The notes below the pieces were generated by a model. That model made no database searches, was not told the origin of the DNA, and worked only from the letters and a program-made list of their open reading frames with translations. From positions 1-64,000 of the forward strand of contig CAADGE010000006.1 of assembly GCA_900696465.1 (NCBI GenBank): DNA of 64,000 nucleotides. Reading direction: 5' to 3'. Origin of the DNA: an uncultured Planctomycetota bacterium. GTDB taxonomy: Bacteria; Planctomycetota; Phycisphaerae; UBA1845; UTPLA1. Below, piece by piece: positions 1 through 64,000 of this stretch. Within the stretch, counting starts at the first letter, position 1; every line of letters starts with the position of its first letter. The position numbers and the translations under genes were made by a program.

Positions 1-160
1 GTGGCCACCCAAAACGTCGGCTGCGCGTCCTGCTTTCGTCTGCCCATCGCCATGATCGTCCTCCCTGACACCCGCCTGATGACGCCAACGTTCTACCGTG
101 CGTGTCAAGGACTTTTACCACGGACTGCTAACCCATCCCTTTACCACGGTTCGCTGTCAA

Positions 161-2791
161 TCAGTCGCTCGTCAATTCAAATCGCAGAGTCCGCGCCTTA
201 TGCACGTCCGCAGGCAGGCATCGGGCCTCAATCACGTGCCTTGCGGACTGATACCACCCTTCCGGCGCCGCATCAAAGTCGGAGCGGCTGGTCAGCCGCG
301 GCAGTTGACGACCGTTGTCCACGACCGCTGCGCACTGCGTTCGACCATTCGTGGTCAGACGTACGACTGCGCCACGCTTTTTCGGCGCGCCGGCGTACCG
401 ACCCTTGCCGGGCGAGATACTGAGCGTGACGCCGTCGGCGTCGGAATGCTGCGCGATCCGCGTTGTACGCACCTCACTGTCGAGATATGCATTCGACCAT
501 CCGTCGTCCTCGTACAGCGTGAACTCGCCGCCCCGCTCAGCTTCGAAGACGCGGAGGATCAATTCGTCTCGCGACCTGCGGTCACGACGCTGACCCATCG
601 CATTCATCGTCTGCTCATCCACAGGCATCAGCGGGATAATGGCCCCGGCCTGCGCGTAGAGCGGCAGGGTAAAGAGGTCGTCACGATAAAGCGGAACATC
701 GCGAATCCATTGCCCATCACTGCGGATGCGCTCGTTCGTATGCCAGCAGTACCACGTGCTTTGGGGCAGGTATACGTCGATCGATGTCTTTCCATACTCT
801 GCGACCAGGGCAGCCATCAGCGCTTCGCCGATCATCTTCTGTCCGCCGAGCGCGCGGACCGGCTTGTCATTCTGGAAGTAAAACACCGGCGGTGGAAAGA
901 CCGGCTCGCCCTCACGATGCGCGCGGTGCGCGAGCGAGTACAGGTACGGTATCAACTCATATCGCCGCCGCAGATTCGCCAGATTGCTCGCGAGATCACC
1001 GACCCGGTCCGGCGCGGTCTCGTACTTGTTCTTCGTGTTCGCCGTGTGCGGTCGGACCGGCACGTCGATCGCGCAGGCAGCCGCCAGCCACTGCGTGTAC
1101 AGCTCATTGAGATCGCCGTCGAGACGCTCGCGCTTGAAGCCGCCCACGTCGGCGCCGAAGTAATCTACGCCGGACATCGCCATGTGCATCTGCACGTTGA
1201 AATGCGCCGCGAGACTCGGCATGTTTGAAGCAATGTCGCCGGACCACATCGCCGCGCCGAATCGCTGCACGCCCGACGTCCCGGAGCGAGTCATGACGAA
1301 GGGCCGCTGCTTCTCCTTGTTTCGCTCGTAGCCGCGGTGGATGCTCTCGACCCAGGCGAAGTTGTAATAGTTGTGCACGGCGGCGTGGTCGTTGCCGCCA
1401 TCGGGTAGACCGGCGTACATCGCATTCGCGTCGTAGTCCTCCGGCTCGCCGAGGTCCGTCCAGTGGCCCGCCACGCCGTCGCTGATCAATGGTTGTCGCT
1501 TGCGATCGTGCCAGTCGTCTGTCGCCTCGCGGTTCGTCCAGTCGATCATGCCGCCGTGGCCCCACCAACTCTTGAGAAAGACCGGCTCCCCCTCGGGCGA
1601 CTTCGCAAGATGCCCCTTGCGGGCCAGCCGCTTGTGCTCGGCAAGCCCGCGCGCGACGTAGGACTCCTCAATCAGCATGAGTCGCACTCCCTCGCGCTTG
1701 CGAAGATCGGTCATTTTCTTCCGCGGCTTCGGAAACTTCACCTTGTCCCACGCCAGCCGGCCCATACGCGAGGCCTCTCCGCCTGGGTCGATTCCGCCGA
1801 ACCATTGCAGGTCCAGCACGAAGCCATCAACGGGAAAGTTTTTCTCCCGCAGCGTGCGCAGCTTGTCTTCCATCTCCGCCCAGTCGTCGTAGCCGTACTC
1901 CGACACCCATAGACCAAAGGCTGACTTCGGCGGCACAGGCGGTCGGCCGACGAGTTCCATGTACCGCTTGCGCACTTCTCCGAGCCACTCACCTGCGATG
2001 AGAAAACCGCGCACGCCGCTTCCCGTGGTCGATATCTTCCACGGCCGATCGGTGAAGTCCCATTTCTGCGCAGAAAGGTCATCGAGAAACAAACCACACG
2101 TGGCGCCGAGTTCACCGACCATGTAGAGCATCGGGAACATCGCGTTTCCTACCGCCCCACCGGCGAAGGGCACCATGCGATTGCCAAACTTGCAGCCCGG
2201 CGACCGCACACGGCCGACCCAGTCGCCGTCGGATTCGCCCGGCGCCACGAATTGCGAGCCGAGACCGTAGGCGTGGGTCATCTCCGGCGCGTGGAGTGTG
2301 AAGGCGTTGCCTCCGTCGCCGATCGCTTCGGGGCAGATCGTAGCGCGGTGTTCCCAGGCAGGCGATTCCCCGCAGTTTGAAACGAAAAGCCCCAGGCAGA
2401 GCGTTTCGGCATCAACTTCGATCCGGATCTCGTCGGTGTTGACGGCGTGAAAATTTGTCGATGGATGAACCCGACCATGAACCGGCACGCGGCAGGTATC
2501 GGCGCTTTCCGTCTTTGCTTCCTCAGCCAACTCTCCGCGTGGCGCGACCGGCCTTTCGATTGAATAGTTCGTCGGCCCGGTGAGCTCGGTCGCAACAAGC
2601 ATCGGCGTCGTGCGGATCGGCGTCGCCATTACAGGCATGTCGCCCGTGCCGTATTCGAAGTGAACGAGCGTATCAGACAGGATCGCAACACGCACCCAGC
2701 GGTCCTGCGACTGGAACTCGAGTCGGGGAATCTCACCCGTTGCTGACGTAGCACAGCACGCGACAAGCGCGAGGAGGACAAACGGCCTCAT
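161..2791 (-). CDS. Secreted glycoside hydrolase family 31 (alpha-glucosidase/alpha-xylosidase type)
   Basis: Family 31 enzymes hydrolyse alpha-linked glucosides or xylosides with retention of configuration. The protein is about 876 residues. It opens with a signal peptide (MRPFVLLALVACCATSATG), so it is exported. The (beta/alpha)8 catalytic domain contains GHWTDLGEPEDY near residue 443, whose Asp is the expected nucleophile, and MWSGDIASNM near residue 517, whose Asp is the expected acid/base; GADVGGF follows. The C-terminal part fits the beta-sandwich domains of the family. The open frame runs upstream into tRNA-Leu, so I chose the ATG at 2791, which starts directly at the signal peptide; ATG 2797 and 2821 are alternatives. 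The substrate cannot be told from sequence. It stands alone, with no transporter or regulator beside it. Confidence 0.88.
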   Translation of the reverse strand: MRPFVLLALVACCATSATGEIPRLEFQSQDRWVRVAILSDTLVHFEYGTGDMPVMATPIRTTPMLVATELTGPTNYSIERPVAPRGELAEEAKTESADTCRVPVHGRVHPSTNFHAVNTDEIRIEVDAETLCLGLFVSNCGESPAWEHRATICPEAIGDGGNAFTLHAPEMTHAYGLGSQFVAPGESDGDWVGRVRSPGCKFGNRMVPFAGGAVGNAMFPMLYMVGELGATCGLFLDDLSAQKWDFTDRPWKISTTGSGVRGFLIAGEWLGEVRKRYMELVGRPPVPPKSAFGLWVSEYGYDDWAEMEDKLRTLREKNFPVDGFVLDLQWFGGIDPGGEASRMGRLAWDKVKFPKPRKKMTDLRKREGVRLMLIEESYVARGLAEHKRLARKGHLAKSPEGEPVFLKSWWGHGGMIDWTNREATDDWHDRKRQPLISDGVAGHWTDLGEPEDYDANAMYAGLPDGGNDHAAVHNYYNFAWVESIHRGYERNKEKQRPFVMTRSGTSGVQRFGAAMWSGDIASNMPSLAAHFNVQMHMAMSGVDYFGADVGGFKRERLDGDLNELYTQWLAAACAIDVPVRPHTANTKNKYETAPDRVGDLASNLANLRRRYELIPYLYSLAHRAHREGEPVFPPPVFYFQNDKPVRALGGQKMIGEALMAALVAEYGKTSIDVYLPQSTWYCWHTNERIRSDGQWIRDVPLYRDDLFTLPLYAQAGAIIPLMPVDEQTMNAMGQRRDRRSRDELILRVFEAERGGEFTLYEDDGWSNAYLDSEVRTTRIAQHSDADGVTLSISPGKGRYAGAPKKRGAVVRLTTNGRTQCAAVVDNGRQLPRLTSRSDFDAAPEGWYQSARHVIEARCLPADVHKARTLRFELTSD

Positions 2792-2939
2792 GCACATAAC
2801 CTGTCGCCGCGTCCGAATCATCCCCAACAACGCTACCCCGCGCTCCGGTAATCCCCCGATCTCTTCTCCTTCGATGTCTTCTCCCCATATGACCCGTCGG
2901 ACCCGCCATTTCGACGATTCGACGATTCGACGATTCCAT

Positions 2940-3022
2940 TGGGCGAGGTGGGACTCGAACCCACACGTCCTTTCGGACAAGGGATTTTAAATCCCCAGCG
3001 TCTGCCATTCCGCCACACGCCC
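2940..3022 (-). tRNA. tRNA-Leu (UAA)
   Basis: On the minus strand the sequence folds as a class II tRNA. It has a seven-base anticodon loop TTTAAAA giving anticodon UAA, a short variable arm (GTCC-GAAA-GGAC), a T arm with the TTCGAGT loop, and U8 in place. The acceptor arms are GGGCGTG and CTCGCCC, which pair except for a T-T mismatch at position 6-67. The 3' CCA is not encoded. Confidence 0.93.
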
Positions 3023-3319
3023 GATACGACGAAGCGATCGGACCGACACTCGTCCGCAAAGTACACGCTTGCGACAAAGCGAACGGGCCGCCGCGCGTCC
3101 GCAAGTATACTCCGCTGACGCGCCTTCCGCGACGATACGTTTACAGTGTGCCGAACGGCATGAACATTCTTTGCCCCGCAGTCGACAGAGCCCTGCCGAA
3201 GGGGTAGACTATGCGTCCGACATGGCGCTGGACAACCGGACCGCGGCCGATAAACTGTCGGGTCCGGACAGAAAGGCGCCCGACAAGGCCTTTGTCCCCG
3301 TCTCCTGCGAGGCGGCAGA
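3023..3319. other. Intergenic region between tRNA-Leu and tRNA-Asn, no gene recognised
   Basis: About 300 bases between two divergently oriented tRNA genes. No reading frame with protein-like character is visible. It presumably holds both tRNA promoters, but no clear -35/-10 pair stands out. Confidence 0.5.
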
Positions 3320-3391
3320 TCCCCGATAGCTCAACGGTAGAGCGGCCGGCTGTTAACCGGTAGGTTGTAGGTTCGAATCCTACTCGGGGAG
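3320..3391 (+). tRNA. tRNA-Asn (GUU)
   Basis: The acceptor arms TCCCCGA and TCGGGGA pair perfectly, with discriminator G at 3391. The anticodon stem GCCGG/CCGGT encloses the loop CTGTTAA, giving anticodon GUU. The D arm and the TTCGAAT T-loop are present. No CCA is encoded. An RHS remnant lies about 210 bases downstream. Confidence 0.95.
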
Positions 3392-3489
3392 GTTTACCAT
3401 CCAGTTAAAACCTCTTTGCTCCTTGGTTAACAGCCTGCTGGAGAGTGCACTCGCGCGCTCGGTCGTAAGTCGCGTGGGCGTGACCCTAT

Positions 3490-3518
3490 CCCCCAGAAAC
3501 TGATCCAGGTTCTGGGGG
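3490..3518. repeat. Perfect 9-bp inverted repeat (hairpin)
   Basis: CCCCCAGAA and TTCTGGGGG are separated by 11 bases. No T-run follows on either strand, so it is not a standard intrinsic terminator. It lies between tRNA-Asn and the RHS remnant and could be debris of a mobile or repeat sequence. Confidence 0.5.
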
Positions 3519-3546
3519 GAAGGTCAGGCGGCTCTCTCGATCGGGG

Positions 3547-4060
3547 TCATGGTTCACCCGACGTTTTCAATCCACACTTCCACGGCCACCTCGCCGTAGA
3601 TTTCACCTGCCCTTGACGCGATGGCGGATCATGGCCACCGCTTCCGGGTATCGCTCGGGGTCGTCCCAGTAATACTCCCGCACCAGCGGCATCGCCACGC
3701 TGCACGACGCCACGCCCACGCCCCCGCCGCCGCACTCGTATTCCTGGATCATCTCCAACCCGAAGTACACGTGCCGAATCCTCCTCGGCGGCGGATTGCC
3801 ACCCTGACCGTCTCTCACCTGCCCGGTCGCGGCGTCGACATATTCTATCGTTTCGACGCGCCGCCCCAAGGCGTCGTACACGAACTCCATCTGCACGTTC
3901 TGCTCGGCGATCGGGGTCTGCCCGCCCTGGCCGTCCGGCAGGCCCTGGACGTCGTTCGTGTCCCGCAGGATGAGGACCAGGCGGTTCTCCACGTCGTACT
4001 CGTATTCCTGACCCCTGCCGCAGCCCGGCTTAGTCGGGTCGCAATCGCTGTTCGGATTGA
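3547..4060 (-). pseudogene. Truncated RHS/YD-repeat protein remnant
   Basis: The minus-strand frame contains RHS/YD-repeat signatures: EYEYDVENRLVLI, FVYDALGRRVETIEY, then RHVYFGLEMIQEYE and REYYWDDPERYPEAVAM. These belong to large secreted RHS proteins, normally thousands of residues, but only about 150 residues survive. There is no signal peptide, no long repeat array and no toxin tip. The main frame stops at 3603. A short protein-like tail (EIYGEVAVEVWIENVG) continues in a shifted frame to about 3550, which suggests a frameshift. The upstream end fades out before the divergent arginine deiminase gene. I read it as a decayed fragment rather than a working gene. Its exact limits are uncertain. 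Confidence 0.6.
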
Positions 4061-4159
4061 ACGGTTTACTCGACATTCCATCGGACTGCTTTTGGCAGGC
4101 CGTCGATACGCGGTTAAGATGCCGCACACGGCTTGCGGCCGTGGGAGGATTGCCGGCCT

Positions 4160-5380
4160 GTGAAGTTTCAGATTCTCAACGAGTACGACGCCCTGGAGGT
4201 CGTGCTGGTCCATCGGCCCGGTGAGGAGATCGACCGGCTGACCCATGAGAACATGCGCGCCTTCCTCTTTGAGGATATCCCTTTTCTGGCTCGCATGCAG
4301 GATGAACATGACGAATTCGTGGACGAGATGCGTGACCGGGGCGTCCGCGTGGTGCATCTGCACAAGCTGCTGCGCGAGTTGCTGGAGACGCAGCCGAATA
4401 CACGATCCAAAATCATCGAGCAGGTCTGCACGGCCGAGCAGGCCTCCGGCGTCGCCAGTGATCTAAAGGACACGAGTCGCGTCCCGACGGACCTGCTCCT
4501 GAGCATCCTCTTCCGCGGCATCACCCATGGAGAATACCAGGAACTCGTCGGCCGCGCCGCCGATCCCGGTGCTCACTCGCGACAATTCATCCTTCGGCCG
4601 ATCCCCAATGCCTACTTCAGTCGTGATCCGGCGGTCGTCATCGGTAACTCCGCCATTTCCTGCAAGATGCACTACCTCGAACGCAGCCGGGAGACCATCC
4701 TGGCCCGCGCCGTGCTGGAACACCACCCCGAATTCACAGGCCATCATATCATCTACGGCGGCTCCGACTCGCCACGCGACGACCGACCGTTCACGATCGA
4801 GGGCGGTGATGTGATCGTGCTCAACGAGGAGGCCGTGCTGGTCGGGGCGAGCGAGCGCACGCGCATGGAGACGATCGAGATTCTGGCCACACGCATCTTC
4901 GGCGAAGGTCGCATCCGGCGCTTCTACGCCCTGCCGATTCCCACCGAGCGCACCTTCATGCATCTTGACACCGTCTTCACCATCGTCGACCGCGGCGTGG
5001 TCGTGTGGTTCCCAGGTGTCATGGAGAATCTCAAGTACATCCACCTCTGCACGCCCGACGGCAGCGGCGGTGTGCGCCGTCAGACGGAAGATCGTTCGCT
5101 GACCAAAATCCTCAGCGACGAGTTCGGCCGCGAGGTCACGATCATCCGCACCGGCGGCGGCGACGAGCACTACGCCTCGCGCGAGCAGCGCACCGACGGC
5201 ACCAACATCCTCGCTTTGGCCCCGCGCGTCGCCTGCACCTATGAAAGAAACGCCCGAACGATCATCGCCATGGAGAAGGCCGGGGTGGAGGTCGTCAAAG
5301 TGGTCGGCTCGGAGCTGGTCCGCGGCCTCGGCGGTCCCCGCTGCATGACCATGCCCCTGCGTCGATCCGGCGGCGCGTAA
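4160..5380 (+). CDS. arcA: Arginine deiminase
   Basis: Hydrolyses L-arginine to L-citrulline and ammonia, the first step of the arginine deiminase pathway, in the cytoplasm. At 406 residues it matches the usual family length. The guanidino-modifying signatures are present: FSRDP (Asp), EGGDVIVLNEEAVLVGASERT, HLDTVFTIVD (catalytic His), GGGDEHYASREQ, and the C-terminal GLGGPRCMTMPLRR with the nucleophilic Cys about 11 residues from the end. I chose GTG 4160 because GGAGG lies about 11 bases upstream and the protein then begins VKFQILNEYDALEVVLVHRPG, the normal ADI N-terminus. Ornithine carbamoyltransferase, ornithine aminotransferase and an ATPase lie within 6 kb on the other strand. No carbamate kinase or arginine/ornithine antiporter is seen nearby. 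Confidence 0.95.
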   Translation: MKFQILNEYDALEVVLVHRPGEEIDRLTHENMRAFLFEDIPFLARMQDEHDEFVDEMRDRGVRVVHLHKLLRELLETQPNTRSKIIEQVCTAEQASGVASDLKDTSRVPTDLLLSILFRGITHGEYQELVGRAADPGAHSRQFILRPIPNAYFSRDPAVVIGNSAISCKMHYLERSRETILARAVLEHHPEFTGHHIIYGGSDSPRDDRPFTIEGGDVIVLNEEAVLVGASERTRMETIEILATRIFGEGRIRRFYALPIPTERTFMHLDTVFTIVDRGVVVWFPGVMENLKYIHLCTPDGSGGVRRQTEDRSLTKILSDEFGREVTIIRTGGGDEHYASREQRTDGTNILALAPRVACTYERNARTIIAMEKAGVEVVKVVGSELVRGLGGPRCMTMPLRRSGGA

Positions 5381-5418
5381 AAAAAACAATGCCCGACCGG
5401 ACTCCGCCGATCGGGCAT
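5379..5418 (-). terminator. Intrinsic terminator for the minus-strand lipoprotein gene
   Basis: A 12-bp inverted repeat (5389-5400 with 5407-5418, one mismatch, six-base loop) is followed on the minus strand by TTG and then eight T (complement of 5379-5386). The T-run abuts the arcA stop codon. The hairpin may stop convergent transcription both ways, but the U-tract only fits the minus strand. Confidence 0.8.
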
Positions 5419-5499
5419 GTTTCGCAGGAAAGGAGCGTTGGTAAAGGAGCAGGATATCTGTCACTACGCCGTGCGGACGGCGCGGGTTCGCATCATGTT

Positions 5500-5817
5500 C
5501 TACTTCTGTCGGGCGCCAACGCGGAAGCTGCGAAATTGTCGCTGCGGATTGCTGCGTTCCTGAAATTCGTTGCCGCCGAAATTATCCCGATAATACTCCA
5601 CGAAATACGTCTCTTCCGGGCCTTCGTACTGACCTTCCGTCACCGGCCACGGGCTCCGGGCAATCCGTGTGGCCATCGGTGCGGTCGGCTCCGATCCCAG
5701 CAGCAGGGCCGCCCGGACCGGCGCCACGGGTGGCGGGGCCTTCTTCCCACAACCGGCCCCGACGCACAGCGCTGAAAACAGCGCCAGCCCCGTGAGTCCT
5801 GTCATCAATCTCAGCAT
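5500..5817 (-). CDS. Small predicted lipoprotein of unknown function
   Basis: The 105-residue protein starts MLRLMTGLTGLALFSALCVGAGC. The lipobox VGAGC predicts cleavage and lipidation at Cys23, so it should be membrane-anchored outside the inner membrane. The rest is short and polar, with an aromatic patch (YFVEYYRDNFGG) and no domain I recognise. ATG 5817 follows a strong GGGAGGGAGAG ribosome-binding site. It is transcribed toward arcA and ends at a good terminator. It lies downstream of argF on the same strand, but 320 bases separate them, so it is probably its own unit. Confidence 0.7.
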   Translation of the reverse strand: MLRLMTGLTGLALFSALCVGAGCGKKAPPPVAPVRAALLLGSEPTAPMATRIARSPWPVTEGQYEGPEETYFVEYYRDNFGGNEFQERSNPQRQFRSFRVGARQK

Positions 5818-6139
5818 CTCTCCCTCCCCCACTCGCTCGTTCATGCCGGCATGATGCAAGGGCCGTTCCGCGACCGATGACGGATGCGATACGAAAAAGA
5901 TCGCATCGTCCGCATTCGCGCACCGCGATCGCCAAACCTACCGCCGCCGGTCACTAGCGGCTCGGGCAGAGATTATCCACGTCCGAATCGGCGGACGGTT
6001 TGCAGCGACTGGGTAACGTTTGACAGTTGCGCGCATGGCACCGACCGTTCACGGGCGATGCACGACAGTACCGGCGAAGTTGCACGCCGGCGCATTTGTG
6101 TTGCCATCCGAGCGCCCCCGCTACTTCACGCAAGCCATG
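5818..6139. other. Intergenic region, nothing recognised
   Basis: About 320 bases between argF and the lipoprotein gene. No credible ORF or RNA is seen. It should contain the lipoprotein promoter, but I cannot point to one. Confidence 0.4.
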
Positions 6140-7075
6140 TCACAGCGCTCCGGCCAGATGGAGCATGAGCGCCTTCTGGGCGTGCAGCCGGTTCTCGGCC
6201 TGGTCGAAGATGGCCGAGCCCGGCAGGCGCGTCACGTCGTAGGTGATCTCCTCATTATAGTGGGCGGGCAGACAGTGCAGCACCGTGCAATCCGACTTGG
6301 TGAGGGACATGACCCTGGCATTGACCTGGTAGGGCATGAAGATCTTCTTCCGCGCTTCGGCCTCGGCCTCCTGACCCATGCTGGCCCAGACGTCCGTATA
6401 GATCACGTCCGCCCCGCGCACGCCGGACTCCAGATCGTTCGTCACCGTGATCTCTGCACCGCTCTGCCTGCCGAGCTGGCGGCTCTCCTCCAGCACTGCC
6501 GCATTCGGCTCGTAGCCCTTGGGTGTGACGATCGTGACGTGCATGCCGGTCAGGGCGCCGCCGTACATGAGCGAGTGAGCGACGTTGTTGCCGTCACCGC
6601 AGTAGACGAACCGCTGCCCGGCCAGCCGGCCCCTGCGTTCGATGATCGTTTGCAGATCGGCCAGCGTCTGGCATGGGTGCTCGTGGTCGGACAGGCCGTT
6701 GATTACGGGCACGCGCGAATGCTTCGCCAGGTCTTCGACGATATCGTGGCCGAAGACGCGGGCCATGATCAGATCCGCCATGCGCGACAGCACCATGGCG
6801 ATGTCTTCCGTCGTCTCGCGCTTGCCGAGACTGATGTCCGTCGGGGCGAGATAGATCGCGTGCCCGCCCATCTGGGTCATGCCCGCCTCGAAGGAGACGC
6901 GCGTTCGCAGACTGGGCTTCTGAAAGATCATGGCCAGCGTCTTGCCCGCGAGCTTCTGGCGGAATTCGGCCGGTTGTCTCTTGACCTTCGCGGCGCTGTC
7001 CAGCACGCGGGCCAGTTCCTCCGGGCTCAGGTCCTTGACGTTCACGAAATGACGGCCTGCCATCGATGTCGACAT
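6140..7075 (-). CDS. argF: Ornithine carbamoyltransferase
   Basis: Transfers the carbamoyl group between carbamoyl phosphate and ornithine/citrulline. The 311-residue protein has the carbamoyl-phosphate loop KPSLRTRVSFE, the HPCQ motif (SDHEHPCQTLAD), YCGDGNNVAHSL, and the ornithine-site motif HCLPAH with its Cys. ATG 7075 is preceded by GGAG at about 9 bases; a longer frame upstream lacks family similarity. Sequence does not say whether it works anabolically (argF) or catabolically (arcB). Neighbouring arginine deiminase and ornithine aminotransferase favour citrulline breakdown to ornithine. It is the last of four same-strand genes beginning at 10794. Confidence 0.93.
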   Translation of the reverse strand: MSTSMAGRHFVNVKDLSPEELARVLDSAAKVKRQPAEFRQKLAGKTLAMIFQKPSLRTRVSFEAGMTQMGGHAIYLAPTDISLGKRETTEDIAMVLSRMADLIMARVFGHDIVEDLAKHSRVPVINGLSDHEHPCQTLADLQTIIERRGRLAGQRFVYCGDGNNVAHSLMYGGALTGMHVTIVTPKGYEPNAAVLEESRQLGRQSGAEITVTNDLESGVRGADVIYTDVWASMGQEAEAEARKKIFMPYQVNARVMSLTKSDCTVLHCLPAHYNEEITYDVTRLPGSAIFDQAENRLHAQKALMLHLAGAL

Positions 7076-7216
7076 CTTCTTATGCTCCGATGGAAACCAC
7101 TCCGGTTTCACCGTGGCGATTCTAACGGAAGGTTCGAGTCGTTGGTACACTTCCGGCAGACTGTCGCTTCAAGGAGCTATGAGCATGCTCACTCATGAAG
7201 CTGGACCGCCAACGCG

Positions 7217-8107
7217 CTAACGCGATGTTCGGCGCGTGAACACTGCCGTCTTCGTTGAGTAGCCCCGCCATCGTTGTTGCTGTTGCAGGACAAGGTCCAC
7301 ACCCGTCAACAAACCACCGCTGAGGGCACCCATCACTTCACCTGCCGGTCGCCACGTGCGAATCGCCTTTCCCAGGAAGCGTGAGAACATGCGCCAGTGG
7401 AGAGACAGGAGTCGATAACCCACGCCGCCGCTGCCGACCTGCCCGTTGGAAACTAAGAAGACCGGACGGACCTCGGCGAGCGTGAAACCCAGTGGCGCAA
7501 GCGTGCGCTCATACTCCTCCAGGGTGTGGTACGCCTGATGGGCATCGGCGGGCAGCTTCTGATCAGGAAAATTATCCGAAACGACCAGCCGACCGCCCGG
7601 GCGCACAGCGCGGCCGCAGTATCGCAGAGCTTCGAGGAACAAATCATCCTCCACGATGTGGTAGAGCATGTCCATTGCGGATACCCAGTCGTATGGGTCG
7701 CCTTCACTACCGGCCGACGAATGCTCGATCTCGTCAGGAAGCCCACGGGTGATATCACAAACGGAAAAACGATATGACGGAAAAGCCGCGCGAGCCCGAT
7801 CGACGGCAGTCGGCGAGATGTCCACACCTGCTACTTCACGGATGCCCAGCTCACGGTAGAGGCCGATGTAGAAGGCGGAACCAAGGCCGACATCAAGCAC
7901 GCGTGCGTCCGGTTGCAAGCCGTGCCGTCGCGTGAGCGCGAGAAAGTGGTGTCGCCGCAGGCGATAGATCCAGCGGTTGTACGATTCCCCGAGGCCGATG
8001 TAGCCGACACGCTCGTAGTGACCGAGGGTGTCATGGCGCTCGTGCCACTCCGCAGCGGTGGAAGGTGAAACGGTCTCGGTCCCGGATGCGTGTGATCGTT
8101 CCGCCAC
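7217..8107 (-). CDS. Class I SAM-dependent methyltransferase
   Basis: The 296-residue protein carries the Rossmann-fold SAM motif VLDVGLGSAFYIGL near residues 70-83, the acidic motif II (VAGVDISPTAV) and the post-motif segment AMDMLYHIVEDD, then VRPGGRLVVSDNF. This is the methyltransferase 11/25 type and is probably cytoplasmic. The substrate is unknown. It sits between the cyclic-diphosphoglycerate-synthetase-like gene (60 bases upstream) and argF (about 140 bases downstream) on the same strand, so it may be co-transcribed with the arginine genes. Nothing in it points to an amino-acid substrate. Confidence 0.8.
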   Translation of the reverse strand: MAERSHASGTETVSPSTAAEWHERHDTLGHYERVGYIGLGESYNRWIYRLRRHHFLALTRRHGLQPDARVLDVGLGSAFYIGLYRELGIREVAGVDISPTAVDRARAAFPSYRFSVCDITRGLPDEIEHSSAGSEGDPYDWVSAMDMLYHIVEDDLFLEALRYCGRAVRPGGRLVVSDNFPDQKLPADAHQAYHTLEEYERTLAPLGFTLAEVRPVFLVSNGQVGSGGVGYRLLSLHWRMFSRFLGKAIRTWRPAGEVMGALSGGLLTGVDLVLQQQQRWRGYSTKTAVFTRRTSR

Positions 8108-8167
8108 GGATGGAATGATACCGCGAGAGGTGTCGTTCGCGTGCTCGATTGTTGGGCAATGCTCGCA

Positions 8168-9502
8168 CTACATGAGGCGCTTGTGGCTTCGGATGACGTT
8201 CGCCAGCGTGTCTGCGCCTTCGCCGGACAGCTCATATGCAACGCGGAGGGCCGGCTTGTTGAGCTTCACCAGACGCGTCAGGTCGATCGGCGTACCGATG
8301 AGCACCACGTCGCAGGGCGCAGCGTTGATCGTCGCTTCGAGATCGGCAATCTGTTCGCGGCCGTAGCCCATGGCGGGCAGGATATCAGTAAGGTGGCGGT
8401 ACTTCGCGAAGACCTCGCGGATCGAGCCGGCGGCATGGGGCCGAGGATCAACGATAGCCGCCGCGCCGAACTGCCGGGCGGCAACGTGGGCCGCCCCGAT
8501 GGTCATCTCGCCGTGCGTCAATGTCGGGCCGTCTTCCACGACCAGCACGCGCTTGCCGCGGATCTGCTCGCCACCTGCACAGGTGATTGCCGAGTCCGCG
8601 CGAATATGCTTCGCCTTTGGATTGTGGGCCCGGGCGTTCGCCTCGACGACGGCAATGTCTTCCGCTCGCGCGGTATTCACCTTGTTGATGACGATCACGT
8701 CGGCCATGCGAAAATTCGTCTCGCCGGGGTAGTAGGCCAACTCGTGGCCGGGGCGGTGCGGGTCGGCCACGGTGATGTGCAGGTCGGGCTTGAAGAACGG
8801 CGTGTCGTTGTTGCCTCCGTCCCAGAGGATCACATCGGCCTCGGCCTCCGCGGCGGTGAGAATCTGCTGATAGTCGATGCCGGCGTAGAGCAGGTTGCCG
8901 TTGGCGATGTGCAGCTCGTATTCCTCGCGCTCCTCGATCGTGCATTCATAGCGATCCATGTCTTCAATCGTCGCGTAGCGCTGGCAGATCTGCTTCGTCA
9001 GGTCGCCGTAAGGCATCGGGTGTCGCACGACGGCGATCCGCTTGCCCATCTCGCGTAATACGGCGGCGACGCGGCGGGTCGTCTGGCTCTTGCCGCAGCC
9101 GGTGCGCACGGCACAAACCGCCACGACGGGCTTCTTTGACGGAAGCATCGTCGCGCGGGTGCCGATCAGGCCGAAGTCCGCACCGGCGGCGCTGGCGCGG
9201 GCCGCAAGATGCATCACCTGCGCGTAAGGCACATCGGAATAGCTGAAGACGACCAGATTCACGCCGTGTTCGCCAATGAGCGCTTCAAGCTGATCCTCCG
9301 GGAAAATAGGGATACCCTGCGGATAGAGCGGCCCGGCGAGTTCCGCCGGATAGACGCGGCCCTCGATGTTGGGAATCTGCGTCGCGGTGAAGGCGACGAC
9401 GCGGTAACGATCGTCACCGCGATAGCAGCAATTGAAGTTATGAAAATCTCTCCCGGCAGCGCCGAGGATCAGGACTTTGATGGCGTTCCTGGAGTCAGCC
9501 AT
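8168..9502 (-). CDS. Cyclic 2,3-diphosphoglycerate synthetase-like P-loop ATPase
   Basis: The protein is about 444 residues. An N-terminal Rossmann-like region (VLILGAAGRDFHNFN, near residue 10) is followed by a P-loop NTPase core with Walker A RTGCGKSQTT near residue 133 and a DGGNNDTPFFKP segment, then VIVINKVNTA. This organisation matches proteins annotated as cyclic 2,3-diphosphoglycerate synthetase, known from methanogens but with bacterial homologues of unproven role. It follows ornithine aminotransferase by 38 bases and precedes the methyltransferase by 60, so it is embedded in the arginine cluster. The start is uncertain: ATG 9502 is chosen and ATG 9514 is possible. The biochemical role here is unknown; an ATP-dependent step linked to arginine or carbamoyl-phosphate metabolism is only a guess from position. 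Confidence 0.75.
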   Translation of the reverse strand: MADSRNAIKVLILGAAGRDFHNFNCCYRGDDRYRVVAFTATQIPNIEGRVYPAELAGPLYPQGIPIFPEDQLEALIGEHGVNLVVFSYSDVPYAQVMHLAARASAAGADFGLIGTRATMLPSKKPVVAVCAVRTGCGKSQTTRRVAAVLREMGKRIAVVRHPMPYGDLTKQICQRYATIEDMDRYECTIEEREEYELHIANGNLLYAGIDYQQILTAAEAEADVILWDGGNNDTPFFKPDLHITVADPHRPGHELAYYPGETNFRMADVIVINKVNTARAEDIAVVEANARAHNPKAKHIRADSAITCAGGEQIRGKRVLVVEDGPTLTHGEMTIGAAHVAARQFGAAAIVDPRPHAAGSIREVFAKYRHLTDILPAMGYGREQIADLEATINAAPCDVVLIGTPIDLTRLVKLNKPALRVAYELSGEGADTLANVIRSHKRLM

Positions 9503-9540
9503 GGAGGCACCCATCCGATGCGATGAGATTCGCGGAGGCA

Positions 9541-10794
9541 TTACCTCGCCGGCTTGGCGGAAAGCAGAATCGGCCCGATCCGCTCCATCGCCCAGTCGAT
9601 GTCCGCCTTCTCGATCACCAGCGGAGGTGCAAAGCGGATGACATCCTCGTGGGCATCCTTACAGAGCAGCCCTTCCTCCATGAACTTCTCGCAGAACCAC
9701 CGCGCCTTCGGATAGTCGGACTTGATCTGCACGCCGATCAGCAGACCGCGCCCGCGCACTTCCTTCACCGCCGGTGCACCGACGGCCTGAAGCTTGCCGC
9801 GGAAATACTCGCCCAGTTCCTTCGAACGGCTGTCGAGTCCCTCATCCTTGATCAGTTCAATGGCCGCTCGCGCCACTGCGCAGGCCAGCGGGTTGCCGCC
9901 GAAAGTCGAACCATGATCGCCCGGTTTGAAGACACCCATGATTTCGCGAGAAGAAACGACCGCAGAGATCGGCAAAATCCCCCCGCCCAGCGCCTTGCCC
10001 AGGCACATCGCATCCGGCCGCGCCTCCGGCCCATCATGTTGCCAGGCGAAACGCGTACCCGTCCGGCAAAGCCCCGTCTGAATTTCGTCGGCGATAAAGA
10101 GAATCTTGTGTCGGTCGCAGATCTTCCGCACCTCGCGCAGATAACCGTCCGGAGGCACGAGAATGCCGCTCTCCGCCTGGATCGGCTCCACGAAGAACGC
10201 CACCGTGTTCTTCGTGATGGCCTTCTCCAACGCCGACGGGTCGCCGAACTTCACCAGCGGGAAGCCCGGTGTGTAAGGCCCGAAGCCGTCGCGATACTGC
10301 GCGTCTGTGCTGAAGCTGATGATGGTGATCGTTCGGCCGTGGAAGTTCCCCTCGGCACAGATGATTTCCGCCTTATCCCGGGGAACGCCCTTGACCGTGT
10401 AACCCCACTTGCGCGCCATCTTCAGCGCCGTCTCGCAGGCCTCGGCGCCGCTGTTCATCGGCAGCACCGCCTCGTACCCCGATAGCTCGCACAGTTCCTT
10501 GCAGAACGGTCCGAGCTGATCGTTGTGGAAGGCCCGGCTGGTCAGCGTGACCTTGTTGAGCTGCTTCGTCGCCGCGGCGATGAGCTTTTCATGGCTGTAG
10601 CCGAAGTTCAGCGCGCTGTACGCCGCCAGCATGTCGAGGTAACGGTTGCCGTCCACATCCGTTACCCAGCAGCCCTCACCGTGTTCGATGATGACCGGAA
10701 GCGGGTGATAATTGTGCGCACCGAATTGATCGGCAATCGCCAGATGGTGTTGGGTCTTGGATTCCGGTGTGGCCGTCGTTGCGGTAGTCGTCAT
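9541..10794 (-). CDS. rocD: Ornithine aminotransferase (class III, PLP-dependent)
   Basis: Transfers the delta-amino group of ornithine to 2-oxoglutarate, giving glutamate-5-semialdehyde. The 417-residue protein begins near HYHPLPVIIEHGEGCWVTD, typical of OAT. It has the glycine-rich PLP phosphate site MNSGAEACETALKMAR, NFHGRT, the cofactor Asp in LFIADEIQTGL, and the PLP lysine in CLGKALGGG near residue 265. ATG 10794 fits the family length; the longer upstream frame is not conserved-looking. It heads the same-strand series OAT, ATPase, methyltransferase, argF. With arcA it would complete arginine to citrulline to ornithine to glutamate semialdehyde. An acetylornithine aminotransferase is less likely given the OAT-type N-terminus. 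Confidence 0.9.
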   Translation of the reverse strand: MTTTATTATPESKTQHHLAIADQFGAHNYHPLPVIIEHGEGCWVTDVDGNRYLDMLAAYSALNFGYSHEKLIAAATKQLNKVTLTSRAFHNDQLGPFCKELCELSGYEAVLPMNSGAEACETALKMARKWGYTVKGVPRDKAEIICAEGNFHGRTITIISFSTDAQYRDGFGPYTPGFPLVKFGDPSALEKAITKNTVAFFVEPIQAESGILVPPDGYLREVRKICDRHKILFIADEIQTGLCRTGTRFAWQHDGPEARPDAMCLGKALGGGILPISAVVSSREIMGVFKPGDHGSTFGGNPLACAVARAAIELIKDEGLDSRSKELGEYFRGKLQAVGAPAVKEVRGRGLLIGVQIKSDYPKARWFCEKFMEEGLLCKDAHEDVIRFAPPLVIEKADIDWAMERIGPILLSAKPAR

Positions 10795-11019
10795 GTTAGT
10801 TCCCAGTTGCTGGCTTGCATGTTCGCGGCGGATCGGACTCCTTCCGATCCGGCGACGCGCATCATATCCGTTCGCACACCTCGCGGCAACGCGATGCCAG
10901 TTGCCGTTCACTTGTAACTCGAAAGCAGTCCGACGCTTGCGATCAGAGCAATATCGCCTCGGCTTGCCCCGTACGTATGAAGGGTTAGAATATCCCCCCG
11001 ACTCGATTTTGACTTACGT

Positions 11020-11093
11020 GTCCTCGTAGCTCAACTGGACAGAGCGTCGGCCTCCGAAGCCGAAGGTTGCAGGTTCGAATCCTGCCGGGGACG
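11020..11093 (+). tRNA. tRNA-Arg (CCG)
   Basis: The acceptor arms GTCCTCG and CGGGGAC pair fully, with one G-T pair. The anticodon stem TCGGC/GCCGA encloses the loop CTCCGAA, giving anticodon CCG. The D arm and TTCGAAT T-loop are canonical and the discriminator is G. CCA is not encoded. Confidence 0.95.
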
Positions 11094-11149
11094 TTCCTGC
11101 CGCTTTATGGCTCTATCTAGTCCTGATCGCCGCCGTCGTGGCTCGACGA

Positions 11150-12520
11150 CTACTCCTCCGGCGTGGCCGGTTCGGTCGCCTCGCTGGTGGTCGCAGGCGA
11201 CGTGGTCGCCGGTGCCTCCGCCGTCGGCAGACCTTTTTCGATCACCCGCTCGATGGCCTCGCAGAAAATGTCCAATTCGTTGGTCGTCGTATAAACGTTC
11301 GGCGTTACGCGGATGCCCTGGAAATCCTCATGCAGAATCGGCGTGACGATGATCTTGTGCCGGTCCCACAGATGCTGCGTCAGGGCTTGGGAGTCGATGC
11401 CTGCGATCTCAAACGTGGCGATCGCGCACGAATGCGCCGGGTCCAGATTCGTGTGAAACTTCACCTGCTCATACTTGGATAGCCGCTGCGCCCAGTAATC
11501 GCGCAGCCAGCGCAGTCGCGCCTCTTTCCGTGCCGGACCGATGCCCTGGTAAAACGTCAGCGCCTCTGCAATCGCCAGCCGCGGCGCAGTCGGATGCGTG
11601 CCGATCTCCTCAAACTTCCGGATATCCGCATCTTTCTCACGTGGCGCCGCCTGCAACGGCCACAGGTCCCGGATCAGTTCGCGACGAACATACAAGAATC
11701 CCGTGCCGATCGGCGCCGTCAGCCATTTATGAAGACTCACACCGTAGTAGTCGCATTCCAGATCGGCACATTGGAAAGTGATCTGCGAGAAGGCATGCGC
11801 CCCGTCGACGATCGTGCGAATACCCCGCTCACGCGCCATCCGGCAGATGTCCGCCACCGGAAGGATCTGCCCCGTGATGTTGACCACGTGACAGAACAGC
11901 ACGACCCGCGTCTTTTCGTTCAGATGCTGCTCAAACAGCCGCAACACCTGATCAGCCGACTCGATCGGAACCGGCAGCTTAAGCTGCTTCATCACGATCC
12001 CGTCGCGCCGCTCACGCTGCCGGATTGTCTCCAGCATCCGCGGATAGTCCTGCGTCGTCGTAAGAATCTCGTCCCCGGGCTTCAGATCGATCCCGTTGAG
12101 AACGATCTGCAACGACTCGCTCGCGTTTCGCGTGATCGCCAATTCTTCCGGATCACAGCCGAAGGCCCGCGCCAGACGCACGCGCACCAGCTCCACCTGC
12201 GGATCCTGCTCCTGCCACAGATGTCGCGCCGGCGCGTGGTTCGCCCAGTCGAGCTGGCGCTTGTACGCGCTGTGTACCACGCGCGGAGACGGACAAACTC
12301 CGCCGTTGTTCAGGTTGATGATCGACCGGTCGACGTCAAATGCCTGCTGAATGTTGAACCAGAAGTTCTCATTCCCTGCCGTCACCACCGGCCGCTCGGT
12401 CGGCGGCGCGGCCTCCTGCGCCGCAGCCACATGGGCCGACCAGCCGTCCCGAAGCCAGCCATATGCGAAGAGACCGGTACCCGCGACCGACCGTAAAAAG
12501 ACACGACGACTTGAATACAT
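11150..12520 (-). CDS. Tat-exported class V aminotransferase (isopenicillin-N-epimerase/cysteine-desulfurase-like)
   Basis: The 456-residue protein opens with a twin-arginine signal (SRRVFLRSVAG, then a hydrophobic stretch and AAAQEA), so a folded, cofactor-loaded enzyme is probably sent across the inner membrane. The rest is a fold-type I PLP enzyme of the class V group: NLNNGGVCPSPRVV at the substrate end, TRNASESLQIVLNGI, TIVDGAHAFSQI with the cofactor Asp/His, and YYGVSLHKWLTAPIGTGFLYV with the PLP lysine. A low-complexity Ala/Thr/Pro/Glu tail ends it. ATG 12520 starts at the Tat signal and has GGGAG about 11 bases upstream. The substrate is unknown. It is divergent from the M28 peptidase gene, with which it shares a 150-base intergenic region. 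Confidence 0.85.
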   Translation of the reverse strand: MYSSRRVFLRSVAGTGLFAYGWLRDGWSAHVAAAQEAAPPTERPVVTAGNENFWFNIQQAFDVDRSIINLNNGGVCPSPRVVHSAYKRQLDWANHAPARHLWQEQDPQVELVRVRLARAFGCDPEELAITRNASESLQIVLNGIDLKPGDEILTTTQDYPRMLETIRQRERRDGIVMKQLKLPVPIESADQVLRLFEQHLNEKTRVVLFCHVVNITGQILPVADICRMARERGIRTIVDGAHAFSQITFQCADLECDYYGVSLHKWLTAPIGTGFLYVRRELIRDLWPLQAAPREKDADIRKFEEIGTHPTAPRLAIAEALTFYQGIGPARKEARLRWLRDYWAQRLSKYEQVKFHTNLDPAHSCAIATFEIAGIDSQALTQHLWDRHKIIVTPILHEDFQGIRVTPNVYTTTNELDIFCEAIERVIEKGLPTAEAPATTSPATTSEATEPATPEE

Positions 12521-12669
12521 GGGTGGAAGACTCCCGGACGACCCTTGGCCATTGTATCGACCGCCCCCGGTTTGGAAACAACCGTCGTCAGCCCTTGGTC
12601 GCGACGGCCGCAACTATTAAGATCTCTCCCGGCGGCCGATTCGGCAACGAACCTCCAGGAACCCTGCAC

Positions 12670-14166
12670 ATGACCCGTCTCTATGTGTGTCTCTGCGGCC
12701 TGCTTCTGCTCCCGGCACTCGCCATCACCGCTCTACCGGTCTCAGCGACCGATAAGAAACCAGCGGATCGCGGTAACCTTAGCACCGATTACGCCGCGAC
12801 GGCTCGTAAGATCATCGACACCACCCTTGCCGGCAACGACGCATGGAACAAACTGGAAGAACTCTGCGACGACATCGGTCATCGCCTCAGCGGCTCTCCG
12901 CAGCTTGAGAAGGCCATCGAATGGGCACTTCACCGCCTCCGGGAAGACGGCCAGGAAAACGTCCGAGCGGAACCCGTCAAGGTGCCCAAGTGGGTCCGCG
13001 GTCGCGAATCGCTCGTCATGGTCAGCCCCCGCGAATATGAACTCACGATGATCGGCCTGGGCATGTCCGTCGGCACGCCGCCCGAAGGAATCACCGCTGG
13101 TGTCATCGTCGTGGCCGACGAAAACGAGCTTGAAAAGGTCGGCGAAAAAGCCCGCGGTCGTTTCGTCCTCTTCAACAATCCCATGCCGACTTACGACCCC
13201 GAGAAAGGTTCCGGCTACGGCACGGCGGTGCGCTTCCGCCACCGCGGCGCGCAGCTCGCCGCGAAGCATGGCGCTGTCGGCTGCCTCGTTCGCAGCGTGA
13301 CCGCCCGAAGCATGCGCACGCCCCACACCGGCGCGATGAGCTACGGCGACGCGGAAGTTAAAGTGCCCGCTGCGGCGATTTCCATCGAAGACGCCGAGCT
13401 GCTTTCGCGACTCGCCCGTCGCGAGAAGGAAGTCCGGCTCACCTTGAAGATGCAGGCCCGCGACGAGGGGATGGTCGATTCCGCGAACGTCGTCGCCGAG
13501 CTGCGCGGCCGTGAGAAGCCCGAAGAAATCGTCGTCATCGGCGGCCATCTCGATGCGTGGGACGTCGGCGACGGCGCCCACGATGACGGCGCCGGTTGCG
13601 TGATGGCCATGGAAGCGATAAACGTCCTTCGAAAACTCAAACTCATCCCTCGGCGCACCATCCGCGTCGTGCTCTGGACCAACGAGGAAAACGGTCTCGA
13701 AGGCGCGAAGGAATACGCCCGCCGCCATGCCGACGATCTGCACAACCACGTCGCCGCCATCGAGGCCGATTCCGGCTGCTTCGCGCCGCGCGGCCTGAGC
13801 ATCGAGTGCAACGATCCCGAGCGCACCGAAAAAGCCGCCCATCAACTCGATGCAATCCTCCGTTTGCTCGAACCGCTCGGCCCGATGAAAACCTCGCGCG
13901 GCTGGTCCGGTGCCGACATCGGACCCATGCGCCCCGCCGGCGTCATGCTCATGGGCTTCATGGTCGAGGGCGATAAGTACTTCGATTATCACCACTCTCC
14001 CGCGGACACCCTCGACAAAGTTGACCCCGAAGACCTCTCAAAATGCGTCGCCGCCATGGCCATCGCTGCCTACGTCATTGCAGACATGCCCGATCGACTC
14101 GGCGGCCTGCCTGCGAAAATCTCAGCGGTGCCCTACGTGGACGATGAGACCGGTCACGGCCACTAA
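12670..14166 (+). CDS. Secreted M28-family metallopeptidase
   Basis: The 498-residue protein has a signal peptide (MTRLYVCLCGLLLLPALAITALPVSA) and a PA-domain-like segment, followed by an M28 catalytic domain. The zinc ligands are visible: GGHLDAWDVGDGAHDDGAG (His, then bridging Asp in HDDGAG), TNEENGLEGA with the catalytic Glu, EADSG, and a late His in DYHHSPADTLDKV. Such enzymes are di-zinc aminopeptidases or carboxypeptidases acting outside the cytoplasm, of the carboxypeptidase Q type. ATG 12670 begins the signal peptide; upstream frame extends into the divergent aminotransferase region and is ignored. The gene ends about 85 bases before the molybdenum hydroxylase gene on the same strand. 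Confidence 0.9.
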   Translation: MTRLYVCLCGLLLLPALAITALPVSATDKKPADRGNLSTDYAATARKIIDTTLAGNDAWNKLEELCDDIGHRLSGSPQLEKAIEWALHRLREDGQENVRAEPVKVPKWVRGRESLVMVSPREYELTMIGLGMSVGTPPEGITAGVIVVADENELEKVGEKARGRFVLFNNPMPTYDPEKGSGYGTAVRFRHRGAQLAAKHGAVGCLVRSVTARSMRTPHTGAMSYGDAEVKVPAAAISIEDAELLSRLARREKEVRLTLKMQARDEGMVDSANVVAELRGREKPEEIVVIGGHLDAWDVGDGAHDDGAGCVMAMEAINVLRKLKLIPRRTIRVVLWTNEENGLEGAKEYARRHADDLHNHVAAIEADSGCFAPRGLSIECNDPERTEKAAHQLDAILRLLEPLGPMKTSRGWSGADIGPMRPAGVMLMGFMVEGDKYFDYHHSPADTLDKVDPEDLSKCVAAMAIAAYVIADMPDRLGGLPAKISAVPYVDDETGHGH

Positions 14167-14252
14167 TCGCCGGCAGGACCATCGTTTTGTCCGCAGCCGT
14201 AAAATACGATATCATTAGAAGTAAGCAGCTTTCTCCTCTCCGCGGTGGTTCC

Positions 14253-17006
14253 ATGGCTGTCGCCCCGAAATCCGATACCCTCTGCTTCGTCCTCAATGGC
14301 CGAGAGGTCGTCATCGAGGATGCGCCCGAGCTCTCGCTGCTCGATCTACTTCGCGACCATCTCGGCATCACCAGCCCCAAGGATGGCTGTCAGCCACTCG
14401 GACAATGCGGCTGCTGCACCGTTCTCGTCGACGGCAAACCGCGCCTCTCCTGCACCATGAAGGCATCGCTCGCCGCGGGAAAGGAAGTCACCACACTGGA
14501 GGGCCTCTCAGATGAAACGCGAAGACAGATCGCCGAATGCTTCGTCCAGGCCGGCGGTGTCCAGTGCGGTTTCTGCATCCCCGGCATCGCTGTCCGGGCA
14601 CACGCCCTCATCGAGAAGAACGCCTGCCCCACACGCGATGAGATCGCCGGCGAACTGCGTGCCCATCTGTGCCGGTGCACGGGCTACACGAAAATCATCG
14701 ATGCCGTCGAATCGCTCGGGAAAGCCCGACGCGGCGAACCCTGCCGCCCTGCCACGGTCGCATCCACCAATGAGAAAACCGGCTCGGTCGGCACGCGGCT
14801 GGCCCGATATGGCGGCGCCGATTGCGTCCTCGGAGAGCATCCTTATATCGACGACATCGCCATCCCCGGCAGTCTCCATGCCGCCATGCGCTTCAGCGAT
14901 CACCCGCGGGCACTCATCAAACGCATTGATACCACTGCCGCCGAATCGCTCGACGGCGTCATCAGGGTCATCACGGCCAAAGACGTGCCAGGCGAGCGAC
15001 ACGTCGGGCTGATCATCAATGACTGGCCGATATTCGTCGCCGAAGGTGAAGAGACCCGCTGCGTGGGCGACATCCTCGCGGCCGTGGCAGCGGTCGATGA
15101 ACGTACCGCTCGCCGCGCGGCTGATTTAATTGCCGTGGATTATGAAGTCCGCACGCCGATCAGTTCACCAGAAGAAGGCCTTCAGCCCGATGCTCCAAAG
15201 ATTCACCCCGGTGGCAATCTGCTGTCGCGCTCGGCCCTCGTCCGAGGCGATGCGGACGCCGCCTTCGCAAACAGCGCGCACGTCGTCGAAGGCGTCTGGC
15301 AGACGCAGCGTATCGAACACATGTACCTCGAACCCGAGGCCTGCATCGCCATGCCCGTCGAGCTGGATGCCGACGACCGTGCCCCGGCACACGGCTGGCG
15401 GGAGACGGCGGCATACTGGTCGGAACGATGTAAGGAACACGGCAATGGCAACGGCCGACCTCGTACGCAATCTTTAGCCGGACTGCATCTCCTCTCCCAG
15501 GGTCAGGGCATCTTCGATGATCGCCGGCAATGTTGCAGCGTCCTCGGCTGGCCGAAGGAGCGAATGCATGTCGAACTCGTCACCAACGGCGGTGCCTTCG
15601 GCGGCAAGGAGGACATGTCCATCCAGGCCCAGACCGCCTTACTCGCGTACCTCACCGGCCGACCCGTCAAGACCGTACTCAACCGCAAGGAAAGTCTCCG
15701 GCTTCACCCCAAGCGGCACCCGGTCAAATCGCACCTGAAGCTGGGTTGCGACAGCGAAGGCCGCATCACCGCACTTCGTGCCCGCATCATCGGCGACAAG
15801 GGCGCTTATGCCTCTGTCGGCGCGAAGGTGCTGGAGCGCGCCGCCGGTCACGCCGCCGGTCCTTACCGAATCCCGAATGTCGACATCGAGGCACTGGCCG
15901 TCTATACGAACAATCCACCCTGCGGCGCGATGCGCGGCTTCGGCGCGAATCAGTCCGCCTTCGCCGTCGAAGGCGCGCTCGACATGCTCGCTGAAAAAGT
16001 CGGCATCGATGGCTGGGAAATCCGCAGCCGAAACATCCTCGAAGTCGGCGACCGCTTCTGCACCGGTCAGCCGCTTCTAAAACCCTTTGGCCTGCGAAAG
16101 ACGCTTGAAGCCGTCAAAGATGCATACCGCGGCGCGAAGTATGCCGGCATCGCCTGTGGCATCAAGAATGTCGGCATCGGAAACGGCCTGCCCGAGGCCG
16201 GTCGCGGCACGATTACCGTCGAGCCAAGCGGCCGCCTCACCATCCGCACCGGCTTCACCGAGATGGGCCAGGGCCTCTTTACCGTGCTGATCCAGACCGC
16301 GGTTACGGAGACCGGTCTTCCCGCGGACCGTTTCGACGTGCTCGCTGATACCACCCACGCCATCGACTGCGGCCAGACCACCGGCAGCCGCGGCACCGTC
16401 CTCGGCGCGTACGGCGTACAGCTCGCCGCGCGAAAGCTCAAAGCCGACCTCGACGCGGGGCGCAAGCTCAGCGATTTAGCCGGCAGGGTCTACGAAGGCG
16501 AGTGGGTCTGCTACAAGACGGACAAGTTCGGAGCCGATGTCCCCGATCCGAAAACGCATCTCACCTACGGCTTCGCCACTCAGGTCGTCATCCTTGATGA
16601 CGAAGGACGCGTGAAGAAAATTGTCGCCGCCCACGACGTCGGCCGCGCCATGAACCCGACTCTGCTCGAAGGCCAGATCGAAGGCAGTCTGCACATGGGT
16701 CTCGGCTACGCACTGACCGAAGACTTTCCCTGTGAGGACGGCCGCCCCCTTTACGAAGACGTCAAGAGCTGCGGCGTCCTGCGCGCCCACCACATGCCCG
16801 AACTCGAAATCATCCTCGTTGAGGAACCCGATCCGGAAACTCCCTACGGCGCCCGCGGCGTCGGCGAGATTGGCCTCGTGCCCACCGCCCCGGCCGTCGC
16901 CGGCGCGCTGTACGCCTACGACAGGATTCGACGTACCACGCTCCCGATGAAAGACAGCCCGGCCGCAAAAGCGATTCTCGGCCCCAAACACACGAAGCAG
17001 CCATGA
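14253..17006 (+). CDS. Molybdenum hydroxylase, fused [2Fe-2S] and molybdopterin domains (xanthine dehydrogenase family, selenium-dependent-type architecture)
   Basis: Hydroxylates purines or related N-heterocycles using Mo-cofactor and two [2Fe-2S] clusters. The 917-residue protein has an N-terminal plant-type ferredoxin domain (CQPLGQCGCC), a second cluster domain (CGFCIPG and CRCTGY), then the molybdopterin domains, with GGAFGGKED, RGFGANQ, MGQGLFTVL and the catalytic Glu in GARGVGEIGLVP. No FAD domain is present, as in proteins called selenium-dependent xanthine dehydrogenase. Around residues 385-410 there is an unusual hydrophilic segment (GWRETAAYWSERCKEHGNGN and onward) before LHLLSQGQGIFDDRR; it looks inserted. 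The stop overlaps the xdhC start by four bases (ATGA), so translation is coupled to the maturation factor. The real substrate is not known. Confidence 0.88.
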   Translation: MAVAPKSDTLCFVLNGREVVIEDAPELSLLDLLRDHLGITSPKDGCQPLGQCGCCTVLVDGKPRLSCTMKASLAAGKEVTTLEGLSDETRRQIAECFVQAGGVQCGFCIPGIAVRAHALIEKNACPTRDEIAGELRAHLCRCTGYTKIIDAVESLGKARRGEPCRPATVASTNEKTGSVGTRLARYGGADCVLGEHPYIDDIAIPGSLHAAMRFSDHPRALIKRIDTTAAESLDGVIRVITAKDVPGERHVGLIINDWPIFVAEGEETRCVGDILAAVAAVDERTARRAADLIAVDYEVRTPISSPEEGLQPDAPKIHPGGNLLSRSALVRGDADAAFANSAHVVEGVWQTQRIEHMYLEPEACIAMPVELDADDRAPAHGWRETAAYWSERCKEHGNGNGRPRTQSLAGLHLLSQGQGIFDDRRQCCSVLGWPKERMHVELVTNGGAFGGKEDMSIQAQTALLAYLTGRPVKTVLNRKESLRLHPKRHPVKSHLKLGCDSEGRITALRARIIGDKGAYASVGAKVLERAAGHAAGPYRIPNVDIEALAVYTNNPPCGAMRGFGANQSAFAVEGALDMLAEKVGIDGWEIRSRNILEVGDRFCTGQPLLKPFGLRKTLEAVKDAYRGAKYAGIACGIKNVGIGNGLPEAGRGTITVEPSGRLTIRTGFTEMGQGLFTVLIQTAVTETGLPADRFDVLADTTHAIDCGQTTGSRGTVLGAYGVQLAARKLKADLDAGRKLSDLAGRVYEGEWVCYKTDKFGADVPDPKTHLTYGFATQVVILDDEGRVKKIVAAHDVGRAMNPTLLEGQIEGSLHMGLGYALTEDFPCEDGRPLYEDVKSCGVLRAHHMPELEIILVEEPDPETPYGARGVGEIGLVPTAPAVAGALYAYDRIRRTTLPMKDSPAAKAILGPKHTKQP

Positions 17007-17986
17007 ACCCGTTCGTCGCACTTTTCCGCTCGCTCGCCCGACAGGTGGAACAGCGCCGCAAGGTCGCCCTCTGCACCGTGGTCGGCTCCTACGGCTCCAC
17101 GCCTCAGGCGCCGGGCGCCGCCATGCTGATCCACGAAAACATGTCCACCGAAGGAACTCTCGGCGGCGGCTGCGTCGAGGCCGAAGTTCGCAAACAGGCC
17201 TATGAACTGCTCCTGCGCGATCAGTCCGCCCTGCTCACCTTCAAGCTCGACCACGACTACGGCTGGGATGACGGACTCATCTGCGGAGGCACCATGCGCG
17301 TGGCCGTCACGCCAATCCGCACTGCCGCGGAGGCCGCGCCGTTTCTCGATGCCGCCGATCAGCTTCAGCAGGGCCTCGCCGCCTGCCTGCCGCTTCGCAT
17401 CGAAAGCGAAGGTCGCGTAGACGAGTATCGCCTTCACATCGAACCGCCCGCAAGACTGCTGATCGCCGGCGCAGGCCATGTCGGTTGTGAACTGGCTAAG
17501 CTCGCTGTCGCACTGGACTTTGAAGTCACCGTGATCGACGACCGTGCCGATCTCTGCCGGCCCGATCGCATCGCTGCGCCGATCCGCACCGTTGTCGGCG
17601 ACATCGAGAAAACCCTCCGCGAACAGGTGATCGACGAAAATACCTACGTGGTCATCGTCACCCGGGGCCACAACCACGATGAGCAGGCACTGCATGCCGT
17701 CATCGACCAGCCCGCTCGCTATATCGGGATGATCGGCAGTCGCCGCAAGGTGAAACTCATCTTCGACGATCTGATCGCCCTCGGCGTCTCACGGGAAAGA
17801 CTCGAGCGTGTCCACGCACCGATCGGCCTGTCCATTGGTGCGGTCACCGTGCCTGAAATCGCCGTCAGCATCGTCGCCCAGCTCATTGAGACCCGGCGCA
17901 CGAGCAAGCCCACCCGTGTCGAAGGTCCCGTACCGCTAGGCCAGTCGAGCGACTCGTTCGCCCCGAATGCTCCACCGAAGCCCTGA
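17003..17986 (+). CDS. xdhC: XdhC/CoxI-family molybdenum hydroxylase maturation protein
   Basis: XdhC proteins bind the Mo cofactor, promote its sulfuration and insert it into xanthine dehydrogenase-type enzymes. The 327-residue protein has the N-terminal XdhC/CoxI domain (GSTPQAPGAAMLI, GTLGGGCVEAEV) and a C-terminal Rossmann domain (LLIAGAGHVGCELAKLAV, VTVIDDR, VTRGHNHDEQAL, YIGMIGSRRK). It overlaps the end of the hydroxylase gene by four bases, and the MocA-like gene follows 126 bases later. This trio is the normal set for a cytoplasmic molybdenum hydroxylase. Confidence 0.92.
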   Translation: MNPFVALFRSLARQVEQRRKVALCTVVGSYGSTPQAPGAAMLIHENMSTEGTLGGGCVEAEVRKQAYELLLRDQSALLTFKLDHDYGWDDGLICGGTMRVAVTPIRTAAEAAPFLDAADQLQQGLAACLPLRIESEGRVDEYRLHIEPPARLLIAGAGHVGCELAKLAVALDFEVTVIDDRADLCRPDRIAAPIRTVVGDIEKTLREQVIDENTYVVIVTRGHNHDEQALHAVIDQPARYIGMIGSRRKVKLIFDDLIALGVSRERLERVHAPIGLSIGAVTVPEIAVSIVAQLIETRRTSKPTRVEGPVPLGQSSDSFAPNAPPKP

Positions 17987-18112
17987 AACCAGGTTGACCC
18001 GCACAGACCGAAGCCGGACAATTCTCACGGTGGATGCCACTCGCTGAGGTAATCATTCGACCGTAGGCAATCGCTTAGCGCTTCACTGCTTCAAGTTTCG
18101 ACTGTATTGATT

Positions 18113-18730
18113 ATGTCCCGTCGCGTCATTGCTCTCGTGCTCGCCGCCGGTCAGTCGCGCCGCATGGGCCGGCTCAAGCAACTGCTGCCCTACCGTGACG
18201 GAACTATTCTCGAAGCCGTGCTCGATGCCGTTCTCGAATCTTCGGTAGACGGCCTCTGCGTCGTCGCCAACCATCAGGTCCGCGAGTTCCTCGGCGATGA
18301 CCTGCCCGATCGCTTCATCGTCGCGGCGAACGACAAGCTCGAAAGCGAGATGCTTGAATCCGTCAAGATCGGTGTTCGTGCCATTCAGGAGGAGTTCGAA
18401 ACCGACGACGACGATGGCGTGATGGTCTTGCTCGCCGATCAGCCGCAGGTCACCGGAGGGATCATCACCACCGTCGCAGAAGACTGGCGGCTTCCAAGAA
18501 AAAAACCGCCCGGAATCCTGATCGCCACCTATGCCGGCCGCCGGGGGCATCCCGCCATCTTCTCCATGGAGATGCTTCGCGAGATCGAACCCTGGGGACA
18601 TGATCGACGTCTGAGCGAGTTGGCGGACCTGCACCCCGGCCGAGTCCACGAATTGTCGCTCATCGCCGCGGCCCCCCTGCTCGATGTCAACACGCCGGAC
18701 GACTACGACCGCCTCCGCGAATCTGAATAG
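18113..18730 (+). CDS. MocA/MobA-like molybdenum cofactor nucleotidyltransferase
   Basis: The 205-residue protein starts with the nucleotidyltransferase signature LAAGQSRRMGRLKQLLPYR and has the metal-site Asp in LLADQPQVTGG, RRGHPAIFS and a C-terminal VNTPDDYDRL. MocA-type enzymes add CMP, and MobA-type add GMP, to the Mo cofactor; linkage to xdhC favours the MocA type. A role in making the dinucleotide cofactor for the adjacent hydroxylase is inferred. ATG 18113 begins the conserved region; TTG 18107 is possible. No clear ribosome-binding site is seen. Confidence 0.85.
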   Translation: MSRRVIALVLAAGQSRRMGRLKQLLPYRDGTILEAVLDAVLESSVDGLCVVANHQVREFLGDDLPDRFIVAANDKLESEMLESVKIGVRAIQEEFETDDDDGVMVLLADQPQVTGGIITTVAEDWRLPRKKPPGILIATYAGRRGHPAIFSMEMLREIEPWGHDRRLSELADLHPGRVHELSLIAAAPLLDVNTPDDYDRLRESE

Positions 18731-18828
18731 CGCGCGATGCCGTTTATCCTGCGGATTGACGACCGTTGCGCCCGACAGCTCGCCCCGGGTTTTCGACCTT
18801 CTTTCGCCGATTCGCTATCATGTTTGCC

Positions 18829-20826
18829 ATGCAGCCCGATTACGAAATCGTCATCATCGGAGGAGGCCACGCCGGCGCGGAGGCCGCTTGGGCCGCTTCG
18901 CGCATGGGTGTTCCCACACTCTTGGTCACGATGGATCGCCGCGCCATCGGGCGGATGAGCTGCAACCCCGCCATCGGCGGCATCGGCAAGGGGCAGATGG
19001 TTCGCGAGATCGACGCCCTCGGCGGTCTCATGGGCCTGGCGACTGATCGCGCCGGTATTCAGTTTCGCATCCTGAATCTTCGCAAAGGCCCGGCCGTCTG
19101 GGCTCCGCGTGCCCAATGCGACCGCGAGCTTTACGAAAAGGCCGTGCAGGACTTGCTCGCGTCGTGCCCGAATCTTGACATCACCGAAGGCACGGTCGAT
19201 CGCATCGAAACCCGTCGGGTGGGCACTGCCCACCACGAGCAGACCCGTAGGGTGGGCACTGCCCACCACGAGCAGACCCGTAGGGTGGGCACTGCCCACC
19301 ACGAGCAGACCCGTAGGGTGGGCACTGCCCACCACGAGCAGACCCGTAGGGTGGGCACTGCCCACCACGATCAATGTGTAGATGCAGTGATACTGACAGA
19401 CGGCCGTCGCATTTCGTGTTCCTGCGTCGTCGTCACGACGGGAACTTTCCTCCGCGCCCTGATGCACTGCGGTGAGGCAAAATCCGAGGGCGGCCGCATC
19501 GGCGAGGGCGCCGCTGTCGGAATGAGTGCCACGCTTCGGTCACTCGGCCTGGAGTTGGGCCGTCTCAAGACCGGCACCCCACCGCGCATCCATCGTGACT
19601 CGATCGACTACGACGCCCTCGAAGTCCAGCCCGGCGATGAGAAGCCCGCGCCGTTTTCGTTCATGAACGATCAGATCGAGCAGCGGCAGATTCCCTGCTG
19701 GATCACCTGGACCGGCGAGCCCGCCCACGAACGAATCCGTGCCAATCTGCATCGCGCCCCGATGTACAGCGGCCAGATCACCTCCACCGGCCCGCGCTAC
19801 TGCCCGAGCATCGAGGACAAAGTCGTACGCTTCGCCGAGAAGGACCGCCATCAGATCTTTCTGGAACCCGAGGGCTACGACAGCGAGCGCATCTACTGCA
19901 ACGGCATCAGCACGAGTCTGCCGACCGACGTGCAGGAGGCGTTTGTCCACACGATCCCCGGGCTCGAACGAGCCAGGATTCTCCAGTGGGGCTATGCCGT
20001 CGAGTACGACTATGTCCCGCCGCATCAGACGAAGGCAACCCTGGAGACCAAGCGCGTCGGCGGACTCTATCTTGCGGGGCAGATCAACGGCACCAGCGGA
20101 TACGAAGAAGCCGCAGGACAGGGACTGCTCGCCGGCATAAATGCGGCGCGAAGGGTGCAGGACCGTGAGCCGATCGTGCTGGGACGCGATCAGGCCTACA
20201 TCGCAGTCATGATCGACGACCTCGTCACCAAGGGAACCATCGAGCCGTATCGCATGTTTACCAGCCGGGCCGAGTATCGACTGCTCCTCCGCAGCGACAA
20301 CGCCGATGTGCGATTGACTCCGCTGGGGCGCGAGATCGGCCTCGTCGATGATGCGCGCTGGGAACGATTCCGCCGCAAGCAGGAGACCATCTCCGCCTTC
20401 AGCGCCTGGGCGAAGCGCGAGCGCATCGACGGCCGCTCGCTGGCGGAGTGGTTCTCACGGACCGATCTGCCGTGGGAAGCGGCTGATCCGATCGGCGACT
20501 GGCGGCAGTACATACCGACCGAGTTGCGGGCCTCCGCGGACGGCATGCTCGAATCGGCCATCACGGCCCTTCGCATCGAAGCCAAGTACGGCGGATACGT
20601 TCAGCGACAGCTTCGTGAAGTGGAGCGATTCCGCAAGGCCGAGGCCTGTCGCATTCCCGAAGATTTCGATTTCAACGGAATCCGCGAACTGCGATTTGAG
20701 GCCCGCGAGCGGCTGACGAAGATTGCCCCGCGCTCCATCGGCCAGGCCCAGCGCATCAGCGGCATCAACCCCGCCGACATTGCAGTTCTACTGCTCTACC
20801 TCGAACGCCGTCGGCGGTCGGCATGA
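18829..20826 (+). CDS. mnmG: tRNA uridine-5-carboxymethylaminomethyl modification enzyme MnmG, with an in-frame minisatellite
   Basis: With MnmE, MnmG modifies the wobble uridine of several tRNAs using FAD. The 665-residue protein has [11 protein letters not shown], the invariant [65 protein letters not shown] and [22 protein letters not shown]. Residues 128-182 are five tandem copies of [11 protein letters not shown] (last copy altered), placed between DRIE and [12 protein letters not shown]. In E. coli MnmG this corresponds to a short turn, so the insert probably loops out without breaking the fold. Without it the length is about 610, close to the usual 620-630. ATG 18829 is chosen; ATG 18820 is also in frame and no clear ribosome-binding site decides. 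No mnmE is near. Confidence 0.93.
19210..19374 (+). repeat. Five tandem 33-bp repeats inside mnmG
   Basis: Units start at 19210, 19243, 19276, 19309 and 19342. Units 2-4 are identical; unit 1 differs at one base and the last unit changes at its end. Each contains the 17-base near-perfect palindrome GGTGGGCACTGCCCACC. The length is a multiple of three, so the frame stays open and reads [11 protein letters not shown] per unit. There are no spacers. Confidence 0.97.
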
Positions 20827-20838
20827 TCTCCAGATGAC

Positions 20839-20866
20839 GAAAGCCCGCGACAGGCCTGCCGTGGGC
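20839..20866 (-). terminator. Possible terminator downstream of feoB
   Basis: A ten-pair stem with one mismatch (20843-20852 with 20857-20866) and a GGCC loop is followed on the minus strand by TTTC. The short U-tract makes it a weak call. It lies in the 80-base gap between convergent mnmG and feoB. Confidence 0.4.
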
Positions 20867-20907
20867 GCTGTACCTCGTCGATTAAGCACGCTCGATCGCC
20901 CGACGCT

Positions 20908-23109
20908 TCACACCCCCCAGCCCATACGACCGCCGATCTGGTGCACCGCCAGTGCCGCCACGTATGCCATCACCGACATGTATGCAAACATCATCGCCGG
21001 CCAGCGCCATGAGCCCGTCTCTTTCTTCACTACCGCCAGCGTGCTGACGCATTGACACGCCAGCACATAAAACACCATCAGCCCGATCCCGGTCAGCGGC
21101 GTCATCAACCGGCGTCCGTCCGGCCAGGTCGCGTCGGCCAGGCGCTCGCGCAGCGCGACGGACTGCTCGTCCGCCTCCCCCACGGCGAAGGTAATACCCA
21201 TCGTGCCGACAAAAACCTCCCGCGCCAGAAACGACGAGAGCACCCCCACGCCGATCCGCCAGTCGAATCCCAGCGGCTCGAGCACTGGTTCGATCAGCCG
21301 GCCCGTCCGGCCGAGGTAGCTCAGCCGAAGCCGCTCGGAGGCAATCAGATTCTCACGGTCCCCCACATCCGCATCCGCCATCGACGCGAGTTGCGCAGTG
21401 GCCTCCGGAGAAAAGTCCGCTTCACTCGTCCGAGGAAAATAGGACAACGCCCAGATGACCACACACACCGCGAAAATAATCGTCCCCGCATTTGTCAGAA
21501 ACAGCTTGGCCCGATCCCACGTCGTGCGCAGCAGCCCGCCGAGCTTCGGCAGATGATACGGCGGCAACTCGAGAATGAACGCGGGGCGCGGCCCGGCAAA
21601 AAGTGTCTTCTTGAAAAGCAGCGCCAGCCCCATGGCCGTCAGTGTGCCCAATGCATACATCGAGAACATCACCCCCGCTTTCAAAAGCGTCCGTTCCCCG
21701 AAGACCGCCGCAATCACCACGATATACACCGGCAACCGTGCTGAGCAGCTCATCAGCGGGGCGATGAGAATCGTCGTGAATCGGTCGCGGCGATCTTCTA
21801 TCGTCCGCGTCGCCAGGATGCCGGGAATCGCACAGGCATAGCTTGATAGCAGCGGAATGAAACTCTTGCCGTGAAGACCGACGCCGCTCATCAGCCGGTC
21901 CATGATGAACGCGGCGCGGGCCATGTAGCCCGTGTCCTCCAGCAGCGCCAGACAGAAAAAAAGGATGCAGATCTGCGGAAAAAAGATCAGCACCGTACCG
22001 ACGCCCGCGATGATTCCATCCGTCAACAGCGAACGCAGCGGCCCCTCGTTCATGTGTGCGGACACTACGCCGGCCAGCGCGGTCTGTCCCGCCTCGATCA
22101 ACCCCATCAGCGGCTCGGCCCAGGCAAAGATCGAAAGAAATAGCACGAACATGACCGCCGCGAAGACCACCGGTCCGAAGACCCGATGCGTCAGCACGGC
22201 ATCCACCCGATCGGTCAGTGTGCCTGCGCGAGACCGCGCATCGACTGCGTCGTCCGAACCCTCGTGACCACGCACCACCGCCGACGCGATGCTGGAAATC
22301 CACTCGTACCGTGCCTCGATGGCCACGCTCGCCGCATCCGGTATCGCCTGCGACAGGGCCTCGGCCTCGCGGCGCATGCCGTCGGCCCGATCGCGGGAGA
22401 GCCGCGCTAAAAACCGCTCCGCGGATCTCCGGCTCGCGGCGTCACCGGAAAGGTAATCCATCAGCCAGAGCAGCGCCCCGGCCGGTGCCGCATGCGTGGG
22501 CACCAGCCCGCATTCGCGCAGCCGTGCTGCCACGGCATCCACAGCCGCTTCAAAGGCGGCCGGCAATCGCCAGCTCCGCGTAGCCGTCGCCTGCATCGGC
22601 AAGGCAATGAGCAGCGCCTTGAGTTCCGATAGTCCCTGACCGGTGGAAGCAATCGTCGGCACGACCGGCACGCCCAGCCGTGTGGATAGCGCCTCGCAGT
22701 CAACCCGAAGTCCGCGCTGCGCGGCAACATCGATCATGTTGCAGGCCACAACCACCGGAGTGCCGAACTCTATGATCTGTGTTGCCAGGTAAAGATTGCG
22801 ATCCAGATTGCTCGCATCCAGCACCAGCAGGATCGCATCCGGACGCCGCGTACCCGGTAGCCGGCCTTGCAGTACATCGCGCGCGATCTCCTCGTCCGGC
22901 GATCGGGCAGAAAGACTGTATACCCCCGGTAGGTCCAGCAGCGTGATCTGTGTACCGCTGAGCACGCCCTCGCGCTTCTCGACGGTGACGCCGGGATAGT
23001 TCGCCACCTTCATCCGGAGACCTGTCAGCGCATTAAAAAGCGTCGTCTTGCCGGAATTGGGATTACCTGCAACGGCGATCTGAACGGTATGAACAGGCGA
23101 CTCAATCAC
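20908..23109 (-). CDS. feoB: Ferrous iron transporter FeoB
   Basis: Inner-membrane Fe(II) uptake protein of 733 residues. The N-terminal GTPase domain has G1 GNPNSGKTT, the G2 region VANYPGVTVEK, G3 DLPGVYSL and G4 NMID. After a helical linker come the transmembrane core segments with SCSARLPVYIVVIAAVFG and a second gate region (FLAREVFVGTMG). The length is within the normal 700-770 range. The start ATG overlaps the feoA stop by four bases, so the two are translationally coupled. Expression is probably driven by the promoter/Fur site at 23462-23512. Confidence 0.96.
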   Translation of the reverse strand: MIESPVHTVQIAVAGNPNSGKTTLFNALTGLRMKVANYPGVTVEKREGVLSGTQITLLDLPGVYSLSARSPDEEIARDVLQGRLPGTRRPDAILLVLDASNLDRNLYLATQIIEFGTPVVVACNMIDVAAQRGLRVDCEALSTRLGVPVVPTIASTGQGLSELKALLIALPMQATATRSWRLPAAFEAAVDAVAARLRECGLVPTHAAPAGALLWLMDYLSGDAASRRSAERFLARLSRDRADGMRREAEALSQAIPDAASVAIEARYEWISSIASAVVRGHEGSDDAVDARSRAGTLTDRVDAVLTHRVFGPVVFAAVMFVLFLSIFAWAEPLMGLIEAGQTALAGVVSAHMNEGPLRSLLTDGIIAGVGTVLIFFPQICILFFCLALLEDTGYMARAAFIMDRLMSGVGLHGKSFIPLLSSYACAIPGILATRTIEDRRDRFTTILIAPLMSCSARLPVYIVVIAAVFGERTLLKAGVMFSMYALGTLTAMGLALLFKKTLFAGPRPAFILELPPYHLPKLGGLLRTTWDRAKLFLTNAGTIIFAVCVVIWALSYFPRTSEADFSPEATAQLASMADADVGDRENLIASERLRLSYLGRTGRLIEPVLEPLGFDWRIGVGVLSSFLAREVFVGTMGITFAVGEADEQSVALRERLADATWPDGRRLMTPLTGIGLMVFYVLACQCVSTLAVVKKETGSWRWPAMMFAYMSVMAYVAALAVHQIGGRMGWGV

Positions 23110-23387
23110 GAAGAAATGGAGTGGCGATGCGTTGTCATCTCGACCATCACGGTCGCCGCTTCCGCCTTGCGTACGCTGAGCCGATAGCCGCGCACCTGAA
23201 GCTCAATCGGATCGCCCAAAGGAGCGACGCGAATCATCTGCACGGCAGCGCCGCGCGTGAGACCCATCTCCAGAAGGCGATGCCGTATGCCGCCGCCCTC
23301 AGAGATTCCTACCACGCGACAGTGCTCACCCGGCGAAAGCTCCGCCAGGTTGCGATGGGTCTGTGCATCGTCGAGAAACGCGATCAT
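23106..23387 (-). CDS. feoA: Ferrous iron transport protein FeoA
   Basis: A 93-residue SH3-like cytoplasmic protein that assists FeoB. It has LAELSPGEHCRVVGI, HRLLEMGLTRGAAVQMIRVAPLGDPIELQVRGYRLSVRKAEA, the conserved FeoA core. ATG 23387 is preferred; an upstream GTG at 23408 would add seven residues. It is the first gene of the feoAB operon. Confidence 0.93.
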   Translation of the reverse strand: MIAFLDDAQTHRNLAELSPGEHCRVVGISEGGGIRHRLLEMGLTRGAAVQMIRVAPLGDPIELQVRGYRLSVRKAEAATVMVEMTTHRHSISS

Positions 23388-23461
23388 GTGAAACACACCT
23401 GCGACCACTCGGCTCGCGCCAATACCGCTTGCGACCGGCGCTACGACCCGGAAACGGGTCT

Positions 23462-23482
23462 AATTGAGACTCATTCTCAATT
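23462..23482. promoter_or_regulatory. Fur-box-like palindrome controlling feoAB
   Basis: Perfect eight-base inverted arms AATTGAGA and TCTCAATT flank a five-base centre. The size and the TGAGA/TCTCA content resemble Fur operators. It lies immediately downstream of the feoA -10 box and covers the expected transcription start, so a bound repressor would block initiation. Iron-dependent Fur repression is inferred from this and from the genes controlled. Confidence 0.75.
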
Positions 23483-23483
23483 A

Positions 23484-23512
23484 AACATAGCACGAGAAGC
23501 CACAACTGTCAA
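23484..23512 (-). promoter_or_regulatory. Sigma70-type promoter of feoAB
   Basis: On the minus strand, -35 TTGACA (complement of 23507-23512) and -10 TATGTT (complement of 23484-23489) are separated by exactly 17 bases. Initiation would be near 23477, inside the Fur-like palindrome and about 90 bases before the feoA start. Confidence 0.8.
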
Positions 23513-23710
23513 TCACCCGATTCCCGCACAATCGAGAAGTCTACACGTGATTCTGAAGTTCGCTTGGGCTCGATTTGGGCGGTATCTGCTAACTGATAAG
23601 AGACTTGCGCATCATGGGCCGAGACAGCGATCGACCGAATGACGCGATATTGAAGATACCGCAGGTGGAAAGTTGCACCAGCCCGGGTATGACCGACCAG
23701 GCATGCTTCT

Positions 23711-24040
23711 TCATGACATCTGCGAGGCCGATCGCGATGACTTGGTCGGCTGTGAATCCATCCCCAGCTTCATCTTCATAATCCGGCCGACCTTGAACTT
23801 AACTGTTCGCTTCTCCGGCACTTCGACGCGCTCGAGCGTCTTGGGATTCTGAGCCACCCGCGCCGCGCGTACCCGGCTCTCAAACACGCCGAAGTCACGG
23901 AACTCCAGGCGATTGCCCTTGCCGAGCTCCTCGACGATGTCATCCAGAAAGTGCTGAATAATACGTTTGACCACAACGCGCTTGTTGCCCGTACGGTCTG
24001 CGATTCGATCGATCAGGTCCTTTTTGGTCACTGTGGTCAT
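23711..24040 (-). CDS. HU/IHF-family DNA-binding protein
   Basis: A 109-residue nucleoid protein. It starts MTTVTKKDLIDRIADRTG and contains RLEFRDFGVFESRVRAARVAQNPKT, the beta-arm region with the intercalating-Pro context of the HU/IHF family, then a short Ser/Thr/Lys tail (QPTKSSRSASQMS) beyond the usual 90-residue core. It bends or compacts DNA as a dimer. HU versus IHF subunit cannot be settled here. ATG 24040 has AGGGTG about eight bases upstream; GTG 24049 is an alternative. Confidence 0.92.
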   Translation of the reverse strand: MTTVTKKDLIDRIADRTGNKRVVVKRIIQHFLDDIVEELGKGNRLEFRDFGVFESRVRAARVAQNPKTLERVEVPEKRTVKFKVGRIMKMKLGMDSQPTKSSRSASQMS

Positions 24041-24187
24041 GACTTGCACCCTACTTCAATCGAGCCAACGGTTTGCAGTCTTCCGTCTGGAGGCCGACAG
24101 GGCCGACGAGACCGGGAGGAGAAGCCCCTTTCTCACTCCATTAGCTGCAATCGGCCTCGAACGCCCGCGAGTGGACTCACGTAACTT

Positions 24188-24217
24188 ATACTACAGCAAT
24201 TAGTTCCCGCTCTGCAA
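24188..24217 (-). promoter_or_regulatory. Candidate promoter of the HU-family gene
   Basis: On the minus strand, -35 TTGCAG and -10 TAGTAT are 18 bases apart. Transcription would begin about 140 bases upstream of the HU-family start, in an AT-richer part of a 370-base intergenic region in which I see no gene. Confidence 0.4.
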
Positions 24218-24408
24218 GCCCCTCTCAGATACGGAAACCGAACCGATACTCTATTCCCAAGACCTTCGCTGCCAGCCCCGACTTCCTTGGTGCTGAGATC
24301 AGCCATCAAGACGCCATATTAATCTCTAACCAATTATATTACAAGACGTTATGTCTTTTGGCCGGCCATTCTAACCTCTGGCACTTTCCTGAGCGCTACC
24401 GCACACGT

Positions 24409-24876
24409 CTACATCAGTTCCCCTGCTCCGCGAACCGTACAGACTCCCATCTCACGGTAGCCGCCCTCTGCATATCCATAGCTCCTTGTGGCGACGATTC
24501 CGAGCTCGTCGACACCCACAATCAGATGCAGCAGTGCCGGATAGACTGGCACTCCAGCCGGCATCGCTGCTGCACGATCCGCTGCACTGAAGATCGACGT
24601 ACCGTCAGGATGGGAATGATAAACCGCCACCACCGGCGACGGCCCGCTCTGCGAACGATCAAGAAAAACCATATCCTCGAATTCAAAACAGTACCCATTC
24701 GCCCGCGTTCGCGGAAATGCCTCCGGGTCGGCCGCATGGAATTTGTCGATGGCATTCTCGCACTCGCGCACGGTTCCGTCTGAGCACACCATACCGCAGC
24801 ACTCGAGCGGGTACGCGCGCAATGCATGGGCATGAATCTTCTCGAGAACCGCTTCTCGGAAAATCTGCACCATCAT
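24409..24876 (-). CDS. JAMM/MPN-domain metallopeptidase-like protein (Mov34 family)
   Basis: The 155-residue protein has a complete JAMM zinc site: Glu25 in YPLECCG, then H87-S-H89-P in VYHSHPDGTSIFSAAD with Ser97 and Asp100. Prokaryotic members cleave isopeptide or C-terminal extensions on ubiquitin-like or sulfur-carrier proteins (Mec+, RadC-related, Rri1 types). No MoaD/ThiS-like carrier, E1-like or cysteine synthase gene lies beside it here. Its ATG overlaps the stop of the upstream membrane protein by four bases, and that gene overlaps the one before it in the same way, so the three are one operon. Substrate unknown. Confidence 0.82.
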   Translation of the reverse strand: MMVQIFREAVLEKIHAHALRAYPLECCGMVCSDGTVRECENAIDKFHAADPEAFPRTRANGYCFEFEDMVFLDRSQSGPSPVVAVYHSHPDGTSIFSAADRAAAMPAGVPVYPALLHLIVGVDELGIVATRSYGYAEGGYREMGVCTVRGAGELM

Positions 24877-26339
24877 GTCGCTTCGGCTCCACAACGCGCA
24901 CGAACGGATCCAAGCGACGATGCGATCAGCACGATCATCGTCGGCGCGATCTGCAGGAGCAGTCGCGAAGGCGTCTGATCGTTCAGGGCAAAACGCCCTT
25001 GCGGCGTCAGAAGAAAGATGCCCGCCACAAAACCAACCAGCAGCAGACACGTCACAACGGTCACCGCGCGATGTGCCGCCTCTCGATGGACAGCGATCAT
25101 CACCAGCAGCACAGCAGCCATCGGAAAGAGGAACAGAAACGACCCCCACGCAAATGCGTGCCGCACGATTGCCGAAGCGACACCCGGCTGCCAGGCCAGC
25201 GACGCAACCGCTGACCGTTGATCGGAGAAATCCAACAGCACACTGCACAGGATAACCGCGAGCAGTGTCGATGCCGCCAACCCGATCTTTGCCGTCGGAG
25301 TGCTCCGCTGTATCACGCCCGCATTCGCAATCAGCAAAGGCAACAGCACAAGTACAGCCAGCGCCGGTCCTTCGCGCTTCATCAGGGCTGCCGCCAATCC
25401 GAATACGAACGCCAGCACGAAATCCCCGACTCGTCCGCTTCGATGCCATGCAAGCAGCTGCACCGTCGACGCCGCTAGAAATACGGCCAACGGCAGATCC
25501 GCATAGCCGGGCCGGCAGACATGAATCGCAACGAGCGGCAGTGATACGGCCGCGTATGCAGCCAGTCCGGCGATCGGCGAGCCGCACCACGGCAGAAGAC
25601 CGCCGCCCACGACACACAGAAGACTCAGATACATAAGCAGCCACGGCAGTGCGGCCAGTGACTCATCCCAGCCGCCTGTCACCATCGGTATCCACGCGGC
25701 CATCAACGAGCAGAAGACAGGGTACGTCGCGACCGATCCGCCGAGATAGTAAGGATGCCCAGGATCGAGCGGTATGGTGTTGAGCGTAGCGATGACCTTT
25801 GCACGGTAAAGCCAGATGGAGATCGCGTCATCACCGCGCAGCGGCACGCTGACCGTCGCCGCGCTCATCATCCAGAGTTTGACCACGATCAGCGCGGCCG
25901 GCGGCACAAGAAACAGATACTTCACGCGCGTCATCGAAGATTCATCGCTGCTACCCGCAGCTCGCACTGTTCGCGCGCCGTCTTGGGCAGTTCTACCGCG
26001 CGGTCCGGATGCAACTTTGGCTCGCATACGAATTCGGCTGATGATGGCAAATGCGAAAACCACCAGGCACAGCATCCTGAAATAATATTGCTCCGTCGTG
26101 CCGCCGCCTGCGAGCGTCAAGCTTGCATAGAGCAGGGCCATGACAACGAACTGCCCGAGAAGATATGAAGCCCCCAGCACATAGAGCACGCCATGACAGC
26201 GCGTTCTTCTCCGCAGCGAGTCAACGGAGGACTGACCGCGTGAAGTGATCGCCAGGTTGATGCAGTCACCCTGGATGCTATACAGAATCGTCGAACCAGC
26301 GATGAGGGGCAGGAGAATCGCCGTAATCCATTCGGTCAT
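24873..26339 (-). CDS. Polytopic membrane protein, GT-C-glycosyltransferase-like
   Basis: The 488-residue protein has about ten or more hydrophobic segments. Between the first membrane block and the next lies PLRGDDAISIWLYRAKVI, an acidic pair in a first periplasmic loop as in GT-C glycosyltransferases using lipid-linked sugars. Later there is HPYYLGGSVATYPVFCSLMAAWIP. I cannot assign a named family, and the GT-C idea rests on topology plus this loop. It overlaps its upstream and downstream neighbours by four bases each. Confidence 0.6.
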   Translation of the reverse strand: MTEWITAILLPLIAGSTILYSIQGDCINLAITSRGQSSVDSLRRRTRCHGVLYVLGASYLLGQFVVMALLYASLTLAGGGTTEQYYFRMLCLVVFAFAIISRIRMRAKVASGPRGRTAQDGARTVRAAGSSDESSMTRVKYLFLVPPAALIVVKLWMMSAATVSVPLRGDDAISIWLYRAKVIATLNTIPLDPGHPYYLGGSVATYPVFCSLMAAWIPMVTGGWDESLAALPWLLMYLSLLCVVGGGLLPWCGSPIAGLAAYAAVSLPLVAIHVCRPGYADLPLAVFLAASTVQLLAWHRSGRVGDFVLAFVFGLAAALMKREGPALAVLVLLPLLIANAGVIQRSTPTAKIGLAASTLLAVILCSVLLDFSDQRSAVASLAWQPGVASAIVRHAFAWGSFLFLFPMAAVLLVMIAVHREAAHRAVTVVTCLLLVGFVAGIFLLTPQGRFALNDQTPSRLLLQIAPTMIVLIASSLGSVRARCGAEAT

Positions 26340-27529
26340 GACAGACGATTCTCCAGCTTAAGTATGTATACCGCATCCGACTTCCGCTCGACCAGCGAGA
26401 CCGACCTCGTGGTGCCGTCCGGCCAGTTGCATGTACCTTGCTCAAGGTCCGGTCGAAGATCGCTCGATCCGATCACCACGACGAACTCCGGCTCCCCGGA
26501 AAGCAGCTCCACACGCCGCCGCAGCGGGGCCAGCAGGTAGTCCAGCCGATGCGCCGGCGAGAATGGATCATCGCTGGCGACGGCATAGGTGCCGCCCTCC
26601 GGGCAATACACGCGAAGTCTCTCGTAGGCCCATGCAAGGTCCGACCCCTCGCTCAGGGCAATCTGTTCATCATGCGGCCGACCACCAAAGAGCCGAACCT
26701 CCTCGCGGACATTCCGCACCAGATTCGTCGTGGCCTGTAAATCCCCCAGCAACCAGCCCCCCATCGCAATGCCCACCGGTACGCGCCAGTCAATGGCATT
26801 TCGCCTCGCAGCGCAGCCCAGCCCATACCCGCCGGCTGTGAGCGCAACCAGTGCAACCAGATAGTAATTCATTCCGCGCCCCAGCATCACCGGCCCGCGA
26901 ACGAAGTTCAGACTATGGATGCGGATCGGCTCCCGTTCCCTCAGTTGCTTCACAAATACCGACGCACGCGAAGCGGCAGACAGATTCACCAGTTCCATCC
27001 CGCGGATGACCACCGGCCCCTGCCATCCCGTGACCTGCACACCCAGTCGATGGACCAACTCAGGCGACTCGGGCAAACTGAAGACGGCGCGCGCAGGTTC
27101 CCTCGAAAGCCGCACCTCCGACTCTGCGAACTTAAATCCCTCCGCCGGCGCTGTCTGCCAGAGTAATCGCAAGAGCGCAGGACTTTTCGGCAATTCCACT
27201 GCCTCAGGCAAGCTCAGCTCGATCACCATCTGCCGCGCGGTTTGTGGTTCGAGCGTCAATCCAGGCGTAATCAGACTGATCGCCCGCTCCCCCTGCGGCG
27301 AGAGCACGGCGCCGCGATCATCGACCGATACGAGCACTGCGTTGATCGCCGCTCCGGCAAGATCGGCTTCGCTTCTCAGTCGCCAATGCCACGTCACGCC
27401 CTGCTCCGCGAAGGGTACGATCAGCGCGCCTGCCCCGCCGAGCATCGCCAGCAGCGAGAGCATGACAGTCCACAAACGGTAATGCCGACCGGACAGCTTC
27501 GAACTCAGTACTGTGACCTCCGTCGACAT
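26336..27529 (-). CDS. Membrane protein of unknown function
   Basis: The 397-residue protein has a transmembrane segment near the N-terminus (LWTVMLSLLAMLGGAGALIVPFA), a long beta-rich extracytoplasmic stretch, one or two further hydrophobic segments near residues 225-265 (YYLVALVALTAGGYGLGC), and a C-terminal soluble part. I recognise no domain. Position suggests it works with the membrane protein encoded next, perhaps as its accessory subunit. ATG 27529 follows GTGAGG. It is the first gene of a three-gene operon, divergent from trpE. Confidence 0.6.
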   Translation of the reverse strand: MSTEVTVLSSKLSGRHYRLWTVMLSLLAMLGGAGALIVPFAEQGVTWHWRLRSEADLAGAAINAVLVSVDDRGAVLSPQGERAISLITPGLTLEPQTARQMVIELSLPEAVELPKSPALLRLLWQTAPAEGFKFAESEVRLSREPARAVFSLPESPELVHRLGVQVTGWQGPVVIRGMELVNLSAASRASVFVKQLREREPIRIHSLNFVRGPVMLGRGMNYYLVALVALTAGGYGLGCAARRNAIDWRVPVGIAMGGWLLGDLQATTNLVRNVREEVRLFGGRPHDEQIALSEGSDLAWAYERLRVYCPEGGTYAVASDDPFSPAHRLDYLLAPLRRRVELLSGEPEFVVVIGSSDLRPDLEQGTCNWPDGTTRSVSLVERKSDAVYILKLENRLS

Positions 27530-27675
27530 GCCTCACCATTAAACCGCGACTTCTGCCTGAAACCCAGTCACCTACCGGCTTGATTCCGTATTGTCCGCCC
27601 TTCCGTGCAACCACACACCGATAATACGCTAACGGCACGCACGGCTTTCGAGCGACATTCGACCCTTCTCGCCGA

Positions 27676-27681
27676 TACAAT
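27676..27681 (+). promoter_or_regulatory. Candidate -10 box for trpE
   Basis: TACAAT lies 20 bases upstream of the chosen trpE GTG. No convincing -35 hexamer sits at 16-18 bases, so this is a weak call. Confidence 0.3.
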
Positions 27682-27700
27682 CAGAAGCGGAGTACGCAGC

Positions 27701-29245
27701 GTGCTGAACTGTCATCCATCCCCCGATGCCCTCCGTGCCCTGACCGGCCGCGCACGCAGTGCGCCCATCGTCCGCCGGATCATCGCCGATCAGTTGACGC
27801 CCGTCGCCGCCTTTGCCCGGCTCTCCACCGATTCCGATCATGCCTTTCTGCTGGAAAGCGTCGTCGGTGGCGAGCGCATCGCAAGATACAGCTTCGTCGG
27901 CGCCCGGCCCGCGGCCGTCTTCCGCGCAGCCGACCGCAACGCCTCCATTGAGCGAGCCGGCGGCGCGACCGACCGCTTCGCCGCGACCGATGACCCACTC
28001 GCACTCCTGCACGACCTGCTGGGCGACTGGCAGGCCGGCCCGCGCGACATCGGCCTGCCGCGCTCCATCGTCCTGCCGCGCTTCACTGGTGGCGCCGTCG
28101 GATTTGCCGGTTACGACACCATCCGTCATTACGAAAACCTCGCCCGCCCCGGCGTCGCACATACCCCGATCGACGACCGCGGCCTCGACGACATTCTCTT
28201 TGGCATCTACGACGAAATGGTCATCTTCGATCACGTCTCAAAAACCGTCCTGGTGGTTGCCCACGCCCGGCTGGATGAAGCAACCATCGAAACCGCCCAC
28301 GCTCGTGCCTGCCAGCAAATCGAGCAGATCGTCGCGCGGCTGACGAGCCCCGGCGTCCCCATCGGGAGCGAGCTGAACCTCGACGCACCGACCGATATCC
28401 CCTTCGACAGCACCTTTACCCGACCGGCGTTCGAGTCCGCCGTCCTGCGCGCCAAGGAGTACATCCTCGCCGGCGATATCTTTCAGGTCGTCCTCAGCCA
28501 GCGACTTCGCATCCGCGCGACGGCTGATCCATTCGATGTCTATCGTGCCCTGCGCGTCGTCAACCCGTCGCCCTTCATGTTTTACCTCAAGAGCCCGCGC
28601 TGCATCCTCGTGGGGGCCAGCCCGGAAATACTCTGCCGCGTCGACGATGGCGTCGTGACCAACCGCCCGCTCGCAGGTACCCGTCGCCGCGGCACCACCG
28701 CAGAGGAGGATGCCGCCCTCGAAGCCGAATTGCTGGCCGACCCCAAGGACCGCGCCGAGCACATCATGCTTGTCGATCTCGGTCGAAACGATGTCGGTCG
28801 CGTCGCCGCGCCGGGCAGCATCCGCCTCAGCGAGGTCATGACCATCGAACGCTACAGCCACGTCATGCACATTTCCAGCAACGTCACCGGTCGCCTCGCA
28901 CCCGGTAGGACCGCCGTCGATGCCTTGCGCGCGGCACTCCCCGTCGGCACGGTCAGCGGCGCCCCCAAGGTCCGTGCGATGCAGATCATCGACGAATTGG
29001 AACCCGTCCGCCGCGGGCCCTACGGCGGCGCGGTAGGTTATCTCGACTTTTCCGGAAACCTCGACACCTGCATCGCGCTGCGTACCATGGTCGTCACCCC
29101 GGCGGACGCACCCGGGAAATGGACCTACGATATCCAGGCCGGCGCCGGCATCGTGGCCGACAGCGACCCCGCCGCCGAATACGAGGAGTCCATGAACAAG
29201 GCCAGGGCCCTCTTGGCCGCCGTGGCCATGGCCCGACGCGATTAG
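27701..29245 (+). CDS. trpE: Anthranilate synthase component I
   Basis: Makes anthranilate from chorismate with ammonia from the TrpG partner, the first committed step of tryptophan synthesis. The protein is 514 residues, typical of TrpE. It has TPVAAFARLSTDSDHAFLLESV (feedback Trp-site region), VLSQRLRI, PSPFMFYLK, the catalytic PLAGTRRRGTTAEED, DLGRNDVGRVA, TVSGAPKVRAMQIIDELEP and DIQAGAGIVADSDP. I chose GTG 27701 because GCGGAG sits about eight bases upstream and the family begins here; the frame stays open to GTG 27605. No trpG or other trp gene is adjacent. A pabB role is less likely because of the N-terminal region. Confidence 0.92.
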   Translation: MLNCHPSPDALRALTGRARSAPIVRRIIADQLTPVAAFARLSTDSDHAFLLESVVGGERIARYSFVGARPAAVFRAADRNASIERAGGATDRFAATDDPLALLHDLLGDWQAGPRDIGLPRSIVLPRFTGGAVGFAGYDTIRHYENLARPGVAHTPIDDRGLDDILFGIYDEMVIFDHVSKTVLVVAHARLDEATIETAHARACQQIEQIVARLTSPGVPIGSELNLDAPTDIPFDSTFTRPAFESAVLRAKEYILAGDIFQVVLSQRLRIRATADPFDVYRALRVVNPSPFMFYLKSPRCILVGASPEILCRVDDGVVTNRPLAGTRRRGTTAEEDAALEAELLADPKDRAEHIMLVDLGRNDVGRVAAPGSIRLSEVMTIERYSHVMHISSNVTGRLAPGRTAVDALRAALPVGTVSGAPKVRAMQIIDELEPVRRGPYGGAVGYLDFSGNLDTCIALRTMVVTPADAPGKWTYDIQAGAGIVADSDPAAEYEESMNKARALLAAVAMARRD

Positions 29246-29326
29246 TTCGCCGGACTCTTCCGATGCAGGATCGCAGCTTGAAGTGAGACCGATGATTCTC
29301 GACATCAAGCGAAGAATGCGAACTGA

Positions 29327-29638
29327 ATGAACCTCGACGATCAGATCTGCTATTGCTACCATGTCTCGCTGCGCAAGCTCGTCAACTTCGCGCGACGCGA
29401 GAAGCTCTCCCGCCCTTCACAGATGTCCAATTGCCTCGGTGCCGGCACCGGCTGCGGTTGGTGCATCCCCATCCTGGTGAAAATCTACGAAAAGGAAATT
29501 GCCGGCGCATCGCACGCCCCCGGCCCGTTGTCCACCGAGCAGGACCAGGTCATGATCGACGGCCTCCCCGATTCTGCCGACGCCTATGCCGAATCGCGGA
29601 AAGACTATCTCCGATCTGATGACAAGAATACCTTCTGA
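29327..29638 (+). CDS. Small BFD-like [2Fe-2S] protein
   Basis: The 103-residue protein has ICYCYHVSLRKLVNF and, 33 residues on, NCLGAGTGCGWCIPIL. The C-x-C...C-x(5)-C-x-x-C spacing resembles the Fer2_BFD [2Fe-2S] domain of bacterioferritin-associated ferredoxin and of NirB/NifU-type proteins. It ends in an acidic tail. A role in electron delivery to a ferritin, or in sensing iron, is inferred; no ferritin gene is near. It lies 80 bases downstream of trpE on the same strand and converges on the PEP-CTERM gene. Confidence 0.78.
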   Translation: MNLDDQICYCYHVSLRKLVNFARREKLSRPSQMSNCLGAGTGCGWCIPILVKIYEKEIAGASHAPGPLSTEQDQVMIDGLPDSADAYAESRKDYLRSDDKNTF

Positions 29639-29723
29639 CTGATTACCCGCGGTCAGTGGTTCTGCCTTGAAATGTTCGCTGCGAAGCGTATCACTACGAC
29701 CGACCGCTGATCCCGCCGCGCAT

Positions 29724-29752
29724 AAAAAAGCCCGGGCCGACAAGACCCGGGC
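29724..29752 (-). terminator. Intrinsic terminator of the PEP-CTERM gene
   Basis: GCCCGGG (29730-29736) pairs perfectly with CCCGGGC (29746-29752) across a nine-base loop and is followed on the minus strand by six T (complement of 29724-29729). Confidence 0.85.
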
Positions 29753-29792
29753 GTGTGATCAAGCATAGAAAATACAAATCGGTGCTGACGCG

Positions 29793-30458
29793 TCATCGTC
29801 GTCGGCGAATCAATGCCAGCGCGCCAAGCGCAACCAGACCAAGCGTCGCCGGTTCCGGCACCGCGGTGATGTTATCCATGCCGAGGGTTGCCGCGATGGG
29901 AGGCGGAGAACCGATGCCGCCCGGCTCACCCGGCTGATGTCGAATCATCATCCGCTGAACTGAAGCGAGCGTCAGGTCCAGATCAAATCCACCGTCCACC
30001 GCCATCATATCCGAGGAAGTCAGACCGAAATACACCGTCTGCCAGTCCGAGTTCGGGGCCAGGACTACGGCGTTCGTTGAGGTGAACTCGCCACCCGGCG
30101 AGAACAGAATAAACAAACGCATGTGCAGCTCATGGTTGCTGAAGTTCTTCAGATCCATCTGGAGGCCGGTCACGCCCGCCGAAAGGTAATCGCCAGTCCA
30201 CTGAAAGTCGTTGTAGGTCGCCAGACGGCTGCCCGGTCCACCACTGCCCGTTGAGGTCACGCGCAAATACCGATCCGCGGCACCGCCCGGGCCGCCGAGC
30301 TGATTCGATAAGCCCGCGCCACCACCCCAGCTCATGATCGTACCGTTCTCGAAGTCATCAATCTGACCGAGTACGATCGAAGCGGATGCAGTTGTAAACG
30401 GACAACAAATCAATGCAGCGATAACTGCGAAAGAGACAAGAAGGGTACGATGCTTCAT
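29793..30458 (-). CDS. PEP-CTERM-anchored secreted protein
   Basis: The 221-residue protein has an N-terminal signal peptide (MKHRTLLVSFAVIAALICC, cleavage likely near ASASIV) and a C-terminal sorting signal VPEPATLGLVALGALALI followed by an arginine cluster. This is the PEP-CTERM form recognised by exosortase/archaeosortase-like enzymes. The middle is a Gly/Ser-rich beta-sandwich-like region (DDFENGTIMSWGGG, TGLQMDLKNFSNHELHMRLF) like a carbohydrate-binding jelly roll. It is probably a surface or extracellular-matrix protein. ATG 30458 follows GGGAGAGAG, and a consensus promoter is just upstream. No exosortase gene is in the window. Confidence 0.88.
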   Translation of the reverse strand: MKHRTLLVSFAVIAALICCPFTTASASIVLGQIDDFENGTIMSWGGGAGLSNQLGGPGGAADRYLRVTSTGSGGPGSRLATYNDFQWTGDYLSAGVTGLQMDLKNFSNHELHMRLFILFSPGGEFTSTNAVVLAPNSDWQTVYFGLTSSDMMAVDGGFDLDLTLASVQRMMIRHQPGEPGGIGSPPPIAATLGMDNITAVPEPATLGLVALGALALIRRRR

Positions 30459-30513
30459 CTCTCTCCCTGCTTTCCCCTGAGAACAAACCTGCCGTAACTC
30501 TTGGCTCCGCAAT

Positions 30514-30542
30514 AGTATAGAACATTGAGAACCCGCAGTCAA
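30514..30542 (-). promoter_or_regulatory. Sigma70-type promoter of the PEP-CTERM gene
   Basis: On the minus strand, -35 TTGACT (complement of 30537-30542) and -10 TATACT (complement of 30514-30519) are 17 bases apart. The transcript would have a leader of about 50 bases before ATG 30458. Confidence 0.8.
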
Positions 30543-30686
30543 GACCGGACACCTGCCATAACGCATACGGCGAAGTCGTATCTTGGTCGCTGACAACTCA
30601 TTCAGCCGGCGCGGGTTAGTCACACCCACGTTCAACGGACTCCCGGCTGCCGTGATCGTACTTATCGCTCGCTATCCGCACACCAC

Positions 30687-33600
30687 CTATTGCAGCAGCA
30701 TCTCCACGAATTCAGTCAGGTCAACCATGTCAACCGTACCGTCCGCGTGGACATCCGCGGCGCACTTCTCCTGAGCCGTCGCCGTGCCCGGCGAGACCAG
30801 CACATCCGCGAATTTCTGCAGGTCGGCGCCGTTCACCTCTGAATCCCCGTTCACGTCGCCGTACTGTCCGCCGCTGCAGACGCCCGGCACCATCCCGAGG
30901 ATCTCGATGTCGTCGATGTTCCAGCCCGGATAGGTCACCGATCCATCCGTCGGGCCCATGCCCCAGCGCAGATACACCGTCGGCTTGCCGTCGGCTATCA
31001 GTGAAATGTCGTAGGTCTGAACCGACCACGACGACTCACTGATCGATGGCCCCGAATGATTCCAGACCGTCGACCAGGTGCCGCCTGTCGTGGAGATCTC
31101 GATGTTGACACGATCGTAAGTCGACGATTCCACGCCCAGCCAGCGTCGGAAGCGTAGCAGCGCACCGCTCACGTTCGAGCAGTCAATCGCCGTGGTCGTC
31201 AGGTACATCGTCGATGCCATGCTGTTCGGATAGTCCCCATTCAGGTTGTATCCGTAGACGTTCGATCCCGTGTAGCCGCTGCTCGGATCGCGGTCGTGCG
31301 TGCCGCCGCCCGTCGGCTGGCCAAACGCCCACTGACCCTGCGTCGTCCATCCCGGATTGCTGTCCAGCGGGTAGGAGTAGATCGGCTGCGGGCCACCCAC
31401 GGTCACCGAGATCGTGGCCAGGTTTGAATCGTACGTCGCATCGTGCGCCATGAACGTGAAGCTGTCCGCGCCGAAGTAACCGAGGTTCGGCGTATAGCGC
31501 ACAGTGTTCGAGCCGCCCGCCAGAAGATGCGGTACGCTCTGAATCGTCACGCCTGCGACCAGGTCGCGCAGCTTTCCGTTCGCCGGCAGACTCTCGATTG
31601 TGTAGGTCAGCGGATCCATGTTCGGATCCGTCGCCACGAGCGTCACATTCGCAAGAATGTTCTCCGGAGTCGTCACCTGACCGTTGCTGGCCGTCGGCGC
31701 GTTCGCGTCCGTCAGCGAGACGTTATCGACGAACCAGTCGTCGAAAGCCCCTGTCGTCGCGATGTTGCGGAACCGCAGGCGGAAGGTCGCATGCAGCGCT
31801 GGCGCCGGCAGGAACAGGTCCTCCGTCGTGAACGTCGTCATGTCCGGTCCGCTGCCCAGATGCTGCCGAAGCACCTGCCAGTTACCGTTGGAATCCTGGT
31901 ATTCGACGAACAGGTCGTCACCCGCCTCAGGGCTGTCACCGCCGCCGCGGATCTGCCAGCCGTAAGTCAGCCGGACCACGCCCGCTCCCGCGAGATTGAT
32001 TGCATGCGTGCGGATCTGATCCGTGCCCGATGGCGAGCCGTTGAACCGCGCCGCAAACGGCGGGCTCGGCGGATTGATACACACGTTGTCGATCGTCGCT
32101 CCGCTCACGAAGCCCCACTTGAGCGGGTCGAAGCTCGTGGCCGGGAACTCATCCAGGAATGGCAGCGTCAGCACCGGTACGACCGTAATCGAGACCGTCG
32201 CTGTGTTCGAATCGCCACCGTCTGGCGGCGTTCCGCCGTCGTTCGCCTTGAACTGGAAGCTGTCCAACCCGCTGAAGCCAGGTCCCGGCGTGTAGCGCAC
32301 CTGATTACCGTTGCCTACGAGGGTGTACGGCAGATCGCCCGGCACGATCAGATGGTTGTTCCCCATGTCGCGCAGCGATTGCGTCGGCAGCGCCGTGATG
32401 ATGAACGACAGCGGACCCGGCGTACCGTCGTCCGAAGCCGTCAGGTTGATCGTCGCTTCGCCGTCCTGCGGCACTTCAACCGAGGTGCCCGCCACCGAAG
32501 GTGGCCGCGGCCCGCACTCGCCCATCGCCGAGAGGTCCGTCGCGAAAAAGTCCGGCGAAAGCCCCAGACCTTCCGACAGGCCGGCCAGCCCGTCCGTCGC
32601 CGCGATGCTCAGATAGTTGATCTGAATCCGGCCGTCGAAGTACAGCTCGATCTGGAAGGTGTTCTGGTTGCTCGTGTTGTATTCCGGCACGTTCAGCCAT
32701 GTCACCACCGCCCGATCCGATAGCTGCTTCCAGCTCACGTTGCCGCCCGTCGCCGGGTTCAGGTCGTCAAACAGCGCCGCCACCCGCGGTCGAGAGAAGT
32801 GCGCCGAGAGCGACTCCGTGTAGGTCGAATCGCTCGCCCCAAAGGTGATATTGCCGTTCGCATTCACATAAAAGCTGCCCCACGACTGACCGTAAAGCGA
32901 AACTGTCGCCCCGCCCGACAGGTTCACCAGTTGATTGCCGTCGTCCGAGAGACTCAGCGTCGTCCCGCCCGCAGGATCCGTCGGAAGCACGGTGATCGGC
33001 GTCGCGCAGCCAGCATAGAAGTCGTTCGAGCCGTTCGGTACAAACAGCAGCGACAGGTTATCCAGATCGTTGTCACTGCTGCTGAACAGCTCCGTGAACT
33101 GATCCGGCACTTCCGGCGTGGTAAACGTATAGCACGCCCCGCCGTTGTCGTCTGTCGTCGCGTTGCCCGCCTGATCTTCCGCATCCACCACGAAGTAGTA
33201 GGTCGTGTTGTCGTCCAGACCCGAAAGTGTGATCGAATGCGAGGCGTTGTAGCCCGATGCCGCCTGGGTACCGGTCAGAGCGTTGCAGGCCAGGCCGTAG
33301 CGGATCGTCCCCTTGGCCGGCTCGTCCGTGTCGAAGGTGATCGTCGCATTGCGGGCCGCAAGCGACGGAACCATCACGTTGGAAATCACCGGCGGCGCAC
33401 AATCCACGACCACCGTATCCGTCACCACCACGTTGAACCCGCCCTCGCCGTCGTCCGCATCGATGTACGTCGCCGTCAGGTCGTCTCCGTTGGTCACCAT
33501 CAACACGCCCGCGGAGTCCGTCGTCGAGACGGCGATCGATCCAACGAACGTCGCCGTCTCGGGACCCGTCTCCGTCAGCAGTACCGACTCGCCGGCCGGC

Positions 33601-35822
33601 TCCGAATCCGACACCACGGTCACAACGACCGTCTCCACCACGTTGTCATTCGTGTTCAAGTCGCAGTCCACGACGCGGATGCCCACCGTGCCCGAACACG
33701 CATAGCGACGTCGATCCAGGGCGATCACGCCCCGGCTCGAACAGTTCACCAGCAGCGGCGAGGCACACAACGAAAACGACTGCGGCCCGACAGGCACGTT
33801 AAAGCCGCGAACCTCCACGCGATACACACCCGGCGGAGGCGACTGCACCTCAACCTGTTCAATGTTGTTGATGTGGTCTTCCTGCGTCTGGACCGCCGGC
33901 GCGCTCGGTGCGAGATGGTTCAGCGTCCACGGATAGCGCCGGTTGTTGCTCGGATCAAAAACCACGAGGTCCAGATCGTTCACCAGCGTCGGGTTCGCGT
34001 TCGCCGTCGCCTCCTTGTCGTCCCAGGCCAGCGTCACCTTCATCACCGGATCACCGGGATTCACCACCACCAGCACCGCAAAGGTCTGCCCCTGGCTGAC
34101 CTCAGCTTCGAGAAAATTGCCCGCCCGCATCAGCTCAACCGCCGGCTGCGCCCGCACCGAGCCGTAGCCGAACTGGAAATCCGGACCGACGTTGCCCAGG
34201 TCCACCGCCGTATGAGCCAGCAGCACCTTGAGCGTCGAATTCCGGAAATCCGGTGCACCCGGATAATGCGCCCGGTAGTCCTGAAGAATCAGCGCCCCCA
34301 CGCCGCAGACCGTCGGCGAAGACATCGACGTGCCGCATTTCACGCTGTACGCCGTGTCGCTGCTGCTGCTGCACGAGGTCACGCCGTTGTCGCCGCCGCT
34401 CTGGCAGCCCGGCCCGCTGATGTCCGGCTTGATGCGCCCGTCATCCACCGGCCCCCAGCTCGAAAAGCTCGTCATCGAATCGTCGTTCGAGTTCAGCGCG
34501 CCCACCGTAATATGATTCTTCGATCCCGCAGGTGGCGCCGTGCTGTAATAGCGACCGAAGCCCTCGACGTCGCAGCGCGTCCCCTGCCGTTCGTTGCCGT
34601 TCGCCCAGACCACGCGGAACGGCGCGCCCAGAGATCCCCGCACGATCGAGTCGATCACCATCGACGTCAGACCGTAGTCACCCTGGATGCTGCACGGAAA
34701 CCCGTTCGTCTCCGTATTCGTGCCGATCGAGTTGTTCGAGATGTCCGCCCCGCGATTGTTGATCGCGTCGTTGTAATCCGACTCCAGGTCACCCGGATTT
34801 GTGTACAAAAACGTCCCGCTGCCGTCATACTGGAAACCATAGCCCAGAAGCTGCACGTTCGGCGCCATGCCCCGCCGCACACCGCCCGAGGCCGCGCCGC
34901 TGCCGCCGATCGTTCCCGCCACGTGCGTCGCATGGTCGGAGACGCTCGACGTGTCGCCGTTCACATGCCGACCGCCGAAGTCCACGTGCGTCGAACGCCC
35001 GCGGCCGCCGTCATACACCAGCACCGTCACCCCCGAACCGTCCAGCCCGTAAGGCGGCGCCTGCATCACATCCGCCTGGACGCGAACCAGGTTGCTGTCG
35101 TTCAGCTCGCCCATCCGCGGAAGCGGCGGTTCGATCCACTGCACTTTGTCTTCCGATGCCAGCCCCGCGATCATCTCATACGGCAACTCAATCACCAGGC
35201 CGTTGATCGTCCGCAGGTACGAACGCACATCCGAACCGTACTGTCGGCAGAGATGGACCGCCTCGGTGTCCAGATTTACATCCGGATGAAAGCGGATGTA
35301 CGCACCTACCACCGGATTTGTTGCCGTTGCCAATACTTTCGGATCCGCACCTTTTTCCACGTCCGACGGCTCCGGAAGCGGCGTCACCACCGCCCATGTC
35401 GGAATCTCGCGCCGGTTCAGCATTGGATGCATCTTCCACTCGACCGCAATCTCCGTCGCTGCGCTGAGCTTGGCCACTTCGGCCACCCGCGCCGCGTCGA
35501 AACGATGACCCGCTACGACCGCGAAATAGGCATGATCGCTGAGCGGATCCAGCAGCCGCACGCCGGCCGCTTCCAGTTTGTCTCGCTCGGCCTGTGTTAC
35601 CGCGGAGTCGAACTGAACAACGACGTGCTGCCGACCCTTCACCGCGGCGGCCTGGCCCAGCCATGCGGCCGTCGGTGCCGCGCCTTGCTTCTCCAGCTCG
35701 ACCGGCCCTTCGCGAAACTTGATCTCAGACATCGCCTGATCCGCTTTGGTCAGCATGACCAGCGTTGCGAGCAGGCAGACAGAGACCGTGAAATGACTCA
35801 TGCGCGGCGATTCTCTCAACAT
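30687..35822 (-). CDS. Giant secreted subtilisin-like (S8) protein with FN3-like, cadherin-like and dockerin-type domains
   Basis: A protein of about 1711 residues with signal segment MSHFTVSVCLLATLVMLTKA and a propeptide-like region. The S8 domain shows Asp271 (LVYDGG), His297 (SDHATHVAGT) and Ser499 (CGTSMSSPTVCG), with Asn in WANGN. Downstream come a proprotein-convertase-like beta region, an FN3-like domain (TITFDTDEPAKGTIRYG...TTYYFVVDAEDQAGN), two cadherin-like/tandem domains ending in VRYTP-G-F-G-DSFQF and DSFTF motifs, jelly-roll segments, and a C-terminal dockerin-type pair of calcium loops (YGDVNGDSEVNGADLQKF and ADVHADGTVDMVDLTEF). It is probably an extracellular protease or adhesin. 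ATG 35822 has GGGA eight bases upstream; ATG 35801 is an alternative starting at the signal peptide. Cohesin partners are not seen. Confidence 0.88.
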   Translation of the reverse strand: MLRESPRMSHFTVSVCLLATLVMLTKADQAMSEIKFREGPVELEKQGAAPTAAWLGQAAAVKGRQHVVVQFDSAVTQAERDKLEAAGVRLLDPLSDHAYFAVVAGHRFDAARVAEVAKLSAATEIAVEWKMHPMLNRREIPTWAVVTPLPEPSDVEKGADPKVLATATNPVVGAYIRFHPDVNLDTEAVHLCRQYGSDVRSYLRTINGLVIELPYEMIAGLASEDKVQWIEPPLPRMGELNDSNLVRVQADVMQAPPYGLDGSGVTVLVYDGGRGRSTHVDFGGRHVNGDTSSVSDHATHVAGTIGGSGAASGGVRRGMAPNVQLLGYGFQYDGSGTFLYTNPGDLESDYNDAINNRGADISNNSIGTNTETNGFPCSIQGDYGLTSMVIDSIVRGSLGAPFRVVWANGNERQGTRCDVEGFGRYYSTAPPAGSKNHITVGALNSNDDSMTSFSSWGPVDDGRIKPDISGPGCQSGGDNGVTSCSSSSDTAYSVKCGTSMSSPTVCGVGALILQDYRAHYPGAPDFRNSTLKVLLAHTAVDLGNVGPDFQFGYGSVRAQPAVELMRAGNFLEAEVSQGQTFAVLVVVNPGDPVMKVTLAWDDKEATANANPTLVNDLDLVVFDPSNNRRYPWTLNHLAPSAPAVQTQEDHINNIEQVEVQSPPPGVYRVEVRGFNVPVGPQSFSLCASPLLVNCSSRGVIALDRRRYACSGTVGIRVVDCDLNTNDNVVETVVVTVVSDSEPAGESVLLTETGPETATFVGSIAVSTTDSAGVLMVTNGDDLTATYIDADDGEGGFNVVVTDTVVVDCAPPVISNVMVPSLAARNATITFDTDEPAKGTIRYGLACNALTGTQAASGYNASHSITLSGLDDNTTYYFVVDAEDQAGNATTDDNGGACYTFTTPEVPDQFTELFSSSDNDLDNLSLLFVPNGSNDFYAGCATPITVLPTDPAGGTTLSLSDDGNQLVNLSGGATVSLYGQSWGSFYVNANGNITFGASDSTYTESLSAHFSRPRVAALFDDLNPATGGNVSWKQLSDRAVVTWLNVPEYNTSNQNTFQIELYFDGRIQINYLSIAATDGLAGLSEGLGLSPDFFATDLSAMGECGPRPPSVAGTSVEVPQDGEATINLTASDDGTPGPLSFIITALPTQSLRDMGNNHLIVPGDLPYTLVGNGNQVRYTPGPGFSGLDSFQFKANDGGTPPDGGDSNTATVSITVVPVLTLPFLDEFPATSFDPLKWGFVSGATIDNVCINPPSPPFAARFNGSPSGTDQIRTHAINLAGAGVVRLTYGWQIRGGGDSPEAGDDLFVEYQDSNGNWQVLRQHLGSGPDMTTFTTEDLFLPAPALHATFRLRFRNIATTGAFDDWFVDNVSLTDANAPTASNGQVTTPENILANVTLVATDPNMDPLTYTIESLPANGKLRDLVAGVTIQSVPHLLAGGSNTVRYTPNLGYFGADSFTFMAHDATYDSNLATISVTVGGPQPIYSYPLDSNPGWTTQGQWAFGQPTGGGTHDRDPSSGYTGSNVYGYNLNGDYPNSMASTMYLTTTAIDCSNVSGALLRFRRWLGVESSTYDRVNIEISTTGGTWSTVWNHSGPSISESSWSVQTYDISLIADGKPTVYLRWGMGPTDGSVTYPGWNIDDIEILGMVPGVCSGGQYGDVNGDSEVNGADLQKFADVLVSPGTATAQEKCAADVHADGTVDMVDLTEFVEMLLQ

Positions 35823-36063
35823 AAATTGTTTCCCAGAGATTGGTGCCAGTGCTGTAGCACCCCGGAACCAGACCGAAAGGATTGATCCTTCCTCCACACC
35901 CAAAGAGTCCGCGACGGAAGGAACACGGTCGCGGATGCTCGAAGATACCATCTTACCGGATTGTTAACGCGAACAAAAGCAGATTCAGGGTGTCATTTTT
36001 TGATTTTTCGTCGATGCTGACCATTTTCACAGATCTGAAACAAGCAGGACGACCCCGTCGCAC

Positions 36064-38277
36064 TCAATCCCCCCGGCTGCCGCCTGCCTGCCCCATCGCC
36101 CCCAGCTCCTCGGCTGATGCATGATGCCCCGGATCAATCCGCAATGCGGCTCGAAATTGCCCCGCCGCCTCCTCGACACGCCCTGCAAATCTCAGCGAGA
36201 GGCCCAGGTTGTAGTGTGCCTTGACCAGAGAATCAGTGTTGCCGCCAGAGAACCGCCGAATCGCCTCACCATAGGTTGTAATCGCCTCGTCCACCCGCCC
36301 CAGTTCCGCGAGGACCAGCCCCAGGTTCACTCGGGCCTCCGTATAGCCCGGATTCATCCGCAATAGCTCTTGATACACCCCCACCGCGGAATCCCGACTG
36401 CCTGCCGTCCAGAGCGCATTTCCAAGATAGAAGTAGGCCTGTTTATAGTTCGATCGCAGACTGATCGCTCGGCGAAGCGGCTCGATGGCCTCTGCATTCC
36501 GACCCAACTGCATGAGGGCCGCGCCGTAGGCGAAGTACGACTCCGCGCGAACCTTCCCCGGCGCATGCTCGATCGCTTCTTTGAAGGCCTGCGCCGCCTC
36601 CGCAACCCTTCCGTCCAGCAGCAGCGCCTTTCCCTTGTTCTCCCGCGCCGCAAGAAAACCTGGATCGAGCACCAACGCTCGTTCAAACTGCTCGAGCGCT
36701 GTTTTCATCTCTCCACGCGATAGCAGTTCATACCCCAGCGCATTGTGCGACCGCGCCGGCGCAAGGGAACGCTCCGCCGTCTGCGTCCACAGCGCCACCG
36801 GGTCTGCATAAAGCGCGTTGCGCCGAATCGTCAGCGTCGTCAGCGCCACCGCAATGCACAGCAGTACCCCCGCCGCGGAAAGTTCCGTCGCCGTGTACCT
36901 GCCGAGCTTGATCTGCGGTCCACCGCCAACGTTGCCGACGAAACCTCCGCCTCGCTCCGGAAATCCGCCCGTCACTGCTCCACTCCGCGCGTACAACCTC
37001 CACGCCACCGCAACGAACCAGACCATCGCGCCAACAACGCCTGCCAGCGGCAGATACATCCGATGCTCGAAGGCGAGGTCCTTGATCGGCACGAAACTCG
37101 ACGTCGGCAGCAGAATCAGAAAAAACCACGAACCGGCGTAACCCGCCGCGATGCGCCTCCACGTCCCCCAGATGCACGCGACGACCAGCGCCGCAACCAG
37201 AATCGCCGGCCCCCAGATCGACAGGCCCGTACTCGCCACCTGCCAGCCGTAGTCGAGGCACTGCCCCGTTGGCCAGAAAGCCAGTCGCAGATAGTGGAGA
37301 ATCACACCCGGCTGGGTCTGGAGATATTCCAGCGGCGTCACTCCCTGGTAGCCAAACCCCACCGTGGCCGTATCAGGTGACTCCGCGATCACACCGCTGA
37401 ACACCCCCAGACCGGCCAACACCAGCCAAGTCGCCGCCAACCCGCAATAGAGCGGCCACCGCTGACGAATGGCCGCCGCAAAGCTGCCCGCCAGAAACGT
37501 CCGGTCATACAGCAGCACGACGACCGGCGCCGTCACCATCACTGCCTTGGTTGCCATACCTGCGGCACAGAAGATCACCGCGGCAACCATCCACCGCTGT
37601 GGTCGATTGACTCCTGCCGCACGCATCGCGGCATAGAGCGTGAGCAGGTAAAACAGGCCCATCATCGACTCACAGCGCTGAATGACGTAGGTCACACTCT
37701 CCGTCTGCAAAGGATGAACAAGCCAGATTAGCGCCACGGCAAACGCAGCAAAGGTAGTCCCCGGCGAGCGAGCCGCCGCTGCGTCCTCGCGATACGGGGG
37801 TCCCGGCTCGGCAATCTGTCCTTCCGCTCCACTTACTGCAGTTAACTGCCCGCCCAGCTTCAGAATCGTCCGCCGCACAATACCAAACAACACAAGGGCC
37901 GCCGCGATGTGTATGCACAGATTGAAAATGCGATATCCTCGGGGGTTCAGCCCGTCGATCGCGTAATTGATCGCCAGCGTGAAATCCGTCAGCGGTTGCG
38001 ATGAATCGAAGAATGCTTCAACCGGCAGGAGCTGCCGGATCGTCGGATTCTGCACGATCGCGATCTGATCATCGAAGACAAACGGCCCGTCGAGACTGTT
38101 CCAGTACGCCCCGACACCGAAGGCAAAGAGCAGCACGACGGCGGCAATCAAGCCCGGCAAACCCGACCTGCGATTCCGCGCCTCCCCGCGCTCGCGCTGC
38201 CTGGACGGCCCTCCTTCGCGCATGCGGCCGCTGCCGCGTAACGTTCGTTCCCGCGAATGGCGCGATCCGCCCATCAT
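36064..38277 (-). CDS. Polytopic membrane protein with C-terminal TPR array
   Basis: The protein is about 737 residues. After a basic N-terminus, TM1 (LIAAVVLLFAFGVGAYW) leads into SLDGPFVFDDQIAIVQNPTIR, an acidic first loop typical of the eukaryote-like TMTC/GT-C proteins. Roughly ten hydrophobic segments follow to about residue 490. The last 230 residues are about six TPR repeats (ALGYELLSRGEMKTALEQFE, NKGKALLLDGRVAEAAQAFK, YGAALMQLGRNAEAIEPLRR and so on). By analogy it could be an O-mannosyl- or other protein-glycosyltransferase with TPR substrate binding; this is inference from architecture. ATG 38277/38274 are both possible starts and ATG 38223 is a shorter option. Confidence 0.75.
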   Translation of the reverse strand: MMGGSRHSRERTLRGSGRMREGGPSRQRERGEARNRRSGLPGLIAAVVLLFAFGVGAYWNSLDGPFVFDDQIAIVQNPTIRQLLPVEAFFDSSQPLTDFTLAINYAIDGLNPRGYRIFNLCIHIAAALVLFGIVRRTILKLGGQLTAVSGAEGQIAEPGPPYREDAAAARSPGTTFAAFAVALIWLVHPLQTESVTYVIQRCESMMGLFYLLTLYAAMRAAGVNRPQRWMVAAVIFCAAGMATKAVMVTAPVVVLLYDRTFLAGSFAAAIRQRWPLYCGLAATWLVLAGLGVFSGVIAESPDTATVGFGYQGVTPLEYLQTQPGVILHYLRLAFWPTGQCLDYGWQVASTGLSIWGPAILVAALVVACIWGTWRRIAAGYAGSWFFLILLPTSSFVPIKDLAFEHRMYLPLAGVVGAMVWFVAVAWRLYARSGAVTGGFPERGGGFVGNVGGGPQIKLGRYTATELSAAGVLLCIAVALTTLTIRRNALYADPVALWTQTAERSLAPARSHNALGYELLSRGEMKTALEQFERALVLDPGFLAARENKGKALLLDGRVAEAAQAFKEAIEHAPGKVRAESYFAYGAALMQLGRNAEAIEPLRRAISLRSNYKQAYFYLGNALWTAGSRDSAVGVYQELLRMNPGYTEARVNLGLVLAELGRVDEAITTYGEAIRRFSGGNTDSLVKAHYNLGLSLRFAGRVEEAAGQFRAALRIDPGHHASAEELGAMGQAGGSRGD

Positions 38278-38580
38278 CCACCGTCGATCGACAAAGAAGA
38301 AGCTGTCGATCACGCTGCAATCGTGCTCGACTTCCACGAGCACCGCCTGGCCGCACGCAATCAGGTCGTTGCAACACGACAGATAGCAGCACCGCTCGAT
38401 AGAATACAGGACATGAAAGATTGCCGCCCCTTCATCTTCCCTGATGAAGCGGGCAGCTCCAACGCGTTGGTTCGAATGACCCGATGGCTGGCAGGTCAGC
38501 CGCTGCGAGATTCTGCAAGCCGCCTAGACTCACGATGCTGCCGCGACAGTGCCCTTGTGCATCCGTGCACGGGTCCGACG

Positions 38581-38778
38581 TCAGGATGCCAGTCGCATCC
38601 ACGGCGAGTATGCCGTCGGTCCAGGGCCTGCCTCAGCCCTTTCGAGCTGATAAGCGGCATGGTTCATGATGATCGTTGCGGCCCGCTCGTGATCTCCTTC
38701 CACCCGCGCCGCCGGAATCGGCTGCCACCATCCCTGAGCCGTCCGGCTTTGAAAGTGCCAATACTGCTTGGTCCGCAC
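38581..38778 (-). CDS. Small aromatic-rich hypothetical protein
   Basis: The 65-residue frame from GTG 38778 reads KQYWHFQSRTAQGWWQPIP, then a helix-like EGDHERAATIIMNHAAYQLERAEAG, ending SPWMRLAS. The Trp/Tyr/Phe content and an amphipathic helix look like a true small protein rather than a random frame. It resembles short uncharacterised proteins I associate with planctomycetes, but I cannot name a family. The ribosome-binding site is weak (GGAG 13 bases upstream). It lies alone between mraZ and the TPR gene, all on the minus strand. Confidence 0.5.
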   Translation of the reverse strand: MRTKQYWHFQSRTAQGWWQPIPAARVEGDHERAATIIMNHAAYQLERAEAGPGPTAYSPWMRLAS

Positions 38779-38931
38779 GCCGTCGTACCGGCTCCATGCC
38801 GGAAGACAGGATGACAGGATGACAGTGGTCGCGGAAGGAGGCCCTCATCCGGTACTCCTTCCGCGCCACGCACTCAAAACCACCTCACCCGGGCAAACAC
38901 CGCGTTGCCCGCTGGTCAGGTTTTTCCGGCC

Positions 38932-39417
38932 TTAACGGCCGGGTTGCCGCCCTTCGGCTTCGGCCCGACGAAGCGCTTCCAGCGCCCGGGCCTGTATCTC
39001 TTCCGCACTTGCCTGATACCGCTCCAGGTCGCGGTAAAAGTCCTCCCGGCTGCGGATCTCGATGTGATCCCTCACACCGCAGACCACGACCTCCCGGCCT
39101 AGCCCCGAAGGTCGAAGCAGCCGATCCGGGATGACCACCCGTCCCTGGCTGTCCAGGTCCAGATGCTCGGCGATGCTGAAGTAAATGGACTCAAACTCTG
39201 ACAGATTCGTATCCGGCAAAAGACTCGGCCGGCCATAGGTCGACATCGCATCAAACTGACGTTCGGTGTACAGACAAAGCGTTCGGGGCCGCCGGCTGGG
39301 AACCAGCACCAGTTGCGGGCCTTCCCGATCAAGATCGAGCCGGTTCCGCAGCTTGGCCGGGATCGCAAGGCGATTCTTCTCATCGATCCCGTGTTCGTAA
39401 TAGCCGGTAAGGACCAT
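38932..39417 (-). CDS. mraZ: Transcriptional regulator MraZ
   Basis: The 161-residue protein has the two AbrB-like half domains: GYYEHGIDEKNRLAIPAKLR near the N-terminus and LDLDSQGRVVIPDRLLRPSGL around residue 90, then a charged helical tail. MraZ binds direct TGGGN repeats and usually represses its own dcw cluster. Here no rsmH, ftsL, ftsI or mur gene follows; the next same-strand gene is the small hypothetical and then the TPR membrane protein. GTGGG elements overlap its promoter, so autoregulation is likely. Confidence 0.93.
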   Translation of the reverse strand: MVLTGYYEHGIDEKNRLAIPAKLRNRLDLDREGPQLVLVPSRRPRTLCLYTERQFDAMSTYGRPSLLPDTNLSEFESIYFSIAEHLDLDSQGRVVIPDRLLRPSGLGREVVVCGVRDHIEIRSREDFYRDLERYQASAEEIQARALEALRRAEAEGRQPGR

Positions 39418-39453
39418 GTTTCCTGCATTTTCCTACACCCGCCGATCAGTTCT

Positions 39454-39532
39454 CCCCACTTCGTGGGATTACTCTACACTAAACCCCACTTCACATGCAA
39501 GTGTCTCCATAACATTTTCTTCATCACCCCAC
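39454..39532 (-). promoter_or_regulatory. mraZ promoter with MraZ-box-like GTGGGG elements
   Basis: On the minus strand, -35 TTGCAT (complement of 39495-39500) and -10 TAGAGT (complement of 39471-39476) are 18 bases apart. Three GTGGGG elements lie at 39454-39459, 39484-39489 and 39527-39532. The middle one sits between the -35 and -10, and the first is 30 bases away, downstream of the start site. The spacing is wider than the usual 10-base arrays of MraZ boxes, so operator function is inferred. Confidence 0.55.
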
Positions 39533-39618
39533 GAGATCACCTTCGTCCAATAAAAGCTTCGATAAAATAAAGACTTGGAGTCGTATCCGAATCCTTCTGC
39601 GGGCCTGTGACCAACAAT

Positions 39619-40719
39619 TCACAGCCCGCCCCGGATCAACTTTTCGTACAGATCAGCCCACTGGGCCACGACCTGTTCAATCCCGTGCCGCGCGAGGACC
39701 CGCTGTCGGCCCGCCTCCCCCATCCGAGCCGCCGCCTCCGGTGCGTTCATCAGGCGTGTGAGTGCCATAACGAAGGCACTCGTGTCATTCACGCGACACA
39801 GCATTCCTTCCCTCCCATCGACGATCAGTTCCCGACAGGCGCCGATGTCGCTCGCAATCACCGCGCAGCCGCAGGCCATCGCCTCCAGCACCGTGTTGGG
39901 GCAGCCCTCCGTACGCGACGGAAACAAGAGACAGTCCGCCGCCTTCAGCCAAGCTGCGCATTGCTCCGACCATCCCGCAAAGCGAACCCGATCACCAAGT
40001 CCCAGCTCTCGTGCCCGCGCTTCGAGTCCGGCGCGTTCCGGCCCATCTCCCAGAAGCACGGCGCAGACCTTCCGCGATTTACCCACGCGCTGCACGACCT
40101 CCAGCAACACCGGGAGATTCTTCACCGGGTCCATCCGCCCAGCCCACACGATCAGCCAGGAATCCTCAGCGATACCCCAGTGTCGTCGATCAATCGCCGA
40201 GACAGCATCCAACACACGCAGATCGATACCGTTCGGAATCACGCGGATCTGTTCCGATGGATAGCACAGGTCTTCGCGCAGATGCGCCGCCACCGCCTCC
40301 GAGTTGGCGACGTGAACGTCCGACGCCCCTGCTGAAAACGCCTCTCCCCAGCGATGCCAGGCCCGTTCAATCTCAATGGTCACTGTGGAAGTAATAATCG
40401 GCCGCGGCCGATCCCACCGACCAACGAGCCGCGCAGCCGTATTGGCATGAAACAGCGAAGCATGCACCAGGTCCGGCTGGTAATAACAAATATGCCGCGC
40501 AAGCCGAAACAGGCAGCTTGCATCCAACCGCCCCCGAGCATCGCATGAGAATGTTTCGATTCCCCCTGAGGAAAGCACCGTCGACAACGGTCCCGGCCCG
40601 GTCAGACAGCCGACGACTGGCTCAATTCCGACATCCCGCAGGCCCCGAGCCAGCCGTACCAGACGTAGCGGCAGCCCGCCCCGCTGCAGGTCCGTGGACA
40701 GCATCATCACGCGGAGCAT
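39619..40719 (-). CDS. Glycosyltransferase family 4
   Basis: The 366-residue protein has a GT-B fold. The N-terminal domain has MMLSTDLQRGGLPLRLVRLARGL, and the C-terminal domain has WAGRMDPVKNL, LLGDGPERAGLEARARELGL, and the nucleotide-sugar motif EGCPNTVLEAMACGCAVIASDIGACREL with its Glu pair. It is cytoplasmic or membrane-associated and adds a sugar to a lipid-linked or polysaccharide acceptor. It begins about 30 bases after the giant coiled-coil gene and shares its strand, so the two are probably co-transcribed. That neighbour's Wzz-like part suggests cell-surface polysaccharide work. Confidence 0.88.
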   Translation of the reverse strand: MLRVMMLSTDLQRGGLPLRLVRLARGLRDVGIEPVVGCLTGPGPLSTVLSSGGIETFSCDARGRLDASCLFRLARHICYYQPDLVHASLFHANTAARLVGRWDRPRPIITSTVTIEIERAWHRWGEAFSAGASDVHVANSEAVAAHLREDLCYPSEQIRVIPNGIDLRVLDAVSAIDRRHWGIAEDSWLIVWAGRMDPVKNLPVLLEVVQRVGKSRKVCAVLLGDGPERAGLEARARELGLGDRVRFAGWSEQCAAWLKAADCLLFPSRTEGCPNTVLEAMACGCAVIASDIGACRELIVDGREGMLCRVNDTSAFVMALTRLMNAPEAAARMGEAGRQRVLARHGIEQVVAQWADLYEKLIRGGL

Positions 40720-40749
40720 GGCGATCTGTCCGTCATCAGAGGATTAGAG

Positions 40750-43700
40750 TCAGTGCGCCGCAGCCGGCGCCGCAACCATGCGCCGACGCCCCGGCACGAA
40801 AAACATCGTCGCCAGAAAGACCATCAGCCCCACGCCGCCACCCAGCCCCGCCGCGGCAAAACGCTTCTCAGGATCAAAGACCGGAGGGACTTCCGAGTCC
40901 AGGGCTCGATAACTGACCGATCCTGGTATGCTGACCTTGCCCGATTGCGACACTCGCCCGATCTCTTCATCCGTCGCCTGCAGGTTGTTCTCGATCGAGG
41001 CGATCCGCTCTTCCTTCATGCGAATCTTCTCCTGCATCAGCCGCAGATTGGCCAGCGCCGTTGCATCCATCGTTGCGACTGCATCGATCTTCAGGAACTC
41101 ATCCGAAAGCGCCTGGTGTCGGCGCGTCGCATCTTCCACCGCCGACCGCAAGGCCGCGTGCTGCGTCCGTCGCGCCTGTGATCGCTCAGCCGCCGCCTCC
41201 GACGCAAGCTGTTCGCGATGCCGCCCCTGCAACTTCTCGATGCGCGGACCCAAGTCACCGATGGCGTCGCAGGCCGCCTTCAGCGGCAAGTTGTACCGAG
41301 GCACCACCTGTCGCGCCTGCACGATCCAGTTGTTCCTCGCCTCCAGGTTGTCATGCGCCAGACTCGTCAGCGTGTTCTGGATGATGCGCCGCTTGGTCAT
41401 CTCCGACCCTTCCCGGCCGATCGCATCTGCTTTCTCCGCCGCAGCACTGAACGGCACACCCGACTTCCCGTAATACTCCCGCACCAGCGTCTCGGCCCGT
41501 GATTGCAGCTCAAGAATCGACTCCGGCGAATCCGCCTCCTGCCAACGGGCGATCTGTCCGGAGAGTGCATCCCACTGCGACGTGAACTGCCGCGTCTGTG
41601 CCTCGTAATCCGACAGGTCCGCCTCCAGTTGTTCAAGTTCTCGTCGAATCTCCTCGTTCGTCTGAATCTGCTGCTGCGATTTGACCTCCGCGATCATCGC
41701 CTCCAGCGTCACGCCCACCGATTCCAGTGCCCCTTGCGAATCCCCGATCACCCGCCGCAACTCACCCCAGCACTCCATCGCCCGGGCACGCTGCTCCGCC
41801 ATCGCCTGCGAGAGTTCATCATCCCTGGCGTACGACTCCGCCAGTCGCTCCGGATCCGGCTCGATCGGTCCTTCCTCCGCTGGCTTCGACTCAAACGCCG
41901 CCAGCGCCGCCTTCGCATCTTCGATTTCCGTGAGTGCTTCGCTCACCTGGCGTTTGAGCTCGCTCTTGCGCGTCCGGGCGCGCTCCACATCGACCGTATC
42001 CGCCGTCACGTCCACCTGCGATCGAAGCTGCGACAGCGATCGCTTCTCATCGTCCAGTTCGCTCACGAGCGTCTGTCGATCCGACTGCAATCGTGCCAGC
42101 CGTCGCTGCACCTCTGCCTGGGTGCTGGCCCGTTGACCCACCGACGCCTGGTACGCGCCGCCGATCAGATCCAGCCACCGCTGCGTCGTTGCCTGCTCCG
42201 CAAGCCCCGCCTGTGCCGTCAGCTCGATGGCCATCCCCGAGGGTGCGAGGCCGATCCGAATCTGCCCGTCGCGGACCCGTTGCTGAAGGTCTACGCCCGC
42301 CGCGGCTGAGGCCTGTGTCAGCACCGCCGGGTCGTTCAGCAGCGTGTCGAGGTGCTCCGCCGCCGTCATCGCCGCCGCATCAACTGACTGCAGCGCGATC
42401 AGGCCGCGAACCTCGCACGTCCGCGTCGGCGTGTACATGTAGCCCAGCGCCGCCAGCGCTCCGAGTGCCACTGAAACGACACCAGCGATCACCGGCCGCC
42501 GCAGACTCTTTCCAGTCGCCGCGGCTTCAATATTCTGGCGCCGATGCGAGCCGGCAGCCACTCGTTCCGATTCCGGAATCGCCGCGCCCCAGTCCTTCTC
42601 ATCCAGGAACTCCAGCGGCACGATGTCATCGTACTCGCGCGTCGACTCTCGTCGATTTCGCTCGGGAGGCTCATCCATCTCTGCCGCCGGTTCGAGCTCC
42701 ACCGTCGAATCCGATTCGTCCTCGATCATCGCATACGCTTCGCGTTCGATCTCGGCCACTTCACGCGCCTTGGCACGTGCCCGCAGTTCTGCACGCTCCT
42801 GCCGCAGGGCCTCCTGCTCCTCACGAATGGCTGCCTGACGCCGTCGCAGATCCGCGATCTCCGATTCCAGCTGCGCTCGCTCGTCCGCCAGCGTCTCATC
42901 GATCGATTCCTGCCGACGGCAATACTCCCGCTCAAGCTCCTCGCGCTTCCGAGACAGCTCACGTTCCAACTGTGAACGCCGCGAGCGAAGCTCTTCCTCA
43001 AACGAGGCCAGCCGCTGTTCGAGCTGTGACTCCGTCTCTTCCAGACGCTGACGACACCGCCGCTCGATCTCTTCCTCGCTCCGCGTCAGGTCCGCCTTCA
43101 CGCGAACCTCCTCCGCCTTTCGTGCTTCCCGTTCCTCTTCCAGTTGCCGCCGAAGCCGGTCTATTTCCTGTGCCTGTCGCTCGATGGCTCGCTCGCGCTC
43201 CTGCAATTCCTCCATCTGACCGCGCAGGCGATGTTCCGCTTCTTCCATCTCTGCTGCTCGGGCCGCTGCCTGCTGCTCACGCTGCCGGAGCATCTCCTCG
43301 CGCGACTGCGTCTGCGTCGCCATGTCTCGCGCCCGGTGCATCAGGATTTCGAGCTTTTCGGCCGCCTCGCGATGATCGCGCTGCGACGCCTCCAGCTCCT
43401 GTCGCTTGCGATCCAGCTCCGCCTGCTCACGCTCAATGCGATCTCTTTGCGCCTCAACTTCCCGTGCCCGCGCATCAAGCTGCTCCTCACGGACCACCAG
43501 TCGCCTGGCTTCTTCGTCCAGCGAGGCCCCGACTTCCTTCGAAAACGCCACCCCCGGCTTGAATTCCGCCCGCTGGTGCTGAAACTCTTCGCGTTCGATC
43601 GCCAGCTCACGGCGCTCGCGTTCCACCCGCTCGCGCTCCTGCGCGATCAGCGCCCGTTCGCGCTTCGCTGCCTCCAGCTCGCTGGCCAGCGTCCGCAGTC

Positions 43701-46700
43701 GCGCATCGACTGTGGCCGCGTCTGTCGCCAGTTTCGTCTTACGCTCGCGAAGCCGCTCGGCCTTCTCCACAAGCTGCCGTCGCAGCTCTTCGGTCTCCGT
43801 CATCCGCCGAGTCAGTTCGGCGCGCGATTCCTCCGCCTCGCTGCGAATGGCCGCGACACAGGATCGCTCCTCCGCCAGCGACCGCTGCTGCGCCTTCAAC
43901 TCCGCCTGCGCTCGCTCGACTTCCGACTCCACCTCGCGCAGCCGCGCCTCCCGACCCGATACTTCCTCACGCTGCCGCACCAGTCTCGCCGCCTCGGTGG
44001 ACACTTCCTCGCGCTGGCGTTCCAGCGCCTCGCGATCCTTCTCCAGCCGCACCAGCGTGTCTGAAAGCTCCGCCTGCTGAATCCGAAAGGCCGTCTGCTC
44101 CTGATCCAGCGCCTCACGCTCCACGCGCTGCGCCGCTTGTGCCTCTTTCAGCTTGGCACGCTGTTCGAGCAGCTCCTTCTTCAATGCGATCAGCTCGTCG
44201 CCCTGCGCCGCATGCGTCTTGGCCAGCTCTGCCAGCCGTTCGCGCTCCAGCTCCTGCTCGCGGCCGACGAGCTTCATCCGCTCTTCGAGGGCCTTCGCCT
44301 CGGATAGCCGCTCATGGATTCGATACTCCCGCTCTTTCTGCTCCTGGTCCTGCGCCGTGATCTTCCCGCGCAGTTCCTCAAGACGCTCATGGGCCTTCTC
44401 GATCTCACGGCTGCGGGCCTCCAGCGCCGTCCGCTGCTCACGGGCCTGCGCCTGTGCCCGCTCCAGTTCCGCCTGTTCCGCCGCCAGCCGTTCCCGCGCC
44501 GCGCCGATCTGACGCTCCGTTTCGGCCATGCGCGTTTGCCACGCCTGATACTTCGACTCCCGATCGGCTAGCTCCGCCGTCGCCCGCGTCAGTTCCTCTT
44601 CGCGCAGCTCCAGCTCTGTCACTCGCTTCGCCAGCGCCGCCTCGCGCGATTCGATCCCCGCGACGACCTGTCGCACATCCTGCTCGCGCTTCGAGAGCGA
44701 CGCCTCACGCGAATCCAGCGTCGCACGCAATGATTCCAGTTCCGCCTGACGTTTCTGCGTCAGTTCGTCCAGTTGCGCCCGCGCCGATTTCGCCTCCTCG
44801 GCGATTCGCTCGCGCTCGACTCTCGCCAGTTCTGCCAGTTCCTTCGCCCGCGCGGAAAGTTCTGCAGATTTCGCATCGCGCTCCTGGTCAAACTGCTCCT
44901 GCCGCGACCGGAACTCCACCTCCCGCATCGACAGGTCCTGCGCCGTGTTCTCCAGCGCCTGCCGCCGATCGGCGATCTCCCGGTCCACCTCGGCCAGTCG
45001 CGTCGCCGCGATGCGATCCAGTTCCGCCACGCGCTTCGTCAGTGACTGCAAGCGCTGATCCAGCTCGCTGCGCCGGGCCGTCGCCTCGCGCTCAATCTCC
45101 GCCAGCCGGGCCGCCGCCTGACGCGCCTGATCCGCCTCGCGCTCGCCGAGCATCCGCTCGCGCGCGTCGAGTTCCTCCTCGCGTGCCGCCAGTTGCCGGT
45201 CGATCTCCGCGATCCGGGCCTTGAATTTCTTCTCCAGACTTCGCTCGCGATCGGCCAGCGCCTTGTACTTCTGCTCAAGCTCCGCGTGCTTCGTGGCCGC
45301 TTCGCGCTCGATCTCCTCCAGACGAGTCTGCTCTGCATGGCGCAGCACCGCCTCGCGCTCCGCCAGCTCCTTCTCCTTCGCCTCCACCTTGCTCGTGAAA
45401 CCTGCCGCATGACGCTCGATTTGCTCCAGACGCGCCGCGGCCGCACGTTCCAGCTCCGCCTGTTTCTTGGCCCAGGCCCGTTCACGCGCGTCCAGTTCCG
45501 CCTGTCGCGACGCTACCGTCTTGTCGAGTTCCGCCTGACGCGACGTGATGGTCTTGTCCAGCTCCGCCAGTCGCGCCGCCGATATCTGATCCACCTCGGC
45601 CTGCCGTGCAGATACCGCCCGGTCCACTTCCGCCAGACGCGCCCGCGCAGTTGCCTCCGCCTCGCTGATCGCTGCCTGAGAACGTTTCTCCGCGTCGGTC
45701 AGCAGCGATTGAGCCTTCTTCTCCGCCTCCGCGATTCGAGATTCGCTCTTGCGCAGGGCTTCATCAATGGCTGCCTGTGCTTTCTTCTCGGCCTCCGCCT
45801 CACGCGCCGTCGCCGCACGTTCCCGCGCCTCGATCGCCGCCTGCTTCTGAACGATCTCCCGTTCGACCGTCTCCAGCCGGCCGCGCGTGCTTGCATCCAG
45901 CTGCGCCTCGCGCCGCGCGATCTCCTGTTGTTTCACTTCCAACTGAACGCGCAGGGCCTCCGTCTCACGTTGCACCTGCGACAGGCGCTCCGTGGACATC
46001 CGTTCGATCTCTGCTTCGCGATCCGCCAGGGCCCGCTGACGGGCTTCGATCTGCACCAGCCGACTCGACGCCTCCCGCTCAATCTCCGCCCGCCGCGCCG
46101 CCAGCGTGCGCTCGAGCTGCGCTTCGCGTTCCGAAAGCTCCCGCGACTTCTGCTCAAGCTGCTGCTGAAGCGTCATCGCACCGCGCTCGATCTGCTCCAG
46201 ACGCGCGCCCGCTGCCTTCTGTAGCTCCTGCTTCTGCTGCTCGATGAAGGCCCGATTCGCCTCTTCGATGGCCGCCTGTCGCGCCTCGATCTCCGTCCAG
46301 CGGCGCTGAATCTCCGCCTGTTCGGCATCCATCGCCGCGCGGCGCGCCGCGTAGTCCTGCTCCAGTTCTTCCTGACGCCGCTGGGTCGCTTCGTGGAGTT
46401 CCCGCGTTCGCGCTTCCAGCTCCGTCTGATAGGCCTTTAGCTGGGCGCGCTCCTTCGCCAGCGCCGCCTTGATCTTCTCCGCGCGTTCATCCAGCGCCGC
46501 CTGCGCCCGCGCAAAACGCCGACGCAATTCCTCTGCCTTGGCCGACGACGATCCGCCGGTCCCGCCCGAGGCAGATCGCCCGCGGTTACCGGCTCCCGAT
46601 GCACCGCCTTTGATACCCGGAAATGGAATCGTGCTGCCCGCGCCGGTTCCGTCGGGCGCACCGGCGCCCGAGGAATCTGCACGATAATCACTTGGCAGCG

Positions 46701-47154
46701 AGGATGGACTCATCGGCGTGCCCCTGCCCCCGATCGTATAGTGTAACGGCTCCCGCCGGCTTTGCCCCGGCATCGTCGGGCTCGACGGGCGGCTCCCGAA
46801 AAGCCAATGGCCGCTGTGAACATTGAACAGATCCGGTGTTCGGCCGGACCAGTTCTTCAACCCGCCGCCACCGTTCGGACCCGTTCCGGTCGGCGAGAGC
46901 ATGACGCCCGAGGAGAGCGCCGCCAGCGCCGAGGCCTCGTCCGGATACTGCTCCGCCCACGACCGCGCCGTCGACAGGTGCGCCGAGACCCGCTGCAGCC
47001 GCTCCAGGTCGCGCGCCATCTGCGACTGAAGCTCGCTCGCCGCACGCGAGAGCGGCGGCAAACCGCCCGACGAAAGTTCCGGATTCGTCTCCGGCACGAT
47101 GCCGCTGTGTCCCTGGGTCGAAGCTCCGGACGAATCGCTTGGTGTTGGGTTCAT
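40750..47154 (-). CDS. Giant membrane-anchored coiled-coil protein with C-terminal polysaccharide-co-polymerase-like region
   Basis: The protein is 2134 residues. A 180-residue low-complexity Ser/Gly/Pro head is followed by roughly 1300 residues of almost unbroken coiled coil, with repeated 11/7-residue patterns such as AAREAEAEKKAQAAI, ARLAEVDRAVSARQAEVD and REEELDARERMLGEREAD. A TM segment near 1555-1577 (VIAGVVSVALGALAALGYMY) leads to PTRTCEVRGLIALQSVDAAA, a short extracytoplasmic beta/helical region, another long helical stretch, and a final TM near 2100-2120 (LGGGVGLMVFLATMFFVPG) with a basic tail. Two TMs bracketing helices resemble Wzz-type chain-length regulators, with the coiled coil in the cytoplasm. 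It begins 135 bases after the FHA gene and is followed by the GT4 gene. Function is unknown. Confidence 0.8.
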   Translation of the reverse strand: MNPTPSDSSGASTQGHSGIVPETNPELSSGGLPPLSRAASELQSQMARDLERLQRVSAHLSTARSWAEQYPDEASALAALSSGVMLSPTGTGPNGGGGLKNWSGRTPDLFNVHSGHWLFGSRPSSPTMPGQSRREPLHYTIGGRGTPMSPSSLPSDYRADSSGAGAPDGTGAGSTIPFPGIKGGASGAGNRGRSASGGTGGSSSAKAEELRRRFARAQAALDERAEKIKAALAKERAQLKAYQTELEARTRELHEATQRRQEELEQDYAARRAAMDAEQAEIQRRWTEIEARQAAIEEANRAFIEQQKQELQKAAGARLEQIERGAMTLQQQLEQKSRELSEREAQLERTLAARRAEIEREASSRLVQIEARQRALADREAEIERMSTERLSQVQRETEALRVQLEVKQQEIARREAQLDASTRGRLETVEREIVQKQAAIEARERAATAREAEAEKKAQAAIDEALRKSESRIAEAEKKAQSLLTDAEKRSQAAISEAEATARARLAEVDRAVSARQAEVDQISAARLAELDKTITSRQAELDKTVASRQAELDARERAWAKKQAELERAAAARLEQIERHAAGFTSKVEAKEKELAEREAVLRHAEQTRLEEIEREAATKHAELEQKYKALADRERSLEKKFKARIAEIDRQLAAREEELDARERMLGEREADQARQAAARLAEIEREATARRSELDQRLQSLTKRVAELDRIAATRLAEVDREIADRRQALENTAQDLSMREVEFRSRQEQFDQERDAKSAELSARAKELAELARVERERIAEEAKSARAQLDELTQKRQAELESLRATLDSREASLSKREQDVRQVVAGIESREAALAKRVTELELREEELTRATAELADRESKYQAWQTRMAETERQIGAARERLAAEQAELERAQAQAREQRTALEARSREIEKAHERLEELRGKITAQDQEQKEREYRIHERLSEAKALEERMKLVGREQELERERLAELAKTHAAQGDELIALKKELLEQRAKLKEAQAAQRVEREALDQEQTAFRIQQAELSDTLVRLEKDREALERQREEVSTEAARLVRQREEVSGREARLREVESEVERAQAELKAQQRSLAEERSCVAAIRSEAEESRAELTRRMTETEELRRQLVEKAERLRERKTKLATDAATVDARLRTLASELEAAKRERALIAQERERVERERRELAIEREEFQHQRAEFKPGVAFSKEVGASLDEEARRLVVREEQLDARAREVEAQRDRIEREQAELDRKRQELEASQRDHREAAEKLEILMHRARDMATQTQSREEMLRQREQQAAARAAEMEEAEHRLRGQMEELQERERAIERQAQEIDRLRRQLEEEREARKAEEVRVKADLTRSEEEIERRCRQRLEETESQLEQRLASFEEELRSRRSQLERELSRKREELEREYCRRQESIDETLADERAQLESEIADLRRRQAAIREEQEALRQERAELRARAKAREVAEIEREAYAMIEDESDSTVELEPAAEMDEPPERNRRESTREYDDIVPLEFLDEKDWGAAIPESERVAAGSHRRQNIEAAATGKSLRRPVIAGVVSVALGALAALGYMYTPTRTCEVRGLIALQSVDAAAMTAAEHLDTLLNDPAVLTQASAAAGVDLQQRVRDGQIRIGLAPSGMAIELTAQAGLAEQATTQRWLDLIGGAYQASVGQRASTQAEVQRRLARLQSDRQTLVSELDDEKRSLSQLRSQVDVTADTVDVERARTRKSELKRQVSEALTEIEDAKAALAAFESKPAEEGPIEPDPERLAESYARDDELSQAMAEQRARAMECWGELRRVIGDSQGALESVGVTLEAMIAEVKSQQQIQTNEEIRRELEQLEADLSDYEAQTRQFTSQWDALSGQIARWQEADSPESILELQSRAETLVREYYGKSGVPFSAAAEKADAIGREGSEMTKRRIIQNTLTSLAHDNLEARNNWIVQARQVVPRYNLPLKAACDAIGDLGPRIEKLQGRHREQLASEAAAERSQARRTQHAALRSAVEDATRRHQALSDEFLKIDAVATMDATALANLRLMQEKIRMKEERIASIENNLQATDEEIGRVSQSGKVSIPGSVSYRALDSEVPPVFDPEKRFAAAGLGGGVGLMVFLATMFFVPGRRRMVAAPAAAH

Positions 47155-47288
47155 CAGTTGGCCTTCGTGACTTGCTCACCGGTCTCGACGTCCCGCATCC
47201 GCGATCAACGCCGGCGGGCGTGCGATCCTTTCCATGATCTCTGCCTTCTCAAGTCGCGGCGCCGATTGTCACGGTGCCGCCGCTTCAC

Positions 47289-49871
47289 TTAGTCCGGGTC
47301 CCGTGCGTAGGATTCCTGCCCGGTTTCCGTGGAGCCGTCGGTTCGAATGCCCGCACTCACCGACCGACTGATCTCTTCGAGCCCCTCGCGCAGCGAGGAG
47401 AACTGATCACTCAGCTTCGAAGTCAGCTGTCGACCCGTACTCGACCAGCGCATCGAACGTGACACGCTCGGCCCCGACACCTCACCGAAGTCGGACTTGG
47501 TCTCCGTTGGCCGCTCCCACGGGCTCGGCTCCTGTTCCAGTTGCACGACCGCCCGATGCAGCCCTTCAAGTTCACGTTCCAATTGCGCAAGGTGCCGAAC
47601 ATCTGACACTGGCTTTGTCAAACCTTCGGCGCGATAGGTCGAATCCTTTTCCGTGAACGACCGGGCCGAGAATGCAAAACCGCGGTCCGTACGCCTTCCG
47701 CCAGCCGACAGCGGCCGCGCCGTGTCATGAATCGCCCGGATCCATGAATCCAGCGTCTCCTGTCGCGTCAGCAGTTCCGCTTCGACGTCCGACAGCCGCA
47801 CACTCAGCACCTGTTCCAGCTCCGTCGCCGTGCGCTCAAGCTCGGCCCGGCCCGCCTCCACCAGCGCCGACCGTCGCGACTGAAGCGCCGTCTCTTCTGC
47901 CTTCAGGTTTGACTGCTGCTCAGAGATGAGCTCCTCGATCGCCTTGCGCCGCGCACTGGCCAGACGCGCCAGCTCGCTGGCCTTGCGCTGCAACTCCGCC
48001 TGACGAATCCGCAGCCGATGCCGCTCGCCTTCCAGACCGATCCGCAGTTCCCGAACCCGCTCGTCATGAAGGTCGCCGATTCGCGCCAGACGCTCCGCCT
48101 CCATCGCCAGGTCCTGCTTGATGCGCTCCGCCTCGTTGATCCGTGTCTCGATCGCCGCGGCCTTGCTCTCCAGGCGACGCAGACGAGTCACCAGCGCCTC
48201 GCGCTCTTTCGACAGCGTCAACTTCGCCCGCGTCAGCGTCTGATAGCGCGCCTCGTGCTCCGCCTGTTGAACCTGGTGCTTCTCACGCGAACGCGCCAGC
48301 TCCTCCGCCTGCCGCTCGATCTCGAATTTCTGCGTCTCAAGTCGCGACTCGCTCTCCTGCATCTCCAGACGTTCTTCCCGAACCAGCCGCGCCAGCTCAT
48401 TCACCTGCTCCTGCAACGAAGCGCCGTCCGCATCAATCGGAAGCCCGGCATCCCCGCGCCGCTTGTCGCGCGACGAACCCGTGGCCGACTCCATCACCGC
48501 CCTCACCCGCGCGATCGGGTCTTCCACGTCCTCTGCGGACGTCTCTTCCGCATGCGACCGTGTCGCCCGCGCCGCCTCTAGCAGCCGCCGGGCCTGCGCC
48601 TGAAGCTGCTCCTGACATGATCGCAGCCGGTTGCGCTCCGCATCCAGTTCCTCGCGGAGCTTTCGCGCCCGTTCGTCCAGTGCCTGCTGGGCCGCGACGA
48701 CCCGCTGTCGAAAGTCCGGCGCGACCGACTCCAGTGCGCCGCGACTCTCGTCGATCAGCCGCTGCGCCCGGAGCGACTCCGTCGACCGCGATCCATTTCC
48801 ATCCGACTCGCGCGAATGATCGCCTTTCACGTAGGTCTCCTTCCGGCTCGTACCGGCTCCCGCGCGGCCGCCTGCGTTACCCCAGTTCGCCGCGGATGCC
48901 GCCGATCGTTCGTCGATCTCTTCCACCTCTTCCAGCAGTTCCAGCACGTCCGAGTCGTCCAGCCGCTCGGCGGACTGGCTCTCCCACGTCTCGTCGTTCG
49001 CAGCACCATCCGCACGGCCCATCCGTTCCATCTCCCGGATCAGTTCGCGCGAAGCCGCCTCCTCATCCAGTTCCCCGACATCGTCCGCGAGCGCCGATGC
49101 CTCATCGTGAAGACCGTCGCCGTTCGCCGGAACGCGACCGGCTACCATCCGCTCGGCATCCGACGCGTCATCCGTCACCCGCCAGCCCGTGGCCGTCCGG
49201 CTCGTTCCTCCATAGGGCTCGCCCGCCGCTGAGGCCTCGGTCTCGAAGATCAGATCATGTGTGCCGACTCCGATGGTCTCACCGGCTGCGAGCCGTGACT
49301 CATTCACCCATCGACCCCGCACGCGGACGCTCCGCCGCCCGCGAAGGTCACGCACCATCGGCCCTTCACTCGTCCACACCACGAGGGCGTGCCGTGGAGC
49401 AATCGTGCCGTCACCCAGAACAATATCACACGCCGCATCGCTGCCGATCAGCAGCACCGGGTCTTCGCTGCCCACCGTGCCGATCGTCTGATCTTCTCGC
49501 AGCGAGAACCGCCGCACCGAAGTCACGATCGTCTCTGAGATCGACTCGATCTCCACCGCAAACTCGTACGGGCCGATCGCCAGCGCATCGCCGTCGTCCA
49601 GGCGCGACCACCGCACGAAAGAACCGTTCACCCGCGTACCGCCCGGTGCACCTAGATCACAGACAAAGACGCCGCTGCCCAGCCGCACCAGCACCGCATG
49701 GGCTTCGTCCACCACGCCGGGTGACAGCATGATGTCACTACCCGCACCGGAGCCGATCAACGTCAGCGGCCGCGTCACTTCGTACGGCGCGGTGTCCCCG
49801 CTCGCCGCGTGCACGTCGTTCAGGCGAATCGTGGGATATCCCATCTCTGGCGTTTCTGGCTTGGCGCTCAC
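47289..49871 (-). CDS. Two FHA-like domains plus long coiled coil
   Basis: The protein is about 860 residues. Two FHA-fold segments occupy roughly residues 10-100 (LTLIGSGAGSDIMLSPGVVDEAHAVL, CDLGAPGGTRVNG) and 115-205 (LLIGSDAACDIVLGDGTIAPRHALVV, VRDLRGRRSVRVRGRWVNES). FHA domains bind phosphothreonine, but the usual Ser in the S-x-x-H motif is Asp in the first and Ala/Pro in the second, so binding may be altered. An acidic linker and about 450 residues of coiled coil follow. It is cytoplasmic. GTG 49871 is chosen for its AGAGG nine bases upstream; ATG 49844 begins at MGYPTIRLND. It is upstream of the giant coiled-coil gene and probably its partner. No Ser/Thr kinase is adjacent. Confidence 0.78.
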   Translation of the reverse strand: MSAKPETPEMGYPTIRLNDVHAASGDTAPYEVTRPLTLIGSGAGSDIMLSPGVVDEAHAVLVRLGSGVFVCDLGAPGGTRVNGSFVRWSRLDDGDALAIGPYEFAVEIESISETIVTSVRRFSLREDQTIGTVGSEDPVLLIGSDAACDIVLGDGTIAPRHALVVWTSEGPMVRDLRGRRSVRVRGRWVNESRLAAGETIGVGTHDLIFETEASAAGEPYGGTSRTATGWRVTDDASDAERMVAGRVPANGDGLHDEASALADDVGELDEEAASRELIREMERMGRADGAANDETWESQSAERLDDSDVLELLEEVEEIDERSAASAANWGNAGGRAGAGTSRKETYVKGDHSRESDGNGSRSTESLRAQRLIDESRGALESVAPDFRQRVVAAQQALDERARKLREELDAERNRLRSCQEQLQAQARRLLEAARATRSHAEETSAEDVEDPIARVRAVMESATGSSRDKRRGDAGLPIDADGASLQEQVNELARLVREERLEMQESESRLETQKFEIERQAEELARSREKHQVQQAEHEARYQTLTRAKLTLSKEREALVTRLRRLESKAAAIETRINEAERIKQDLAMEAERLARIGDLHDERVRELRIGLEGERHRLRIRQAELQRKASELARLASARRKAIEELISEQQSNLKAEETALQSRRSALVEAGRAELERTATELEQVLSVRLSDVEAELLTRQETLDSWIRAIHDTARPLSAGGRRTDRGFAFSARSFTEKDSTYRAEGLTKPVSDVRHLAQLERELEGLHRAVVQLEQEPSPWERPTETKSDFGEVSGPSVSRSMRWSSTGRQLTSKLSDQFSSLREGLEEISRSVSAGIRTDGSTETGQESYARDPD

Positions 49872-50482
49872 TTCATTGAACCTCTCGTTGCTCCGGTCGC
49901 CGCCCACCCGCCGGCTTTCCGGTCATTTCGACGTCTGTGCACCTTTGCACCTGTCCCTGAAGCGACGATCTGCGCGCCTGCCGGGCCGGCTCAGCAGCCG
50001 GGACCGCGTAGCGCAATCGCAGCCGCGCCGGACATCGGCTCGCCCTGCGACGGCAAGTCGTGTATTCAACGGCCGTTTACGGCCTCGGACGTTACCCCAA
50101 TGCCGATAATACCGTTGAAGATCAACTGCCAACGTCACCGTGCGTCCTTATCGGACGGGCTACTCCCTATATCGGCGTTATCAGTGCTGCTAACGACATT
50201 CTGGCATGATTTCAGGCAGGCATTTCACTCGAGGGCGTGAATCAAACCGGTCCGGGTCGTATCGCAGCGCAAAAACTGCCGCCCCGAAACCCCCCTCTAT
50301 CAGCATAGGACCGACCCGCGCCCCACTCAAGCAGACATGTAATCGCTTCTTCAGTCTTTTCGTCGCATGCAAAGTACGGCCGCAGAGGTCGGCGTCCGCG
50401 CCGGCCGGAGATACACACAGCTACCCGCCCACAAGTGAAGCCACGGACTGGTAATCAGGAAAGTGAATCGGCCCGAGCGACA
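49872..50482. other. Intergenic region of about 600 bases
   Basis: Lies between the FHA gene and the lipoprotein gene. A minus-strand frame of 60 codons at 50190-50372 exists but shows no convincing protein character. The region should carry the promoter of the FHA/coiled-coil/glycosyltransferase set; TTGGCA and TATTAT near 50095-50130 are spaced only 15 apart. Confidence 0.4.
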
Positions 50483-51154
50483 TCACGCCGGCGGCAGATG
50501 AATCTGCCCCACGTGCTGCGTCTCGAACGTCTTGCCGGTCAGAAGTTCCCTGAACCGCACGACAAGGGTGATCTGTCGATTTGCCGGCGGTCGCCCGGCC
50601 AGCCACGGCGCCTTGACCGTAAAGTGCGAGGTCATGAACCGCCCGAACCACGCCGCTCGCGTCGCGTCTGCGTCCAGTTCCACACGCGCCACAAGCTGTT
50701 CGCCCTGCGGGGCGGCCAGGTCGTACGCCTCCAGCACCACGGAACCCGCCGCTTTGATGAGGTCCCCATCCGCGTCGCGCAGCCGAAGATACGCCACCAC
50801 GCCCTCATCGACCCCGTCGCGATTCTCGTCGTACCCCCCCGAAAGGCGCTCCAGCTCGATCCGATCGACGCGCACAAGCCGTGCCAGCCGTTCGTCTCCA
50901 TCGAGCCCGCGAAGCTCTGCAATCATCCGCGCCTGCTGCGAAAGCTCCTCATCCTTCCGTTGAAGCTGCCGGGTCTGTTCCAGCACGCGATCCTCCAGCA
51001 AATGGATCTGCGTGACACGTGAATCAGCGCCCCCTCCACCGTTGCAAGCCCCGAACAGCGCCAATGAAAAGAAAGCAACGGCCGCGCAACTCCTCACGCC
51101 CCGCGAAGGGGCGAACACCAAGCGACACCCGACTTGCACAATACCGCCGCGCAT
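50483..51154 (-). CDS. Predicted lipoprotein with coiled coil
   Basis: The 223-residue protein starts at ATG 51154, which overlaps the clpP stop codon as TGATG, so it is translationally coupled. The N-terminus is basic and then hydrophobic (AAVAFFSLALFGAC); Cys in LFGAC is a likely lipidation site. A coiled-coil segment follows (HLLEDRVLEQTRQLQRKDEE...), then a globular beta-rich domain (GSVVLEAYDLAAPQGEQLVARVEL). I recognise no family. The context of proteolysis genes may be only transcriptional. Confidence 0.7.
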   Translation of the reverse strand: MRGGIVQVGCRLVFAPSRGVRSCAAVAFFSLALFGACNGGGGADSRVTQIHLLEDRVLEQTRQLQRKDEELSQQARMIAELRGLDGDERLARLVRVDRIELERLSGGYDENRDGVDEGVVAYLRLRDADGDLIKAAGSVVLEAYDLAAPQGEQLVARVELDADATRAAWFGRFMTSHFTVKAPWLAGRPPANRQITLVVRFRELLTGKTFETQHVGQIHLPPA

Positions 51155-51789
51155 CAATCATCTTCCGTCACGGGTCGCTTCACGATCTCCGGTTGCCGCT
51201 CCAGCACCCGGTCCACCAGCCCGTAGTCCATCGCCTCGGTCGGGTCGAGCCACAGATTGCGATCGCAATCCTTCTCAATCTTCTTCATGTCCGTTTTCGA
51301 ATGTTTGGCGATGATTCCATAGAGAATCTCCCGCAGACGCAGAATCTCCTGCGCCTCGATCGAGAGGTCCGTGGCCGCGCCCTGAAGCACGCCTCCGATC
51401 AGCGGCTGGTGCAGCAGCACCCGCGAATGCGGCAAAGCATAGCGCTTGCCCGCCGCGCCGCCGCACAGGAGGATCGCCCCCATGCTCGCGGACACGCCGA
51501 TGCAGTACGTCGCCACGTCGCACCGGAGAAACTGCATCGTGTCATAAATCGCCAGGCCCGCAGAGACGCTGCCGCCGGGCGAATTGATGTAAAAGTGAAT
51601 GTCCGCCCGGGGGTCTTCATTCGCCAGAAACAGCATCTGCGCGATGATGACGTTGGCCACTTCATCATCAATGCCGCCGCCCAGAAAGACGATCCGGTCC
51701 TTGAGCAGACGCGAATAAATGTCGTACGACCGCTCGCCCCGGCCGGTCTTCTCGATCACGAATGGTATCAACGTCTGATTATCAGCCAT
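51154..51789 (-). CDS. clpP: ClpP-family serine protease subunit with Asn at the third triad position
   Basis: The 211-residue protein has the ClpP core: [34 protein letters not shown], Ser102 in SASMGAILL and His127 in VLLHQPL. Aligning YGLVD with the E. coli enzyme puts the third residue at position 178 in [19 protein letters not shown], which is Asn where E. coli has Asp171 (ERDRF). It should form a tetradecameric ring with the adjacent paralogue or alone. The order is tig, clpP, clpP, lipoprotein. ATG 51789 gives the normal length. No clpX or clpA is in the window. Confidence 0.9.
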
Positions 51790-51893
51790 GTGGCACTCCT
51801 GCATTCACCCGTCCATGCGATCCGGCCGCCTTGCCGAATCCCGTGTTTCCTGCTCCGCCGCCAGCCCGCATTGCCGGCTGGCCGTTTCGACGT

Positions 51894-52544
51894 TTACTTC
51901 TTCTTGTCCTTATCACCGGAAGCCACGAGGATCTCATCGACCAGGCCCCACTCCACCGCCTCCTGCGGATTGATGAACTTGTCGCGCTCGGTCTCCTGCT
52001 CGATCTTCTCCATCGACATCCCTGTGTGAAGCGACAGGATCTCCAGCAGCTTCTTCTTGTCGCGAAGAATCTCCTCCGCCTGGATGCGGATATCCTCCGC
52101 CTGCCCGGTGATCCCGCCCCACGGCTGGTGCAGCATGATCTTGCTGTTCGGCAGGGCGTAGCGCTTGCCTTTCGTGCCGGCCGTCAGAATGATCGCCCCG
52201 CCGCTGGCCGCCTGACCGATCGAATACGTCGCGATGTCGCACGTCAGAAAGCGCATCGTGTCGTAGATCGCCAGCGTCTGGTCCACCATCCCGCCGGGAC
52301 AGTTGATGTACAGATGAATGTCCTGGTCCTTCTTGATGCTCTGTAAGTAGAGCAGCCGCATGATGACCAGACTCGCCGTCCGATCGTTAATCGGGCCGGC
52401 CAGAAAGATAATGCGATTCTCCAGAAGCATGTCCTCGATCGACATCTCCCGGATCCGCTGATATGGCGCACCGCCCTGCGCCATCGTGCTGGCCAGGTGC
52501 GGCGGCATCGGCCCCGAATACGGCATCACTCCATCATGCGTCAT
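51894..52544 (-). CDS. clpP: ClpP-family serine protease subunit with intact triad
   Basis: The 216-residue protein has Ser114 (QAASGGAIIL, Gly in place of the usual Met after Ser), His139 (IMLHQPWGG) and Asp188 (ETERDKFINPQEAVEWGLVD). Other ClpP signatures include LLENRIIFLAGPINDRTASLVI and LYINCPGGMVDQTLAIYDTM. A lysine-rich tail ends it. ATG 52544 has GAGGA about eight bases upstream. It is followed on the same strand, after about 100 bases, by the second clpP, and preceded by tig. Proteolysis requires an ATPase (ClpX/ClpA) encoded elsewhere. Confidence 0.93.
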   Translation of the reverse strand: MTHDGVMPYSGPMPPHLASTMAQGGAPYQRIREMSIEDMLLENRIIFLAGPINDRTASLVIMRLLYLQSIKKDQDIHLYINCPGGMVDQTLAIYDTMRFLTCDIATYSIGQAASGGAIILTAGTKGKRYALPNSKIMLHQPWGGITGQAEDIRIQAEEILRDKKKLLEILSLHTGMSMEKIEQETERDKFINPQEAVEWGLVDEILVASGDKDKKK

Positions 52545-52613
52545 TACGTCGTCCTCGCCTCTTTGACTGCGGCCGCGCCGTCGGTCTCGCCGCGGCACGC
52601 GCGCTGCGCGTCC

Positions 52614-54233
52614 CTACTTCGTCTTCTTCTTCGACTCACCCTTCGCGGCCGGCGGCTTCGCTTCCTTTTTCGCTGCCTTGGCCTCCGCGGCCGACTTCTC
52701 CGATTTCTCGGACTTGGCCGTCTCCGCTTTCGGCTTGCCGCCCCGGGCCTTTTCCGTACCCGGCTTCGGAACCTCTGCATCGGTTATCTTCGCCTTCTCC
52801 AGTATTTTGTCGATGCACTTCTCATCGCGAATCTGAAGATACAGCATCTCCAGCCCGTCGTTTCGGGCAAGCTGGTCACGCATCCGGTCGAATCGCTGAT
52901 TATAGGCCCGCGCCATCTCTGCGATTGCGCCGTTGATCTCCTCTTCCGTGACTTCGACTTCAAGCTTCTCCGCGATGTCCTCAAAGATGAAATGCAGCTT
53001 GAGATTCGCCGCTGTTTCCTCACGGGCCACGGTCCGAAGCTCGTCCGCGTGCTTCTCAATCTCCGAAATCGGCACACCCTCACGCTGCAGATCAATCGCC
53101 TTGCGAAGCACCGCACGCTCCGTCTGCCGCGACGACAGCCCTTCAGGCAGTTCGAGCTTGGTGTGTTCCAGCAGATACTTGCGCACCTGGTCCATCATGC
53201 CGCGACGCACCACCTCCCCGATCCGGGCCTCCATCTGACGGCGGACTTCGTCGCGGAATTCCTTCTCGCTGTCGAAGCCCTGCGACGACAGATACTCCTG
53301 ATCCAGCGGCGGCAGTTCCATCCGCTTCAGATCATTGAGCTTCAGCTCGAACTTCGCCGCCTTGCCACGAAGATCCTCCACCTCATAGTCGTCCGGCAGC
53401 GTCCCCTCAAACGTCCGCGACTGGCCCACTTTGGCCCCCTTGAACGTCTTGCCGAAGTCCGCCAGCGTGACACCCTCGATCCGCTGCGGACGCGCCGCAA
53501 CCTGGATGTTCTCCGCCTTCTTGACCTCCTTGCCACCAACGCTCATGACCATGTCGCAGATCATCAGATCGTCGATCTCCACGGCGCCGTCCACCACCGG
53601 TGCCCAGTGCCCGCGCATTGCCCGAATTCGACGCACCTGCTCGTCGATATCTTCCTCCGAAACGCTCAGCACCGGTCGCTCGACAGGCATGCCTTCGAGC
53701 TTCGGCAATTCAAACTCCGGCTTGACTTCCACCTCGCATGAAAACTCGAAATCCCCCTCGTCCGGAAGCTTCAGATGCGAAAGCGCCGTCCGCATGTCCA
53801 CAAGCTGCTCGCGACCGTCGTCGCCGACGGCATCCTTATCCTTCATCTTCACCAGCATCATCGGATCGCCCAGCACCTTGAGGGCCTTCTGGTCGATCGC
53901 CGCGAGATAGGCATTTGAAAGCAGCCGCGTCTGTACCTGCTGGCCGACTTCCGAACCGAAACGCTTCTCCACAAGCCGACGCGGCGCTCGACCACGACGA
54001 AAGCCCGGAATGATCGCCTCCGTGACCAGTTCCTTGTATTCCTTTTCCAGCTCCTCATCGACGCTGGCCCGCGGCACGGTCACCTTGAGCCGTTTGCGCA
54101 AGACTCCTGCTTCAGAGACGGCCACCTTGATGACCTCCTTGAGCCGCTCCTGCACGCTCTCCGGTGTCTCCTCGTCTGCCATCGCCACGGCATCCTCTTC
54201 CCGCTGGCTGCCTGGTATCTCGCTTCGCATCAC
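52614..54233 (-). CDS. tig: Trigger factor
   Basis: A ribosome-bound chaperone and prolyl isomerase. The 539-residue protein has the ribosome-binding signature IIPGFRRGRAPRRLVEKRFG, a FKBP-like middle domain (VEIDDLMICDMVMSVGGKEV, FGKTFKGAKVGQSRTFEG), the C-terminal helical arms and a long Lys/Ala/Glu tail (residues about 490-539) not usual in E. coli Tig. The start is ambiguous: GTG 54233 has AGGAG nine bases upstream, ATG 54230 is next, and ATG 54182 (MADEETPE) is also possible. It is followed by clpP, a common arrangement. Confidence 0.93.
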   Translation of the reverse strand: MMRSEIPGSQREEDAVAMADEETPESVQERLKEVIKVAVSEAGVLRKRLKVTVPRASVDEELEKEYKELVTEAIIPGFRRGRAPRRLVEKRFGSEVGQQVQTRLLSNAYLAAIDQKALKVLGDPMMLVKMKDKDAVGDDGREQLVDMRTALSHLKLPDEGDFEFSCEVEVKPEFELPKLEGMPVERPVLSVSEEDIDEQVRRIRAMRGHWAPVVDGAVEIDDLMICDMVMSVGGKEVKKAENIQVAARPQRIEGVTLADFGKTFKGAKVGQSRTFEGTLPDDYEVEDLRGKAAKFELKLNDLKRMELPPLDQEYLSSQGFDSEKEFRDEVRRQMEARIGEVVRRGMMDQVRKYLLEHTKLELPEGLSSRQTERAVLRKAIDLQREGVPISEIEKHADELRTVAREETAANLKLHFIFEDIAEKLEVEVTEEEINGAIAEMARAYNQRFDRMRDQLARNDGLEMLYLQIRDEKCIDKILEKAKITDAEVPKPGTEKARGGKPKAETAKSEKSEKSAAEAKAAKKEAKPPAAKGESKKKTK

Positions 54234-54611
54234 AGCTCATCTCTCCTTCCGCGTCATCAACTGCCGCCATCCACCGCCGTAGCGGCCGGCGTCCCCGCCG
54301 ACCGACAAACACGAGCGATCCTCACCCGTTGACTGGATGCCATCTGCACGACATCCGCGCAACAAAAAAGCCGGCCAGGCGTCCTGAGCGTCCCGACCGA
54401 CCCATCGTCGATCCCTTCGGCCTCGCCTGCCCGCGGCCTGCGCCTGACCTCTCCGGTCGGTAACCCGCGTGCGGCTCGTTATTTCAGCCCACCGGCCTCC
54501 TGCCCGTGGTACGGTTATCCGGCCTCCAGCCGGTTTTCTGCCTTCAAGTCCCTGCCGCCGGCAAACGGTCGTGAACGGCCGCCCCGCAGCCGACAGCTTC
54601 TTTCCCCTCAC
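54234..54611 (-). other. Intergenic region between tRNA-Gly and tig, with terminator-like hairpin
   Basis: About 380 GC-rich bases without a credible frame. On the minus strand it contains short stems (CCGGC-TGGAG-GCCGG and others) and near 54364-54406 a GC-rich hairpin ending GCCGGC followed by six T. It could be a tRNA-Gly trailer with terminator, or an unannotated structured RNA. It must also contain the tig promoter. Confidence 0.4.
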
Positions 54612-54683
54612 AGCGGGTGATGAGATTCGAACTCACGACATTCACGTTGGCAACGTGACGCTCTACCACTGAGCTACACCCGC
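54612..54683 (-). tRNA. tRNA-Gly (GCC)
   Basis: The acceptor arms GCGGGTG and CACCCGC pair fully, and the discriminator is T. The anticodon stem TCACG/CGTGA encloses the loop TTGCCAA, giving anticodon GCC. The D arm and TTCGAAT T-loop are canonical. CCA is not encoded. Confidence 0.95.
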
Positions 54684-54909
54684 GCAAACTCCGGTGTACG
54701 GACCTCGCCGCAACCCGGACTTTCTAAGATAACACAGGCAACGACCGCGTCAAGAGGGGGCAGAACACCACCAGCACATGCCACCTCGCGGCTTTAAAAA
54801 CCTGACTCGAGTAATAAGAATTTCATTCATGGGCGGCGGCACGGGCTTCCCCGCCCCTGTCATCAACCAGTAGCACAGCACTCGAAATTTGGTCCCGAAC
54901 CGATGGCCG

Positions 54910-56649
54910 CTAAACACGCGCTCGACTTCTGACTGCGTCCGCAACACCTCGGGCATCCAGAATACTGTTTTCCACCGCAGGCAGGGCCCAATTGTCCTGA
55001 TTCACGAAGAAAATGCGATCCTGAATCGGACATCGCAAGTGGTCCGCGGTACCGTTGGCAATGAACCCGGGCTCCGCCACAGGCAGCGCGTGTCCCCAGC
55101 GAGTCATTCGGATCTGCCGCACCGCATTCTCAGCGAGCCCGAACAGATCGAGGATGCGGCGAACTTGCGGCGCGAGAATCTCCGCGTATCGCTGCCAGGG
55201 ATCGGGAATCACGAGCGAGGCCCGACGACTCGATCCATACGGAAACGGCATATACAAGGAGACGACACTCAGCGGCGGTGATCCCGATCGCGCGTAGTGA
55301 CCGGAGAGCACATCCACGACCCGCGGACCCAGATCAATCATCGCGGGATCCATTGGAAACTCCTCATCCCCGATGAGAAACACGTCGTAGAAATCAAGGG
55401 GAACCGGAGCATCGAGCAGGATATTCGCCACCAGGTACGGAACCGTCGGTATCTCCATGGCCTGGCGTTTCTCGGGATACAGGGTCTCCAGTTCATGAAG
55501 GATGTTCTTAGCCACGTGCTTGGGACATGCTAGAACGACGTGATCCGACAGGATCGAGCGATAGGCGCCCGAAGGGTCCCGATACGTCACCAGTACGCCT
55601 TCACCCTGAAGTCGAACATCCACGACCATGCAGTTCGATCGAACATGATAAGGGCGCAACGAGGGCGGCAGCTTATCATCCATCTGTCGAAGACGCTGCC
55701 ACATCACCCAGCTCATGTACGCATTTCCACCGGGAAAGACCCAGCGTCCGTATTCTTCGGCTGCAAGAAAGTTCCATCCTGCGGCGGCCGAGAGGTCCTG
55801 CATACCGGCCCCGAACGAAGAGTAACAATACCCCTGGACAGCAGCGGCCAGAAGCGGAGGCATCTGCATGCCCATCTGATCTTCAATGTCCTGCCGGAGG
55901 GTCTTGCGATCCAGATCGAGAATCCACTGGTTGTCTTTGCCGTCCGGCAACGGTATCTCAGGATAGCTCTTCTCGGCCATGTGACGAACCACGTCGGCAT
56001 AGCGCTGGAAGGCCTTCTGTTCCTCCGGTGACCGGCCGGCACCCGTCCAGAAATCAAACGAGATTTTACCGAGTAGTTCGATGGGATCCTGCGGACCCGC
56101 GTATCGTGCCACGCGATCCAGACCCAGCGATGCATAAAATGACTCAAGAAAACTCCCTTTGTCGGGTACGATCACATATGCACTGCCGATGCTGTAGGGC
56201 TGCTGTCGCCAGAGTTCCCCCACGGCATTGCCGCCGAATTGTTCGTGAAGTTCCAGAACGATCGGACCCAGCTCTTCCAGCATCACGGCCGTAGCAAGCC
56301 CCGAGATACCTCCGCCCACAACCACCACTTGCGCTGTCTCGCTCGGCTCGGGAACTGCATCCGGACAGCAGGGCGGAGACGCATGAAAGGGATAGCCGGT
56401 CTCATCCGTAAAATCATCGCCGGTAAACCAGGGGGCAAACGGCAGACCATCAAACATCACACTCTGCGGATGAGAGGATATCCTCCGAAGCGGGCTGGTC
56501 GGTCCGAACGGCAGCTCCTTCGCATCGGAGCGTGCCAGAAGCGCGTCAACAGCCACGCCCTGTCGAGCAAGCAGGCCCATGGCGACGGCACTGAATCCTG
56601 TACCAAGAAAACGACGACGTGAGATCCCGGAGTTCGTTCGAATTGACAT
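54910..56649 (-). CDS. Tat-exported FAD-dependent amine-oxidase-like oxidoreductase
   Basis: The 579-residue protein has a twin-arginine signal (SRRRFLGTGFSAVAMGLL), then a Rossmann FAD site VVVVGGGISGLATAVMLEE near residue 105 with the Glu-ended second strand and EQFGGNAVGE. A substrate domain and a C-terminal FAD-binding segment (DRIFFVNQDNWALPAVENSILDARGVADAV) complete the flavin amine oxidase/phytoene-desaturase-like fold. It is exported folded with FAD. Substrate unknown. ATG 56649 has GAGG seven bases upstream and begins at the Tat signal. The coiled-coil membrane protein gene upstream is on the same strand, 50 bases away. Confidence 0.83.
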   Translation of the reverse strand: MSIRTNSGISRRRFLGTGFSAVAMGLLARQGVAVDALLARSDAKELPFGPTSPLRRISSHPQSVMFDGLPFAPWFTGDDFTDETGYPFHASPPCCPDAVPEPSETAQVVVVGGGISGLATAVMLEELGPIVLELHEQFGGNAVGELWRQQPYSIGSAYVIVPDKGSFLESFYASLGLDRVARYAGPQDPIELLGKISFDFWTGAGRSPEEQKAFQRYADVVRHMAEKSYPEIPLPDGKDNQWILDLDRKTLRQDIEDQMGMQMPPLLAAAVQGYCYSSFGAGMQDLSAAAGWNFLAAEEYGRWVFPGGNAYMSWVMWQRLRQMDDKLPPSLRPYHVRSNCMVVDVRLQGEGVLVTYRDPSGAYRSILSDHVVLACPKHVAKNILHELETLYPEKRQAMEIPTVPYLVANILLDAPVPLDFYDVFLIGDEEFPMDPAMIDLGPRVVDVLSGHYARSGSPPLSVVSLYMPFPYGSSRRASLVIPDPWQRYAEILAPQVRRILDLFGLAENAVRQIRMTRWGHALPVAEPGFIANGTADHLRCPIQDRIFFVNQDNWALPAVENSILDARGVADAVRSRARV

Positions 56650-56703
56650 AGCAGGCCTCAGCAGTGAGCCCATGCGTAGAGGTGGTTGTATTTCGACCGC
56701 CGA

Positions 56704-58533
56704 CTACTTCTCCGATTTCTCCCCCGCCTGCGGTGCAGCGCCTTTCGATCCTTCCGCCTCCGGCTTGAACTCATCGCCCAGCCGGTCGAAGTAATTCCGA
56801 ACCGCCTTGCGATAGGCCCGCGGGATGCGCTCACGATTCAGTGCGTCCGTCGCCTCGATCTCCGCTGCGCTGGCCGCATCGTAAAACTCCGCCTCGCTCT
56901 TGCCCTTGAGGTGTTCCCCCTTGACGTGCTGCTGCGAGATAATCCGACCGCCCTTGGCCGTCTTCACCTTGGCCTTCTCATTCTTGAAGTCAACGTCCAC
57001 GCTGTCGTCGCGATCCCGATTGCCCGCCCCGCGCCCTCCGCCGCTCATGCATTCCCCGGTTCCCATGCAATGCGGACACGGCGCCCCGTCCTTGCGAAAT
57101 CCCTTGCCGTCGCACGGCTTGCACTTCCCAGTGCCTTCCGAATCTGACTCGTTCAGGCCCTCCCGGGCCTCATCCAGCTGCGACATCTGTGATTCCAGCT
57201 CGTTGAGCTGCTGCTCAAGCTGCTCCATCTCGCTGAGCATCTCGCCGGCCTCACCCATCTCGTCCAGTGCCGCCTCTGTGTCACCCTTCTCCAGCTTCTG
57301 TGCGGCGTCGGCCATCTTCTGGCCCATCTCCTTCATCGACTTGCAGGCCTCCTGACGCTGGGCCATCTTTTCCATCATCTTCTGGAGCTGCTCCTGAGAG
57401 ACGCCCTGCTCCTTGAGACGCTCCGCAAGCTCCTTCGCCAGCTTCTCCATCTGAGCCGGGTCCTTCTTGGCCAGCGCGTTCAGCACCCGCTCCATGTCCT
57501 TTTCCGACAGGCCCATGTTCTGCATCTCGCGCTTGCTCTGCGTATCCTCCGAGGCCTGCTGAAGTTTCTGTGCCAGCTCCGAGAGCTGCTTTCGCATCTG
57601 CTCGGCCTGCTCCGGATCGATCTTGCCCTCCCGCGCCCGTTGCGCCAGCTTCTCCTGTAGCTCCTTCAGCTCTTTCTGGGCCTGCTCAAAATCCCCCGAT
57701 CGCATCGCCTCGATCAGCTTGGCCGCTTCCCCCTTCGGATCCTCCGGCCCGCCCATCTGCCTCAGCTTCTTCTTCGTCTCGTCCAGCACCTTGAAGCGAT
57801 CTTCGTTGGCCTTGTTCTTCAGTGTGTCCTGCAACTTATCAAGCTGCTTGACCGCCTCCCGCCGAAGAACTTCCGGATCCTTCCCCGTCTCCTGACGCAG
57901 CGCGTCCTCCAGGGCTTTCACCTGCCGGTCGAGTTCCCTGTCCGCATGTTTCTCCGCCAGTTGCGACAGCGCCGTAACCGGCTGCGCCACCACTTCCCGC
58001 ATCCGCGACATCATCGCCTGCTGTGCCTGTGCCGCGGCCTGCGCCTCTTCACGCTGAAGCAGGTCAAACTCCGGCAACAGAAGCAGCAGCGCACCGACCA
58101 GCAGCATCGCCGTGCCGTAAGACAACGAACCCGTCCACCGAAGGGGAATCAGTTTCCGTGCCGAGAGACCCGCCACGCACCGCTCAGCGTCGGCCACCAC
58201 CGCCGCCGCGAAGGGGTCGCGCGAATTACCGCGCACCTGTAACCCGGTCGAGATGCGTTCCTTGAGCCCTGCTGCCTGATCCAGCGCCACCGCCGCGTGA
58301 ATGCCCGGTTCGCGCGTCATCGAGAGCCACGCCCCCGAAGCGAGCAGACTCAGCGCCAGCCCTGCGAGTCCGAACCAGCCCAGCGCAAGGTCGTATCCGA
58401 AAAGTCGATCAACGAGCAGCAGCACCGTCCACAAGCAAGTCGCCGCGAATAGACACCAGCCCCATTGGCCCAGCCAGCGGTTCAGCCATAACCGACGCTG
58501 CGCCTGTCGTACCTGTCGATCGAGAGTGCCCAT
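56704..58533 (-). CDS. Coiled-coil membrane protein with DnaJ-type zinc-finger segment
   Basis: The 609-residue protein has hydrophobic segments at residues about 24-70 (WCLFAATCLWTVLLLVDRLF, LALGWFGLAGLALSLLASGAWL) and 135-152 (GTAMLLVGALLLLLPEF), then about 300 residues of Gln/Glu/Lys-rich coiled coil with repeating Met. Next is KCKPCDGKGF...CPHCMGTGEC, two CxxCxGxG-like motifs as in the DnaJ zinc finger. A conserved-looking C-terminus follows: AEFYDAASAAEIEATDALNRERIPRAYRKAVRNYFDRL. No J domain is present. The function is unknown; the form resembles uncharacterised planctomycete proteins. Confidence 0.72.
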   Translation of the reverse strand: MGTLDRQVRQAQRRLWLNRWLGQWGWCLFAATCLWTVLLLVDRLFGYDLALGWFGLAGLALSLLASGAWLSMTREPGIHAAVALDQAAGLKERISTGLQVRGNSRDPFAAAVVADAERCVAGLSARKLIPLRWTGSLSYGTAMLLVGALLLLLPEFDLLQREEAQAAAQAQQAMMSRMREVVAQPVTALSQLAEKHADRELDRQVKALEDALRQETGKDPEVLRREAVKQLDKLQDTLKNKANEDRFKVLDETKKKLRQMGGPEDPKGEAAKLIEAMRSGDFEQAQKELKELQEKLAQRAREGKIDPEQAEQMRKQLSELAQKLQQASEDTQSKREMQNMGLSEKDMERVLNALAKKDPAQMEKLAKELAERLKEQGVSQEQLQKMMEKMAQRQEACKSMKEMGQKMADAAQKLEKGDTEAALDEMGEAGEMLSEMEQLEQQLNELESQMSQLDEAREGLNESDSEGTGKCKPCDGKGFRKDGAPCPHCMGTGECMSGGGRGAGNRDRDDSVDVDFKNEKAKVKTAKGGRIISQQHVKGEHLKGKSEAEFYDAASAAEIEATDALNRERIPRAYRKAVRNYFDRLGDEFKPEAEGSKGAAPQAGEKSEK

Positions 58534-58699
58534 GTCCGATCTCCCGGTGTGCCTGGCACCAGCCCCAAGACGGCATGCCCTTCATTGTAGGTCGTACCCC
58601 CGGCCCTGCAATCACCGCAGTCTGTTCGTCGCGATTTATGCGGCCGACACCCCCGCAGATCGCCCTGAATGCGGCAATCCTTTTCCTTGACTTCGCGTA

Positions 58700-58705
58700 T
58701 ATACT
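58700..58705 (+). promoter_or_regulatory. Candidate -10 box of the DUF502 gene
   Basis: TATACT lies 26 bases upstream of ATG 58732, with transcription expected near 58712. No good -35 at the right distance, so confidence is modest. Confidence 0.35.
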
Positions 58706-58731
58706 CTGCCCGATCCTGTGAGGATATGACT

Positions 58732-59517
58732 ATGACCCAGCCACATTCGACCCCCGAGGCCGCCGATCCGAAGACCAAGCGATCCCTTTCTCCCCGTTCC
58801 ATCCGCGGTCGCGTCGTCGCCGGCATCCTGTTGATCATCCCGATCGTCGTAACCCTCTGGCTCGTCGGTATCATCTATCGGATTGCCCTCTCGACCGGCT
58901 CGTGGCTGCTCAACATGGGCACCTTCGCCATCAACTACACCTTCAAGCTCAACCTCGTCGGAAAGTTCAACCCCGCCGATGCCACCTGGTACGAAAGCAC
59001 CATCGCCGTGGTGCTCACCGTCGTCATGCTCTACATGATCGGCTGGCTCGGCGCCAATGCCGTCGGCCGGCGCATCATCGAATTCGCCGAGACCTTGCTC
59101 GAGCGAATCCCCTTCGTCGATACCGTCTATAGCTCACTCAAGCGAATGGTGCGTGCCCTCTCCGGTGGTGATGGCGCCGAGGAGAATGCCAAGCGCGTCG
59201 TTCTGATCGATTTCCCCAGCGACAACATGATGGCCATGGCCCTGATGACAAACATCATTACAGACGCCAGCACCGGCAGGCGCTACGCCACCGTCTTCGT
59301 CCCCACGACGCCGAACCCCACCAGCGGCTACATGGAAATCGTCCCCCTCGAACGCGTGACGCCCACCGACATGAGCGTTCAGATGGGTCTTTCTACCATC
59401 ATCTCCGGTGGCGCCGCCGCACCCGAGCGCATTGCCTTCCTCAAACGCGGCAGTCTCGCTGATGCCCCCCCGCCTTCCGCGACCTCAGCGCCGAACCCTT
59501 CGCCATCCACACCGTAG
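58732..59517 (+). CDS. DUF502-family membrane protein
   Basis: The 261-residue protein has two transmembrane segments (GRVVAGILLIIPIVVTLWLVGIIY and IAVVLTVVMLYMIGWLGANAVG) followed by the DUF502 soluble part: RIPFVDTVYSSLKRMVRAL, RVVLIDFPSDNMMAMALMT and FVPTTPNPTSGYMEIVPLERV. A Pro/Ser-rich tail ends it. Bacterial members have no settled function; plant homologues (COV) affect vascular patterning through Golgi traffic. ATG 58732 has AGG eight bases upstream; ATG 58726 is in frame. It converges on the kinase-like genes and is divergent from the coiled-coil membrane protein. Confidence 0.88.
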   Translation: MTQPHSTPEAADPKTKRSLSPRSIRGRVVAGILLIIPIVVTLWLVGIIYRIALSTGSWLLNMGTFAINYTFKLNLVGKFNPADATWYESTIAVVLTVVMLYMIGWLGANAVGRRIIEFAETLLERIPFVDTVYSSLKRMVRALSGGDGAEENAKRVVLIDFPSDNMMAMALMTNIITDASTGRRYATVFVPTTPNPTSGYMEIVPLERVTPTDMSVQMGLSTIISGGAAAPERIAFLKRGSLADAPPPSATSAPNPSPSTP

Positions 59518-59626
59518 CGCCCGAGTTCTCGCCGGCCGACGAGCCACGGCGCTCACGCCGTGCGGCGCAACATGATCCCGGCGGCGTGGGAAAAAAAGGA
59601 GATCAGGAGAGCTTCGCTCTTCTGCG

Positions 59627-60412
59627 TCACCCCGTCCGCGCCACCTTCTCCGGCTCAGGTCCCAGGATCGGCGGCGATACGCCTTCCTCCGCCGCACCCG
59701 GTGCCCGGCTCCAATCGAAGAACTTCCGCTGCTGGAAGAACTCCGTCACGATCTCGCGCAAACGCTGATGAATGCGCTCCGGCTTCCACCGTGCGTTCAC
59801 GGCGTGAAAGCCGAACTCTTCCGCCATGGTGTTGTATTCGCGGATCAGCGTCGTCTGATACCGCTTGAACGAATCGTACGGGTCATCCCCCTGACCGAGG
59901 TCCATGCCCGACTCAAAATAATCGATCACCCCGCGCGGAATGACCCGACGAATCAGACTTACCACGTCAATCTTCAGATACAGCACCAGATGCGGCACCG
60001 GTGCAAAGCCGAACAGATCGCGCGCCCACGCCCGATCGACTCCCCGTGCCACATCCCGTGCCAGCGCCGTATACACATACCGATCCGCAAGCACCACGAA
60101 ACCGCTCCGCAGCGCCGGGATGATCTCCTTCTCCAGCCGGTCCGCGAAGTCCGCCGCATAGAGCAGCGAGTATGTCAGCTTGTTCAGCAGTCGCCCCTCC
60201 TTCGCCTGCGCGATCGTACGCCCGATGAGCTGGCTGCGCGTCCACCCGGTCTCGATCACCCCGTAGCCCTGCACTTCCAGCCATTCGCGAAGCATCATCA
60301 TCTGCGTCGTGCGACCCACGCCGTCCGTGCCCTCGATCGTGATCAGCACCCCGGGGTAGTCGTACGCCTCGATGTACGGCAGGCCCTCTCCGAAAAACGC
60401 CAACTGGCTCAT
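59627..60412 (-). CDS. Thymidylate-kinase-like protein with degenerate P-loop
   Basis: The 261-residue protein has the dTMP kinase layout: ITIEGTDGVGRTTQMMMLREWL at the P-loop, VVLADRYVYTALARDVARGVDR (DRY motif) and a C-terminal helical extension. The P-loop reads GVGRTT where GxGKS/T is required, so the invariant Lys is Arg. ATP use may be impaired. Its start overlaps the stop of the adjacent canonical paralogue by four bases, so the two are co-translated and could form a heterodimer; TMKs are dimers. It ends the CHAD-Ppx-kinase operon. Confidence 0.78.
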   Translation of the reverse strand: MSQLAFFGEGLPYIEAYDYPGVLITIEGTDGVGRTTQMMMLREWLEVQGYGVIETGWTRSQLIGRTIAQAKEGRLLNKLTYSLLYAADFADRLEKEIIPALRSGFVVLADRYVYTALARDVARGVDRAWARDLFGFAPVPHLVLYLKIDVVSLIRRVIPRGVIDYFESGMDLGQGDDPYDSFKRYQTTLIREYNTMAEEFGFHAVNARWKPERIHQRLREIVTEFFQQRKFFDWSRAPGAAEEGVSPPILGPEPEKVARTG

Positions 60413-61107
60413 GCAATCCTCGGCTTCCTGTGATACGTCCCAAGTCGCTGCTCGATCACCTTGCGAACCTGCTTCTGCTGATCCGAGATGCTCCCCGTCG
60501 CGGGAATCACCACGAAGTCGCTCTCCTCCGTCATCCGGTCGTATTCCTCAAGGATCATCCCCTGAAACAGACGGAAACTCTCCATCGGGTCCGGGTGCAG
60601 ATTCAGATCCATCCCCGCTTCAAAATCCTTCAGCACCTGGCGCGCCATGGTGATCCGCTTGAGCGACACTTCGATCGGTACGCGAAAATAAAACGCGATG
60701 TCCGGCTTCGGCGCGAAGCGATACACCTTCCGCACCCAGTTCCGGTCACACCCGCGCACGTGATCCCGTGCGTACGCCGTAAAGACGTAGCGGTCCGCCA
60801 GCACGATCATCCCTGCCTTGAGCGGTGGCAGGATGTTGCTCACCAGTCGATGGGCAAAATCCGTCGCATGCAGCAGACTGAACGTCGTCGGCGTCAGACT
60901 CCGGCTCTTCTTGCCCTTCTTGGTCGTCTTCTTGACCAGATCCGCAGAGTTCCACTCCGTGAAGAAGACGTTGTAGCCCATGCTCCGCAGCCATCGCTCC
61001 ACGAGGCGAATCTGCGTGCTCTTGCCGGAACCGTCGATCCCCTCAACGATGATCAGCCGGCCCGGGTAATGATGCGGCTTCAGGAGCAGGTCTTCATTCG
61101 TCGACAT
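60409..61107 (-). CDS. Thymidylate-kinase-like protein, canonical P-loop
   Basis: The 232-residue protein has LIIVEGIDGSGKSTQIRLVERWL (Walker A), the DRY motif VLADRYVFTAYARDHVRGCDR and a LID-like basic segment. It fits dTMP kinase, which phosphorylates dTMP to dTDP, although the operon partners are polyphosphate-related, so another nucleotide or phosphate acceptor is possible. Its start overlaps the Ppx stop by 14 bases. Length is 20-30 residues longer than typical Tmk. Whether it is the cell's main Tmk is not known. Confidence 0.8.
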   Translation of the reverse strand: MSTNEDLLLKPHHYPGRLIIVEGIDGSGKSTQIRLVERWLRSMGYNVFFTEWNSADLVKKTTKKGKKSRSLTPTTFSLLHATDFAHRLVSNILPPLKAGMIVLADRYVFTAYARDHVRGCDRNWVRKVYRFAPKPDIAFYFRVPIEVSLKRITMARQVLKDFEAGMDLNLHPDPMESFRLFQGMILEEYDRMTEESDFVVIPATGSISDQQKQVRKVIEQRLGTYHRKPRIA

Positions 61108-62824
61108 GCGACGTCTCCTTTCCGGCTGCCGCCGGTACGATCTTCATCTCCATGCCGTACTCACGCTCAAAATGCGCCTTCTCTCGACGCGCCGTCCAAA
61201 GCTCCAGCTCCGAATCCCGCTCCGAGTGAACCTGTACCTCCACATGATCCTCCAGCAACTGACAATCCACAGATTGCACCACCGAGTAGTGCGTGCGGTC
61301 CATGGCATTCGCCAGTCGCAGAAGCGCCATCAGTTTCCGCAACGGCTCCCGGCTCGACCGGTCCAGATGGCTGTAGCTGTAGTCCGACTTCTTGGGCCGC
61401 CCCTTGCGATGATAGCGCGCCAGGTTGGCGATCAGTTCGATCTCATCTTCTGAAAAACCCTGTAGCCCCCCGTTGCGAATCAGGTAATACGAATGCTTGT
61501 GATGCCCCGAGTGCCCGATCAGATAGCCCACATCGTGCAACAGGCAGCCATATCCCAGCAGCTCACGATGCCGCGCATCCAGGCCGTGCAGCACCGCCGT
61601 TTGATCGAACAGCGACAACGCCAGTCGCTGCACCTGTTCCGCGTGCGCCCGATGATAGCCGCAGCGCTCCGCGAGTTGGATCACGCTTCGCGTCCGCGGG
61701 TCCGGCCAGGTCGCTCGCGCCAGCAGGTGCGCCCGGCTCCGCGCGATGTGGTCGATGATGATCCCTTCGCGCAGGGCCATATCGCAATACTGGTAACGCT
61801 CGACGCCGAACATCCGGCCGATCGTCAGCAACGTCGTCGCCGCCGGCAAGAGTGAATCCACCCGCTTGACCACCATCCCCGGCAGCCGCAGTCGCTGTTC
61901 ACGCGTCATCCCCGACAGGTCCGACAGAATTGCCTTTAACTCCGCACGCGTCATCCAGAACTGGTTCGTTCCATCGTTGGCCGTCGCCCCGCGCCGATGC
62001 AGGCAGATGCGCGACAGACACTCAAAACTGCCCGACGTGCAGATACACCGCTCGAACCGCCGCGGCCCCACCATCTGCTCCACCGGCGCCAGCCCCGCCT
62101 GGATGTGCCGCCGCATCTGTTTGAGCCGCCCGATCGGCAGCGGATCCTCCTTCACGAAAAGCTCCGACAACCGCAGCCCGCCCAGTTTCGCCGAATAGCT
62201 CACGGCCGCGCGCCGTGCGTTGCCCACGATCACCTCGACGCTGCCGCCCCCGATGTCGCACATCAGGTCGTCCTCCTCGCCGAGATTCACCGCATGTCGA
62301 ATGGCCAGGTAGATCAGTCGCGCTTCTTCCTCCACACTCAGCACATGCAGTTCCATCCCCAGTTCATGCCGGACACGCTCCACAAAATCGCCGCCGTTGT
62401 GCGCCTCTCGCACCGCGCTGGTCGCCACCGCACGTAACCGGCCGATCCCCTTGAGCTGTGCCATCTTGGAAAAGCGCGTCAGCGCCGCGATCCCTGCGTC
62501 CATTGCATCCTGCGTAAGCAGATGCGCCTCAAAGCCCCCCTTGCCCAGTTGAACCATCTCCCGGTCGCGGCCCAGAATCCGAAAATCCCCCTCCGGCGAA
62601 ATCTCCACCATCACCATGTGGATGCTGTTCGTCCCCACGTCGATCGCGCCGAACTTCGTCGGCGGCGGTCGCCGCACCACCGACGGCCGGCGCTGCAGAA
62701 AGCTTTCGTCTGCCGCCCCGTCTTGCGTGGAAACCCCCACGGACGAAGAGCCGTCGTGCCCGTCCCCCGCTTCCGCATCGTTCGGTTGATCGTCCGATTC
62801 GAAATAATCGCCGGAGTTACTCAA
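61094..62824 (-). CDS. Ppx/GppA-family phosphatase with C-terminal HD-like domain
   Basis: Ppx/GppA enzymes remove terminal phosphates from polyphosphate or from pppGpp. The protein has an acidic leader of about 70 residues, then GAIDVGTNSIHMVMVE, LRAVATSAVREAHNG, VEEEARLIYLAIRHAV and the phosphate-binding CDIGGGSVEVIVG of the ASKHA fold. The C-terminal half is HD-like (GYGCLLHDVGYLIGHSGHHKHSYYLI), as in E. coli Ppx. At about 576 residues it is somewhat long. The start is uncertain: TTG 62824 after GAGG is chosen, and TTG 62854 is possible. It lies between the CHAD gene and the kinase pair, supporting a role in polyphosphate or ppGpp metabolism. Confidence 0.86.
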   Translation of the reverse strand: MSNSGDYFESDDQPNDAEAGDGHDGSSSVGVSTQDGAADESFLQRRPSVVRRPPPTKFGAIDVGTNSIHMVMVEISPEGDFRILGRDREMVQLGKGGFEAHLLTQDAMDAGIAALTRFSKMAQLKGIGRLRAVATSAVREAHNGGDFVERVRHELGMELHVLSVEEEARLIYLAIRHAVNLGEEDDLMCDIGGGSVEVIVGNARRAAVSYSAKLGGLRLSELFVKEDPLPIGRLKQMRRHIQAGLAPVEQMVGPRRFERCICTSGSFECLSRICLHRRGATANDGTNQFWMTRAELKAILSDLSGMTREQRLRLPGMVVKRVDSLLPAATTLLTIGRMFGVERYQYCDMALREGIIIDHIARSRAHLLARATWPDPRTRSVIQLAERCGYHRAHAEQVQRLALSLFDQTAVLHGLDARHRELLGYGCLLHDVGYLIGHSGHHKHSYYLIRNGGLQGFSEDEIELIANLARYHRKGRPKKSDYSYSHLDRSSREPLRKLMALLRLANAMDRTHYSVVQSVDCQLLEDHVEVQVHSERDSELELWTARREKAHFEREYGMEMKIVPAAAGKETSHVDE

Positions 62825-62888
62825 AGACGTGACTACCTCACTCCTGCGCCGCAAACCTTAACAACCCCACCGACCTGCACACGATGCA

Positions 62889-63821
62889 TCAGCCCATCGC
62901 CGAGACCGGAGTCGACAACCCCGCAGCCACCGCGTTTTCGCGATCCTGCATCGGCAAAGCAGCCGCGAAATCCGTCCAATGCTCCAGTAGCCGTCGCCGC
63001 GCCGCGTCCGCCTCCCGACCGCGATGTGCGCAGTGCTCCAGCAGTCGCGCACACCACCCCGCATCATCCGCCAGTGCCTGCTCACCGCGCGCCAGCCGTG
63101 CAATTACGCGAACGGCACTGAGCTGGTCGTTCCAGTAGCCCAGTTGATCCTGCATCCCCACGAGGGCCTTGTGCAACGCCGGCTCATCATGCCCGCACAC
63201 GTCCCGCCGAAGTTCCGTCGAGTAGCGTAGCTGCTTGAGATAGATACGCGTCTGATGAAGATCCGCCGCTTCACGGACTCGCGGATCACGCTCCCGCAAA
63301 CGCTGCACGGCCCGACGAAACAGGGCCTCCACCTGCTCCCCAAGCATTGCCTCGTCCGCCGGGCCGATCGCCTCCTGCATCTGCGCCGCCAGCCGCCGCA
63401 CCTGACCCGCCGCACGCGAACTCTGCATCCGTCGGATCCGTCGCCGGGCTTTCTTAAGCAGCCGCTCGCGCCGATTCGTCAGCGCACCCTCCAGGCGTGC
63501 CAGATCCTTGGCATCCAGCCCGGCCGGTGTGGCCTCCGTGCAGAGCGAGGCCAGCAGCACATCCAGATCGCGAACCCGCCGCAGGGCACGGCGCGTCCGC
63601 TTCAAGAGACGCGCCGTCCGACGAATGGACTTCTCTCCCAGCCAGGCAGCCACCAGCCGCAGCGGCTCCTCCAGCCGCCGCGAGGCCACCCGCACGTCAT
63701 GCACGGCTTCCGTTTCCCCTGCGGAAAGCACCGTCTTGAGATTGGAGAGATACCGCCGGGCCTGCTTCTCGATGTAGGCCGCAAGAGCCACCGAGTTGGA
63801 GGGTCGCTCGCTGTCGGACAT
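62889..63821 (-). CDS. CHAD-domain protein (polyphosphate-binding)
   Basis: The 310-residue protein is a CHAD domain: all-helical with conserved basic and His residues. AVHDVRVASRRLEEPLRLV near residue 40 holds the signature His, and LHQTRIYLKQLRYSTELRRDV provides the second repeat. CHAD proteins bind polyphosphate granules and often sit beside Ppx or polyphosphate kinase genes, as here. No N-terminal CYTH/triphosphatase domain is present. ATG 63821 follows GAGGGG and is preferred to ATG 63872. It is the first gene of the CHAD-Ppx-kinase-kinase set. Confidence 0.88.
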   Translation of the reverse strand: MSDSERPSNSVALAAYIEKQARRYLSNLKTVLSAGETEAVHDVRVASRRLEEPLRLVAAWLGEKSIRRTARLLKRTRRALRRVRDLDVLLASLCTEATPAGLDAKDLARLEGALTNRRERLLKKARRRIRRMQSSRAAGQVRRLAAQMQEAIGPADEAMLGEQVEALFRRAVQRLRERDPRVREAADLHQTRIYLKQLRYSTELRRDVCGHDEPALHKALVGMQDQLGYWNDQLSAVRVIARLARGEQALADDAGWCARLLEHCAHRGREADAARRRLLEHWTDFAAALPMQDRENAVAAGLSTPVSAMG

Positions 63822-64000
63822 ACCGCCCCTCGCTGTCGGCACGAAGCTGCCAAGCAATCGGATATGAGCCATAGAACCCGGTTCGTCAGGCGAGCATGCA
63901 GTATATCACAGCCCCCCACCCTCGTCACGTTAAGATTGCGTTTGCCGACTGACCAGGCAACCATGCCATTTGCTGAATCGTTCACCCCCGCACCACCGCA
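63822..64000. other. Right edge, no gene recognised
   Basis: About 180 bases upstream of the CHAD gene. It presumably carries its promoter. No partial gene is identifiable. Confidence 0.4.

Follow-up and report, generated by a model that had tools for sequence, protein, structure and literature searches.

What could be built from a protein with two FHA domains, a membrane protein of 2,134 residues and a GT4 glycosyltransferase whose genes stand side by side in a planctomycete? The three genes lie in a stretch of 64,000 nucleotides from an uncultured Planctomycetota bacterium (contig CAADGE010000006.1), which is called the window here. The ORF listing of the window places the FHA gene, the gene for the giant protein (the giant) and the GT4 gene in this order, with short gaps, on the minus strand (Table 1). 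This arrangement and the architecture of the three proteins, as given in a preliminary description of the DNA, are confirmed by the ORFs, by Pfam and by the relatives.

Table 1. Features of the gene set, in window coordinates
Feature	Position	Strand	Basis
FHA protein gene, encoding tandem FHA, a linker and a coiled coil	47289..49871	-	Pfam; start by alignment to relatives
FHA domain 1, residues 27-120 (ORF from 49907), Ser in place of the pThr-binding Arg	49548..49829	-	Pfam, model, fold search, residues
FHA domain 2, residues 134-223, with other residues in place of the pThr Arg, Ser and Asn-Gly-Thr	49239..49508	-	Pfam, model, fold search, residues
Shared module, FHA-protein copy, residues 398-448	48564..48716	-	Ungapped test and profile model
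Giant gene (2,134 aa), encoding the N-terminal arm, then TM1, the periplasmic domain and TM2	40750..47154	-	ORF and hydropathy
Shared module, giant copy at membrane-distal arm start, residues 209-260	46375..46530	-	Ungapped test and profile model
Coiled coil of giant, presumably cytoplasmic, residues ~186-1488, ~190 nm if one continuous helix	42691..46599	-	Pro-free runs and periodicity
TM1 of giant, residues 1553-1575	42430..42498	-	Hydropathy, model
Periplasmic domain of giant, residues 1576-2097, Wzc/Wzz-like predicted topology	40864..42429	-	AlphaFold, fold search
TM2 of giant, residues 2098-2121, then 13-residue tail	40792..40863	-	Hydropathy, model
GT4 glycosyltransferase gene, 366 aa, E-x7-E motif	39619..40719	-	Pfam
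MraZ, conserved neighbour downstream of GT4, not counted in the machine	38932..39417	-	Pfam and neighbourhood

Conservation and forms of the gene set

The giant was found in 14 genomes of one Phycisphaerae family (f1). In 11 of these 14 the FHA gene adjoins the giant gene, in two it is fused to it, and one genome could not be judged; the GT4 gene is the next listed gene after the giant in 13 of the 14. G007, whose FHA gene is on another contig, falls outside the adjacency count, G005, which is cut by its contig, was left out of the judged genomes, and in G012 the GT4 gene and the giant are 5.6 kb apart. The genes are therefore not scattered: FHA adjoins or is fused to the giant in 13 of 14 genomes, and GT4 comes next after the giant in 13 as well. 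Because both the proteins and the gene order are conserved in relatives, the set is not a product of chance. Thus, a conserved order of the three genes, as had been proposed, holds when relatives are checked for scattering: the set is kept together across the genomes of the family. A promoter scan returned no promoter-like sites, and a terminator scan found five terminator-like sites where 6.1 would be expected; the three genes have no such site at their ends. When 294 genomes of the phylum were scanned with the membrane anchor of the giant, the only strong match was the window itself, accompanied by four weak partial ones. A literature search, which was not exhaustive and covered titles and the openings of abstracts, returned neither an FHA protein with a co-polymerase nor a giant coiled coil of Planctomycetes.

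The family also holds fused and short forms. Two proteins of 2,094 (L013) and 2,074 residues (L044) join FHA domains, arm and anchor in one chain; they pair in the tree (support 98.8/98), and the split forms stand apart from the fused and short forms (99.8/99). The sister genome G004 encodes a short anchor of 802 residues, with GT4 and mraZ adjoining, and no FHA gene was found there. Loss of the anchor from G004 had been considered and is wrong, since the short anchor is present and had been hidden by wrong-frame ORFs.

The GT4 protein scores above cut-off with the N- and C-domain profiles PF13439 and PF00534 and contains an E-x7-E motif. Its top NCBIfam match is TIGR03088 (stp2), a PEP-CTERM/XrtA glycosyltransferase, at 157.9 bits, far under the cut-off of 409.05 bits, so it is not a member of that group. 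The GT4 tree alone does not resolve branching within the family. The tie of GT4 to the giant is weakened because GT4 also adjoins mraZ, with no giant there, in two relatives from the same order (L017 and L019).

The arm and the anchor of the giant

Pfam gave no match on the giant. Its arm is free of proline over residues 180-1199 and 1201-1488, and the I, L, M, V and F residues of positions 206-1488 recur most strongly at exactly 3.5 residues, where the power is 26.7; a second peak, at period 3.6, has a power of 9.7, and the ten other periods tested give at most 1.9. When A, Y and W are also counted, the 3.5 peak is 8.1. This period was measured in the giant of the window only, while the stretch before TM1 is 1,372 to 2,016 residues long across the 11 split genomes. 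The heptad periodicity and the proline-free runs fit the ~1300 residues of coiled coil previously ascribed to the giant. The periodicity is seen directly; we infer the length of the arm, up to ~190 nm, and its position in the cytoplasm. To call the arm cytoskeleton-like, as was done at the outset, is too strong, because genes and predictions describe a membrane-anchored arm and offer no evidence of filaments. An SMC-type identity of the arm was rejected: the NCBIfam scores, 20-31 bits where the cut-offs are 300-729, amount to coiled-coil noise.

Hydropathy and a structural model place two TM helices around a large periplasmic domain of ~520 residues, as in polysaccharide co-polymerases, with sidedness assumed. 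By hydropathy, the TM-to-TM spacing is 527-528 residues in the two fused proteins and 541-550 in the other 12 genomes. The AlphaFold monomer model of the anchor runs from TM1 through a strand, helices, two strands, helical hairpins and a strand to TM2, a topology that fits the Wzz/Wzc fold with its alpha/beta domain near the membrane and its helical insertion. Wzc chains align over this TM1-to-TM2 span in VIA-align with Z of 10.5-11.5 and rmsd of 7.0-34.9. A Z of ~11 falls below ~13, and up to that value the tool cautions that matches between helical bundles may reflect common arrangements. Among the 50 entries listed, the Wzc entries are those whose aligned range spans TM1 to TM2. In a Foldseek search with the anchor, Wzc is at rank 44 (E 5e-3), and unrelated coiled coils rank higher.

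None of 11 giants matches Pfam Wzz at E up to 1, and a PDB sequence search with the anchor profile gave 32 weak matches, all at E 0.03 or worse and with no co-polymerase among them; they comprise coiled coils, designed bundles and further chains with no relation to the anchor, and were set aside. The profile match between the giant and the Wzz/GumC proteins of relatives is 90.0% with the pooled alignment but 2.8, 1.2 and 59.6% when the three subgroups are taken one by one; this comparison drew on 13 of 16 Wzz loci and omitted L070, L078 and L079, which have no clean two-TM ORF. The C-terminal tyrosine kinase that is a PCP-2a trait is absent from the giants of the 14 genomes, in which only 32-38 residues separate the start of TM2 from the protein end. 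The 16 window proteins scanned include no Wzx, Wzy, Wza or tyrosine kinase, and elsewhere in the same genome there is a sub-threshold Wzz match (23.7 bits, cut-off 25.5). The Wzz-like nature of the two-TM module in the preliminary description is supported by predicted fold only, through the AlphaFold model and the Wzc alignment. The anchor resembles polysaccharide co-polymerases of the Wzc type in its predicted fold, and the whole may be described as a co-polymerase-like variant whose cytoplasmic half is novel.

In the sections of two papers on which we draw (PMC8285477, PMC12004946), Wzc and other PCP-2 co-polymerases likewise have two TMs around a large, mostly helical periplasmic domain, and the cytoplasmic partner is fused or separate (PCP-2a/PCP-2b), as it is with the FHA protein and the giant. 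The phospho-chemistry of a PCP-2 partner can be absent, as with the pseudokinase EcpK described in part of PMC12004946. The giant differs in that its long cytoplasmic part precedes TM1 and is FHA-paired or FHA-ended, and in having neither a kinase domain after TM2 nor a Pfam Wzz match.

More distant Phycisphaerae have proteins with a similar tandem FHA (E to 1e-36). In family f13, eight of nine loci fetched combine tandem FHA and two C-terminal TMs in a single chain, the C-terminal part of which matches that of the giant in a profile comparison (98.8%, compared to 0.3-11.6% for coiled-coil controls). The linker in f13 is Pro/Glu-rich and not coiled coil where it was read (L046, L047 and part of L049), and in family f8 the tail is E/K/R/Q-rich and TMs are absent in eight of 10 loci. 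The periplasmic part of L049 is short.

The FHA protein and a module shared with the giant

For the FHA protein we prefer the start at 49871 over that of the ORF list at 49907 because relatives begin at an equivalent V or M residue; the alignment thus bears out the earlier choice. Pfam reports two FHA stretches, and the FHA fold is found in a predicted model (pTM 0.74) and in a fold search (E 7e-8), the top matches of which include phosphothreonine-binding FHA domains. The Arg of G-R, the Ser of S-x-x-H and Asn-Gly have roles in phosphothreonine binding by FHA domains. Both FHA1 and FHA2 of the window lack this Arg and this Ser; FHA1 retains G-G-T, and FHA2 has R-S-V where aligned PDB relatives have Asn-Gly. 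Among 13 members of the window family, the Arg is missing from FHA1 in 12 and from FHA2 in 12, and the FHA2 Ser is kept in two and absent from 11. In contrast to the window, families f4, f8 and f13 mostly retain both FHA2 residues: of 20 loci, picked from the best and the longest matches outside the window family, 19 have the Arg and 19 have the Ser. The FHA1 Arg is missing from all 20 of these loci too, and so FHA1 may never have had it. Phospho-regulation, initially raised as a possibility, is not supported by these residues in the lineage of the window.

The FHA protein also matches Pfam PF16697, which we take to denote the YscD-type FHA fold. YscD is an inner-membrane protein with a periplasmic part and a cytoplasmic FHA fold that does not read phosphothreonine. 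In these respects YscD/PrgH-type ring proteins are similar to the set described here, which differs in its two TMs and its long arm; among the 16 window proteins there are no type III secretion genes, save the FHA-related match to PF16697 and TPR chaperone-like matches. By analogy, and with no homology claimed, the giant is also comparable to golgins, eukaryotic long coiled-coil tethers with C-terminal membrane anchors: each is a long membrane-anchored coiled coil with a head at the far end, but the giant is bacterial and has a large periplasmic domain.

New here is a coiled-coil module of ~50 residues common to the FHA protein and the giant, which occurs in each of the two proteins throughout the 11 split genomes. 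Its ungapped scores there are 92-123, compared to maxima of 62-77 after shuffling. With HMMER filters and composition correction off, a model made from the FHA copies alone scores the copies of the giants at 51.5-71.1 bits (11 of 11), compared to 17.6 and 23.3 bits for the two fused proteins and 19.2 for the best of 50 other E/K/R/Q-rich ORFs. The reverse model, from the giant copies, gives 46.3-73.2 bits for the FHA copies, 14.3-19.4 for the fused proteins and 13.7 for the best of the other ORFs. G007 (10.6 bits) is outside this count, because its giant is truncated at the contig start. A tie between the FHA protein and the giant, as proposed at the outset, is thus upheld by their fusion in two genomes and by their common module in 11. 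From the similarity of the copies we infer a candidate clasp that would join the FHA head to the arm, and the FHA protein probably pairs with the giant at the far end of the arm.

Proposed working and alternatives

Our overall reading, to which we give slightly less than an even chance, is a two-piece, membrane-anchored, co-polymerase-like assembly with an arm, an FHA head and GT4. The C-terminal part of the giant would be a two-helix anchor bearing a large periplasmic domain, helical and of the Wzc/Wzz type, and would form a ring if Wzc is a guide; the N-terminal two thirds would extend into the cytoplasm as the coiled-coil arm. The FHA protein would bind the far end of the arm through the matching modules, which would place the tandem-FHA head at the arm tip, as in the two fused relatives. 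In the lineage of the window, the head may hold a partner in the cytoplasm through its fold and without reading phosphothreonine. The GT4 enzyme of the same operon-like set would supply a glycan step, and the arm would hold cytoplasmic factors near an envelope glycan machine, or position that machine; the suggested coupling to surface polysaccharide comes from the Wzc-like fold and the adjacency of GT4. A bolder form of this reading is unlikely as a whole: a bacterial long-range tether in which a co-polymerase-like ring bears a bundle of ~190 nm arms, each FHA-tipped, of one chain in some lineages and of two chains joined by the ~50-residue clasp in others, capturing cytoplasmic partners far from the membrane and bringing them to an envelope glycan machine.

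It is somewhat unlikely that the giant is instead a structural envelope scaffold, a strut or landmark for shape, division or protein quality control with no role in polysaccharide synthesis, in which case the Wzc-like fold would be a common helical anchor and GT4 a neighbour only. No other part of the giant approaches the arm in size, none of the further neighbours (mraZ and, identified by eye from their sequences, tig and two clpP genes) belongs to polysaccharide synthesis, GT4 occurs by mraZ without the giant in the two order relatives, the short anchor of G013 adjoins LIPO-ClpP-ClpP-Tig without GT4, and Pfam finds no Wzz match in the giants, all of which would suit a scaffold. However, GT4 follows the giant in 13 of 14 genomes and still comes after the short anchor of G004, where there is no FHA gene or long arm, and among the 50 entries listed it is the Wzc ones that span TM1 to TM2. 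Far less probable is a phospho-regulated complex, in which the tandem FHA would read phosphothreonine on either the giant or GT4, thereby switching polysaccharide synthesis. The confirmed FHA fold, the phosphothreonine binders among its top structural matches and the FHA2 residues kept in f4, f8 and f13 are consistent with such a switch, but neither FHA domain of the window protein has the Arg or the Ser, and most members of its family lack the FHA1 Arg and the FHA2 Arg and Ser.

For the module, we consider it quite unlikely that the two copies are a relic of partial gene duplication, left when an ancestral fused gene split, or a generic coiled-coil start, and not a binding site. Such an origin is compatible with the branching of the fused pair beside the split clade, and copies from the same genome show no sign of co-evolution by identity (0.355 within genomes versus 0.391 across genomes, with 0.9996 of permutations as high as or higher than the same-genome value); furthermore, with default HMMER filters and composition correction no giant copy is reported at E up to 1e-3. 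Yet the copies are still 35-39% identical on average, and they keep their position near the coiled-coil start in 11 of 11 genomes despite arm lengths that differ by hundreds of residues. Moreover, the relic model predicts a copy behind the FHA domains of the fused proteins, where there is no good one (the best, at 14-23 bits, is near residue 570). The 50 other E/K/R/Q-rich ORFs reach at most 19.2 bits.

In the parts of the literature drawn on here, polysaccharide co-polymerases are described with a cytoplasmic kinase or pseudokinase partner, or with neither (PMC8285477, PMC12004946). If the anchor is a co-polymerase, the co-polymerase-like assembly proposed here would extend the range of cytoplasmic halves by an FHA head carried on a very long arm. 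Like PCP-2a and PCP-2b, it would come both fused and split, and in the split form a candidate clasp can be seen. The set also provides fused, split and short forms of one machine within one family. Few Phycisphaerae are in culture, and the gene set may offer an entry point to the envelope glycans of this group.

Composition and conservation of the three-gene set

The window carries genes for a tandem-FHA coiled-coil protein, a 2,134-residue membrane protein (the giant) and a GT4 glycosyltransferase, in that order on the minus strand, all three present as open reading frames and separated by 134 and 30 bases. The architecture given in the preliminary description is correct. Pfam detects two FHA stretches in the first protein and matches the glycosyltransferase to GT4 profiles in full; the giant has two hydrophobic helices, and its residues 206-1488 show a heptad signal with a period of 3.5. 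The FHA fold was also obtained from a structure model (5 sequences, pLDDT 76.5, pTM 0.74), for which the top matches in a structural search were FHA domains (E 7e-8). Division genes are the usual genes behind mraZ; in the window, a TPR protein stands there instead. The small lipoprotein-like gene, whose position is conserved, has no Pfam match and may be a part of the FHA-giant-GT4 system.

Positions of the genes discussed, in window coordinates unless a locus or contig is named
Feature	Position	Strand	Remarks
Subtilase	30687-35951		1,754 aa; bacterial Ig domains and a type I dockerin domain
TPR protein	36064-38343		PMT_2-like membrane half (PMT_2 just below cut-off)
MraZ	38932-39417		
GT4	39619-40719	-	
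Giant	40750-47154	-	2,134 aa
FHA protein	47289-49871	-	
Lipoprotein-like gene (LIPO)	50483-51157		By eye; short coiled coil; flanked by clpP and the FHA gene
Two clpP-like paralogues that follow a trigger-factor-like gene (tig)	51154-54233		By eye
GT4 of genome G298	L043:16321-17115		Frame open from the equivalent of residue 98 onwards only; assembly error or broken gene
Sub-threshold Wzz match, window's own genome	G000:C40:75100-85108		Separate frame of 557 aa; two more GT4-like genes lie nearby

Of 298 genomes searched in the class, 27 matched a profile of 11 giant-anchor sequences (A1; the anchor is the C-terminal two-TM part) at E up to 0.001. In f1, the family of the window, 14 of the 15 listed genomes matched strongly; 8 genomes of the same order but outside f1 gave weaker matches (E 5e-6 to 1e-27), and the other 5 were marginal. 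The matched relatives that bear names are Planctomycetota, Phycisphaerales and Phycisphaerae MAGs. In a phylum-wide search of 294 genomes, the sole strong match was the window's own genome (assembly of 4.14 Mb).

The three genes stay together in relatives: the FHA gene adjoins or is fused to the giant in 13 of the 14 f1 genomes that have the giant. The FHA gene is directly upstream in 11/14, with gaps of 12-175 bases across f1, and the two are fused in G011 (2,094 aa) and G142 (2,074 aa); in G007, a contig end leaves adjacency not judgeable. GT4 is the next listed gene after the giant in 13/14, at no more than 96 bases in 11 of these and roughly 400 bases off in both G007 and G298, the G298 value being an estimate because the GT4 frame there is only partly open. 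In G012, giant and GT4 are separated by 5.6 kb. Behind GT4 comes MraZ in 13/14 (the contig ends in G012), and the GT4-MraZ adjacency also occurs in the order relatives L017 and L019. An upstream tig-clpP-clpP-LIPO block is conserved in seven f1 members (G001, G002, G003, G008, G009, G010 and G054, with one clpP not called in G054), and thus part of the order is background synteny. In G006, G011, G142 and G298, the set order is kept and this block is absent from the stretch fetched.

A shared module, a constant anchor and a variable arm

The coiled coils of the FHA protein and the giant both start with a 50-residue pattern, R-V-x-x-A-Q-x-A-L-D-E-R-A-x-K ... E-R-x-R-L, found within residues 310-448 of the FHA protein and 209-386 of the giant, the membrane-distal start of its arm. 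When the two proteins were compared without gaps over 50 residues, the top match scored 92-123 in all 11 split genomes, whereas heptad-block shuffles (30 for each genome) peaked at 62-77. This match joins the two main module copies in 10 of the 11; in G001, the FHA protein has a second, weaker copy, and it is this one that pairs with the copy of the giant. With HMMER filters and composition correction off, a model from the FHA copies alone scored the giants' copies at 51.5-71.1 bits (11/11), the fused proteins at 17.6 and 23.3, and the best of 50 control ORFs (other E/K/R/Q-rich ORFs of at least 300 aa) at 19.2. The reverse model gave 46.3-73.2 bits for the FHA copies, 14.3-19.4 for the fused proteins and 13.7 for the best control.

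From these sequences, we read the shared module as a candidate clasp that would hang the FHA head on the arm tip. Two observations weigh against a clasp: the giants' copies go unreported with HMMER default filters and composition correction on, and copies from the same genome resemble each other slightly less than copies from different genomes do. If the clasp reading is right, the module would join the FHA protein to the giant at the end of an arm predicted to be ∼190 nm long (1,283 residues at 0.1485 nm each).

The distance between the TM helices is nearly constant (541-550 residues in 12 genomes; 527-528 where FHA and giant are fused), and residues before TM1 range from 1,372 to 2,016 in split forms. 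Wherever FHA could be judged in long-armed f1 genomes, it adjoined or was fused (13/13). Short anchors also occur. The f1 genome G004 has, in order, LIPO, a gene identified by eye as aldo/keto-reductase-like, a protein of 802 aa whose TMs lie around residues 222 and 770, GT4 and MraZ, with no FHA match at the locus (E 0.01) or in the genome (1e-15). In G013, of another family, a 786-aa short anchor is directly behind Tig-ClpP-ClpP-LIPO. Eight order relatives have 59-847 residues ahead of TM1, and no FHA match within the anchor chain by BLAST, nor by Pfam in the 5 scanned. Given these short forms, the anchor seems to predate the arm. In a tree from anchor, GT4, MraZ and FHA, the two fused proteins group together (98.8/98), split forms are set apart from fused and short forms (99.8/99), and G004 is placed beside the outgroups (92.1/84); with some parts missing from short and outgroup rows, long branches and several weak forks, this tree gives no direction between fused first and split first.

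FHA residues and tandem FHA proteins of other families

The FHA residues that bind phosphothreonine are an Arg, a Ser and an Asn-Gly, and in known FHA structures, of which several bind phosphothreonine, the Arg after Gly, the Ser in S-x-x-H and the Asn-Gly align. In 13 f1 proteins, the Arg is missing from FHA1 in 12 and from FHA2 in 12, and the FHA2 Ser is kept in 2; the suggested phospho-regulation is therefore not supported. In three other Phycisphaerae families (f4, f8 and f13; 20 loci, 18 genomes), FHA2 has the Arg in 19/20 and the Ser in 19/20, and FHA1 has the Arg at that place in 0/20. Thus, the FHA2 pocket is degenerate in f1 but intact in its relatives. A known parallel is EcpK, a pseudokinase that partners a co-polymerase (PMC12004946).

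In f13, one chain of 1,515-2,340 aa combines tandem FHA with two near-C-terminal TMs across a long linker in 8 of 9 fetched loci, with TM spacing of 598-645 in 7 and 327 in L049. The linker is Pro/Glu-rich in L046 and L047, the two chains covered full length. At L045-L052, the linker spans hundreds of residues and the FHA2 phosphothreonine residues are intact; the one-chain form is possibly a separate, phospho-reading version. Given the f1 and f13 loci, tandem FHA and a two-TM anchor meet in two families, fused or adjacent. In f8, 8 of 10 fetched loci (L053-L059, L064) encode tandem FHA with an E/K/R/Q-rich tail, likely a coiled coil, and no TM (882-1,298 aa in total); 4 of these 8 adjoin a gene matching the window's TPR protein.

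Likeness of the anchor to co-polymerases

The Wzz-like nature proposed for the two-TM module is suggested by the predicted fold but not by Pfam, as the giant's anchor has no sequence match to Pfam Wzz. In an AlphaFold model of the anchor (5 sequences, pLDDT 78.9, pTM 0.44), the chain between the TM helices runs through a strand, then helices, a pair of strands, a helical stack and finally one more strand. Among 50 entries listed by VIA-align, 8 Wzc entries span TM1 to TM2 (Z 10.5-11.5, rmsd 7.0-34.9), for example 7nhr_C (Z 11.4, 162 residues, rmsd 7.0, 17% identity); designed helical proteins rank above Wzc (up to 16.4), covering residues 293-484 only. The part of Wzc that superposes with Wzz consists of the TM helices and periplasmic motif 1 (PMC8285477). 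Profile comparison of the f1 anchor gave 99.95% with order relatives and 98.8% with f13 C-terminal parts (coiled-coil controls, 0.3-11.6%), and 90.0% with pooled Wzz/GumC of relatives (controls 6.6 and 9.4%); three Wzz/GumC subgroups gave 2.8, 1.2 and 59.6%. Because the subgroup matches are uneven and Pfam Wzz is not matched, we call the anchor co-polymerase-like rather than a co-polymerase. The separate sub-threshold Wzz match in this genome means that the giant may not be its sole co-polymerase-like protein.

The FHA-giant-GT4 set is a real, conserved system, for which our literature search found no name. Its best reading, to which we give a chance just short of even, is that of a co-polymerase-like anchor whose cytoplasmic half is new. 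The three genes would be transcribed jointly, the anchor would form a ring and the set would act on a glycan; a link to polysaccharide is plausible.
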